In this document: piece after piece, positions 1-64,000 of the stretch
How the letters are laid out: each line of letters begins with the position of its first letter
Position numbering within the stretch: position 1 is the stretch's first letter
From: Paracyclopina nana
Lineage: Eukaryota; Arthropoda; Copepoda; Cyclopoida; Cyclopettidae
Reading direction: 5' to 3'
Assembly: GCA_019096065.1 (NCBI GenBank)
Contig: JAGUCH010000001.1
Coordinates: 10,230,001-10,294,000 of the forward strand
Length of the DNA stretch: 64,000 nucleotides
Translations under genes and position numbers: made by a program
The notes under the pieces: generated by a model
Database searches by the model: none
Seen by the model: the letters and a program-made list of their open reading frames with translations, nothing else
Told to the model about the DNA's origin: nothing

Positions 1-674
1 CATCAGAATTCACAATGCCAGATAAAAACATCATTCCCCTTTGATTTAATGTACTTGTTAATTTTTTTTAAAAGTATAGTACATACCTATAAAACAAGAA
101 AAATTGACAATAAATAGCTATAAAATAGGCATAGCAGATTCGAAATTTGTCAAAAAAAATATTATTTTTAAATAAGTCTTTTATTAGATGAAAACACTTT
201 TAAAACAGATTCAATACTATTAATTTATTAATTAAATTATAAATACTATCTATAATAACTTATGAAACAAAAAAAATCATGTATTATTTTCACACACGCA
301 TACCATAGGATAAAATAAAAATGAAATTAAGTTGATAACGATAAGTTTTAGAGATCAGGATTTCGCAAAAATTTTATGAAACGGTTGCGTTACGCTTTTA
401 GGTATATTCTTGTAACAAGAATACCGATCAAAAATACGTACTAAATTAGGATCAAATCGGTATGGTTTGCGGATTTGTTTTGTGGGGGAGCCAGTCGGTA
501 TGTTTTCCGCCGTCCATAAACACTCTAGGTTCATGAAAACACAGATGTCATGCTAACCCCTCTTTTACAGCGCCAAATAAAACTACAGGGCTTTCATGAA
601 CAATGCATGCAATCATCAATCAAGCATGGAAAAAACACCTTGACCATTAGAGAGCATGAATAATGCATAATCAC
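1..674. other. AT-rich stretch, no exon recognised
   Basis: No coding frame with family similarity is visible. Because the gene to the right appears to splice leftwards at base 674, this is most simply intron of the CCP1-like gene, whose metallocarboxypeptidase exons would lie beyond the window edge. Confidence 0.45.
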
Positions 675-3600
675 CTGCAGGCTTGCTTGTTCTTCTCCAG
701 CAACCGTTCGACTTGGCCGATCGGACTCTGGCCCGCAACCAGATCCGGATAGGCGACTTTGGCAAACTTGATGAGCCCGTGGGTTTGCTGCGCAAATGTC
801 AAGTAGTGCTCAGTGTCGGAGACGTCAGAGCTTCGAACGTTAGGATTGGTGTGACTCTCCACAATCTGCAACACACAGAAAGCAACTATTGAACCAGTCA
901 TAAAATCAACCTTGATCACTGCAAATAACGAACACTCTCCATGGAGAGCACAAACAAAAGAATCTTTGACATGGATTACATTGGGCGTTGAATACTCCGG
1001 GAAAAACCTGGCGTAGTCTTTGGCGAGTTCCAGCTTGCCCCTCTGCTCCACGGTTTTTCCGCTGGAGGCTCCTGATGCAAATTCAGGGACGTGATCCTCG
1101 CCATCATCGTCATCCTGCGCGGCGACCTCTTCTTCTTCCCCGTCCTCATTTTCCTCGTCGTCGTCGCTTTCGTCCGATTCGGGCGTCGTTTCTCGAGACG
1201 TCGACTCGGAGGACGATTCAACTAGAAGCAATCACGGTGTTGCATTGTGCATTGTGCATTAATGCACCACGTACGTACCTTCGGGCTGCGCTTGGTGGCC
1301 TTCAGGAATCGTGAATTTCGCAGGACTGAATTCAACGTCGACCGGAAGGGGCTTTGAGTCGCAGACTTTGCACAAAACTGCGCAAGCTCTGTACAGAAGT
1401 CGGTCCCACCGTTTGTCATCAAAAATTGACTGGGTGCAAAATTCCTTCAGCCTTTCTAAGCCTTCTGCATCGAGGAACTGTTGCTTGCCAATTTCTAAAC
1501 AATCTCTGCTTAGGCATCTTTAAATTAACCTAGAAACAGGGAATTGCTCACTCGATCCGACGACGTGCTGAAAAACCGACAGGAGGCCACCTATGATCTT
1601 GACAGCCATTCGGCCTCGATCGAGAAACTTCTCGTAGCTTGCAAAAACGCCGACCAAATCATGAACGAAATTTTGCTTGGTCAATAAAAGTTGGTTTTGC
1701 CCTGTCAAATAGAATGTGTCAACCTTTGAGGTTAGCATGACAAGCTTGCGCACTTACGCGCTTTGGTGAGGTTGCCGAGGGCTTCCACTGCCACTTTGAG
1801 CCTGGGACCAAATTGGGTTCGCGCTAACTTTGTCACGATCGAAGTGACCAAGGGCACAATGCCGTCTTTTCCCAGGATGGTTGACGTCAGGCTGTTCCTG
1901 GAGAGGGCCTTCACCACCTAAATTGACGCAATTCAGTGCTGACACATTTTTCACTTGGCCCAGCCTTCACTCCTTTCAAATGCAAAATGAAAGCTGCTAG
2001 CTGCACTTTGCTGGCCGATTTTGTCGCACGCGACACTATTCGGAAATGCCTGGTTTTTTATTAGCAGCTCCTCACGAAGTGCTTTTCACGACAGCAGGAT
2101 TTTACCTGAAGGATTGGGTACAGGCTTCCGACTTTGCCGGACAAATGCTTCAAAATGGGAAACACCGTTCGGATTCCGCCCGTTTGCCGCAACCTCAGAC
2201 TGAACTTCGAATCTGGAAGCAATTAACAGCTAGCTCCGAATCAGCAATCGACATAAGCAGATGAACTACCTTTGGTCGCGAGGGCCGACAAGATCCAAAA
2301 ACAACAGACAAAGGCGTGGTCCGACAAGGAGGGCTGCAGTGGCTGCGTTGAGGGCTTGCACACCCTCAGGAGAAGCCGAGAAATCACATCGGTGGCATCG
2401 AGGTCCAAGAAAATGGCCAAGGCTGCGGGCCTCCATTCTGTCCGAGCAGACACCAACTCCCGAACGATGGCAACCAAGTTTCCAAGCACGGTCGAGTCGG
2501 AGCACTCCTCAAAAATACCAATTCATAATTTGAAAAAAGTATTAGACAGTGACAATGGATTTCGAGTCACATTAGTATGATAGCATTAACATTGATGTAG
2601 GGCGACTGTTCACTGCTGCCTATAAGCCTTGCATTTGAGCGTAAGAAAATATAGAGGGAGCTCATTTCCTGCGTTTCTGAAAATTCCTCCGCTGATCTTA
2701 GGCCTCTGAATGCAGCACCTTTTCCATTTGCTTTCATATAAAAGTTGATGATATTTTAGCATAAAACCAAAACATGAGCAGTCATTTGAAGACATTTGCA
2801 AAATATTAGTGTTTTCAGAGAATTTTCTTTTTTGCTAAAAGCATAGTTCCAATTGATATTGAGTTCTTGGGTGAATATGCCATGCACAAACAGACATTTT
2901 TTACCAAAAATGTTGTTGATAAAAATACTAATGAGTTTACTTTCATCATTTTCGAAAATACTCCATAGGTCTCAAGAAAAACTCAAAAATCCTTATTTCC
3001 CTTTGCTACGCCGCTGCGTTGATACTAGCTCTATTTTCACAATAGGGGGCGCTATTTACCCTCGACGGCAGGGGCTATTATAGGCTATAACGTCGGCCGG
3101 GAAAAGCGAACTTTTTTAAAATGGTTCAATCTTTTGAGTCAGATTTGGTTGAAAACGAAATGGGCATGATATTCTGGATGCATCCAAAGAAAGATGATGA
3201 AGAAGGATAACGTGGTATTGTTTGCATCATATTTGGAATCCTGCATTGACTGTCATTGAACATCAGAGGTTGAAAAAGTGCAAACGGCTCGGTCAAATTG
3301 CCTCAAAAAAAGTTAATCAGTTGTCGTCTATCGCAACTGGTTTGATGCATCAGCTTTATTTGGCAGCTCCGGCTAAATTGGCGCGGTGGGCAGTCCAATC
3401 ACGCCAATGCTGCTAATGATCAGCAACAGGCGAATAAGGAGACTGACCTTTCAAGAGCGAAATCACGAGAAATCGAGCTCTCGAGTATTTTTCAAGAGAA
3501 TTCTCGGCGTCCTGGTGGTCAAAGCAGTCTTTTCCGATAAATTAACTGGCCCTCCTGACAAACGATCAGACTTTCTCGGCCCAAAAAGGCCGATTTTGAG

Positions 3601-4504
3601 GAGACTCTGATAAATGTGACGATGCCACAACGCAAGTGGAGTTTGCGCAAGCAGAGCAAGTTCAGGGTTAACACCCGTGAAAGCCGAAAGCGACCCGTAT
3701 CATGTGAGTTCATCTACTCGAACATTTTTGCAGCCTCTCAAGTAGGCATAACTCTAATCCCTAATTTCGATGCTGCAATTGAAACATGATTGTCACATGA
3801 GCTGTCCATTTGCTACAGTAGTTGTTGCTCTTAAGGTCAGTGTCTCACTAACATTGCTTTCTTCCTTATTTGTTGCATCTATTTCAACACGACGTCCTCG
3901 ATTTTCTCACCTCTATCAATTTGAGGAGCGATTTCAGCAGGTCCGGGCTTTCGGAGATGGAATTGAGCAGAGTCGTGCGATTAACTGCAATCAAGTTGAA
4001 CAAGGTGAAGCTTTTTAGTTTGTTTTTTTCGGTGGGCGAATACCTGGATCTTTGGACTTGTGCACGCAAAATGCTATTTTGGACAGGATCACTCGGACTC
4101 GATTTGGGCACGTCCACGGGCATATTTTGCTCATTTCATGTTCGAGGTCGATCAAAAGGTCTTCGGCTGAAGGCTCCTCCGGCTCGGGAGAATTGCCTGA
4201 GGCCAGATAGGCCAAACTGTCCCTTGGCTGAAAAAGTTGCATAATTCGGTTGCGCTAAGTGTGTCATTTTGACGTTTGGACGAATGACAGTCGGCAAGAT
4301 TGGTCTTACGAGTGGCAACAGCGCCTGCCGACGACGTTCGAAAGACGCGATCTAGCAAAAATGCGCTTCGCTAGTTGATGTCAAGACTTGCTTCTTTCTT
4401 ATAGGCGAATTTTCAATTTTTTATTTTTGATCGCGATACTTGAACTTACCATTGTCTTCAGCCTTTGAAAGGCGGTAAGAATTGTTTTCGCTCCATGCCT
4501 TTTT
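675..4504 (-). CDS. AGTPBP1: Cytosolic carboxypeptidase 1-like (CCP1/Nna1), N-terminal half, partial
   Basis: CCP1 removes C-terminal and side-chain glutamates from tubulin in the cytosol. Eleven exons were modelled on the minus strand: 4504-4450, 4351-4310, 4227-4044, 3984-3911, 2507-2270, 2212-2106, 1917-1758, 1701-1552, 1494-1279, 1221-980 and 865-675, about 553 codons with all phases compatible. The product matches the family's armadillo-like N-terminal region in order, for example LYPILQVVKALSRNSL, then GKQQFLDAEGLERL, then CDSKPLP, followed by the usual acidic linker (exon 1221-980, long Asp/Glu run), a YARFFPE motif like the family's YEHLFPE, and KVAYPDL like EVAYPDY. The catalytic M14 domain is absent here; a CAG/GTGATT donor at 675/674 suggests it continues left of base 1, although an in-frame TGA overlaps that donor. 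No in-frame ATG precedes the 4504 exon, so the start lies further upstream, probably beyond the transposon at 4639-7801. Confidence 0.9.
2619..3085. repeat. Family J repeat, copy 1
   Basis: About 470 bp matching 51182-51650 almost end to end, including the block TTCCTCCGCTGATCTTAGG and the terminal stretch with GGGGGCGCTATTTA. Ends resemble CTATAA...CTATAG, a short possible inverted terminus. It lies in the CCP1-like intron between exons 2507-2270 and 3984-3911. No coding capacity is seen. Confidence 0.75.
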
Positions 4505-4633
4505 CTACCGTTGTAGCAGGAGCACCGCAATCATGACACTGATCGAGAAAAGGCCTGCAATAACTAAAATGTAGCATGCCATGAAATCAACTGCTTTCTC
4601 CCTCGCTCTGCTCGCAGTCGGAGCTCACGCTCA

Positions 4634-4638
4634 CTGTG
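4634..4638. repeat. Target site duplication CTGTG, left
   Basis: CTGTG immediately before the left end of the Transib-like element is repeated exactly at 7802-7806 after its right end. A 5-bp GC-rich duplication is what Transib transposases make. Confidence 0.85.
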
Positions 4639-4650
4639 CACAGAGGGGCC
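4639..4650 (+). repeat. Transib left terminal inverted repeat
   Basis: CACAGAGGGGCC; heptamer-like CACAGAG (one change from CACAGTG). Further inward, after 13 bases, is an A-rich block AATGAAAAC that may play the part of a nonamer; that last point is inference. Confidence 0.85.
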
Positions 4651-5089
4651 GTCGCTGCAATGAAAACTCTCGTCTCACTGACGTCATGATTTGAGTTGAC
4701 TGGTTAAACTACCTATTTTTGATTTTATTATAAATTATCTAATAAAGATTTAATCTTAATAATATTTGCAATGCGAAAAGTTGACATTTGAAATTTGATG
4801 ATACCATTTGAATTTTTTGAAAAAAAAGCCTTTTTTTCGTCAAAGTGCCATCACATCTTGGGACAAAATTGAATTTATATTTTTTTTAATGGAAAGCCCC
4901 GTAAAGATAAAACTTCTATGGCATGTTAAAGCTAGTTAAAGTATGATTTTTTTATTAGCACAATTTTTGCATCAACCTGCAGCAACGGGAGATATTTCAC
5001 GTTTTTGAAAAATCGAGGTTGCGTGATTTTCGCACAAAAAAAGTCGCGCTCTACGGTCAAAACAAAGCAACTTTCGAAACAGTTGCAGA

Positions 5090-7363
5090 TTAGCAGGTTG
5101 ACATGTCACAGTCATTGTCATTGTCATCGTCATCATGATCATCCTTGTTATTAGAAGCATTGTCATCATCATCATCATCACTATCATCACCATAATTGGA
5201 GGGTAAGATAGGTGTTTCCTCACACAAATCCAAAACTTCTCGAGGCAGAGGTTTTCTCTGTCTCATTTTCAGCTTTTTTGGAAGCAAATGGCTGAGCACT
5301 TTCGGATCAGATTGGTCCATGGCTCGGTTGAAAACATCTTCCGCTCTACTAGCCCATGATGTCTGCCTGGCATGACGGTTTTCAAACCCTTTTATGATTT
5401 TATTCATGGCCTCAGATCCTTCCTCAGAAAGCATTCCACATGTTATTGTAGAAGGCAGAGCTGCAATAAGTTCTTCACCATGTTCCAAAATTTTGTGTAT
5501 TGAGGGAGGAAGCTTGTACCATGAGAGCTCTTGAAAATAAATAGCCAAAATCTGCCTGCATTTAATGCCAAATTTGACAGATGATAGTGGCATTTGGCAA
5601 GACATGGCTATCCAGATGTGGTGTAGCCCTTTGACAAAATCAACTGGTACACTGCAGACTTCTGCAAAGAATTCTGCATTTTCAAATGCCCTCCTAGCAT
5701 TATTACCAGTGTTAGATGTACCAGCTCCTCCATCTCGTGGCTCTCCAATCCTGATGCCATGTTTTTCAAGAAACTTGTCATGAATAACCTTTTGCATCTT
5801 CTTTCTAGATAACTTATTCTGATCAGATCTGCACTGCCACTTCTGGAACTCTTGATTGTAACCAAGGTTAAGAACAAATTCGAATGCCCTGAGGCCAAAG
5901 TGAAGGATGGAAAGGCACATCACATTGAAAGCTTCAGGTTCAATGGCAAAAATCTGTGCTGGATCGGACATTTGGCAAGGCCTGGCTGAACAGAATGGGC
6001 AGCTTTGAGAGCTGGGGTTGTCCATGATCTCATTGACAACCTTTTGGTCACACAGACACCAATAGCCAGTGAAGTTGATGGAAATATTTGGTCTCCACTC
6101 TATGGTGCTGAGGTTTGCTAGCTCACCTCTAAGCCTTGCAATTTCAATTCCCAAGGTATCATGGTTTTCAGGAACAAACCAAAAGCTCAGTGGACGACAT
6201 GACAGTGGAGAATTGCACAATCCATTTCGGTAAATGATGACTTTGGTGCCATTCACTTCAGCTATCATTTGAAGAGGAGCCATTTGTGAGGCTAAAAGTG
6301 CTCCACCTAAAGATGCTTTGGGCCCAATTTGGTTGTACTGGCCATGCCCACGAGATCCATCTAGGCCAAACTTGAAATACAGTGTCAGTTGAACTGGGCC
6401 AGACTTGGACATGTCATCCAGTTTGTCTACCAGGTCCTGGTCCTCCAAAATTCGAAAAGCAGTGTGCTTAAGAGTGGCACCAAGAGGAGCAGATATGCGA
6501 TCGTCGGACACCTGTATTCCTTCTGGTCTAAGCTGGGCTTTAGCAGCTTGAACCTTTTTGTAGCTATAATATCAACATATTGCATAACTTAAGTACCATG
6601 AAAACTAATCTTTCCATTACCTAGGAACAACATTCTGCTTAGAGAACTTATTGACATCCTCTCTGTATTCACAGTACCTCTGCCTTGAATATGATCTGTC
6701 AAACAAGATGGACAGAGCCTCCTCAACAGACATTTCAGGTGAGGAATTAGAGTCTTTTAGCACCTTCTTAAGCAGAATTCCCTTTTCAGGATTTGAATGC
6801 AGCTCCTCAACAACATAGCCTGCAGCTGGATGACCCATACGACGGAAACTTTGAGCTGCAGCTTTGATGACAGCCCCAGGGTGTTTAGTGGATTTTCGAA
6901 CCTTAGCTGCTCCTTTCAGCTGCTGCGAAGCTGATAAAGACCTGAATGAAGTCCTGGGACGTTTCTTGGGGCTATATGATGGTTTCAGCATTTTTTTCGG
7001 AGGAGAAACATAAGGAGAATCACCAGGAGCCTCAATAGCTTGCTCAGGGAAAATGACAGATTCTGGATTGTCAAATACTTGAGCAAAACCAAAGCTTATC
7101 TCCTCATTGAAGAAGTCAAAGTGCCTCTTGAGCATCCTGGCTTTGCTTCTGGAACACTGTTTCCAAAATTTCGAAGTTGTTTGAGAAAAATACTGAATAA
7201 ATTGATGAATTTCTGAAAGCTCTTCTTCACTTAAATCCTGTTGCTTTCTGTTTAACCTTGACAAAAGACAAGCTTTGGCACTTTCACCGAATGCAGAACC
7301 ACTTGGCCAAGTAGATTGCTCTGAGATGACAGCATTCAAAAGATCACATCGCGAGAACGTCAT
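5090..7363 (-). CDS. Transib-family transposase (RAG1-core homologue)
   Basis: Two exons, 7363-6621 and 6563-5090, with a 57-bp intron (donor CCTAG/GTAATGG, acceptor ATTATAG/C), give 738 aa without stops. The second exon matches the RAG1/Transib catalytic core. FGLDGSRGHGQYNQ (Asp about 316) corresponds to the RAG1 D600 region. CPFC (about 436-439) and HKILEH (about 603-608) match the RAG1 zinc-binding CxxC and HxxxxH, the latter aligning with HKTLAH. SEEGSEAMNK followed by NRHARQ (Glu about 632) matches the RAG1 E962 region SEGNESGNK...MNARQ. GTSNTGNNARRAF is typical of invertebrate Transib-like proteins. The position aligned to RAG1 D708 reads LHFG rather than LHCD, so the second catalytic Asp is not placed with confidence. 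The first exon (about 247 aa) carries KKRPRT-type basic stretches and may bind DNA. The C-terminus is an Asp/Asn run. ATG start at 7363. Confidence 0.93.
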
Positions 7364-7789
7364 TTTTACTTGAGAAACAAGACTATCTTAAGTTTCCGGT
7401 TTATTTTTCCGCCAAAATACCGCGTTAAGCAAGGTTAATATCATGAGATTTATTAAAACCTTAATTTTGAGATAAGAACAAGATTATCTTACACTAATTA
7501 CCAAAAATTATGATTTCGTTGTTGTAGTTGTTGGAATGTTGACAAACTTAACTGATGTGTTTATGTTTCTTGATCTTCTCAGTAATTTTTGGCCGTATTC
7601 CACTGTTGCTTAGCTGAGTATCCAGCGCTGCATGTATACATTTTGAAAAACAGCTACCAGATAATAAAAATTGTCTAAAAATGCCAAAAAATACATATTT
7701 TTTTCACAAACATTAGTATCTTACCATTTTAAGATATATACACTAAACAGTGATATTCTAATAGAAAACGCGCGTTTTGGAGTATCATT

Positions 7790-7801
7790 GGCCCCACTGT
7801 G
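7790..7801 (-). repeat. Transib right terminal inverted repeat
   Basis: Reads CACAGTGGGGCC inward from base 7801; its first seven bases are the exact consensus recombination-signal heptamer. After a 12-base spacer comes CTCCAAAAC, an A-rich nonamer-like block. A perfect copy of the duplication CTGTG follows at 7802-7806. Confidence 0.88.
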
Positions 7802-7806
7802 CTGTG

Positions 7807-8842
7807 GCAAAAAGCTTACGAAATTATCCTTTGCGTTCGTGTGCTGTTGCTTTGCACAGCATCTTCACCCACAGCCTGGGCACAAGGATGGACGCTTAGA
7901 GTGGTAACGAGCTGATCGCTTGTCGATCCCTATGTGCCCGCTCACGATTCTCGAGCGTGTCCCGTAACATTCAAATGAAGTGAGTAAACCTGTCCTGTCT
8001 ATTTTTCAAGCATTTTTCAGGAGCAGCAGCCGCGGTCAAACATGTCGAGCGCGGCGCATTCACGTACGCTCTCGAGGGACATCTTTCCAGGGACGCATTG
8101 CATGACGACTGAACTGTGTATGCCTAAACCGTGCTTAAAATTTGAGCAAGTGCACTCGCTCCCATGCTAGATGTGATTGTGATGCAGGCTAGGAGACTGG
8201 GCAGTTACATGTAGCGTTTCTACGTGTCATAAAAGTAGCCAAGATATTTTTCTTCTTCCCAAAGATTCGGGACTGTTTGGTAAATTAAGTGAGCTAAAAG
8301 AAATGGATGACGGAATCGCCGTGTGCATGAGTTGCAATGGAGCTTTCCATAAATGTTTGGTGTGTTCTATTGATCAAGCCAGCTTTCTTTCACTGACGGC
8401 GAAAGGGTGATGTTTGCGTCAACCGGCCTATTACCAACTTTTTTCTTATTTAGGTTGGTCTTGAAAAAAAAGCAGATGAGGCTCATGATTCGTGAATTCC
8501 GACCTTTTTTAGCTACAGCTGGAACGCGCGTTTGCGATTACCTCAGGCTGTTAATCGTTCCGAGCAACAGATAATAATTCTCAAAAGTGTCGTTGAATTT
8601 GCTTTACTTCTGAGACGGAAAAAAGATATTTTTCGAGGCGTGGAATGGCCAAAATCTGTCGAGCTTCGCCAAGCGAGACCTAGTTTAATTAAACAACATC
8701 ATTTTTTCCTACTCATTCCTTGCCAAGATGTCCCGTTCCGTTGATGACTTGTCAATTTTTACATTGGAACAGCACAAGTGTTTAAATTCCCTAAAACATT
8801 TGTGACACATTAGTGTGTTGTCAGTTGCATTTTTACGGTATC
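7807..8842. other. Spacer between transposon and SETD7-like gene
   Basis: No exon could be confirmed. The first exon or promoter of the leftward CCP1-like gene and the promoter of the rightward SETD7-like gene may both be here. 8041-8110 is locally CG-rich with a minus-strand ATG around 8094, but its donor does not give the phase needed by the next known exon. Confidence 0.3.
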
Positions 8843-10298
8843 ATGGAAAGATTGTTGCTTTTCTTTAGCGCAATTTTCTGGGTCATTGAATCTTGTGCTG
8901 GAGATCGTGCGTTTTCAACACTTTGTTCGCTACGAAATGAGCAGAAATGGTCGAAAAACGATTCGCATCAATTCATTAAAGATTGGTTACGTAGTGCTCA
9001 AGTCGATGGACTGAGCACTAGTCATACGATCCAATTGCACTCCTTTGGGAACACCACTGTTATTGATCTCATTACTGAATTAGAGGATGGCTCCCCTAAA
9101 GGCAAGGGTTGGAAAATAGCTGCTCATTACGAGCATGAGCGTATTTTTCACTCTGGCTATTTATATGGCACTCTTGATAGCAGCAGCAAGATGACAGGTA
9201 AGTCGACGGCTTTTTCCGCTTGCGAGGTAGGTTACTTATTCATATTTCTAGAAAACATTTGTGCTTCTCTTTTGCAGGGTCTGATATTGTATACGTTTAC
9301 CCAGATTTCAAGACAGCACTAGTGGGAATATTTAGCAAAGATGTCATGATCGAGGCTAGAGAGGCGAAAATTATTGCTCATAAATGTCGAGATGGAATTT
9401 TAGACATCAAAATTACGTCGCCTAACTCGGCCGCTCGGCCTGTATTTGCGTACGATCCACCCGCCAGCTTTTTTCGAATAAGCAAAACTGTAACACAATT
9501 GCGCTAACAACCAATGCAATGCAAATTTAGCTACTGCTTCAAAATAGCCTACAGTTCGGGATCCAATGGAGGCAAAAAATATTTTCATCAAAGTTGGAGA
9601 CCATGGTGATGCAATGTGGGCCAAACGAGACTTCGAGCCAAATGACGTAATTGCATATTACAACGGACTTTGGTACGAGAAGAAGTTCATTAACTGGAGC
9701 AACATGACTGATGATGAAATGTACGTTTTTCACTTTTTAGCAGAGAGCCCACAAGCACATTATACCCTCAGCATGATCAGCTTAAGGCTCAACAGCTTAT
9801 GCCACACTCTTTTTTTAACATAGATTTATTTAGTTAGGCTTGTTGGCAAGCAATCAGCAGAAATGTTCCCATTTAAAGTCACTATTTTGCGAAAATAGCG
9901 ATCACCTGCTTTCAAACTTCAGTTGACGGGTGCCTGGGGCTCTTGAATTTGCTGGTTGTCTGTCTCACAGTCATTCGCTCTAATGAAGGTGGGCATTTCA
10001 CAAAAACTTGATCGGCATGGATGACGTTTGGGATATGAACATTCCCCAAGAATACTGGCGTCTGGAGAAGTATCGGGCAACGCTGGGCCACAAAGTCAAT
10101 CATAGCTTTACCAAGGCCAATACTTGGTTTGGATCTGCTCATCATCCAAGGTTTGGACGAGTTCGAACGATTACTGCTCTTTCGCCCATCAAGAAGAACG
10201 AGGAGTGCCTTATAGATTACCAATATAGCATCAAGGACAACGTGCCACTTTGGTACAAACATGCTTACGTTCAGGAAGTTGGCCTAATTCCTCCTTAA
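8843..10298 (+). CDS. SETD7-like lysine methyltransferase with signal-peptide-like N-terminus
   Basis: Four exons, 8843-9197, 9278-9489, 9548-9720 and 9989-10298, give about 349 aa; introns are 58-268 bp. From residue about 119 on it follows SETD7: SDIVYVYPDFKTAL matches the MTYVYPDERTAL block, then the SET domain with VIAYYNG (SETD7 Tyr245 position), LGHKVNHSFT (the NHS cofactor and active-site motif), HHPRFG and CLIDYQY (Tyr335 position). The Tyr305 position appears to be Trp or Phe. SETD7 is a nuclear/cytosolic methyltransferase of histone H3 Lys4 and other proteins. Odd here: the N-terminus is MERLLLFFSAIFWVIESCAG, a good signal peptide, and only faint traces of the MORN repeats remain. 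ATG 8843 was chosen because the frame further upstream has no ATG. Whether the protein is secreted, membrane-associated or uses another first exon is unknown. Confidence 0.88.
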
Positions 10299-10407
10299 AT
10301 GGCGGAAAGATAACGAAAACAATCCCGCAACCTAAATGTCTTTTTTCCTTAAGCCTCAAAGAGCACTTGCTTTCACTTAAATTTCAAGGTTGGTTTTCAT
10401 TTGTAGT

Positions 10408-10590
10408 AGGGTATAGATATTCCTCCGCGACTTCGTAGTACTACGTAACAGGGTGAACCTTAGAGAAAATCAACTGTACTCATTTTGTTCAATTCGCTTC
10501 ATAGAAATCCCCATGAACTGAACAAGATGGGGTCAACGCGTAACCCTATAACGTAGTAAAACGAAGTCGCGAAGGAATATCAAGAACCCT
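10408..10590. mobile_element. Family A miniature inverted-repeat element, copy 1
   Basis: 183 bp with about 45-bp imperfect terminal arms (AGGGTATAGATATTCCTCCG inward, matched at the other end by a block ending CAAGAACCCT), each including CGCGACTTCGT and an ACGTA...CCCT block. No ORF. Related copies lie at 31017-31213, 54470-54607 and a 57-bp remnant at 19273-19329. Flanking TA is common to the copies, suggesting a Tc1/mariner-mobilised element. Confidence 0.85.
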
Positions 10591-10654
10591 AATTTGAAGT
10601 CACAATATGTGAGCTAAGATGATCTATAGATGTGGGCCTTATAGGTGACAATTA

Positions 10655-11390
10655 GTAAAGCCATATTCCAACTGGCGGGCGGCTGTCAAAAATCTGCCTT
10701 GCGTTGGTTTACAAAAGTTTTCAACACGGCTTTTTTCTAGAAGTTTACTTGTTACCTAACCTAAAATGTGGTCACCAAAATCCTATAGCTATGACAATTT
10801 TGAATATGATTCTTTAAGATTTGACTAATTTGCAACCCTTGTATTTCAGCATTTAATCTAACATTCATGAAACAATTTAGCCTGATCACAACTTTTGGGC
10901 AGGCTTTTCCCAACTTTTCTTAGCTTTTCCATGCCAGTACAAAAACTACAGCATGGCAGACATCAATGCAAGAAAGTACTTTTTGCTATTTTTTTCCTAA
11001 AGAATTGAGTGTTTTGTCGAATTCTTGGCTATTTTTATTTCATCCTCTCAAGTTGAACCTGTTTGTTTGGAACTCAAAGAGTATTGAGTATGGTAATGTA
11101 AGGCAATTTTCTCATTTTCGATCCATCATGCTCAACCCTGGATATGATATGTCTCATGATCCAAAATTCCTTGACTTTCATGAAAATTGCTCAAATGTAT
11201 GCCATTGTGTTGCTTGTTTAATTCTTAGTGTTACAAGCACTATCTGAGCACTTTATCTGCCATTTGGTTAACTAAAGTAGCAAAAACAGTTTTGTTAACG
11301 CTTCGGAAATTGTAACGCATGCACGCCAAAAAGCCAAAAATTCAGCACCATCTATTGCATTATACTTGTCTTTATGTTCCTTATTACACG
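10655..11390 (+). repeat. Family B repeat, copy 1
   Basis: About 730 bp shared with 35925-36968, 37495-38150 and (reverse) 58660-59835. Recognisable blocks are CATGCCAGTACAAAAACTAC, GATCCATCATGCTCAA, TTCCTTGACTTTCATGAA and, at the end, AATTCAGCACCATCTATTGC. It has no convincing protein and is a non-autonomous repeat of unknown class. Confidence 0.75.
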
Positions 11391-11761
11391 TGATCGACAC
11401 TCCAGATTGAGAAAATGGTTTATTTGATAAGTAGTCCTATTTAACTTTTTGGCTGCCTCTGTTCATCTTGTCCTCTCGTTGGATCATCTAATAGTACCAC
11501 AGCCTCTTTATTTTAATATTGCTATTAGATTGGTGGGATCAAACTTGCTCGCCCACTTTGTACTCGCATAGGGTTGCAAAGTTAACAGACTTATTTTCTA
11601 CGTACTTGATAAATGATGTAGTTGCCCATGGAGTCACTGTTCAATTGTAGTCGATCATTTTTAGCAAACTTTACTGACTCCTCTCCTTATTTTATATGTC
11701 ATTGAGCCACTTTTTCGTTGTACGCGAGGATATCTCTCAGCTTCTCTAAACTCTCCCCTAA

Positions 11762-11930
11762 GGGCGTTCTCATATTGCGTTTTAGTTTAACCAAAGCTGA
11801 TACTGGTTAGACCAAACTGACTTTTGTCCGGACAAAAGTCAGCATTCTTGTAGTGTTTAGTTTAACCAGTATCAGCGTGGTTTAACTAAAATCAGTTTTG
11901 GTTAGACCAAACTGCGATATGAGAACGCCC
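11762..11930. mobile_element. Family H foldback element, copy 1
   Basis: 169 bp, nearly palindromic from end to end: starts GGGCGTTCTCATATTGCG, ends with GATATGAGAACGCCC, with a central perfect palindrome CTTTTGTCCGGACAAAAG. Copies at 42654-42822 and 42876-43022 and end fragments near 52165-52183 and 56983-57000. No ORF. Confidence 0.88.
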
Positions 11931-12161
11931 TCTAAAGTATTTTAGTATCTAGCTAGATTGCATCCTCGGATTTTTCAAGTTGAAATAAAATTACATAATT
12001 TTCAACATAATTATTTGACGCTCTCTCTAAATATAGATGTGTTAGATGGCTTAGATGATCATCTTTGTCGTCTATATTTGTACTGTTTTCAGATGATTTT
12101 TGACAATCCTCCTCTATAATTGGACTGTCACTTACCTGTGCTCAAGTGCAGTAGAAATATA

Positions 12162-12317
12162 AGCCCCGTTCCAACAACAAAATAAGTATAGTATAAGTAC
12201 GATTAACCAGTATAGTATGGTACAGCTGAGCGCGCGAGCTAGCAGGCATCATACTATACTTATAAGTATAAGTAAGGTGTCTATACTGTACTGATTTTTA
12301 TTGTTGGAACCGGGCTA
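12162..12317. mobile_element. Family D (subtype 2) miniature element
   Basis: About 156 bp bounded by AGCCCCGTTCCAACAACAAA and GTTGTTGG-AACCGGGCTA-type ends, with internal AAGTATAGTATAAGTA arms and a GCGCGCGAGCTAGC core. Same architecture as the copy at 59992-60139; subtype 1 copies elsewhere carry TCAGCATAGT arms. Confidence 0.82.
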
Positions 12318-12746
12318 TAGATGATTTTTGGTTTAGCTATCTATAATTGGACCAAATATAGCTGATAGTAGACTTTAACCAAGCTCAAGCAAATTGATAG
12401 CTTTTGAATATTGCTCCCTATAGTACATGGCTCTTTTAAAATCTGTATTAATGAGAAATAATCAGAGCAATTGTAATTACTTTTCATTTTATTGTAAGCA
12501 AAATCCAAGAATTACTTATCAAAAAACTAAAATAATAACTAAAATTTTATAGTGCCAAAAAGCTTGAAAAATTGAGCCAGAAGTTCAATATTTCACTTTA
12601 TTTAAAAAATAATTAAAAAGTTATTTTTTGGTCACTTCTCATGCTTCATTGATCAAGCTCTCAGTAATAATTTGGAAAAGTACAATTTATTTTGGAAAAT
12701 TTTTTGGATGACAAAAATGATCATCTAAGTCATCTAAATGAATGTA

Positions 12747-13343
12747 CTGTTCAAAACCGAATCCGCAAAAAACCGTGCCGTTATATTCCGTTTCGTTATA
12801 TTCCCTTCCGTTATATTCCGTTCCGTTATATTCCATTCCGTTATATTCCGTTCCGTAAAAATCCGTTTGGTGGGGTAATCTTTTTCTTTAGAAGGTTTGG
12901 TGAGTTCAATTTTAAAAGTAATAGAAATTATTCCATCAGCACTTAATGTGGCTGATAGGTATGATCCCTTGTATCTCTTGTACTACAGTGAATCTAGGTT
13001 TTTAAGCCCCCATTATCAGTCAATTCGGCCACTTCAGGCACAAAGGCCTCGCATTGATCCATTGCCAGAAAGCACTACTGATTTTATCCCTGCTCTTCAA
13101 AGTAGCCAAGTTCCATCCCAAAATTCTGGTAAAAAACGGAAAAATCGAGATTTGTCATATATGGATGAAACAAATATTATTTCTACTAAAAGACAACGTT
13201 GACTAAAATATATTTAATGGTTTTTAACTGAGATTTATACGGATTTTTACCGAAGGGAATATAACGGAACGGAATATAATGGAACGGAATTTAACGGAAC
13301 GGAATATAGCGGCACGGATTTTTGCGGACACGGATTTCAACAG
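12747..13343. mobile_element. Element K: inverted-repeat element with 15-mer tandem arrays in both arms
   Basis: About 600 bp. The left arm (12780-12865) carries about five tandem units of TTATATTCCGTTCCG; the right arm (13255-13310) carries the reverse complement units. Outer ends are CTGTTCAAAACCG and, reversed, CTGTTGAAATCCG. Between the arms is an open frame (12900-13202, no ATG at its start) ending with a basic GKKRKNR stretch; it follows a plausible AG acceptor, so it could be a remnant exon of a transposon gene. I do not recognise it. Confidence 0.65.
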
Positions 13344-13633
13344 ATATACCATCTAAATCATCTAACGAATCTATATTTATACAGACCCGTTATTTGATTT
13401 TACATTTACATTTTTGATTGGTCAAATGCTAGGTGAATATTGTTATAAATCATTTTTGGTGTTTAGCTGTACAGTAGCTCAACCCAGAAGCAATCATCTA
13501 AATTAGTTCAAATATAGAGGAATGCAAAAAATCATCTGTAAATATGCATCATAAAAGAGCAAGAGATTGGTGCTGATGGAGATGACGGTCGACAAAAGTC
13601 ATCTATATTTGAACCCAAAACGGTATAAATATA

Positions 13634-13921
13634 AGGCCGGTATATCAGCATAGTGAGGAGACGTATGTTGACTTATTAGCCCGGTTCCAACAAGGAAAAT
13701 CAGCATAGTCAAGAGACGTAACTTGACTTTTTAGCATAGTCAGGCCACAGCTAGCTCGCGCGCTCAGCTCAACCTGACTTAACTGGTTTACCGTACTGCA
13801 CTATGCTGATATACTGTATTGGAACCGGGCTATTAGCAATGTGAGGTCACAGCTTGCTAGCGCATGCACTCGGGTTTACCGTACTAGACTTAACCGATAT
13901 GCCTTGTAGGAACCGGGCTAT
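13634..13921. mobile_element. Family D element interrupted by another D element
   Basis: An outer subtype-1 copy (13634-13675 plus 13833-13921) is split by a complete inner copy at 13676-13832. Both have ends reading GCCCGGTTCC / GGAACCGGGC (the outer left end is degraded), and TA flanks the inner copy on both sides, indicating self-insertion at a TA site. Confidence 0.85.
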
Positions 13922-13977
13922 TCATTACAAAGATTATCCTCTAAGTTATTTAATGCATCTTTATTTTCAGACCCTCT

Positions 13978-14133
13978 TAGCCCGGTTCCAACAAGGAAAA
14001 TCAGCATAGTCCGGAGACGTAACTTGACTTTTTAGCATAGTCAGGTCACAGCTAGCTCGCGCGCTCAGCTCGACCTGACTTAACTGGTTTACCGTATTAT
14101 ACTATGCTGAAATTCCTTGTTGGAACCGGGCTA
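13978..14133. mobile_element. Family D (subtype 1) miniature element
   Basis: Complete copy of about 156 bp from TAGCCCGGTTCCAACAAGG to TTGGAACCGGGCTA with the GCTAGCTCGCGCGCTCAGC core and inverted arms TCAGCATAGT / ACTATGCTGA. Confidence 0.9.
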
Positions 14134-17100
14134 TATGTTAAGCTAAAATTACGTGAGTCTTGAATTTCCTTATGATAAGGAATGATGACGTAGCTGAACG
14201 CCACAATAACGTCAATTCTGCATTTTCTAGATTTTTGTTTTCATACTGTACCCATTGCCTTGAACGAAGTATTTAAGTTGGAGAGTCCTTTCACCTAATG
14301 TATACCAAAGGACATTATTCATGGGATCATTGGAATATAGCATTCTACATAACGGAGGAGCGTACAGGCTGAAAGGCTATCGTTCTATGTTGCAGTGATG
14401 CTAGCTTAGTTTAGGCCAGCGTCGCAAGCTCCTCTACGGCCTCGTGCAGCCTCGAGCTGTTTCAATAGGGGGCCTTGGGCAGCTTCTGTATGTATGCGAG
14501 AAAGCGAGAGAGCACTTCCATCCGAGAGCAACAACAAATCTTCCAAGTTTGTGTCATTCGCTGTCAAGGAAGCCTCTCGTCAGCGTAGAGAGGCTAGTTC
14601 CCAATCGTCGCCGCAAAACAAGGCTTGGTCATGAGATGATGGAAAACTAATGGAGCTCTAAGCATTAGTCCAAAGCTGCGAAGACAGCAGCAGCGCATCA
14701 ATGCTGTAGCAGTGGAAGAAAGTTGCTGGAGGGAGCGCACGACTGAGTGACCAGATGAAGAGAATTGATGCCAAAGCATCGATATTTTCTTTGCTTTAAG
14801 GGGAGTCGTTGTCCACCAATTACTTGGCAAAAGCGGAATTAGTTGGCTCGCGGGCAGTTGAGGTGCATCTCACCCGATTAGAAAGCCTTACGGTAAATGC
14901 TTTGACCCGTTCACCTACTGGTGGCAGCTCCTAAAAGCAACGTTTTGCGGGTCAAGGCACCGTAGAAGCCCCCTCAAATCGGAACAAATTGAAAAAGCGC
15001 CATTTTGGCTTGTCTGGCCACCCTGAATGTGGAGCGCGCGCATTGCTGGCGCCCAGCGCGCACAAAGCTCTTCTTCTCCTTTTCTGCCTTGAAAGGCTCG
15101 TTGCGGCCATTCGCATGCTGGTCTTTGGCCTCAGCACATCACGACGACGACTTTGCGACTGTATTCCCAAAGTGCCATGCTGGAAAACAATGCTGAACTG
15201 GTGCGCTTTCCAATCGCTACTGCTCTAACTCCTGCTTGTCGGCCCCAACGCCAGGACGATGGTGGGGCTCCCGAAGATGGCCTACTCAACTTGAAGAAGA
15301 AGTGTCAGAACTGCATCAAGTGGTGAAAAGAAGAAGGACAACGCGAATAATAGCAACAGCAACCTTAAAGGTAAGCAAAGCTTTCCTTCCGTCGCCACTT
15401 GGCACACCACTAGCTCGTCGCTCCAAAGAAAGCTTTTAAGGAAGGCCGCAATTCAACGGCCGCGTTAACTACTCACTTCAATGCGAACATGCAATGGTTT
15501 TCAGGCACTTGCTATGTGCGGCAATTGTTGCAACTTCTGTTGCGCAAAGAAAAAACAGAATTGAAATGCTCGCAAGGCAACCGTTTCATGACGACGTAAA
15601 AAATCCACTCGAGCGCATGTCAGTCGTTAAAAACTCGTGAGCAAGGCTGTAAAATCATAAATGCTGATGAGCCTTTGAGGCCGCGGGCAAATGATACTAT
15701 GTTTCCACCGTATATGGCTGGCATAAAAAGTATCAATCAGAGCGTTCGTTCGCCAAGTAGACTAGCAAGCAGTAATGAAGCAAGTGTTTGTAGCTACATT
15801 ATTATTGGTTGCTACCGAATAAATCCTCGGCCAAAAATTTTCTCTCTTGCATTCCCTGCAAATTGAAACGCATGCAAGCAAACAATGCATTAGAGCCTGG
15901 CATTGCTGGGATAATGCAAAAGATGAAAAATCATCTAAATGTTCTTCCCATTTCGAAAGCCCAGCTTGTTTCCTTCTCGAGCAAGCGTCAACTTAGCGCG
16001 TATGTAAATACCTATAACCACATGCTTAGTGGTAAAGAGCCACAAACGAGGCTACCGCTGAAAATTGAAAATGGCATGGTTTTGACAATAGACTCCACTA
16101 TGATGCGCTGAAAGGAAAAACTGTAGCGTGAGAGTGCCAACTTTGTTTGTAAAACGTATCGGCCTCTGGCTTTCGTCATCACTATTTTGCAGTGTTTACT
16201 TGCGAGTAGCTTCAGCAGCAGCAGCACAAGTGGTAAGCCAATTAGAAGTGAGAGCTCAGCATTTCTGTAATCAGTCGTAATCTTGTTAGAAATCGCATCT
16301 GCCATGGGATCACTTGATTGAGTCCGACGCGGTTATTGCTGAGAGAAACGGACCCAATGTGGCGGCGGTATGTAGCAGGAGCAGCAGCAACAGCAGAAGC
16401 TAGCACAGTGTGCAGCAGCAGCTCAGCGGCCTTCAAGGCCCAGAGGACAAGGAGTGGCTACGCGAAAGTCAGCCTAGTTGGGCGGCGAGGCTGAGGCTGC
16501 TCGGAGCCTTTATAAAGACCAGACCTTTCAAGGTAAAAGGGGACTCCTGATGGCTGCGGCTATGCTTTGCTCTCCTGCCTCGGCCTTCATGGATTCTCAT
16601 GACTCGCCGTGCCCAGCCGACCTTCTTCACGTGGTAGGCTCAGGATGTGACTATCTATCATAGTGGAGCCGCCGTAGATGACCACGCGCAGCGGATATAG
16701 TGTAGAAAGCAGAACCGATAAAATTGCGCAGTCCTTATCAACAGCAGCAGCAGCTCTTCCGCCGCCGGGTGCCTTCCTCGTACTCGTGTTGCTAGGCTCC
16801 CCGCACGTATTTCCATTCTATCACCGCTCAAAACAAACTTTAACGATTGCCTCGAGAGGTCTCAAGGCTCCTTGTGCACTAACTTGGTTGGTGGACGAGC
16901 GCTTGGACCGAATTCAATGTGCACTTTAAGGCTGCAACATGCTTTTGATCGAGGCGCCCTTCAAATGCTTCAAAGCGAGCTCAACAATGCAAAACGTGTG
17001 TGTGCCATACAGAGGCCAATCAATAAAAGAAAAGAAAAGACTCCTTATTTCCAAGCTCTGGATCCAATGTATATTGTAGAAAGCCTTTCTTTTCTGGGCT

Positions 17101-17239
17101 TTCCATGAAGGCCACCACCACTTAGGTTGCTGCTGTGCCTCTCTAGCCACCATAGCAGCGGCGAAGGCCACTCCATAATGCCTCTCATGGCAATTTTTTC
17201 CGAGCTCATAGAAAAGAGGATAATGCAGTGGATAAAACG
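14134..17239. other. Intergenic region upstream of acetylcholinesterase
   Basis: No conserved protein was recognised in either strand. There are CAG-rich runs (about 16200-16440 and 16740-16760) and a TATAAAG at 16511-16517 that could belong to a promoter, but no splice from there to the 17240 exon was established. 5' untranslated exons of the esterase may be present. Confidence 0.35.
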
Positions 17240-19272
<2,033 letters not shown>

Positions 19273-19274
<2 letters not shown>

Positions 19275-19329
19275 GGATATTCCCTCGATCGCGACTTCGT
19301 ACTAATATAATAATAAGAAGAAGAACCCT
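19273..19329. mobile_element. Family A remnant at the acetylcholinesterase stop codon
   Basis: 57-bp internally deleted copy: AGGGATATTCC...CGCGACTTCGT at the left and AAGAACCCT at the right, as in the full copies. Its first bases form part of the TAG stop (19272-19274) of acetylcholinesterase. Confidence 0.65.
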
Positions 19330-20250
19330 AGGTGTAACAAAGGCTTTTCGCTTTCCAGCTGAAGCCCCACGACCTTGTGAATCAACTGAATGTTGTGGTA
19401 ACGATGCTCCAACTACAAGTGGTGCCAGTTGGACACAAATTGGACCAACTTCAAGTTGCTTGATTTTCCTTATTGTACCTTTTTTGAGTCCTCGTGGCTG
19501 GTGGCTGGCAGCAGAGAACTGATTCATTCATTCAGCTGAACAAGGAGTGCGTTTCAAAACTGAACTCTGTGCAGAAGAACGACGTACATATCACGTGAAT
19601 CCTACTCAGCTTCGCAGGCTGCTACTGCTGCTGCCAATGAATGTTGTTGAGACATATTGTGTTTGAAAGAGGCTGCTGCTTGAGGGCGGGAAGGAAAAAC
19701 TATTGCAGCTTCCGGTGAGCATAAACGACTAGTTATGTGTTAAGAGTGAATGAATACGACTTCAATTATCATCATCAATTTTCATCGTCATCCCACGTCT
19801 CTCTGTCGATCTGCGCGGCGTGCAGATCTAGGAAAATTACCGCGATCGACGCAGATCAACAGTGTTGATTTGCTACTTCACTACTATTGCCTGCCAACTC
19901 GTAAGTTGTTCCAATAATCCTCCTACTGCTGCTGCAACAACTGTGCAATGGAATTTACTTTGCAGCCTTTTGTTTGTTTGCAATCAGCCGTTTGCGTTGG
20001 TCTACTCATGCACCGTTTTTGCACCAAGTACATATTTATGACGCGCGACAGTTACCACCTATTGCATAAATGAGCGATTGTGATTGTGCAGTCAATGAAC
20101 AGCCCCGAGCCCTCCCCTGACTTACCTTAAGCAAAAGCAAGAAACGTCTACCTATGGCAATATCTATGGTTTCAGCAATGCCGCTTACACCTGTACAAAA
20201 CAATAGCAATGGCGTTCCTGCTTTCTCTTCAGCCCACTTTTCGTTAGAGA
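19330..20250. other. Spacer, no gene recognised
   Basis: Likely 3' flank of acetylcholinesterase. No clear AATAAA with supporting context and no conserved frame were found. Confidence 0.35.
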
Positions 20251-20407
20251 TAAGCCCGGTTCCAACAAGGAAAATCAGCATATTCAAGAGACGTAACTTG
20301 ACTTTTTAGCATAGTCAGGTCACAGCTGGCTCGCGCGCTCAGCTCGACCTGACTTAACTGGTTTACCGTACTGCACTATGCTGATATCCCGTGTTGGAAC
20401 CGGGCTA
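20251..20407. mobile_element. Family D (subtype 1) miniature element
   Basis: Complete copy, TAAGCCCGGTTCCAACAAGG to GTTGGAACCGGGCTA, with the GCTCGCGCGCTCAGC core; highly similar to 13978-14133. Confidence 0.9.
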
Positions 20408-21006
20408 TAGATGGCAATAAGAAAGTGGCATCCCCGAAAGTTATGCACGAGATCCAGTTTCGGATGAGGAACGCAACAGCCCCCCTTATGTCCTCCATTT
20501 TGTAAGTGTCCTCTTTTCGATTGCTGCCACTGCTGCTGCTGCTGCTGGAGTGCCTAAACACACGATATAACAAAATACTGTAAGAAAAAAAACACACTTT
20601 TGCATGCGTAATCAAAAGTGTAGAAAAAAATTCTACTTTTCAACGCAATCAGTTTGACGGAAAACCCTACTTCATCTACGTTTGCTAGGCCCGCCGCGCG
20701 TACAATTCTTTCACCCCTACTCCACGATTTTTCTTCGACAACCTTAGCGTACCACTACTTCTGCTACTATTTATGCCAAATACTTATAACAAACTCGTGG
20801 AAAGCTGCTGACAGCAAAAATTGGTGACAGTCACACAAGAGCAAACGAACCCACATTTAACTGCTATTATTACATAATACTATATTAAATGATATCCCCT
20901 GCTATAATAATAAAACCACCCACAATAACATTGTTATCACAGCTTATAATCAAATTTCACTTTGAAAATAAACACATTTAAAAAATTCTACCGCAACTCT
21001 AAGGCG
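20408..21006. other. Spacer downstream of two convergent genes
   Basis: AT-rich with a CTG run at about 20530-20550. Nothing gene-like seen. Confidence 0.35.
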
Positions 21007-21012
21007 TTTATT
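21007..21012 (-). terminator. Probable polyadenylation signal AATAAA of the EPB41L4A-like gene
   Basis: TTTATT on the plus strand, 37 bases beyond the minus-strand stop codon at 21049-21051. Confidence 0.5.
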
Positions 21013-21048
21013 GAGAACTAATCTGAAAATGAATAATACTGCTGTGGT

Positions 21049-24000
21049 TCAGAGTTCCGTGCTCATTTCATCACCCGAAGGCATTGTGAAGCCATTGCTT
21101 CTGAAGACTCTGCTTTGGTACTTCGTAGTCGGGTACACTGAAGGGACTGGCGGGGCCGGTGGCCTTCCGTTGTTGAGTTGAGGCGAAGGGGCTTCATTCG
21201 GCTGGATCAGCACCGTCGGCTGGAAATAATGTGGTTTAATTAATATTGCTGCACGCCAAAAAGAAATTGCGTTAGCTCTCCTACATTTGCTGCATGCAGC
21301 TAATTTGTATTCTCTTCAGGGCATGTGAAAAAAATACCACTCGCTACTACAAATAGTGGTGCAAAATGCAATAGTAGATTAGATGCATTCCCCGCTTCTT
21401 CTACCTAATCATGGGGAGCCCACATCGTGTGCTTTCTAATCTTGGCAGCAGGCAGCGGCGTAAGTAAACATATTCCTGGCAAAAGTGAGATAACGTACCG
21501 GCAGGGCGCCCCTGGAATGCGCCTGCTGACCATTAGCATGGTGATGAAACAGTGCTGAGTTTCCAGAGCTGCTGCTGCTGCCCGCCGGAACTGCATACGG
21601 ACTTTTATACTGGGTAGAAGTCACGGGCAGGCCCAAATTGTGGAAGCTGCGGGGGTTGGGCGAGGAGGCAGAGACAGGCGTGGATGTGGCCACGAATTTG
21701 CTGCTGCCCGATGACACCACGTTGGGAGGCCAAATGAACTGGGAGTCAAGCTGATGATGCCTGCAATGGGATCAACGGTCACACAATTACTTCTACCGCC
21801 GATCGCACCACTTACATTGAGCGGGGTCGACTTGCATCCGTCGTCGTAGGTCCGCCGACCATGGAGGCGGAGCGCTGGGGCGTGGACGCTTTTGACTCCA
21901 TGGCCGAAACGACAGACCTGGTGGTGGCTGTCTTGAGCTGGGCCCTTGGGTGGTGGGCGAGGGTGGGCGCGCGTGCATTGTAGTAGTGCCTCGTGCCACT
22001 CGCTGCGGTCGTCTCCACATTCTTGAACGGAATTTCCCCGCGCCTGTTTTCTTCCGACGGCTCAACCAGTCCGAACTCGAGCTGCTGCAGGACCTCTGGC
22101 GGAAGGCGAGCTCTGGACGAGTGATCGCCTCCTCCCGGCGACCGAGATCGAGACCTGTAAAATCATCAGCGTTGCATATTGAAAAGACTGGCTTGCGATT
22201 CCGTGCACCCAGCAGAGAACTTATTTAGGGACCGTCAACTCTGCATGAGTCGGGAACATTTGTCTCGCCTTCTATACTCTCCCCCTAGCATAGATACTTT
22301 ATATACCGCTCGCATGGGCGAACGCTAATTAAGCTTGGCAAAAAATGGGGGCATAAGGTGACAAATTGGAGTTTCTGACACCATGTTTTCCCCCCTATGC
22401 ATCAAGTTTCTTCAACAATTTTTCATTTTCGAGAGCCCGATTGCCATTACCTTTGCCTTCTTCGGTTTCGTTTCAACGACGCTTGAGAGGCTTCAACTTC
22501 AGTTTCAGCTCCACTGTTGACATACCCAGACTTCCTGCTCGCTGAAATTGCGAGCTGCTGCTGCTGCGGATTTTGGTTTTCTTGGTTCGAGTCTACCAGC
22601 TTATAGCTGCCCTGGCTGCAATTAGAAAATGAGGTTGATGAGCCTCCAGAGATGATGGCTACTGCATCGAGAGAGCAGCAAAAACAAACGCGGCTCCGAG
22701 GGGAATCGGTAACTTTTACGATGGACATTCGATGTCGCCCACATTATCTGAGTAAAAAAACCTGTTTCTTCATGCACTTTTGAGAAGGCCCCAAACTCTC
22801 AGAATGTCTCAACGGCTTTTTTTCGTATCCAATTTATTTAGATAGCCGCTAAGCTGAAAGCCAGTTTTTATTAGGAGCTTTTGAGAGGTGAGCTCTCCTC
22901 TCTCTGCAGCAAAACCGCTCTTGCACATCTTTGCCATGAGATCTAGTATCCTAGTCGTTGAAGCAGGAGGCAACAAGAGGAGCTGAAATAAGAGCCCAGA
23001 GGCGTCTTCTCCTCTCCCTTTCTCCTACTCCCCCCTCCTCCTTCTCTCTCTCTCTCTCCCTCCCTGCGTGGTCCATGTGAGCTATGGGAGTGCTTAGAAA
23101 GGTGAGTTTCGAAAGAAAGAAGAAGAGAGGAATCGATATTCGAGCCTAGACTTGTACATTACAGCTACTTCTCATGGGAGGACAAAAGCAATTACCGAAA
23201 AGCTGTAGAAAACGCATCTGTCTTGCACGCGCGCTCCACAGCTCCTGTGCGTTACTAATGATAAACTAAGCTAGTCCTTCTACGTACACAACATAAATAT
23301 ATATACATACAATGGAGAGCAGGTCACTGAAAAATTATTCGACACACCCTCTTCTCGTGCAAGCTAGCCTTGTGTGTGCGTAGTCTCATTTGAAGGCGCC
23401 TTCCGGAGAATAATGCAGGTAGGACCTGCCCCAAGTTATTCCTGATAAAGCTTTGAGACTGCATGGCTTTTATGGTAGAAGTTAGTTTGTGGCTCAAGGC
23501 CACGACTGCCTTTCTTTTCTGCTGCTCAGCGCGCACCGTTTCATGTTTTTCATGCTTTCATTATTGAATTTGTTGCACACCACTCACCGCTTGCGTCGGC
23601 TGCGATGCGTTCTTCTGACGGACCGTTCAGATTCACTGCCAGACTCGTTTCTGCGCCGGCTTTGGTGCTGCACCCCTGAAACCCATGAAACTCCACTGGC
23701 AGCATCACTTTCTGCATCGGATTGGCCGCCGCCGTTGTGCGGTTGCGAGCGACTTCGCCTGACAAAGGATGAAAGTGTTAAATTAGGTTTCCACAAAGTT
23801 TTTGTGCTGAATCAAGGAGGTCAAAGTAGATAAGTCGACAAACTTTTGCCCTAATGGCATACGAACAGTACAGCACATCTACATGACAATCCACTCTGGC
23901 GGTAGCAACCTCCCTCTTCTCCAGCTACTTTCTCCTCGATTGAAATGAGTACTTACGCCAGGGGGATCTTCCTACCAATATGACATAAGACACGCGCTAT

Positions 24001-27000
24001 TCTGTCATGAGAAACTACCCAAAAGCCAGATATGTGAATTTCTCTATTTTTAAGGCCAGACTCTAGCTAGCTTTCCCTCATTCAATAGGCACGTATCAAG
24101 AGTTTTCCGTCACCTCGAGTAAAGGTCAGACGTCTGCCGCGGACTCGAAAGTCGTGGAGGCTTTCTTCGTTGTACCTGTAATAACCATTTGCATGAATTT
24201 GCTCGGGTAATGAAGCTCTTCTGGCGCTTTGCTTGCTGTCGAACAATCCTCTCGACTCCAGCCATTGCAGGGACTGCAGGGACAGATCCTGGAGAGACTC
24301 GTCGTTGTTATTGTTGCTGGAATGCCTCATTGAATTCGCCATCAAGGAAACATGCCTAGGCAAGGAGTTGGCTCGGTGTCGATTTGGGTAGTCGGACTGC
24401 TGCTGCCTGCTGCTGCAATAAAAAAGCAGATCAGCTGATTTCACAAGGAGCAATCGAGAAAGTGCATCGCGGTGAAACTTTTCCCAAGTCATGTGCTCAA
24501 CCATGAAAATGGGCTTTTGGAGTAATGTCAACCCACATGACAATGGCAACTCCCCTAGATGCGTTCCCAAGGGACAGCAGGGATCTCTGGAAACGATCAA
24601 TCTGTCGTGGCAAGTTTGGTCGGTGTCCTGTCACTGCTGACCCATAGGGCGCCATTCTCCCTCATTTTCATAGAAGAAGAAGAAGAAAAAAAAAGAGGAA
24701 AAGTGCTCGTCAGCAGCTCCTTCCAGAGGTTATAAACATCAATGGCATGTCTGATTCGCACTCCATTGTCCATCTTTTATGTCTTCTTGGCTCAGCAACT
24801 AAAGTTGGCACCTAACTTTTACAGCCTTGGACATGGATCCAGGAGGCGAAAGCTGAAGCGGTCTAAAAACGCGCCAATGACATGGCGTAAATGTACTAAG
24901 CATGAAACGAGGCTCTACTAAATGATGTACGTGGCAACAGCACCTCGCAAAGTTTTAATGCTGCCTATATGTACTGTGCTATTTTTCAGATGCTGGAGGC
25001 TTTAGCCTTTGGTGCAACATTTGGAGCTAGATACGAGAGCCATAACACGTCTACTCTAATTTGTAGCTTTCACGCGTGGAACAAGAAGTTGTGAGCTTCC
25101 ACACGGAAAAAGAAAGCATTTAATTCGTCCGTTACCCTTGCTGTAGGGCTGGCGGCTGCCTTTTGAGTGAGCCGTTGGCCAACGACGACATGACAACGGG
25201 GGACCGTGCATTTTCGGGATGGCCGCTGCCCGGGTCCGACCGGCGCGAAAGCCTACGGCTGGGTCTTCTTTCGAACTGGAAAACCAAAATAATTCCTTGC
25301 ATGGGATTACACTTTTTAAAAACAATGGGTCACACCTGCGGAGGCTGCCGTTTCACAGTTTGAACTTGTTGCATGACTTGTTTTTCGGTGTGACCAGAAT
25401 ATCGAAATCTCGAGCCCAATGAAAATACGCCCGTGCCCCCAAATGACGGATTGACCTGTTGCGTACGTAAAGGGGTAGAGACAAACAATCGGTCATGAAC
25501 ATGATTGCACACATACTTGAACTAGCCTGAAGAAGGCATGGTGCTCCACGCAGCATTTCCACAAATGCTTACACGCTTGCCGCGACGGCGTCTCAAATCC
25601 GTACGTGCTGTCCTCGTTCTGAAATGCTCGTCGTTATCGCTCATCAAACAAGCCAACATTTTGAAAGCCTTACATTCTTATCCCTCACTCGAAGCATGAA
25701 ATATTTCCCCTTGAAGTAGATCTTTGTGATCCTCGGCCTGAAAAGGCGAAAATGGTTTTGAATAAGCTTCCCTCGAGATTAAAGAAAAACAGCGTCGTCC
25801 AATTATCGAAGTCAGCTGGAAAAAAAGTAGTGCGCGGCTCACCAGAAGTAATTTCCGACTTTGCTCCTGTTTCGGAGAACGATGATTCCACTCGGTGTGA
25901 GGCCAAGAAAATATTCGATATTGTCTTCACCCTGAAGCAGAAAGGACACAACAGCTATCATGCGAAAGAAACATTTGCTCACAGAAGGAGGACAACAAGC
26001 AAAAGTTGTAGTCCCCCGTGGGTTGTAGATCAATGGCTTAGGGGCAAAGATTAGCGTAAAAAATGCAAAGGCATTCGCCGAAAAAGGAGTTCTTAATCTT
26101 TCTTGGGTCGAGTAAAAAGCCCCCGCATGCTGCATGGTGTCTGTTCAATTTGGCTGACCCCAGGCGCAGCTGCTCAATCTTGGCAAAGCCGGGAGATGAA
26201 TACATAAAACACAGCAGCTGGCATCGTCAATTCCGGTTGGCAGGAAAGCCGACAAAAATGTCTCATGATGTCACATCAATAATGTACTACTCCAAGAGTA
26301 TGGTAGCATATAAAACCGCCCCAGAATCATCAAAACTTGTCAGGGAGAGAACACAAAAGACATGAGCTAACTATCTGCGGCTTGGTGGGGGAAACTTTTT
26401 CCAGCCACACAGCTCTGCTATCTGTGTCTTGAGGACTCCATCTTTTCTCGAGATAAATAGGCAACTTATTTTCAGTGAACAGAGCAAAAATCAATGAATT
26501 AGAAAGGCACGGAATTACGGTCATGGAAGGAGCCGCCAGCAGTCATTTCTTTCCCCCTGCTCGCATTCAATGCAGCTTTGTTTGAACACTCCTGCCACGC
26601 ACACATGGTACAAAGGAACGCTGGAAAACCCTCAGTGTGACAGTTTCCAATTGTGCTCAGCTATGCGTAGGAAGGATACTTAAAATTGCACTCACAATGA
26701 CGGGATGCAGATCGACCCCGTACATGTCGAGCCACTTGACTTTTTCCAAGTATGTCATCTCGGCCGTGGCAGGTACGATGCCCAAGCCGGACATGGACGC
26801 ATGGGCGGCCTCCACGTCAGCCTCGAACTCCTCCGTTTGGGCGGACGTGAAGCGGAACTCTGACACGTAACCTTGCGAGTGCTGCTTTGGATTGTAATCG
26901 CCAAGTTCGGCTGTAAAAGGGTGTATTATATTGTAAACGAATACGTGCGGGAAAGCAATGTAGCTACGCGCTGCTTTCTATGCATCACTTGTCTGCTGCA

Positions 27001-28395
27001 TTGCTTAAGCAAGTTCTACTTCGCTGCTGCATGCTCATTTCCATGGATACAGCTCGGCGCGGTGCATTTCATTTGAATAGGAGTTTCAATGCTGTATAGG
27101 AACCCGAAGTCAAGCTGACTGCACTAGATGGCACTGAGTTCAGACGGCTTGACGTCATCAGTGCGCGAGCGTAGTTGACACGTTCAACAAATGAACTGCC
27201 AGATGTGAACTATATCAAAAAGTCAAAAAGAGCCAGCTCCCTCGTACAAAAACGCCACTTTAATTCAATGGGTCAATCTGGATATACTTTTAATTAGTGT
27301 TCTAGCTTGCCCGTAAGCCAGCCCAAAGGCCAGCCTGTAATTTGAGGAAAAGATGGAATTTCAGGAAAGATAGCTCTCTAAATATAGTGAGATGTAAATA
27401 TAATTGGTCAATTTGAATCTTAGACACTACTTAAGCTTGGAAAAATTATAAGCTACGAAAAATAATCAAGAAAATAAGGCATTTTGCTCATTCAGACGGC
27501 GCTGCGAAGTCAGCAATCAGCCGTCTGAAATCTTATGAGCTTGCCGGTAGGATAAATATGGTACGATTTACGGTTCCCTATTGCTTAAGATATATTCTCT
27601 TGGTGGCCAACGCGTGATGTACGCGCATGCTGAACTAATAATATTGTGAAAGGTGATTGAGTGCTTCATCACCTTCTGCAGCAATGCACACACGCAGTTT
27701 TTGGGGTCAAGAGAGAGAGAGAGAGAGACTAACAACTACCATGTAATTTGGGCAGCCAACTAACCGCTTTATCATAGTGGCTGGCTTTTCCATCTTAGCC
27801 CCTGACATCTACCGTAGAATTGTCTTATCGCGTGTTATGGGTGGAGCGCAGTGGTGGAGCCACTGGACGTAGCAATAGCCATGCTCGAGGGAGGTGGGAA
27901 AAAAAAAGAGAAAAAGGGCTTACATTGCAATGCCAGGGCAGCAAGTTCAACAGCCAAATCTTGAGAGACCGGAAGCCGCCCTTGAAGCACGTCCTGCTTC
28001 ACTTGCAGAAAAAATTGGTATCGGGTTATTTCCTCGACTAATCTGCAAGGATCTGCAGCGTAAAACTTGACTCCCAAGTAGAGTGTGATGGGGGCCGCTC
28101 CTCGGATTTGACGGCACACTCGCTTTCCAGGCTCAAGCCAATGCTGCATGCAAAAACAGTTAGCGCTAGGAAAAACTTTTTTAATGATTAGCCGCACCGT
28201 TTGGTTGTCGTTGTCCTGATACCGGAGGCCGAAATAGGCCGTCTCCATCAAGTTGAGGTATTTGAAGATGTTGTCGAGGAGGTCTTGACCGGTGGTCTTG
28301 TCCTGCACTTCTTGGATCAGCTCCTGCTTGTCCAGCAGCAGAATTTTGACGTGAAAAGACTTGACGTAGGCGGGCAAGCACCTCAAACAGCCCAT
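21049..28395 (-). CDS. EPB41L4A: Band 4.1-like protein 4A (FERM domain protein)
   Basis: FERM proteins link membrane proteins to the cortical cytoskeleton. Fourteen exons with closing phases: 28395-28198, 28143-27924, 26910-26696, 25931-25843, 25737-25674, 25618-25517, 25455-25336, 25275-25136, 24412-24176, 23758-23588, 22615-22451, 22154-21816, 21760-21499, 21219-21049; 830 aa, longer than the roughly 690 aa of vertebrate EPB41L4A. Start MGCLRCLP resembles the MGCFC of the family. F1 lobe: [10 protein letters not shown]2: [20 protein letters not shown] and [33 protein letters not shown]3: [39 protein letters not shown]. After the FERM domain comes a FERM-adjacent segment, then a long Ser/Arg/Gln-rich tail whose RSRSP and ...EEN...[10 protein letters not shown] stretch matches the EPB41L4A C-terminal region (IPYTKIET). 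The family C repeat at 27095-27582 lies in intron 2. EPB41L5/yurt is less likely on these matches. Confidence 0.93.
27095..27582 (+). mobile_element. Family C element, copy 1
   Basis: About 490 bp from TATAGGAACCCGAAGTCAAG to TTTACGGTTCCCTATTG; also at 36971-37460 (reverse) and 61933-62420. Contains the blocks GCACTGAGTTCAGACGGCTT and CAGCCGTCTGAAATC, an internal inverted pair around the word CAGACGGC. Non-coding. Just downstream (27712-27728) is a GA microsatellite. Confidence 0.82.
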
Positions 28396-31016
28396 GATGG
28401 TGGTGGCGGTGGTGCTGAAAACACGCATAAAAGCTAGAAGAAGGTAGCTTAGCCAAACTGCGGCAAAAAGGAGGATTCTATTTATTGCCACTGCTCCAAG
28501 AACTTCTTCTTCGCGACTGCCGCACGCGTATGCTGCAAAAAAGCGGTTGCCCTTGCATGCAACGAGAAGCATCATTTTGAGCCAAAGCCTCCTTTGTTGG
28601 AAAGATTTCATCCACTGCGATCTTCTTCCAGATAGAAGTTGTGCACCGCCAAACGGAATTTCAGATGTTGCCAAGATGATCTATAGTAATAAGGTGAGTT
28701 CTTGTCGCTGCTTTACTATAGCACACAGTCTGACTGAGCTGTGGTAGGCTTCAAGACAAAATTTCAATAGAATTCTGTGGATTTCACTTCCAAAAATTTC
28801 CATAACCAGCCTTAAATTATCAAAAAGTGCCCAAATTGCATACTTTTTTAGAAAAGACAGAACTTATCTAGGAGCTCTGTTGAAGACGCGTGAGATTAGC
28901 CCGCTTGCTTCCATGATTGACACGTCACTTGAGCTCACGCGCTATGTAGTAAGAACTACTAGCGCCACCTAGGCTAAGACAAACAGATTTGGTGATTTTA
29001 GCATGCAAAACTTGCGTCAAGAACTCACTTACGAGACCCCCCTGGATGTTGCAATTTCGACCAGCCGCACGGCGTGCCCAAAACTTTCCACCCATCAAAA
29101 GCTAGGATGGATGCCGTAAAATCCGACGACGAAGACTTTCTTTTTCCGCACTCCTTTGGGAGCAGTCAGCCGTGGCTGCCGAAATGCGCAAGCAAACCTT
29201 AGCGCGGCCATGTATCAGAGCGTTGCCGTCTGCGGCCTGTTTTTCGCCGCTGTCATCTTCATCTTTGAACAAGCAATGACGCCACGGAGCGTGCCATGGC
29301 AAAACCGAACAGTTTCGGGCGCAAACGAGTCGCGAGCATGACGATGAGCCGTAGCTAAAAAACAGAGATCGCCGCTTGATTGCCCGGTTACGAAATGTAA
29401 GCTTCCTTTTGGCCCAAAAGCTTGACCCTCGTCCGCGTAGCGAACGCGCTCGCTAGGTCCGCTTCGGTGCTAGTAACCTGCATGGCCCGCAACGACTGCG
29501 GTTTTTTGAGCACCGTCCGGAAAAATTAATGCGGGACCGAAGAATTTACATCGCTGCCGCGGCCACGGAAAACGGCTTCGTCGTCGACTGACCAGCCGCA
29601 TTGACGCGTGATTTTTCTCAACAAGCGTATCAAGCGCTCAAGATAAGCGGTTCGGCCGTCTTGCTCTCGAGATAATTGCTCAAAAAGCCGAAATTGTCCG
29701 ATGGCGGAGGTAGCAATTAAAAAAGAGGAGCGTTTTGGCCAAGATTGTAAAAAATGAAAACGCGCTCGACCCATTTCAACGGCCATTAAATTGAGAAGCT
29801 GAGAGCGGCATGCTCATTATTGCTGAGGGCAACGAGCATCGTGATCGTTGGCTCCAAGGGGTGATGGTTGCAACAGCATCGCAAATGGTTTCGAGTCGAC
29901 GCTATTTTCATCGTCAGCAACAACAACGGCGGCAAATTGCATTCCACAAGAGACCAGAAGCGAAGGGGATCGGGCAAAACTCGGAGACCACCAATTTCCA
30001 ATTCCGTCACGGCCGCGTATTTTTTATTCAGGCTGCGCGCGGAGACTGCCCATTTTTCTCGATGATCCCTAGCCATAAAAAACACCACCGAATCTCGTTA
30101 GAACGATCCACCGTCGGGGTGGACATTCGGCGGTGTAACGGCCGAGCGCGAAAGGTTCGGCCTTTGCGGAAAAAAAGGGACGTGTCCGGACGAAAGTCGT
30201 GAATCCTGTGGCTCCTCTTTTGGGACCGATTTGATCAATGTAGCTTGACCGAGACGGCCGCGATCGTTAGTGCTCCTCTTTTTTATGGCCGATCCTTATG
30301 AGCCCCATCAAGTCCGCCGGCCGCAACCGCGGGCCGGTCTTCTAATTGCTCCGTGCCGTTTTTTCTCAACCCCCTCCGAAAAAAATCGATCGAGGCCACG
30401 ATGAAGCCTCGCGTCGAAAAGTTTCCCTGGCGGGAAGATGCCATGCGACGGGAAAACTAGCTAAAATCGTCGTTGGAAAGGAAAGTTTGCGCGAGAACAG
30501 TCGCCCGGTTATTTCTCCCAAACGAATGCAAAGTTGGACGGCAGATGGTGGACTCGAAGCGCGTACGTCATCTTGACAGCTTCGAAGGCCCGATCATGAA
30601 GGTAATTAAGGGGAGGAGGTAGCGAAAAAGGTTGGCCTACCTTCGAACCGAAATTGAGTCAGACCATGATGCACTCGATGCTTTTGGGCGACTGCTCACC
30701 GCTCAGGCTCAGCTGCTGCAGGGCCAACTCGCCCGTGCCATGCCTCCTCCTCTTCTCCAGGTGGATTCCAACCTCAGCCAGGCGCGCGCGCGCATCTTAC
30801 GGCTTCACCTGCGCGAACCGTTTCTTCGCTCGCGCCAACCACCGCCTCCGCCTTTCTCTCCGACCACCTGGCCATCTTGCCTCGCTTAACCAGTCCGCGC
30901 GCCACTCAGCGCCGCTCAACCCTCGAAGCAGCGACCCCACAAGACGTCCGTCCAACTTGGCCAATAAAAAGGAGCTAGCGAGAACGCGATTAGTAGCGAG
31001 CCCGATTGCGTTAAGT
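28396..31016. other. GC-rich region upstream of the EPB41L4A-like gene, no protein recognised
   Basis: From about 29,000 to 30,950 the sequence is clearly richer in G+C and in CG dinucleotides than its surroundings, with several open frames on both strands but no family motifs and no coherent splice model. A promoter/5' UTR region of the leftward gene, or an unrecognised gene, are both possible. Confidence 0.3.
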
Positions 31017-31213
31017 AGGGTTCTGGAAATTCCTCCGCGACTTCGTGGCACCACGTTATAGGGTAACCCATAGAGAAATTCAGCTGCGCTCACTTGGAAC
31101 GCTTCACTACATAAAAATCCCCCATGAACCGTTCCAAATGGGGTCAGCTGCTGCCTCTGCATGTTACCCTTTAACGTAGTAAAACGAAGTCGCGGAAGAA
31201 TTTCTAGAGCCCT
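31017..31213. mobile_element. Family A miniature inverted-repeat element, copy 2
   Basis: 197 bp; AGGGTTCTGGAAATTCCTCC at the left and GGAAGAATTTCTAGAGCCCT at the right, both arms with the CGACTTCGT word, flanked by TA on each side. Confidence 0.88.
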
Positions 31214-31316
31214 AGTATTAAGCATGGGGGAACCTCACAATAGGTGCTGGGGAGGCTTTCCATAAAAAGGTTTTATTTTGGCTTTTTATCGGAATTAGCT
31301 TTGTAAAACTTATGCA

Positions 31317-31773
31317 GTCTGTTTCAGATAATTCTACGCACTTTGAAATCAAAAGTTTGTGTTACGGATTTGATAAATGCTAGACATAATGGATATCGTT
31401 GGAAACCTTGAAACTCTGGTCTTCTTTTTTATTAATATCACTTTTGATAAAAGTTAATTAAGCTTTGGATTATAAGCCTAAAATGAAAAAAAGAACTCAA
31501 AAATTGCGCCCATTTTTCCTAATTTTTGATGGCAATACACACATTTCAAAATGTTGAAAAATTGCTAATTTTGACTTTGTCTTTTTTGCGATAATTCATT
31601 GTTCTTCTCAGTATTACAATAACAAATGGTTCATCTGTGATTTTGATTTATTATGAAAATACTTGATTTAAGCTGCATTCACTTTCCAACGATAATCATT
31701 ATATGTACCGCATTTCTCAAATCCGTAACACAAACTTTAGATTTCAAAGTGCGTAGAATTCTCAGAAACAGAC
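31317..31773. mobile_element. Foldback element L
   Basis: Two inverted arms of roughly 90 bp, 31317-31406 and 31683-31773, including TTCTACGCACTTTGAAATC and TTTGTGTTACGGATTTGA in each, around an AT-rich centre of about 275 bp. No second copy found here and no ORF. Confidence 0.75.
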
Positions 31774-32362
31774 TTTATTTGCCGCTGAAACGCGCTCCGG
31801 TCAAGTAGCGATGCTTGCCAAATCAGCCCAGTTGGCAGCTAGCAGCCGGTCACTAAGGCCGGCGCTTGAATTTGCCCCACGGGCAGACGCAATGTGGCGT
31901 CGTCGCCTCTTTTATTGGAGACTCTTTATCACGCACGTCACCGGTTTCTCGCAACCCACCGCTTTACCTAAACCTCTCCATTCCTTAATTTTTCTCAATA
32001 CTTTTAAGGCCAATATGAGGTATCCGTCTTGTGACCATTCTAAAATAAATGCAAAGATGATGTTGCAAAAGATTACAAAGCTTCCCATTTTTGAAGGTGC
32101 AAAGTCGACTAGTTTTTTTTCTTGGCATGAAACAATTAAATTAGGCCAAAAGGTCAAAAGCTTAGGACTGGTAATGACAACTTGAGGTAACATTGTTCCT
32201 TCATGTCTGTCAGGGCAAAGAGGCGAAAAGAAAAAGGGGAAAACTTCAAACAAAATCGAGTTCTCATATGCCTTTGAAAAGATTTCATTTTAATGAAGGT
32301 TTTTCATTAAAAAAAAATAATAATTCGTTTTTGAAACGCCCCTTCCAGCTCAACTTTTTCCC
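31774..32362. other. Unassigned AT-rich stretch
   Basis: Open frame 31811-32185 has no recognisable motif, ends in low-complexity sequence and shows no splice context; not called as a gene. Confidence 0.3.
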
Positions 32363-32998
32363 AGAGACTTAGATTATAAGAGAAGCGAAGTAAAAATGTA
32401 AACATTCCACTTTTCTGCTACGCGTCAATAAGTTATCTTTTTCATCACTTTTATGTAGACGTATACTTTCAAAAAATGCCACACTCGGCATTTGTTTGAC
32501 AATAAAAATCCCATTTAGAGTAACGCCAAAATCAGTGCTATATCAGAAAGAGATTAGACATACTGCCTTGGTTTCCTTAGAGCCGAGATTTTCCGTCAAA
32601 TGATATCAGAGTAACCAGATTCGCAAGTTTGATCATATATGTTAAAAAATCGACTTTTTCTGAAAGTGTTTGGCCATTTCCAGGAACGCTCAGCCGGGAA
32701 CGATAAAATTGCTGTACCATAAAAATGATTCTTAAATAAATTGAAACTTTCAATAAGAACCTTAAAACTGTCGAAAATAAAAGTTAGAGGCACTTGGTCA
32801 ACTTACATTCAAACTATACTTGACATTGATCACAAGTGGATCATTTCTGAAATATTTGGAATGAAAAGTCAGCCCCAGCCCAAACTCAGGCAGCCAGCGC
32901 CAAAAAGCCATTGTATTCTCTTTTGGAGCGTCCCAAAAAAGAGGCACGCACCCCCTATGACGTCACGTAATTTCGCTTCTCTAGTAATCTAAGTCTCT
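32363..32998. mobile_element. Element M with about 28-bp terminal inverted repeats
   Basis: Left AGAGACTTAGATTATAAGAG (32363 on) and right, reversed, AGAGACTTAGATTACTAGAG (ending 32998), each continuing with AAGCGAA. 636 bp, no transposase; a single copy in this window. Confidence 0.65.
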
Positions 32999-34225
32999 GC
33001 TTTTTCCCTGTCAATTTGACTGACCAGTTTTTAGAAAAAGCATGGAGAAATTTAGCTCAACCTTGCCCATTTACGAAGGCAAAAGCGTACCTTTGATTCC
33101 CGGGGTAGTTGCCGTTCTCTCATCTGAGAAAATCAGCAGCGGCTCTAAGCGTTAGCGCCATCTCTTGAGTTTTGATGCAATGCACGGTGGCGCCAGCATC
33201 AATGCTACCCAACCTAGTCGCTTTGAAAAAACGGCTTTCTTTCCCCTTGCTAACCACTGGATGGCAAACTCTTTTCGAAGCAAGGAGGAGAATCGTTGAA
33301 AGAGCGGCAATGTTGCGCATTGCAGCAGAAAAGGGTTCATCGTGGATGTGGACACTCATGACCTCTTTCCACCCAAAACCTAGACGGCCATCGTTAAATC
33401 AGCATTCAACAGCCCATGCGGCCCAGATGCGTTCGATCGTAGTTCGGGCTTCAGCCTCGCCTTAAGCATGGCAGGGGCCTGCCATGAAATGTTCAAGCTT
33501 TGGAACTGTTCAGTCAGGATCCGTTGGGCAAGGACGGGCAGAATGTTTTTCAGAACGCGAACAGGCTTTCTTTCTGCCTTCAACAACGCTTGTGGCAAAT
33601 TTATCCATTTTTTTCCAAGTCAGATGGCAACTTGATTTTCTTCGTTTGTTAATTCTCTTATCGCCCCTTTTCCCAAGCAGGCACGAAAGAACAAAATTCC
33701 CACTATTTGCCTTTACCAGACCCAAGCGTTTCACCACTTTCGACTTATCTATTCTGCACCAAGAAACTCACCAGCTGACTCGGTGCTTTTAAAAGCAGAC
33801 GGCTCCCATTCAAGAAACTAACCAGTCAACTCGGTGCATAATCGGATAGCTCCTATTGGCCTGAGATGCACTAACCCGTTTCACTACATACGGAATAACG
33901 CGTGCCCGCTCTTGAGAGAATGGAGAGGTTAAGTTTATGGCTTTCTACAACCACCATCAGCGCCGAAGTTATTTCCATAAAAAATCGTTCTCACTTCTTT
34001 AGTCAAGCTCCAATCTTTGTTGCTAGCATCCCCAAGGTGGGAGCTGCAAGCACTGAATATCCTGGCTTTGACACTTCTGGAGATTTCATCGTGTCACAGC
34101 CACGATTTTTTCGAATCTTATGTAGTGAGAAGGTTGCGACGGAACTGCATAAGAATCGATAATGACCCTGACAATACAAGAATGAACTCCAGAAGAGACT
34201 GAACCCATGTGATAAAGTCATAATA
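32999..34225. other. Unassigned stretch
   Basis: No conserved frames. The sequence near 34150-34205 (CTCCAGAAGAGACTGAACC) recurs near 62470-62503 and 53125-53135, pointing to another degraded repeat. Confidence 0.3.
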
Positions 34226-34383
34226 ATATAGGATTATACACCTCTAGGCTGGAGGATAACACGAATTATTTTTTAGTGTCAAGTGACAGATCACGAGTGA
34301 GCGGAGCGAACGAGTGATTGGCACGAGACACTAAAAAATAATGAGTGTTATCCGACAGCCTAGAGGTGTATAATCCTATTACT
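34226..34383. repeat. Family I hairpin, copy 1
   Basis: Inverted arms of about 55 bp (ATAGGATTATACACCTCTAG ... and the reverse ending AGAGGTGTATAATCCTAT) around a 40-base loop rich in GAGCGAACGAG. Second copy at 57182-57300 with a shorter loop. It directly abuts element T in both places. Confidence 0.85.
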
Positions 34384-35233
34384 ATTAGCTGCCCCCCAAC
34401 ATTTCAAGCATTGGCTAAAATTGAATTTACGAAAGTTTTTTTGGCTTGATTTTTGCAAGATATGCCTTAAATTTTGCGGCTCGCTTTATTGCAGATAGCG
34501 AGCGTGAGCTCATCAAAGCTGACCCAGCGGTCTAGCCTTCAACATGCGCCTGCACCTGTTGTTGTTGCGTCTTGCACCCATGCCGCACCAGCCCGTTCGG
34601 CCATGTTTCTTCAGCACTCGCTAGTAGTGATGGAGCGAACCGAAAATTTTCAGCTTGATCCAGCTTCAAGCTTTTAAGGCCAAAATTACCCAAAAAGCAC
34701 AAATAATGACAGAAACAGCTTTAACTTATATTTGAGCACTTCACTCCCTCAAGTTTTTGTTATTTTTAAAATTAGCTCTTTTTTGTTTTGATTCAAAATT
34801 GATAAAGTTTTGAAACTTTTTTGGTGTCAAGCTTTTCAAAATTTGGTTCGAGCGATCCCAAGCTTTTTGCTTATGTAGCTCAAGCCAAGCTGAAACTCGT
34901 TCCATCACTACTCGCTAGTCGCCAGTTTACTGCTGTACGTATTTAAGCCAGCTTCTGAGCAATATTTTCTAATTAAATTGGTGGCTCAGTGGTAGAGTGT
35001 CGGCGCGCTACCTGGGTGACCAGGGTTCGATTCTTACTACCTCCTTCCTTTTTTTCTATGATATTCAAATAAAATAGATGGCGCAAGGATCAAGTGAGGT
35101 ATAATGATCATTGTCCACTTGCAGATGCATAATGTTCATTATCCTCCTCTACATCAAACAACAGTGAAAAATCATGGAAATTATATGGTCGGAACTTATG
35201 TACTGCTCAGCCGACTCAGCTAATAGTAATAAT
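34378..35233 (+). mobile_element. Element T, copy 1: inverted-repeat element carrying a tRNA-like sequence
   Basis: Bounded by ATTACTATTAGCTG (34378 on) and CAGCTAATAGTAAT (ending about 35231), a short terminal inverted repeat. The copy at 57297-58040 shares the same ends and most of the interior, including GATAGATGGCGCAAGGATCA-like and GGTCGGAACTTATGTACTGC blocks. Always preceded by the family I hairpin, so I and T may be one composite element. Confidence 0.72.
34980..35041 (+). repeat. tRNA-like sequence inside element T
   Basis: Has an A-box-like TGGCTCAGTGG followed by TAGAG, and a B box GGTTCGATTC, at tRNA-like spacing. The acceptor stem does not pair well and the sequence recurs in repeats at 57789-57849 and, reversed, 58221-58278, so it is a tRNA-derived (SINE-like) module, not a confident tRNA gene. 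Confidence 0.6.
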
Positions 35234-35924
35234 ATTTAAAAAAGCGACCTTTGAAAGATTTGCCTTCAAAAAAGTCTTTGAAAAAAACCTGATCAACCTC
35301 TCGTCAACTTGAAAGTATGCAATATCAATTTTTGCATTGAATGATAGGTTCCTTTCCATAGCAGCAGCATTCCGGAACGAATGTTCCGAAGATTCAGAGC
35401 GTAGCACCTCCTCGTATTGGCCAGTCAGCTTTGCCATTGTTGCACTCGATTATCGGGCTTCTTCAGCCAATTAATAATGAACTGGACTTTTCTCATTTAG
35501 CTTGATAACATCTTTGAGAGCTGACCAATTTGTAGTCATCTGATCGAACGCTAGCGTTAATGAATACATCGTGTTGTTAAAAGGTTTGATTACGTACGAG
35601 TTAAGATTAGGTTCTTAATAAACTTAGAGATCGGGCAACAAAATCCGCAGTTTTGCGCTGGTTCCTTTCACGCAACCTTTTTTAAAAGCAAATCGGAAAG
35701 ATTTCTTTATTCTCTACAAACCTAGGGAGCAGCATGGGGAGCGGGAAAAACCAAAAAACACATTTTTTTCTTTGCTTAATTATTCCATTAATTACAATTG
35801 TTTGCGAAAAATTAAATATTGTATTCTTTAGCATAGGATTCGGGTTTTTCCTTCAGCTTACTCATTTTAAACTCTATTGGGTGAAACTAGAAAAGCCCTA
35901 TAGGGAACAATTAGAAAAGCAATA
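35234..35924. other. Unassigned AT-rich stretch
   Basis: Nothing gene-like or clearly repetitive recognised. Confidence 0.3.
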
Positions 35925-36243
35925 ATCCAACTAGCGGGCCCGGCTTTGAAATTTTGGCTGTCAAAAATATTCCTTGAGTTGGTTGACTGAAGTTCTCAAC
36001 ACAGCTTTTCTCTAGAAGTTTGCTTGTAACTAAACCTAAAATGTAGTCACTAAAATCATTTTAAATATAGTTTATTAAGATTTGACTAATTTGCAGCCCT
36101 TGTATTTCCACATTTAACCCAAGTTTCATGAAACTATTTAGCCTGATCACTACTTTTGGGCTGGCTTTTTCCAACTTTTCCATGCCAGTACAAAAAATAC
36201 AGCATGGCAGACAGACATCATTGCAAGAAAGTACTTTTTGCTA

Positions 36244-36625
36244 TAAGCCCGGTTCCAATACAGTATATCAGCATAGTGCAGTACGGTAAACCAGTTAAGG
36301 GCCTGTTCACCTGCTTATTATGGCCGTTATTTTAGCAAAATATTGGAGAGAAATACTGAGAAACTGAGAATTTTATTTTTGGTGTAGGATGGCTTTTGGT
36401 ACCAATATATCGATTCCGAAGTCAAAATCTGACAAATGATTTTACAAATACCGGATATTTGCAAATATCAGCATAATATTGCGCGTTATTTTGCTGATAA
36501 TATTGCAGGTGAACAGGGCCCAAGTCAGGTCGAGCTGAGCGCGCGAGCTAGCTGTGACCTGACTATGCTAAAAAGTCAAGTTACGTCTCTTGACTATGCT
36601 GATTTTCCTTGTTGGAACCGGGCTA
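36244..36625. mobile_element. Family D element split by a family E element
   Basis: Outer ends AGCCCGGTTCCAATACAG and TTGTTGGAACCGGGCTA are intact; the middle word CCAGTTAAGTCAGG of other D copies is interrupted after CCAGTTAA by family E (36299-36521). Confidence 0.88.
36299..36521. mobile_element. Family E miniature element, copy 1
   Basis: About 223 bp with ends GGGCCTGTTCACCTGC and GCAGGTGAACAGGGCCC (16 bp perfect inverted). AT-rich interior with TATTTGCAAATATCAGC. Related: 58383-58589 and a right half at 55300-55436. Confidence 0.88.
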
Positions 36626-36970
36626 TATTCTTCTCAAAGAATTGACTGTTTAGTCAAAATCTTGGCTATTTTTATTTAATCCTCTCAAGTTGAACCTGCT
36701 AGTTTGGAACTGTAAGAGAATTGAGTAAGGTAATGAAAGGCATTTTTCTCATTTTCGATCCATCATGCTCAAGCCTGGATATATGTCTCATGATCCCAAA
36801 TTCCTTGACTTTCATGAAAATTGCTCAAATCTGTACAAATCTGTTCCTTGTTTAATTCTAATTGTTACAAGCACCATCTGAGCACTTTCTTTGCCACTTG
36901 TTTAACTAAATTAGCAAAAACAGCTTTGTTTATGTTTTTGCATATGCGCTATTTTTTCGCATGCACGCCA

Positions 36971-37460
36971 GAGGGAACCGTAAAACGGTACCATATTTAT
37001 CCTACCGGCGAGCTCATAAGATTTCAGACGGCTGATCGCTGCTTACGCTGCGCCATCTGAATTAGCAAAATGCCTCATTTTCTTGATTATTTTTTACAAG
37101 GTATAATTATCACAAGCTCAAGTAGAGCCTAAGTTTCAAATAGACCAATTATATTTACATTTCACTATATTAAGAGTGGTATATTTCCTGAAATTCCATC
37201 TTTTCCTAAAATTCCAGGCTGGCCTTTGGGCTGGCTTACGGGCAAGCTAGAGCACTAATTAAAAGTGTTCCCAGATTGACACACTAAATTAAAGTGGCTT
37301 TTTTATAATAGGAAGCTGGCTCTTTTCGACTATTTTGTAGTACAGTTCACATCTAGTAGCTCATTTGATGAACGTGTCAACTACGCTCGCGCACTGATGA
37401 CGTCAAGCCGTCTGAACTCAGTGCCATCTAGTGCAGTCAGCTTGACTTCGGGTTCCTATT
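36971..37460 (-). mobile_element. Family C element, copy 2, inserted at the end of a family B repeat
   Basis: Reverse orientation of copy 1; ends GAGGGAACCGTAAAACGG and GACTTCGGGTTCCTATTG. Preceded by the B-family word GCATGCACGCCA and followed by ATTATGATTGTCTTTTGTTC, which is the B-family tail. Confidence 0.8.
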
Positions 37461-37494
37461 GCATTATGATTGTCTTTTGTTCCCTATTCTGACT

Positions 37495-38150
37495 AGCGGA
37501 TGTTAGTCGAAGCAATGGAGGGCTGAGACCTGCCTTGTCCAGGAGGGCTCACAATTAAAATTACAATGTTACGCTAAAGGTACCTATTCTCAAAGCCCTA
37601 GATCCTGAGACATTTCCAATTTTTTGAGGACTTCTTTTAAAAATTAGGGACAGTTTACTACTTTTGGGCTTGCTCTTTCCATGCCAGTACAACAATTATA
37701 GCATGGCCATCATGATTACCAGAAAATACTTTTTCCTCAATTCAATGCAGGTAATGGTAAATTTGTCATAAAACTGCCTATTTTTATTGAATCCACACCA
37801 GATCAACTTGTTTGTTTTGAACTCACACAGAACTGAGCTACAAAAAGTAAGGCTATTTTTTTATTCGATCCATCATGCTCATGTCTGGATATGATGTGAC
37901 TCATGATCCATAATTCCTCGACTTTCATGAATCTTACTCAAAATGGTACTATTATGTTAATGAATCAATTGTACTGTTACAAGCTCAAAAAGATAATTTT
38001 CTTTGCCATTTTGTTCCCTACAATTCCAAAAAACGTTTTGTTTACTTTTTGTACAAGCGCTATTTTTCCGCTATTGCTACACACGCACACCAAAGAACCA
38101 AAAATTCAGCACCATCTATTGCATTTTGTTTGTCTTTTGCTCCCCATACT
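37495..38150 (+). repeat. Family B repeat, copy 3
   Basis: Shares CATGCCAGTACAACAATTAT, GATCCATCATGCTCATG, AACCAAAAATTCAGCACC and the TGTCTTTTGCTCCCC tail with the other copies; includes the longer left end (GATGTTAGTCGAAGCAATGG) also seen at 59790-59830. Confidence 0.75.
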
Positions 38151-39764
38151 AAGGTAAGCAATTGCCTCATATTTCTTTAATCGCTTTCAAAAACTATCAA
38201 AATTGCTGAAACCGCAGTGTTTACTTTTGGCATTGTCCACTCTCTAAGTTTATTAAGTAGCTAGTTAAGATGGGTGGCCGAGCAGCGTTTTCATGGGCAA
38301 ATGTTGGTATTTTGTCTCATCTTTATCGACATTTTCAAAGGAAATTTGCTCTCTTCATATCTCTTGAGTAAAAGTTTTAAAAAAGCCTATTACTTTATGC
38401 TGAAAAAGTACTTTTCTTGCCATAATTATATTTGTCATATTTGCTTGATTATTTTCTTGGGTGAGCGAGAAAAGGACATCAAGCTGACCAAAGAGCGCAA
38501 AAGTTTCAAAAGTTCTCTAATTCCGGACCGCATATCATTACCTGGTGACGCTTTAACGATTGGGCAAGTTTCTTTTGTTAACAAAAATTGAAGCTCAATA
38601 AGATCCGGATTCAAGAACAAGTGCGACGAAAGTGTTATTCATATGTTTTTCGTCAATCTGGACCTGGCCTATAGGCTTCGCTACTGCTCGAAGTAGCAGC
38701 ATAGGGGATTGCCATGTGCCAACTTTTTAAAATTCGCTGGCTTCTTGCGTCCTCCGCAGAAGGCCGCTAAAGTCAGGCCTTTAATTTTTGGTCGGATGAC
38801 GGAAAACTCAATTTGCCTAAGCTTCATACTTTCTTCTAAGATCCTTCAAAGATAGTTCATAGTTGATGTTCTAATTTCAGGCTTTCGAGAAGGTTAAAAA
38901 GGCAATCCTGCAGTTTTTTCGCAAATTGATATTGAGAAATTGTAGCTCTCGTCATCGATAACGTCCACTGAATAGGCCTTCACAAACGATCAGCCAAGAA
39001 ACGCTAGTGCCCATACTGGCCTCATGATAGCTTATGATGGCATTATAAGTCTCTAGAGACTTTTTTGTCCCTAAGATTGGAATATTTCCGACCGGCTATA
39101 GCTTGTTGTTAAGCGCGAGGTGGCTGATCCAAAAGTAGACATTTAATATATTGATGTCTTATTTGGCCATTTTTCACAATTTTGGACTTAAAATTAGTCC
39201 TTGGCCGTGTGAACATTTGCCAACTTTGCTAAATGAAAAGGCTCCAATTGTTTTCGCAAAAATGTTCCGCTCTTTTGATAGCAGAGTGTTCAAAGCAAAC
39301 CATAACGATGATTTGCGTGAGCAATAGATCGCCTTCATGTGAGTCAAGTGCGAGTTCAGTTTAAATGCTTGCGCAATTCGGGTGCATTTACGGCAGGTCT
39401 TGGCGCGATCAGCATTGTCGTTTCACGAGCGTGTATCGTTCATAGTTTTTTTTGTAACTTAAAAGTGCAGAAGCTTCCGTATAGCTGAAAATACTCCAAA
39501 GGTGGATTCCTTCGGTTGGTCCTCACAAGCTTCTTTCAAGGGTACTCGCACAAAAGAGCTGAGACAAAAGAGGGCAGGGATAAAAGTGAGCTCAGCTATA
39601 CAGGATGAGCATTGCTGTTATTTTGCGGTTGTTTCGAGCATACTTCAGTTTAAATGCCTTTCAGTTGCACTTTGAGAGGAGGAGGCGATCATCACCCAAA
39701 ACAGCTGCCATCTAGCGGTCATTTTAGCGCGCCCATTGTTTAGCCCAAGTTGACTTTCATTTTA
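38151..39764. other. Unassigned region upstream of the CNG channel gene
   Basis: No gene recognised. The last few hundred bases would contain the promoter and 5' UTR of the channel gene; no decisive promoter element was seen. Confidence 0.3.
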
Positions 39765-42700
39765 ATGCCAAGCAAGGACAAACTTTCCGACATCACAGCA
39801 GCAGCGGCTGGAGTGGCGGCAGGGCCGAAGCCTTCTGAGGAGTCTGGCTGGTACAAGGGCACATTTAACGGGACTTTCTTCCACGTACGTAGGACGAAAG
39901 CATCTATCTATACATATGTATGGTCGTCCAGAGTGCAAGGCTGCAGAAGCAGCATCAGCGGCAGCGGCAGCAGCCTCGAAGCCACAGCCTCCCCGAAAGT
40001 GAGGCTTGCCTTGGCAGTCAGCTGAAAACGCAGCCTCCGCTCACTACTCGCTCGCTCTCCCCACAAACTCACGCTTACACACATCTTTCTAGTGAGAATT
40101 CCTTCTCTGCTGGCTGAGGGTGCATGAGAAACGACGACTATGTGAGGTGGTGTTTTGCAGTGTGCGCACGATATTTTCAACCCACGAGGACTTGATTTTT
40201 CGGCTGTCGCATGGACCTCCATCACGGATGAGGTAAGACCAGCCCTTGTTTACTTTGGCTGGCTCAGCGGTCATAGGGCAGCCTAAGCCTTTCGAAAATC
40301 ACTTGCATGACGTTGCACATCTCTAGCTGCCGGCTGCCTGCTTGCCTTCCACACACAAGCAGCAGAGAGCAATCTAATTAGTTTTCCACATCAACTTACT
40401 TTCATGCTTGAGGCATTCGCTTAATTAGCTCACAGTTCCAAACTGCCCGACGCGTGCTGCACACTCAGGCTTGAATTATTATATTACGCGCCTCCTAACT
40501 CATTTCATTACTTTTCTTCGACTTTTTTTACTGCGCTCAACTTTCGGGTAAGATGGATTCGGAATGCTAGTTCGCTGGAAAAGCAAGCAGACCCACTGCT
40601 CTCTTTCTTGTTGGTTTAGCGTTACCTCCTGCTTGTACAAGCCTCATTTTTATTTACACGTCCGACTTGGAGAGTTTTGAAGCTGGCCTCACCAACTCTG
40701 GTCAACCAATAACCTAGGCTGTGTGTCTTTGATCGCGGCATGGTTGCGGTTCGCATTGATTCTTAATTTCGGACGAGAGTTGGCGATGTCTGTAAATAAG
40801 GTCACAGAAGATAATTAGCCATGCTGCAAAATCGCTTCATTCTGACGTCGATATCGGGTAAAGAAGCTCCGTGGGCGCACTGCAACCTTGAAGCAAATGG
40901 AAGGAAGTTCTCCCCTCGTTCCGTACGATCTCAAAATTCACTGTGATGTTTTTGTAGGAAAACAAAATTGCCGCACCAACTCTTTGATATCAAGTTAAGG
41001 CTGAAAGAAAAGTTAAAGTGTCCCTGACAGCTTTCGTTGCTCCAGGAAAAAAATCATCCTTTCAAAAAACTGTAGCGTTGACAGCCAACGACGCATTTGC
41101 TTTCACTAAATCCCATATCCCCAATGTTCTTCGCCATTTCATGCATCAAAATAAGTAATCTTGATCAATTGATAATCAGGCTGATCTATAACGTTGATGT
41201 TTTGCGATTGTCTCGCATGGTGTTTCTGCGGATCTGTTGGGGACACCACCGCTTTGCCTAACCTAGGGGCCGCTAACTACATATTACTCGGTGTACGTGT
41301 ACCCTCATCATATCGCTTGCTATGCCCTACTATATTTGTCTGAAGGCAGCAAATGCTCCTCAGCAATTCCGTCTTCCACTGACGGGCTAGTTTGAAAGAT
41401 ATTCATTCGAGTTTTTGTGCTCCTCAATAATTGGCTTGTTAGGGCCCGATGTTAGTTTTGAAAATGAGACGGCATTTTGTCGAAAATAACAACGTTTACC
41501 CTTGTAACGAGGAGGATCGAGAATTCTCATCTAATGCTAGTTGACAGGCATTATCTAACTCAAAGTCTGGCTTCGACCTAGTGCCACTTTTCACTTTTTT
41601 CAGAAGGAACGGAAATTGATAAAGCTAAGCAGATGAGTTGCCGTTGGTGTTATGAAACTCAACCTAGCTTATTTTCTTTTGCTCGTCTCACAACTTCTAC
41701 GAACGAACTACTCTTCTGTAGTGTGTGTACATGGGCGGCAGAGAAAATGAGCCTCCTCGTCAATGACGTCACGCTTTCGATGTTTTAGAGACAAGGAAAG
41801 AACAACAACTATCCAAAATAAACAGATGCTTCCAACTCATAACACTTGTGACCCCCCCTCATTTTATTGATCACAAAATCCCTTGATTAGACTTAATGAA
41901 GCGTCCTGGAGTCTGGCGTAGGAAGAAAAATACGCAGATTCGATGCACTTCGATGCAACGTATTTTCCAGGGCAGCCAAATCCAATTTCGATTCAAATAA
42001 AGAAATGTTCTTGTGCACTTTGGGAAAATACTGAGACATCATGTCCCTCTTTTGGCCTATATTACGAATTCGGCTCGTCTAAGAGCAAACTGATCAAAAG
42101 AAGATGATGCCCGTAGCTTTTATCTCACTGCACTGCTGACAATTTGTGCAGGCTAGAATGGAAAAGCCAGATGAGGGCTGGTGGATACAAGTTGAAGCGT
42201 GGGTTGCAAATCTCACCAAAATCACCGCACGATAGACACGAGATAATCCTTTTTCACAACTTTTCTGAAGCTTGACTGTTTTTTCCAAAATTTTGGCTAT
42301 TTTTCAATTCAACTTGTTTGTTATGAGTTCATAAAATGAAAAAGGTAGAACGTAAAAGTTGTTCTATCTCCGATCATATCAAGAACAGGATATGATTTGC
42401 TGGCAAAAGTGGAAAGTGCTAGAAGGGTTCGGACATTTTACTAATGAACAAATTATTTCGGAAGTAATACAACTAGGCAAAACATTTCGGAGACAGTACA
42501 ACTAGGCGAGTTCGGACATTTTATAACTGTGCATAATTGGTCGGACTTATGCTACTCAACTTTTCGGAGATAAAACTACTCAACTTTTCGGAGATTTTAA
42601 AGCTAGATTTTCGGACAAAAAACGTTTCCCCGATTTGGTCCATGCTGCCTGCAGGGCGTTCTCATATCGCAGTTTGGTCTAACCAAAACTGATTTTAGTT

Positions 42701-45700
42701 AAACCACGCTGATTCTGGTTAAACTAAACGCTACAAGAATGCTGACTTTTGTCCGGACAAAAGTCAGTTTGGTCTAACCAGTATCAGTTTTGGTTTAACT
42801 ACAATGCGATATGAGAACGCCCCTGCAAATTGGACCTAAGTTTCCGCGGAAAGATAAAAACTGATCTCATTATTAGGGTTTTCTCATATCGCAGTTTGGT
42901 CTAACCAAAACTGATTTTAGTTTAACCACACTGAACCACGCTGACTAATGCTGACTTTTGTCCGGACTAAAGTCAGTTTGGTCTAACCAGTTTCAGTTTT
43001 GGTTGAACTAAAATGCGATATTGAGCGCGCGAGTTTCTCCAGCAGCAGGAAGAATTTTGTGTGAGCGAGAGTGATGTGTGGTGCATCATGCATGCCTCGT
43101 AATTACATTTTTACTGCTTTGTATACCACGACTAGCTTCCAGTAAATTATACACTTGGGGTGTGCTCACTTCTCCAGGGAATACTTCCACCGTCGTAAGC
43201 ATCGTAATGGCTGCCTGTCAGCCTAATACTTTTCTGAATTGGCAATTCTTATCGAGTTCCTGGTTCATCTTCCTCCGCCTCGCTATAATTTCCTTTCTCG
43301 CTTTTTATGGCGACTGGCGTAGGCAGAACAGCTCAATTGGAGGATGCTCGAATTCTCCACACAAGCAAAAAACGTCGTACTGCTGACCGCATCGGAAATC
43401 ATTCGATAGCACTGCTTCAAAACAATAATGAACGTGATAGTAGAGCCTTCTCATCCTTTCTCAGTTGAATATCCACTTAAAGAAGGGGATACCAACACTT
43501 CATTCCCTTTGATCGTATTCAAAGGGAATCGGAATGCAGATGGAATTGCCTAGCTTGTTTTAGCACTTTTAATCATAAAAGCAGGCACAAAAACAGAGCG
43601 ACCAGATATTTTTCACCAACATCATTATCCGTAGGAGCAATCCATCGTCAAAGATCGATTGGTAGGATCAGCGCAAAGCAATATAGGCATTCGGGAGGAC
43701 CACATTGCGCGGCGATCTCGGACAAGCTCTCACCGCCTCTTTTTGTTCCGATTTTGAAATATTGGGAAGGGCCTTTGATCCAGATCGAAAAGCTCTGCTC
43801 TCCAAATGAGTGCCTAAATTCCACGAGAAGTTTCTCTAGAGAACTGATCGGTTTCGTCGTTGCAAAAGAATTGTCATGACTCAATCATTGTGTCTGAGCA
43901 TATTACATGCTTGAAAAATTGGTTTTTGGAGCATGAATGAATTTCAGAGCATCCATGCGTTTTTGAACGTCCTTTTCCTAATTCACCTTTCATTGATTGG
44001 TGAAGTGTAAGCGTAGGCCATGAAACTATGTTTTCTTTCTTTATTTGCCAGTGATATTTTCAGTCCGAGATGACCTTGAAGAGCTCTGACGACGTGCACC
44101 TCCAGTTTTTGCTGGGATCAGTAAGAAGCAGGCAAAACAGCCGTCGAATAACTAAGAAAAGCAAAAGCACCCCAGGTAGCCGCGAGGGCACGATCGGTGC
44201 CAATCAATCTCCGCGAACCAAAGAAAAATGGTACCTGGCGAGGGAAGCAATATCCAGAGGTTATAGCTTCATTCGATTTTGTGGTGATAGAAGGCTCTTG
44301 ACGGATACGCTGTGCATAACAATGCATGGAAAGGGAGAACCAGCTTTTTGCATCTTCTCTCATTTTCTCCCTCTATGCTGCCTGGTAATAGCTTCCATTC
44401 GTGCTGTTTTTGCCTTTTCGCTGAGGTTTCTGCATCACTTCTGGAGAGTTGGGAATATCATAATTCTGTTTGATCATCATCATAATTTTTGAACTGGTCA
44501 TCGTGTGCGAGAAAGCTCCTTTCTGCCCTCATCATTCAAGGCTCTGCTTTTACAGAAACTTCATCGAGGCCGTCCGGCGGCGATCCTTGGCCTTTGGCCA
44601 TGACCTCGATGGGCTTGAGACCTATGTACAGCTCGACGGGCGGGCCGGAATCAGGTAAATGTCACAACGCGCGCGTGTGTGTGACGATCTCGCTAACTCC
44701 ACGTGCATTCAAGTTGTTAGCGACGATCCCCCAGTCTATGGGCGAAATTCCCGTTGCGACTCCCGCGTGAGCCTCCTCGAGGCTGGCGGAGGCCTGGCAA
44801 CCAGCCTTCACTATTCGAATCCCAGCTTGGTGGTGGCCTCCCCAACTGCCAGTATTCTCCATCATCGATCATTCGCCGAGACCAGATTCCACGGAACGCC
44901 TCAACTTTCACCGGGTAAGCCATCACTCAGCCGATCATTGTTTGGAACGGCCTCAGTAGAACGTTACAGCTATCGATTTTTTTGTGGCAAAAAATGACCA
45001 ACCGCTCTATTCGTTTTCTCAGGTATCTGGGCATGAGAGAAGCAGGTAATTCACTCAAAAAAGATCCTCAATTAATCATGAATAATCATCGCGAAGGCTC
45101 AAGGCGCAAAAATGCTACTGAATCCCGCCCATTCACAGCCTGCCTGCATGCCTTCACTGTAGACGCAATTAACATTTCCAGCTAAGATGCATGTTTGCTC
45201 TCCTCTTTTCTAAGTGGGCTAGCTGAAATTTTTGCCAATATTGCGCCGCAAAAGTAGGCTAGCACTCCATCTTGCTCAGCGACAATTACTGAAAGTTGCC
45301 AGCTCATCTTGGAGCAAAACTAGGCGAGTTTGCTGGTTTGGTTGGCGCAAATCAATGTGTGTTTTCGTTGCAGCTACTTCGAATCATCATCCACAGCAGC
45401 GTTCTCATCCAGCCTCAACAACAATGGTTGCTAACACAACCTCAACCGCGGAGGCCAATGCTGACTTTCGCAAGCAGCGAGCAGTGATGAAAAAGGACCT
45501 TCAGCGAAAGTTTGAGCGCTGGGACAAAGACACGCATGACCGAACTAGGTATGTACACACTTAACTCGCAAAAGCTAGCCAAACGTAACCAAGGAAAGTC
45601 AACTCGAAAAAGATGATGGCTCATTCCTTACTTCGCTTCCTTGCACAGCTTACGCTTGCAAGTACAGCAACGAATACGCGAGGATTTTTTGCTTTCTCTC

Positions 45701-48700
45701 TCCTCGGTGATGATGCAACGGCTAGCATGCCTTGTAAGCATCAGCTTAGAAGGCTATGAAAAGGATTGTGACGAATTTCAGATGCAACTGGTCCTTTGTG
45801 TTCGATCCTGCGGGTCGGCTGTGCTACTACTGGTCAATGGTGGTCTCCTTCGCCTTTCTGTACAATTTTTGGGTGATCATTTTCCGGTTCAGCTTCGCCG
45901 AAATCACCATGGATACGCTGCTCATCTGGTTCATCCTGGACTACCTCATGGACTTGATCTATTTGCTGGACATCGTGTTCCACTTCCGCACCGGTTATCT
46001 CGAGGACGGAGTGCTGCAGACCGATTCGACAAAACTCAGGCAGCACTACATGAACTCAACCACGTTTTACGTTGACTGTCTCTGCCTTCTTCCTTTGGAC
46101 TTTCTCTACCTCTCGCTTGGATTCAAGTCCATCCTCAGAATATTCCGGTTAGTAATGTGCCTCGATATGGTATCATCACCATGCGTAACCAGCTTCCTTA
46201 AAGCGGGAGAAGATCATCTGCTAACGAAACCACTTACATCTTCTTGTTCCAGGCTTGTGAAGGTCTACCAATTTTGGGCCTTCATGGACCGAAGCGAACG
46301 CCACACCAATTATCCGAATTTGCTGCGGTTCGTGTCGCTCATCCACTACTTACTCCTTGTGTTCCACTGGAACGCGTGTCTGTTCCACCTGCTCCACTAC
46401 TCGAGCGGCTTCGGCTACAGCCGCTCCGAGGCCGGCAACATGGCCTCCCCATGGGAGTCCACCGATTACCCAGTGAAGGGCGACTTTTTCATGACCTACC
46501 TGAAAAGCGTGTATTGGACTGTGCTCGCAATGACGACGATCGGCGACCTTCCCATTCCCAAAACTCGGTCAGAGTTCCTATATGTGATATTCGAGCTGGT
46601 GATTGGACTCATCACCTTTGCCTCCGTCCTCGGCTACATCGCCAATATTGTTACCAATGTGTCTGCGGCCAGGAAGGACTTTCAAGGTGAGTAGTTGGTG
46701 CGCTTGAAAGGGATGCGGTCACCAATCACGGCCAGGCCCAATTTGATGAGGCATTTATATGTGATAGCTATTTCGAGGCGGACAAAATGAGGCTGGAGGT
46801 CGCAGATGAATTTGGAAGAGGAGTGCTTTTGTCAAATCCGGCCAGCATCCATTACCAGCATTGCTTACTACTATACAGGCTGATACTTGCGAGCTAATTT
46901 TTCTGCATCGGCTGTCGTCAGAAAAGGCCAACTAGGCAGAAGGTTACTGAAAAAAAGCTATTTCCCAGAGTGCCCCTCAATTTCATGAGTCAATTGTACC
47001 ACTTTCGAAACTGCTACTCTACGTGGTTCTCGTTCTCCTTTCAGCCAAGCTGGATGGCGTTAAAACGTACATGCGACTTCGACGGGTGCCAAACAGCCTC
47101 CAAAATAAAGTCATCAAATGGTTCGACTACCTCTGGCTGACTCAGAAATCCTCGGATGAGGAGAGAGCCGTCAGCTGCCTGCCCGGTAACTACACATTCT
47201 AAATATACTTTTATGGCAATAATAAAACTGGCGTGTATGTTCACGTATGACTGCAATTGCTCATTATGAATGAGCTTTTATTGTTGTAGCCGTTCAAACT
47301 TTCTTTGCTTTCCATTGACATGGAGCACATTTACAGGCTCATTATCTTCCGCGTCTTTGATCGTAGCATGGTTGCGGTTGTTATCGGTTCTTATTTACTG
47401 ACATCGCAACCTCGTCAGTAAATAAGAACCGATAACAACCGCAACCATGTTACGATCAAAGACGCGGAAGATAATGAGCCACAGATTCACTTATTTCAAG
47501 CCAATTGCTCAATCTACGTGTATTTCGAAGGAGAAGCAAAAAATTGCTTGCTCTCAACATGATGCAATTTAAGAGCTTGCAATAGAAAATGGGGGTAAAA
47601 TTGTGCGGAAGGACGCAAGCATAATCTTTCCTTTCTCCCTCTTTTCAGACAAATTAAAGGGCGAAATCGCCATTCACGTTCATTTGGACACGTTGAAACG
47701 AGTGGAGATTTTTCAAAATACCGAGGCTGGCTTTCTGTGTGAGCTCGTCTTACGGTTGAGGCCGGTCCTGTTTTCGCCAGGGGACTACATCTGCAGAAAG
47801 GGTATGAAAACACGCAGCTACTCTGGCTGAATTCCTGATTGCACGCATCCTCTCAATCCCAAATTCGAGATAATTTTTGCCGATTCGCAGCCGAGGGCAA
47901 AATGCAGTCAAAGTATTTCAAAAAAGGTTACAATGCATCTTCCGCCGGCTATAAAAGTGAATTGCTCGAGACGGAAAAGTTGGAGCTGATACATATGGTA
48001 GTGTCTGCAGAATTGGAGTAAGGTTTTCAAACTTTTCGGATGGAAAGTTTGCAACATGATCATGAGGAGTCAGCTGAGTCTTGGTGATGTTGAGAAAGCC
48101 AAACTCAATGCAAATGAGCCTCCGCTCTAGAGCTTACCTTTTCTTGGCGAGTAGAGCATGAGAACGACCCATACTCGCATAATTAGTTGATGCAAGTAGC
48201 TAGGTGCATATTTGCGCAACAGCAACGGGCGAATTGGACTTTTTAAGGGTAGGCAAACAGTGACCTTCATCTCTCGTCACAGGCGAAGTGGGCAAGGAAA
48301 TGTACATTTGCGCGAGAGGCCGGCTCGAGGTCGTGGTTGATGACGGCAAAACTGTTCTCGCAACCCTGAAGGCTGGCTCGTATTTTGGCGAAATTTCAAT
48401 CCTCAACATGGGAACAGCAGGTGAGGCGCGCAATTAAGCATCTTCAACCCTGGCGCTTCAACATGAATGATTTCGCAGGCAATCGTCGCACTGCCAGCGT
48501 GCGCTCAGTTGGCTACTCCGACCTATTTGTGCTGAGCAAAAAAGACATGTGGGACGTGCTGAAGGACTACCCGGCCGCACGAGTCCGACTCGAGGCTATT
48601 GCGGTGAAGCGGCTGGAAAAGTACAAAAAGGCGCCCCTGGAAAAAGGTATACTGCCGATAATGAATGGGCCGTAGCCAAAATATCAACTGGTTCCATTAT

Positions 48701-50274
48701 TCCAGCGGCCCTGCCGAGAAGCGAGTCGACGCCAGGGCTCGTTGAAAGCTCTGGCAAGGTTCCTCTCGAAGAAATGTGGGTCTCGCCCTTGCCCCTGTAT
48801 CCGTCGGCACCGCGGAGCTGCGACAAGTCTCCTTGCGAGTAAGTTTTCGTGTGCTGAGCAGCATGGATGTTTGCCTTCTGCATTTAGGTCTCACCATCGC
48901 GTCCGTGGCAGACGGGCGACGCCTGATTCCCCCTGCTCAGAGCTGTCCACGAGTCGGAGCCAAAGCGTGGCTGCTGAGCCGGTGCCCGGTGCTCACGGCT
49001 ACAGCAACAACTCGTTGAACGACTCGGCCTCTTCGTACCCGCGAGCGAGCACCGCCAACTCGATGGTATGCGTGGCCAAGCCTCTGAAACAACTCATTGT
49101 TACTGCCGGTACGTTAGCATTAGCCTCAATGTGTTGATGACGCAGCAGCTTGGCTTGCAGGCAACGGTGGCCATCACCGGTACCACCACCATCATCAGCC
49201 TCTTGGTCACCACCACCCATCTCCGCCCACGTCTCACGGTCCATCCACCACTCAAGTCCTTCATATCCAAACCGATCCAGGTGGCTCGCATGCAGCCTCC
49301 AGCAACAACAGAATGCTTCATCAAATACGTACGTCGCGCTTCTTTACGTCAAGCTTCCACGGCTCACTTTCTCACCTTTCCTAGATCAATCAAGTGAGGT
49401 TGTAGCACCGCCGCGGCAAATCATGGGCTCGGTCGGATCCTCGTCCTCGACAGTCACCTCGGTTGGCCTCTTCCCTGATCAAGGTGAATTATTCTCGCTG
49501 AGTGCCTCTTTCATAGCGCTGCTTCCGGAGCAACGCCCCCTTTGTGCGCATAGCATATGGCTTTCGCAATATAGCATAATCCCCAAGTTACTCCTGCTCC
49601 AACACGCCACTTGACCATCCATTTTTGGCAACTTGGAGCGTGCTTCAACGAGCTCAACAGGCGAAGTGGGCTGTCTTCTCCTAGCAGCTGCATGAAATCC
49701 GTACGGAAAGGAGAAATAGTTGATTGGAAGCATATCTTGTTGGCCTTCTTCGCTCAATGCATTGTTCTCCTGTAGCACAACATTGAAGATTCCGCTCGCA
49801 AGCCAAGCGTGTGTATTCATGCAGATATTAGGGCTTAACAATAAAAACAATGATCGCATCAAGATGCACGTAAAAGCTGGGCGCTGACAAGAAAAAAATG
49901 CCATCTCTGCTTGGCTTTAGAGAAGGATGTTTATTTAATCCCGAGGTCACGAGAAGGCTTTTTGAGAATAAAAGGCTATTTTTGCAGGAGGGGCTGCTCA
50001 AAGAGGAAGTTCAAGCATGCTAACAAATGATCAAAAGAAAGAGGAGCTTTTGTTGGAAATCCATCGGCTACGCGAAAGAATCAAATGCCTGGAGACGGAC
50101 AATGCCTCGATGCACACGAAACTGTCCAAGACGCAAAAAGATGTCAACCAGAGGTTGGCGGAAATCGAGATGCAAATCAACGACGATGACTTCAGCTCGG
50201 GCCAGCCCAGCCAAAGCCCGCCCGAGGAGGACGAAGAGGATGAGGACGAAAACAACAGAGAATCTTTTATCTAG
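39765..50274 (+). CDS. Cyclic nucleotide-gated cation channel subunit (CNG/CngL-like)
   Basis: Plasma-membrane cation channel opened by cGMP/cAMP. Sixteen exons with compatible phases: 39765-39884, 44064-44175, 44556-44654, 44735-44914, 45374-45548, 45782-46147, 46253-46686, 47045-47185, 47649-47801, 48283-48420, 48479-48646, 48706-48838, 48888-49108, 49161-49328, 49385-49483, 49988-50274; about 997 aa. Visible: S1 from [14 protein letters not shown]2/S3 with [20 protein letters not shown]4 region [14 protein letters not shown], pore TTIGDLP (about 445-451), S6 [19 protein letters not shown]-linker [16 protein letters not shown], cyclic-nucleotide-binding domain with [16 protein letters not shown] (about 628-634) and [16 protein letters not shown]. 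The tail has a Ser-rich then His-rich segment and ends in a coiled coil ([20 protein letters not shown]...) like the CNG trimerisation zipper, then an acidic stretch. The first five exons (variable N-terminus) are less certain than the rest. Intron 1 (4.2 kb) holds H and G repeats. Confidence 0.94.
40723..40828. repeat. Family G hairpin, diverged copy
   Basis: TCTTTGATCGCGGCATGGTTGC and GAAGATAATTAGCC match the arms of the copies at 47336 and 61213; the palindrome is degraded. Lies in intron 1 of the channel gene. Confidence 0.6.
42654..42822. mobile_element. Family H foldback element, copy 2
   Basis: GGGCGTTCTCATATCGCAG to GATATGAGAACGCCC with the same central CTTTTGTCCGGACAAAAG palindrome; flanked by CTGCA on both sides, a likely 5-bp target duplication. 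In intron 1 of the channel gene. Confidence 0.88.
42876..43022. mobile_element. Family H foldback element, copy 3, shortened
   Basis: Starts GGGTTTTCTCATATCGCAG and runs through GCTGACTTTTGTCCGGACTA to GCGATATTGAG; lacks the final GAGAACGCCC and some internal bases. Confidence 0.8.
47336..47480. repeat. Family G hairpin, copy 1 (near-perfect 145-bp palindrome)
   Basis: Arms of 67 bp with a single mismatch around an 11-base loop ATCGCAACCTC; ends GGCTCATTATCTTCCGCG and its complement. It lies in the channel-gene intron between exons 47045-47185 and 47649-47801. Confidence 0.9.
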
Positions 50275-51181
50275 ACCGATTAACCTCCTTTTTTCGGCCT
50301 ACGGCGGCGCAAGTGTAAAAGCGGCATAAGCGATCAAGATGAAATTCCTTCTCAACTATTTGACATTCCAGCTACTTTGCATGAAATTCGTCTTCCCTAT
50401 ACATCCTTTCGATAAACTCTGGTTGTTTTGCTGCCGGTGAGCCAAACGCGGCCCCACCAATTTTAATTCCTGCTTCCAACGACTGCAACAGTACTGGTCC
50501 GGTGAGACTTATGCAAGAGTTTCAACTGCAGCCATTCCTACTGATCAACTCCACTGACACTGTTAGCTTACAATGATGCTGATATTATTCTGATGACTAT
50601 GAAAAGTCTATCAGCAGACACAAACATATAAACGAATAAAGATGGTATGTAAAGCCTTTTTCCGTTATTCTTATAGTTTAAACGAGCTTATATACTTATA
50701 TAACAGAGTAGTAGGCCTGGTTCATCTGTGATATTACGATCAAAATATCGCGCGACATTGCGCTGACAGTTGCATTCCGTTCAGGGCCATCTCCATCGAG
50801 CAATCCTGACGGAACAATTCTACTTTTGAATCACGAAACCATAGTAGATATTTCGTCCTCCGACAGCGACAGGGAGCGCTGCAGTAGCACTAATACAAAA
50901 AAATAGCGCGAAATTCAAATTCACGAACTGGATATAAACTAAAGGATAAACTAATGTGAGAGCGCATCACTTGCCTGAAAGTGTTACCAGCCTTTTTTTA
51001 ACTTTAGCTCTTCATAAGACAAATTCTAGCTGTTTGTATGGGTTCTTGGGGTGAATTTTGAATCCATATATTCTGACTTAAAGAAAATTCCACAGATTTA
51101 AATAGAAATTTCGTCCTGCGCCCTACCATAGTAAAGTCCAATGACGTGTTATAGTAAAGCTGCGCATAGAGCTCACCTTGT
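50275..51181. other. 3' flank of the CNG channel gene, repeats
   Basis: Contains AATAAA at about 50635 (ACGAATAAAGATGG), a possible polyadenylation signal, and near 50718-50787 a diverged fragment resembling family E (ATCGCGCG...TTCAGGGCC). Confidence 0.4.
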
Positions 51182-51650
51182 ACTATAAACCTTGCATTTG
51201 ACCGTAATAAAATATAGAGGGAGCTCATGTCCGGCCTTTCGGAAAATTCCTCCGCTGATCTTAGGCCCCTTTTAAAATACGCAACAGCTTTTCCAATTGC
51301 TTTTTTTTAAAAAAACTGAAGATGTAGTAGCATAAAACCAAAATATGAGCTGTCATTTGAAGACATTTGCAAAATGTTCCGAATTTCAGGGAACTTTCTT
51401 TTTGCCAGAAACATAGTTCTAATGGATATTGAGTTCTTTGGTGAATATGCCATGCATAAAAGGTGATTTTTTCACCAAAATTGCAGTTGAGAAAAATACT
51501 AATGAGTTTATTATCATCATTTTTGAAAATACTGCATAGGTTTCAAGGAAAATTAAAAAAACGTGATTTCTCATAGCTACACCGCTGCGTTGATACTAGC
51601 TCTATTTTCAAAATAGGGGGCGCTATTTATCCTCGACGACAGGGACTATA
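51182..51650. repeat. Family J repeat, copy 2
   Basis: Same order of blocks as 2619-3085 (CCTTGCATTTGA, AATTCCTCCGCTGATCTTAG, GGGGGCGCTATTTATCCTCG), ending CAGGGACTATAG. Confidence 0.75.
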
Positions 51651-53975
51651 GATCATCTTGATCCCGTTCATGTGCAAAGTTGCTTTTCGGAATGTAAAGA
51701 ATTGTCATAAGGCAAAGGAGTTTTGCTATCAAACCACTTAAGAAGGGTTCTCAACTAGTTGAACCAGGAATCGAGTTTACAAATTTAGGGCAAAATTCAG
51801 AAAAACTTTGATTATTTCAGCTGTATCTTACATGTATGACCTCTGCATTTTTCGAGTTGGTTCATATGAATTTATGTGATGAATATTGATTCAGAAGTAA
51901 CCAAATTGGCAATGAAATTGAAATGTAATTTTGAGCGTTTACTTTTCAATAGTCTTAAAATTGACCCGTTTTTTTCCAAAGTATTAGCATCAGCAGAAGT
52001 TTACTTTTGTGCTTGTCATAAGACATTTTTTCTCCTTTCCATAAGGCGTTTGGCGTGCATTATCGTAAGAAATTTGGGGGCAGATGAACGGAATATTAGT
52101 CAACCGTGGTTACCTACCTAAAACACGTTTTCGGTTATCTAAAATCAGGATTTGGTAACCCAAAGTCCAATATGAGAACGCCCTTATATGCAGGTGAACC
52201 ATGCCTTCATGGTGGTCCAAAAAGGATGGCCCAGTTTTACAAAGATCACTTTACAAGCGATTTTCTCCATGAATGCTCCCAAAATTAGATGACAGATGGC
52301 GTAGGGCTCAGTCGAAGAAAGCACAAGCGTTCCGCTAGGTTGCGTGAGTACTCAAAGAAAGGTTCCCCCTTATACCCATAAGAAATCAAAAAAGCAAATC
52401 CTGCCTCTCGATGCACATTTAGCCTACCTCAATTATCAAACAGCTATATTGTATAGAACCTCACCCACAAATAGTAAAGTTCCAACAAAAATGTTAGAAA
52501 ATGGGAAATTACAAAGACTTTATCATCTTGGTCAAAGTTGGGCGTGGGCCGCAAGCTGGGACTTGGCCGAACTTTACCCATAATGTTGCTTTTTCTCTAT
52601 TCGAGACAGATGACCGCAAAACTTTCTAACGCAACAAGATTAGAACAACATCAGGCAATTTTACGTTTGCCCATCTATGGCCAAGCCACGAGTTGACTCG
52701 CAGCAATAACTTAACACCGTCAGATCCTGCGTCGTAATTCGCTATTCTTCACCCAAAAGGCTGCTAGTTTGTCCCGTGTACACGATTACTAATGTTTTGC
52801 CGGATAAAAGGCCTTGTTGGAAAACAGAGCTAAAATTCAGTGATGAATTCGTGGTTAAAATTGCGGTCGTGCTCTTAGCTTTCCAAAAAGGGGGCAAAGC
52901 TGACGGTTGCATTTCCAGCTTAATGCCACATTTCAGCCTTTTGCCAAGCTTCCAATTAGATTATAAACGCCGACTTGGGGCAAAGATGGGCTACTTACAT
53001 TCATTTAATGGCCACTTTCTCAAAAGATTGAAACATGGGCTCAGTCTCTCCAATAGATTTCATAGTAGCATTGCCACGGTCATTGTCGAGTCTTATGTAG
53101 TTCCATCGCAATCTACTCCAGAAGAGATTAAGCTTTGATTCTGACGAGAATAGCACCTACCTTCTCGAGGAGCGAAGCACACGGTACAACACAACATTGC
53201 ATGACTCGTGTGCATGTTACGCATTTTTCATGACAAAAGATTTATGCAAAATCTTTTTTCATGACCAATGCTGCAAGCCATTTTTGGCAATTTCTAGACT
53301 TGCTTGCAAAAGGTTCGGAGAGTCTTAACCTGCGCTCGGAGCAAAACACCTCTAAGATATTACTGGTTAAGGCACGTACTTGACCAAAAAAAGCATGGCG
53401 GCCTCAGAAACGTCAGGGATTACTGGTTAGGACAAGTATTTGTTCAAGACAAGTTAGGCAGCTTCATAAACAATAAGGATTGACTAAGGCTTATGTCCTG
53501 TTCATGTACGCCCCAAACTCCTTAGGAAAATGCACGTAAAACACCTCAAGGAAAGGAAAAAAATTGTCTTATGATAAGAGCCAGCTGATACTAAAAAAAT
53601 CAGATCGACTTTAAGCCATCTTGAAAGTGAACAAATCTAATTTTGGCTATTAAGTGCTCAACATTTTAGTCCTTTTGAGCAAAATCAAAAGTTAAATTTC
53701 ATCTTTTATTGAAGAAACATGATGAAAGATAGTTTGTTTTGAAACATGCTGAAAACCATGAGACAAAATAGCAAAAACTGCCATTGATAACGCTGTTCGG
53801 CCCCAAGCTGGACTCGTCGAGTGGCAGTCAGCAACATATTCGCTTTTCCTTATGACAATTTTTCCAGACCTTAAGGCATTCTTAATACATGAACAGGGCA
53901 TTAGTCTTTTGCACGTTTTGCAAAAAGTTCTAGAAGTTCTTAAGAGATTTCGTTGAATTTTTTTTATAAACATTA
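51651..53975. other. Repeat-derived or unassigned AT-rich DNA
   Basis: A family H right-end fragment is at about 52165-52183 (TATGAGAACGCCC). The open frame 52776-53138 (120 aa) has no recognisable motif and its end recurs in other repeats (CCAGAAGAGA), so it is not called. Confidence 0.35.
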
Positions 53976-54464
53976 ATGCCCTGTTCATCTACAACGACTA
54001 TTTCAGTCGTAGCTTCAGGAGTCTTTCAAAAATTTGTCGTTATTCTATAGCGGATAAAATTGCCTTAAGTCAGCGTAAGACCAGTCGTTAGCGTACAAAT
54101 CTGGTAAGCAAGTTGGTCAAGTTAAGCGCTTGCAAGCTAGGGTTGACTAAACTAACTTTGTTTTGCCTTTGTTCAAGTGCTAATCTTCAAAACTTACGTT
54201 GGTTTAGTCTGTCCTAACGTAAGAACGAGTCTTACAGCAAGTGAAGCCAACCTGCTAGGGCCAACTAAACCATTCTGGTAGGTCTATCATTAGGGGGTAT
54301 TCTTTCTAAAGTTGCATTAGTTTAGTCAACCCTAGAGAAATCGACAACATAACACCGGCTTTTAAAAACTACGACTTCTAATAGAAATTAGTGGAGCTAC
54401 GACAACTTTTTTCGTAAGGTATGACAAGAAAGTTACGAAAAAGTAGAGTAGATGTACAGGGCAT
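53976..54464. mobile_element. Family F element, copy 1
   Basis: About 490 bp with ends ATGCCCTGTTCATCTAC and, reversed, ATGCCCTGTACATCTAC. Interior AACTTTCTTGTCATACCTTA-type sequence (reverse) recurs in element N at 62791-62966. Confidence 0.75.
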
Positions 54465-54469
54465 AAGAG

Positions 54470-54607
54470 GCAACAGCTGACCTCATTTGGAACAGTCCAT
54501 GGGGAATTTCTATTAAGCAAAGTGTTCCAAATGAGTACATCTGACGTTCTCTATGGGTTACCCTACAACGTAGTGCTACGAAGTTGCAGAGGAATTTCTA
54601 GTACCCT
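54470..54607. mobile_element. Family A element, copy 3, left-truncated
   Basis: Contains GGGTTACCCTACAACGTAGT and GAGGAATTTCTAGTACCCT, the right arm, and the central GGCAACAGCTGACCTCATTT block of copy 2 in reverse, but no left arm. Confidence 0.75.
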
Positions 54608-56290
54608 ATCATGAAGATGCCTATTTTGCGCTTCCTATGTGTTAAGAAGTAAATGATAACCCTATGAATATTTTTTATAAAGCAAATTGTAAATGAAAAC
54701 CCCAAGGGCAATTTTAAAATTGAGTAATAATTGCATGCTTTGTAGGACAATTTGCCCAAGAAAATAAAGCTTGATACACGGTGGAGCTTTCTGGAAAAGG
54801 CAGAAAATCTCTCGTTTCTTGACAAGAACGCCATATATTGAGTTTTTAAAAGTCAAAAAGCCAAATGATAACGATTAGGCAAAAAACTAGTTGAAGCTAC
54901 TAAGAAAAAGAATCGGAGGGTACTCCTAATGCCATCTTTTTTACCTTATTCGGAAAAATGTAACTACACCGTGAGCAAAGCCCAATTTGCCCATTAAATG
55001 ACTACAAAACTAGATTAAAACTTGCTTTTCAAAAATTAGAAGACTAAAATATTAGTGAAGTAGTTGAAATATATCAAATCTGGTTGCTTCAAAAATTAAT
55101 CGGAGGTTCAATATTTTTAGATCAGGCCAAGTAGTGGGCGGGTGCAAACAGAAACGGATCGAAATAAAATTTTCAGCCCGCTTAGCCTACGCTGCTATTA
55201 GCTGGGCTATCGTTAGCTCCTCCTGGCGGCAAAATCCATTACTACCAAATCCTCCGTAAGCAAAGCCCAATTACAAATTGCTAATTTAATAATTTTGATT
55301 TTGCTGTAGGATGTCTTTTTGCTCTTCAAAACCGGTTCCGAAGCGAAAAAATTATTTTACGACTGCCTGATATTTGCAAATATCAGCATAATATCGCGCG
55401 TTATTTTATTGATAATATTGCAGGTGAACAGGACCTCAATTACAATCAGGCAGGCGAAGCCTTGGTTGCATAACAAAGGGCGAGAATCCGAAAACCCATC
55501 TATTAGAAGCCATTATTGAGAGCCGCTAAATAACACTTTTATGTAGGCCCTCTTTGTAATTCTCTTTGTCCTTGTTTCCCTTTCTTTGAGTTGGCAGCTG
55601 CAACATCGTAGCCTTAAAGAAGGACCAAAATTGAGAATTAAGGTGGGCACCATCCATCTTAATGGAAGTTTAGCCAAGATGTGACGAAAGTTTTTCGAAG
55701 GCTCATTTTACTGCAGGTTGGCAAAAGTCTATAAAGTGGCTTAGGCTCATCTGATGATTACATAGTGGCCAAGCCTTGGTCATTATCGATTCTTATGGAG
55801 TTCCGTAGCAACTATTTGTAAAATTATCATTGCTAGTACAAATATGAAGATACTTATTTTAAGGTTGCTCCAGAACTGATTGTATCCCTAAGTTTCAAAT
55901 TACGGAAATATCAATTCAGATTACTAGGTAAGATAAGATTTTCAAGCTGACACAATTCTCCTCGTTCTCATACTTCATGAGAGGTCCTTATAAACCATAA
56001 CCGCGCTAATTTAGGTCCGTTCGAGAATACGCTCGAAATTAAGGCCCTGGTCAGCTCATAATATTGGTCGCAGCTATGAGAGCGTAATATCGCTCGCTGT
56101 TATGCTCAAACCAGCGATCAGCTTAAACTATTTTGGCTGTTTCTATGAGAACATTCAAAATGCTAATTTTGTACATTTTGGCCACTTTTTTTAATCACAA
56201 TTAAGCATTAAAGCCGAAGTTTTCATCATAATTGAAATTGAAATTTTTTTTGCTATCTCAAATCATTAAATCAAGTTCTAATATGGTAGA
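54608..56290. other. Unassigned AT-rich DNA with a family E half
   Basis: 55300-55436 matches the right half of family E (ATATTTGCAAATATCAGC ... GCAGGTGAACAGGACC). No gene recognised. Confidence 0.4.
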
Positions 56291-56371
56291 GAGCTTTGGT
56301 TAATTTGACTAGAATTCTTCCGACCAGCCCTAATTTGGGTACCATTACCTGGTCCTACTACGGATCGTGCT

Positions 56372-56541
56372 TGGTAGTACCAGAACGCATCGTACTTGGT
56401 ACTACAAAACGCTTAGTTCCTGGAACTACTGCGAAGACAATCAATCCTGGTGCTACAAAACGCATCGTACCTGGTCCTATTCCCAAAACAACCGTACTTG
56501 GAGCTACTACTAGAACAAACAAAAGTGAACAATCTTTTATT
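56372..56541. repeat. Degenerate 24-27-bp tandem repeat
   Basis: About six units of the form CTTGGTACTACAAAACGC-ATCGTA. Read in one frame they give repeats like LGTTKRLVP and PGATKRIVP, but there is no gene context. Confidence 0.65.
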
Positions 56542-56574
56542 TAACCCTACCTAGATCAGAGTCCAGTTTTACTT

Positions 56575-56945
56575 GGTCTTGGATAGCCTTGCAAGAAGTC
56601 TTGCATGGTCAGCTAGGTCTTGCTTGAACTGCGAAGCCTTGCTTGATCCAAGGTTGGTATATTATAGTTTGCGAAATCAAGCTTAGTAAGTCTTACGGGA
56701 AGCCGGATTAGGATCTACAAGGACATACTGTGCTAGAAACTACTGTGATGGTACCGGAATAGAATCTACTCCATGACGGAGCCGGAAAAGGCCAGTCTTG
56801 CGTGAAAAGTTTTGCTTTGTAAATCTTGCTTGCTTTGTCTTGCTAGGTAAATTGCTTTGTAAATCATGCTTGGTTAGTTTTGCTTGGCATCTTCCTTGGT
56901 AAGCCTTGCTTGGATAATCTTGCTTGGTCACAGTCACCCAAGTGA
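56575..56945. repeat. Degenerate CTTGCTTGG-type low-complexity array
   Basis: Irregular repetition of CTTGCTTGGT / TTGCTTTGTAAAT words over about 370 bp. Confidence 0.55.
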
Positions 56946-57181
56946 CAGCCATCTTATATCTTATAAGGAATTCTCACTCAAAAGGGCGTTCTCATACTGC
57001 CGGAAAAAGCTAAGCTAAGGTAAAAATAGCTAAGCTAAGGTAAAAATAGATAAGCAAACGCTCAACATTTCAAGCAAAGTAGCTGCTTTTTGTTAATGTT
57101 GAGCGAAAAACCGGTTTAGCTTTTTGTTGACAAGCAGAAATAATTCTTATTTTTCTTTTGAGAAATCAAAAACAACAAAAA

Positions 57182-57300
57182 ATATAGGATTATACACCTC
57201 TAGGCTGGAGGATAACACGAATTATTTTTTAGTGTGATTGTCACGCGACACTAAAAAATAATGAGTGTTATCCGACAGCCTAGAGGTGTATAATCCTATT
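57182..57300. repeat. Family I hairpin, copy 2
   Basis: Same arms as 34226-34383 with a short loop (TGATTGTCACGC); nearly perfect hairpin of about 55-bp arms. Confidence 0.88.
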
Positions 57301-58040
57301 ACTATTAGCTACCCCCAACATTTCAAGCAATACCTGAAAGTCTATAAAGAAGTGCTTTTCTTGCTCATTTTTTGCAAGATAAGCCTTAAATTTTAGGGTT
57401 CGCTTTATTGCAGACAGCTCATCAAAGTTGACCCAGCGGTCTGGCTTGCACCGGCCGCGCTAGCTAGTAGCTGCTGCACACTGCGACACACACTTGCGAC
57501 CATGCCGCGTCGGCCCGTTTGGCCTTTTTTTCCCGCTTGCTAAAGGGCTGCATGTACGTAGTTCGCTAACTTAGCCCACAATTTTCAAATTATTTTTTCA
57601 AAAAAAGCCTTAAAAATGTCAGCGTAAAGATGGGTTTTCCCTTTATAACAAAGCTAATTGGAGCGCACGCTTCCTCAAAAAACGAGATTGTCCGTTCTTA
57701 TTCTCAAGGCAGTGAGTGACGTCACTGGCTGACCCGTACATACAGGTCTTTAGCGCTTGCTCCTGATATTTTTCTATAATCAAAATTGATGGCTTAGAGG
57801 TAGAGCGTCGGCGCGCTACCTGGGTGACCACGGTTCGAATCTTACTGCCACTTTCCTTTTTTTCTGTGATATTTAAATGAGATAGATGGCGCAAGGATCA
57901 AGCGAGGCATATTGATCATTATCCACTTGTAGATGCATAATATTCATTATCCTCCTCTTCGTCAAACAGCAATGAAAAATCATGGAAATTATATGGTCGG
58001 AGCTTATGTACTGCTCAGCCGTCTCAGCTAATAGTAATAC
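57297..58040 (+). mobile_element. Element T, copy 2
   Basis: ATTACTATTAGCTA at the left and CAGCTAATAGTAAT at the right; interior parallels copy 1 with the tRNA-like module at 57789-57849. Confidence 0.72.
57789..57849 (+). repeat. tRNA-like sequence inside element T, copy 2
   Basis: TGGCTTAGAGGTAGAGCGTC, then GCGCGCTACCTGGGTGACC, then CGGTTCGAATC (B box). Differs from copy 1 at a few positions. Confidence 0.6.
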
Positions 58041-58079
58041 AAATTATAAATAGAACTAACTGGTACTCACGATTTCTTT

Positions 58080-58280
58080 TCCGGCTACATACCAATTTTG
58101 CCAATTACGATCGCGTGGGAGACTCTAAGTCAATGTTATTGTTATGATTTAGATCTCTAAATACTTTACTTGATCCTTGCGCCATCTATTTCATTTGAGT
58201 ATTAACGAAAAAAGAAGGTTTGAGCGAGAATCGAACTCAGGTCACCAGGTTAGTGCACCAATGCTCTACCTCTGAGCCAA
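58080..58280 (-). repeat. Inverted, truncated element T fragment with tRNA-like module
   Basis: On the minus strand the order is TGGCTCAGAGGTAGAGC, GAGTTCGATTC, then CAAATGAAATAGATGGCGC-like sequence and AAGGATCAAG, as in element T. Diverged from copies 1 and 2, so older. Confidence 0.6.
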
Positions 58281-58382
58281 AAGTAGTAAGTGAGTAAAAA
58301 TGATCAGTTCTGAAATAGGAAGCTTAAGTAAAACGCAATTTAATGGAAGGAAAAAATTTCCTTGGTAGGTGAACACAGCATT

Positions 58383-58589
58383 AGGCCCTGTTCGCCTGCA
58401 TTATTATCAACAAAATATTGCGCGATATTTGCGTATATCCGGTATTTGAAATATCATTTTTCAGATTTTGGCTTCGAAATGTGTCAATTTGTACCAAAAG
58501 TCATCCTACACCAATATTTGCAGTTTTTCAGTATTTCTCTTCGATATTTTGCCAAAATATCAGCCATAAAGAGCAGGTGAACAGGCCCT
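58383..58589. mobile_element. Family E miniature element, copy 2
   Basis: Ends GGCCCTGTTCGCCTGC and GCAGGTGAACAGGCC; interior reversed relative to copy 1 (TTGGTGTAGGATGACTTTTG on the minus strand). Confidence 0.82.
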
Positions 58590-58659
58590 TACATTTGAAA
58601 ATTAGCTTCTATCATATAAAAGCCCCGGTCCAACAATGAAAATCAGTATAGTATGGACA

Positions 58660-59835
58660 CATTACTTATGGGGAGCAAAAGACAGACAAAATGCAATAGA
58701 TGGTGCTGAATTTTTGGTTCTTTGGCGTACGAGTAAGGGTGCGTAGCAATTGCGGTAAAAATAGAGCCTCAAACAAAAAGTAAACAAAAAGTTTTTTAGA
58801 ATTGTAGGTAACAAAATGACAAAGAAAGCTCTCTTTTTGAGCTTGTAACAGTACAATTGATTCAAGGAACAAAATGGTACCATTTTGAGCAAGATTCATG
58901 AAAGTCAAGGAATTTTGGATCATGAGTCACATCATATCCAGACCTGAGCATGAAGGATCGAATAAGAAAAAATAGCCTTAATTTTTGCAGCTCTACTTTG
59001 AGTGAGTTCAAAACAAACAAGTTCATCTAGTGTGGATTCAATAAAAAGAGACAGTTTTTTGACAAATTAGCCATTTCTTGCAATGAATTGAGGAAAAAGT
59101 ATTTTCTGGTAATCATGATGTCCATGCTATAGTTGTTGTACTGGCATGGCAAAAGCTAAGAAAATTGGAAAAAGCCAGCCCAAAAGTAGTGAACTGTCCC
59201 TAATTTTTAGAAATAGTCCTCAAAAACTTGGTAATATCTTTGAATCTAGGGCTTTGAAAATAGGTATCTTAAGCATAGGAAATCTTTTAAACTACAAGTA
59301 GTTTAGAGAACCAAGAAGAACCAAAAGATACTGCACCTCTATTCAGAGAACCAGCCAATTTTAATTGTGAGCCCACCTAGACAAGAGGTGGATCCCACAA
59401 CATTAGGCAGCTAAGCTTAAGCAAAGCAAGGTAACTTTGATTGCATATTTCTCAGCAACTTCTCAGCTGATTCGAACCAAAATTGGTAGGATTCATCAGA
59501 GTTACCTTATAATTGTTGTTGTCAAATTTAGTGCAAATCCGAGGCTGCTAAGTGGTACCCAATTTCCCTTTGCTTAACCCAGCTTTGCTTTGCTTAAAAC
59601 CAATCTTTTGAATGTGACCTCGGATTTGGACTGAATTAGGCATGAACAATTATAAGGCAACTCTGATGAATCCTACCAATTTTGGTTCGAATCAGTCGAG
59701 AGGTTGCTGAGAAATTCGCAATCAAAGTTACTTTGCTTTTGCTTAAGCTAAGCTGCCTAATGTTGTGGGATCCACCTAAGGCCGTTCTCAGCCCTCCATG
59801 GTTTCGACTAAAATCCGCTACTATAAATATGGCTC
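58660..59835 (-). repeat. Family B repeat, copy 4, with nested foldback P
   Basis: Reverse orientation of copy 3 (GGGGAGCAAAAGACAGACAA at its left, TTTCGACTAAAATCCGCTA at its right). It is interrupted at 59386-59777 by foldback P; removing P rejoins the B sequence. Confidence 0.78.
59386..59777. mobile_element. Foldback element P
   Basis: 392 bp with arms of about 170 bp: AGGTGGATCCCACAACATTA at the left and its complement ending GTGGGATCCACCT at the right; arms continue through AAGCTTAAGCAAAGCAAG and CGAACCAAAATTGGTAGGAT. Confidence 0.85.
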
Positions 59836-59849
59836 TTTTAGTTTCGCCC

Positions 59850-59958
59850 TATACTTATAAGTATAGTATGGTGTCTGCTAGCACGCGCGCTCTGCTGCAC
59901 CATTCTATACTGACTGATCGTACTTATAATTACTTATTTTGTTGTTGGAATCGGGCTA
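59850..59958. mobile_element. Family D (subtype 2), right half
   Basis: ATACTTATAAGTATAGTATG core then ACTTATTTTGTTGTTGGAAT and CGGGCTA; the left AGCCCGGTTCC end is missing. Confidence 0.7.
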
Positions 59959-59991
59959 CCGTTAATTTAGTTTCTATCATATTAACAATAA

Positions 59992-60139
59992 TAGCCCGGT
60001 TCCAACATCAAAATAAGTATAGTATAAGTACAATTAACCAGTATAGTATGGTACAGCTGAGCGCGCGAGCTAGCAGGCACCATACTATACTAGTTAATCG
60101 TGCTTATACTATACTTATTTTGTTGTTGGAACCGGGCTA
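59992..60139. mobile_element. Family D (subtype 2) miniature element
   Basis: Complete 148-bp copy, TAGCCCGGTTCCAACATC to GTTGTTGGAACCGGGCTA, nearly palindromic arms and GAGCGCGCGAGCTAGC core. Confidence 0.92.
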
Positions 60140-61212
60140 TTCACTCACACTCTTCGTTGTAGCGTAGTGCATCAATTCTCCAGCATCCAGAAAATGAATG
60201 AAAGAGACTCTTTATTTGGCATATGCCAAACCACTAGGAAAAGTGCATCGGGCTTGGGAATGTACGTGATTTTCCTCACGTCTGACCCTATTTCCTAGCT
60301 GGCATGCATGAAACCAACCCCACTTTTTTGCATAAGCTTTCATCCATTAGCATATTGTATGCTAGGTGTCTCTAACAGGATGCATTGCCTCTTTTTGATC
60401 GACTAGTTATCGATGGAAGCTCTATAGAGGTTCAAAGAAACTGAGCGATATTCAGCGCAATCTCAGTTTGCTAACCTACTTATAACAGAATCAAATGATG
60501 AACGCCGAAATCCCCGCGGATTAGAGAAAGAAACGTGCTCTTAATTGGACTAAAGATTGCACAATTTTTAGGCTAAGGGAAGGGCCACAACTCCCTTGTA
60601 AGCTCAAGAATGTGCAGTTTGGCCAAGTGCTCGAGAGTATTGCATTTGTTCACGATCATTATTTCCACATATTAGCTCGTTCATTGATAGATCAGCTGTT
60701 TGCAGACCTGTCAATAAGCAACCCCATTCATGGGTCCTAAGAGGGAAGGGTAGCACATAGCATTGAAGTCAAACCCCTAGCTAGCTCTCACAAATAATGA
60801 TTGCTACCATGCAAAAAAGGTTACTACTTTTCTTGTGTAAAGCCTGGCAACAAATACAAATATTACAGTTGCGCTTATACTAGGACACTTTTCCCCTAGC
60901 AATTATCGCAAGCTATCATTGTAAAGCAGTCACAAATACTCTCTTCCTCGGTGATCTCATGTCTAAAGACAATTTAGAAGCTTCCAAGGTGCCATATCAT
61001 TTATTTACGGCTCAGAATTTTGGCCATTTATTAGAATGTTTTATTGAAGTTTTTTTTAAAAATATATCGATGTTTTGGCCACTATTTTTCGCTAGTTGTT
61101 CACAATGACCTCAGTTACCAAGAGCTAGCTTGCAATTAACGCATGTCTTTAAAGAGAATACCCGCGCTCATTTAGGTCCGTTCGAGATATGGCCCTGTTC
61201 ACTAGCAATATT
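60140..61212. other. Unassigned AT-rich DNA
   Basis: No gene recognised. The last bases (GGCCCTGTTCACTAGC, 61193 on) look like a family E-type end into which the G hairpin was inserted. Confidence 0.35.
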
Positions 61213-61357
61213 GGCTCATTATCTTCCGCGTCTTTGATCGTAGCATGGTTGCGGTTGTTATCGGTTCTTATTTACTGACGAGGTTGCGATGTCAGTAAAT
61301 AAGAAGCGATAACAACCGTAAGCATTCCACGATCAAAGACGCGGAAGATAATGAGCC
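61213..61357. repeat. Family G hairpin, copy 2
   Basis: 145 bp like 47336-47480 but with the 11-base loop in the opposite orientation (GAGGTTGCGAT) and a few arm mismatches. Flanked by AATAT / ATATT. Confidence 0.88.
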
Positions 61358-61932
61358 AATATTAACAAAATAATTCGAGGCCCGTAGCATTGGACATCCA
61401 ACTATAGTTATAGTGAAGTAAAGCCTTGACCATCTATAATATTACCAAATAAATTGCACAATATTACGCAGATATTGCCATGTATCAGGTAAATACAGAG
61501 AATATCTTTTTAAGACTTTTTGTGTTCTTAATCTGTCTTGTGGTTCAATTCTACACCGATATGGAAATTCTCATTTTCTCAGCGTTTTTTCCGACCTACC
61601 AGTCGTCTGCAAATTAATTTTAACATTATGACCTGATCATTACACTAGTATTAGTTAACTCGATCGCTCACTCATCGCATCATGCAAAATTAGGAGCTGA
61701 TCAGGACCTGGAGTACAAAGATTCCGTAAATGGAAGCATTCAATGTTCTAGTGTTTCAAGATAAATGCTTTTAATTTCCTAACATGTCAAGAAGCTGTTG
61801 TTTTTCCGGCAAGATAACAAGTTTGCGCGAAAGTGAAAGCCTGCTGGTTCAGGAGCATAAAATTGATCTATCGTGATTGGCTCAATAACATCCAAACAAA
61901 GCAATTTAGGCTTAGTCTCTTCTGGATATTTC

Positions 61933-62420
61933 ATAGGAACCCGAAGTCAAGCTGACTGCAATAGATGGCACTGAGTTCAGACGGCTTTATTTCATCAGTG
62001 TGCGAGCGTAGTTGACACGTTCAACAAACGAGCTACTAGATGTGAACTGTATAAAAAAAGTCAAAAAGAGCCAGCTTCCTATTATAAAAAACCGTTGTAA
62101 TTAGATGTGTCAATCTGGGTACACTTTTAATTAGTGTTCTAGCTTGCCCGCAAGCCAGCCAAAAGGCCAGCCTGGAATTTTAGGAAAAGATGGAATTTCA
62201 GGAAATATAGCACTCTTAATATAGTCAGATGTTAATATAATTGGTCTATTTGAATCTTAAGACTCTAATCAAGCTTGTAAAAATTATACCATGCGAAAAA
62301 TAATCAAGAAAATGAGGCATTTTGGTTATTCAGACGGCGCTGCGCAAGCAGCGATCAGCCGTCTGAAATCTCATGAGCTCGCCGGTAGGACAAATATGGT
62401 ACCGTTTACGGTTTCCTATA
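61933..62420 (+). mobile_element. Family C element, copy 3
   Basis: ATAGGAACCCGAAGTCAAGC to TTTACGGTTTCCTATAG, same interior as copy 1. Confidence 0.82.
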
Positions 62421-62568
62421 GTGACCAAGCCACGGCCATTATCGTTTTTTTTTAATGACCGTTGCAATGCCACTATGAAATCTCCAGAAGAGACTGAGCC
62501 TTAGGGTGTTCCCGCATAGACCTGATAGTCATTTTTAGTTCACTTCCGTTCCCAGATATTTATTAGGT

Positions 62569-62650
62569 AGACCCAACAAGGAAAATCAGCTTAGTTAGGA
62601 GACATGACTTGACTAATAAGAAAAGGCAGGTCACAGCTAGCTTCGCCTTG
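62569..62650. repeat. Family D (subtype 1) left fragment
   Basis: ACCCAACAAGGAAAATCAGC followed by GGCAGGTCACAGCTAGCTTC; diverged and lacking the right half. Confidence 0.6.
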
Positions 62651-62764
62651 GACACCTAGCTAGTGGTAGTAGTAAATTGATTCAGCAAAGAAAATGCGCC
62701 AGAATTATGAATCATTCGGAATGCTGTTCAGCGCTAATTTTCCCTTGAAGTCTTCCATATAATG

Positions 62765-63223
62765 GGGTGTTCATCTATGCCTCGTTTCCTTATGCCCTGT
62801 TCGTCTACTCTACTTTTTCTTAACTTTCTTGTCTTACCTTACGAAAAAAGTTGTCGTAGCTCCACGAATTTCTATTAGCTGTCGTAGTTTTTAAGAGCCG
62901 GTGTTATGTTGTCAATGCCACTAGGATTGACTAAACTAATGCAACTTAAGAAAGAATACCAACTAATAGCCCGGTTCCAACACGGGATATCAGCATAGTG
63001 CAGTGCGGTAAACCAGTTAAGTCAGGTCGAGCTGAGCGGGCGAGCTAGCTGTGACCTGACTATGCTAAAAAGTCAAGTTACGTCTCTTGACTATGCTGAT
63101 TTACCATGTTGGAACCCGGCTATGGAGTTAGAAGTGTTTTGATTAATCAGAAGTACGAAAACTTAAGCATTTCGTTTAAGGCTGTCGTAAGATTTTATGG
63201 AAACGAGGCATAGATGAACACCC
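62765..63223. mobile_element. Element N with 25-bp perfect inverted ends and nested F and D
   Basis: Left end begins GGGTGTTCATCTATGCC and the right end is its exact complement over 25 bases. Inside: a family F half from 62791 and a complete family D copy at 62967-63122. Confidence 0.8.
62967..63122. mobile_element. Family D (subtype 1) miniature element
   Basis: Complete copy, TAGCCCGGTTCCAACACGG to TGTTGGAACCCGGCTA, nested in element N. Confidence 0.9.
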
Positions 63224-64000
63224 TATTAAGTAGGAGGCTTAAGTAAAACGCAATTTAACGGAAAGAAAAAATTTCCTTTATAGATGAACACAACATTAAG
63301 CCGATGTAAAGCTACGTAGTGAGTTGTCAAAATTCATAACTGTTCACCCGTAAAAATTGACCTAGGATCCCTTTTTTAGGTCATGCAGAAGAAGAAAGAT
63401 AAATAAGATTGTTTTATCCTCCAATGAACCAGCAAGCCTATTCTTTGGCTTATATCCCAGTAGCAGTTGTTTGCGTGAGTTTCAAGGTGAATGTGGAAAA
63501 AAGAGTTGAAACTGCAGCATTTATTTGGGTCCATTGATCAAAGGAGACCAGCTCTCAATTGATCTGATCATTTGGTAAAATAGCAGTGCCTCAGCCTTTA
63601 ATGAGATACTTCATTTTTCAAATAACTGGAGGGCTTCGAATAGTAATGGTTCTGGTTTATAATTGTTATTCTGCAGTACAGTCCACCACAACAGCTGAAG
63701 AGTAGTAGTGAGTTTGGGACCCTTAATGGCCATTGTGCGCTCATCACACGGTGCATTAAAGCAAGTTTTCGTACAATACACCTAGGCAAAATCAATATCC
63801 ATGCGTTTCATTAACGACTCAACTTTTTCAACTAAGAACATTCAGCATTCATTTTGTATTCCTACCCAATCTCTCTGATCAAGATCTCAAAGCTTGAACA
63901 TTTGCAATTGGTAGACGACAGCTGCTCATTTACCATACGCAAAATTCATTTGAATTCAATTTAAAATGGTAAATTGAACATTTGAGGCAAAATGGGGGAG
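63224..64000. other. Unassigned AT-rich DNA
   Basis: 63228-63300 repeats a block also at 58310-58385 (CTTAAGTAAAACGCAATTTA). Nothing gene-like recognised to the end of the window. Confidence 0.35.

Follow-up and report, generated by a model that had tools for sequence, protein, structure and literature searches.

Transibs, transposons with a single gene, are related to the transposon from which RAG1 arose and to the enzyme that cleaves antibody genes in vertebrates. Within the window, i.e., the whole 64-kb stretch of DNA analyzed, a preliminary description had assigned an apparently intact element of the Transib/RAG1 group to positions 4634–7806, which raises the question of whether a complete transposon encoding its own transposase resides at this locus and which members of the group it resembles most. 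Well-delimited Transib copies, for which ends, duplication and an open frame are available, help to trace changes in end sequences and in the RAG2-binding part of RAG1 and also represent candidates for new transposition tools. Based on the features presented below, the locus very probably harbors a cut-and-paste DNA transposon of the Transib superfamily, complete in appearance and potentially autonomous, in an invertebrate, probably arthropod, genome.

The stretch from 4634 to 7806 comprises the element together with both copies of a 5-bp duplication (Table 1). The inverted ends pair at 11 of 12 bases, with one mismatch, and both start with CAC. The outermost heptamers read CACAGAG at the left and CACAGTG at the right end, the latter being identical to the consensus V(D)J heptamer as given in PMC8289069. 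Among 12 inverted 12-mer pairs (at most one mismatch) detected within approximately 1.5 kb on either side of the coding region, a single one is accompanied by a perfect 5-bp duplication. In 300 dinucleotide-preserving shuffles of the flanks, yielding 9.5 pairs each on average, five duplication-bearing pairs occurred in total, none of them featuring CAC at both ends. Hence, the element ends proposed in the preliminary description hold, as does the duplication of CTGTG on both sides, which was confirmed by direct reading. Since one copy only was observed, the ends rest on a single insertion. BLAST of the element against the window revealed no second copy (best match elsewhere, E 0.17), and the end pattern (up to two mismatches) was found seven times in the window, two of these matches being the element's own exact ends, where 7.5 matches are expected by chance. 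That the 64-kb stretch contains a single copy is in line with expectation, since according to PMC4411706 autonomous Transibs typically number one copy or, at most, very few.

Table 1. Positions of the element, its gene and its end sequences within the window.
Feature	Position	Strand	Remarks
Whole element	4639..7801	- (that of the gene)	3,163 bp; delimited by ends and duplication
Target site duplication, left copy	4634..4638	.	CTGTG; direct reading
Terminal inverted repeat, left	4639..4650	+	CACAGAGGGGCC; pattern match and shuffle test
Candidate second, nonamer-like end block, left	4663..4673	+	AAAACTCTCGT; positions 25–35 from left end; suggestive only
Exon 2, transposase	5090..6563	-	Includes the stop; encodes catalytic core and acidic tail; match to 6pqn
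Intron	6564..6620	-	57 bp, GT...AG; spliced protein aligns to 6pqn across junction (PSY..KVQ)
Exon 1, transposase	6621..7363	-	From first ATG; residues 1–210 without detectable relative
Candidate second, nonamer-like end block, right	7768..7778	-	AAAACGCGCGT; positions 24–34 from right end; suggestive only
Terminal inverted repeat, right	7790..7801	-	CACAGTGGGGCC; first 7 bases correspond to the V(D)J consensus heptamer
Target site duplication, right copy	7802..7806	.	CTGTG; direct reading

Duplications of 5 bp also accompany HzTransib of Helicoverpa zea and the Drosophila Transibs (hopper, transib1-4), the proportions reported in PMC3276498 being 532/533 for hopper and 7/7 for transib2. As described in PMC1852546, HzTransib has a length of 3,518 bp, compared to 3,163 bp for the element analyzed here; it differs by its duplicated sequence, GCTCG as opposed to CTGTG, and by inverted ends termed 'long', as opposed to 12 bp. 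Drosophila Transibs feature inverted ends of 33–45 bp (PMC10299278), whereas 12 bp and a possible second block are present here. Compared to these values, the ends of the element are short, and the long ends of the Drosophila elements were not found. In the literature surveyed, ends of 33–45 bp are not given as a defining trait of Transib.

The two exons encode 738 residues in an uninterrupted frame on the minus strand, to which exon 1 contributes 247 codons and two bases. The longest run without a stop amounts to 493 codons, compared to a median of 95 and a maximum of 187 for 300 versions of the element shuffled by single bases. Moreover, the splice junction is backed by homology, since the E-value of the match to 6pqn improves from 1.1e-44 for exon 2 by itself to 5.4e-50 for the spliced protein, and since the junction is spanned by the conserved PSY..KVQ segment, with which the core begins as in HzTransib. 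The hexamers AATAAA and ATTAAA, putative signals, are located 3' of the stop within the element. The gene is flanked by only approximately 450 bp per side inside the element; no further reading frame exceeding 103 codons, and thus no RAG2-like frame, was found within its limits.

Comparison with solved structures identified the Transib transposase 6pqn as the best match, covering residues 211–695 of the protein. The entries 6PQX, 6PQY and 6PR5, sharing the sequence of 6pqn, are named Transib in PMC11844651. To HzTransib, represented by 6pqn and other structures, identity in the aligned core is 30%. D316, D420 and E632 align with D126, D225 and E436, the catalytic residues of HzTransib specified in PMC6941560; by hand count, the 6pqn chain numbering is shifted by 17 relative to each of the three. 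Furthermore, the zinc ligands C436 and C439 (CxxC) as well as H604 and H609 (HxxxxH) are kept and aligned with those of HzTransib. The protein therefore features the arrangement described for Transib in PMC12730594, namely CxxC and H(3-4)H between the second D and the E of the DDE triad. The earlier claim of RAG1-core motifs is borne out by alignment, and those of membership in the Transib/RAG1 group and of an uninterrupted two-exon, 738-residue frame with a 57-bp intron hold as well.

Outside the core, the protein differs from HzTransib by approximately 200 extra N-terminal residues relative to the solved chain and by an acidic tail following residue 695 of 738, where the 6pqn alignment stops. 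For residues 1–210, Pfam and solved-structure searches gave no convincing match to a family or a structure. A nonamer-binding domain was considered for the stretch from residue 134 (KRPRTSF...); a 78-residue piece surrounding it hit no solved chain at E ≤10, and the assignment was kept as a hint only. The stretch resembles the GRP-type motif described for Transib in PMC9435367. A single-sequence structure model of exon 2 had a mean pLDDT of 37 and was discarded.

Activity has already been documented for other Transibs, in that DNA cleavage by HzTransib was obtained in a purified system (PMC6941560) and Drosophila melanogaster underwent a recent invasion by Transib1 (PMC12974806). For the copy described here, the residues following the catalytic glutamate read KGFE, as compared to RRFR in both 6pqn and the RAG1 chain 3jbw_A, which argues against activity. 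It is accordingly conceivable, and deserves serious consideration without being the expected case, that the locus represents an immobile Transib copy whose frame stayed open by chance. The exchange of basic residues next to the catalytic glutamate and the mismatch between the ends point in this direction, whereas a frame of 738 codons that stays open over a conserved splice junction, the kept catalytic and zinc residues and the perfect duplication speak for a functional copy. This alternative concerns activity and is compatible with the Transib identity of the element.

Similarity to RAG1 is much weaker than to Transib when single sequences are compared. The best RAG1 chain in the structure comparison reached an E-value of 0.0015, and the Pfam RAG1 model (PF12940) scored 19.5 bits on exon 2, below its cut-off of 25. 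The zebrafish RAG1 chain 3jbw_A shows a C-to-H spacing of the zinc pairs of 207, compared to 165 in the protein studied here and 165 in 6pqn (the values for 6pqn and 3jbw_A being counted by hand from alignments). This difference suggests that the RAG2-binding insertion is absent. According to PMC9435367, loss of the alpha11-alpha12 part, which binds RAG2, is confined to Transibs of subgroup II, a further trait of which is a type II C-terminal tail; by the spacing of 165, an indirect test, the protein falls in with that subgroup.

A profile built from the protein and HzTransib also reached RAG1 (best E 8e-12) and the ProtoRAG RAG1L (3e-10), as is expected within one superfamily. In 226 RAG1-alignable columns, 68 identities with HzTransib and 59 with RAG1 were counted, so that the protein appears only slightly closer to HzTransib; residues shared exclusively amounted to 34 with HzTransib versus 25 with RAG1 (three-way counts 34, 25 and 23, including HzTransib and one RAG1 chain only). 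This count constitutes a weak test, since the columns are among the most conserved ones and were located by a profile of the other two sequences, and it weakly favors HzTransib over RAG1.

These data also bear on the idea that the element descends from a RAG-like (RAGL/ProtoRAG) transposon of the two-gene kind, encoding RAG1-like and RAG2-like proteins, from which RAG2 was lost. RAGL elements such as ProtoRAG and TransibSU likewise feature short ends starting with CAC, 5-bp duplications and a RAG1-type core. Indeed, CACAGTG at the right end is identical to the V(D)J consensus heptamer (PMC8289069), and ends of approximately 12 bp are near the 13 bp (PMC4411706) and 15–17 bp (PMC8355894) indicated for RAG-like elements. 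Such an origin is nevertheless considered very improbable: a second gene is missing, no other frame exceeds 103 codons and the roughly 450 bp per side leave little beyond the gene, HzTransib is the best match with RAG1 and ProtoRAG chains being far weaker, and the zinc-domain spacing is of the Transib and not of the RAG1 type. CAC ends, 5-bp duplications and a core of this kind are described for single-gene Transibs in PMC4411706. Domestication as a Transib-derived host gene with a cellular role, for which a frame open despite only 30% identity to the nearest solved relative and a possible loss of transposase activity through KGFE in place of RRFR could be adduced, is equally improbable, since both ends and a perfect duplication persist, as in a fairly recent insertion and unlike in an old host gene.

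The observed ends, the duplication, the open frame with its match to 6pqn, the catalytic and zinc residues, the spacing of 165 and the lack of a RAG2-like frame thus all lead to a cut-and-paste transposon of the Transib superfamily. Its two-exon gene would provide the element with its own DDE transposase, which, by analogy to the family, would bind the two CACAGWGGGGCC ends as a dimer. Nicks would then be placed 5' of CAC and hairpins closed on the flanking DNA, so that the element would be lifted out; this nick-hairpin chemistry is likewise adopted from the family. Finally, the 3' ends of the element would be joined to target DNA 5 bp apart, a stagger presumed from other family members, and repair would give rise to the CTGTG duplication.

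Regarding a possible bipartite organization of the ends, the element resembles V(D)J signals and RAG1 in its CACAGTG right end, in an A-rich block following a spacer of 13–14 bp and in the core motifs common to both, and differs from them by a nonamer score at chance level, by the lack of RAG2 and of a 12/23 asymmetry and by its weak RAG1 similarity. In comparison with the V(D)J nonamer, the A-rich block behind the 13–14 bp spacer matches at 6/9 positions at each end, a value reached by 38–43% of random placements. The inner blocks AAAACTCTCGT and AAAACGCGCGT match each other at 9/11 positions with an offset of one between the ends. With an offset of at most one, this value was reached by 18/2000 shuffles and by 73/2000 draws from deeper in the element; for offsets of two and three, 33/2000 and 44/2000 shuffles reached the same, and the best match at zero offset is 5/11. 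When local alignment of the inner ends was not restricted in position, the AAAAC block again came out on top, at a score reached by 43% of 5000 shuffles. The block consequently stands out only when distances from both ends are near-equal, and the second block is merely suggestive. A possible end architecture would combine the outer block with the AAAAC block. A more specific proposal, rated as rather unlikely, would be that bipartite ends characterize the family, with CACAGWGGGGCC as the outer block, containing at one of the ends an exact V(D)J heptamer, and AAAAC located 11–12 bp inward at near-equal distances; the element would then be a RAG2-free Transib with a near-symmetric, '12-like' signal arrangement, and it may prefer targets similar to its own heptamer. 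A shifted AATGA match at the inner ends, spotted by eye, was dropped.

At the left junction (4632–4645), the sequence forms a near palindrome, CACTGTG|CACAGAG, similar to a V(D)J signal joint. This appearance stems from complementarity between the duplicated CTGTG and the CACAG with which the element itself begins. The empty site, ACTGTGG (A-CTGTG-G), agrees by hand count with four of the six fixed positions of CCANTGG, the motif that PMC3276498 reports for hopper and transib2 targets. Self-targeting, considered in view of the junction, was set aside, since this motif already partly resembles the site. Given the partial fit, ordinary Transib target preference may account for part of the heptamer likeness.

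The finding is ordinary in kind; its value is moderate and lies in the clear delimitation and the divergence of the element. Transib is a known kind of element, of which the copy described here is, as far as could be judged, a new and divergent representative; it may already bear a name in Repbase or GenBank. Its ends are short and include an exact CACAGTG heptamer, and its addition to the superfamily leaves the accepted picture unchanged. No relatives emerged from protein scans of viral contigs and of bacterial and archaeal genomes or from translated phage and plasmid searches, scans that need a short matching pattern first and may miss relatives this distant. Bacterial Transib-like proteins have been reported (PMC9435367).

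Besides the element, the window contains an acetylcholinesterase gene, a cyclic-nucleotide-gated channel and a FERM-domain gene, which identify the DNA as animal. The acetylcholinesterase exon scored 351–353 bits to the five best chains and at most 293 bits to the 55 others listed among 87 matches. These best-scoring chains are mosquito enzymes, so that the host is probably an arthropod. Approximately 1 kb to the right of the element, a frame at 8795–9322 features a start judged by eye to be signal-peptide-like; it has no Pfam match.

Several other repeats were noted in the window. A repeat of 484–488 bp is present in three copies (27096–27579, 36972–37459 and 61933–62417; 88–91% identical) with short inverted ends, starting with ATAGGAACC and ending with GGTTCCCT (GGTTTCCT in one copy). 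A MITE-like repeat of approximately 158 bp was located at 13675–13833, 13977–14134, 20250–20408 and 62963–63122 (92–96% identical, inverted ends approximately TAGCCCGGTTCCAACA), with a partial copy near 36522–36625. Two more MITE-like families with long inverted ends, each approximately 96% identical, occupy 47336–47481 and 61212–61357 (146 bp) as well as 11762–11931 and 42653–42822 (170 bp). Furthermore, a 268-bp repeat (34975–35242 and 57783–58050) has a tRNA-like start (TGGCTCAGTGGTAGAG in one copy) and perhaps represents a SINE; ARAGORN called no tRNA in the window. Finally, at 12762–13334, two arrays, built from the 15-bp unit CCGTTCCGTTATATT and from its complement, lie in inverted orientation on either side of approximately 380 bp, resembling a fold-back element.
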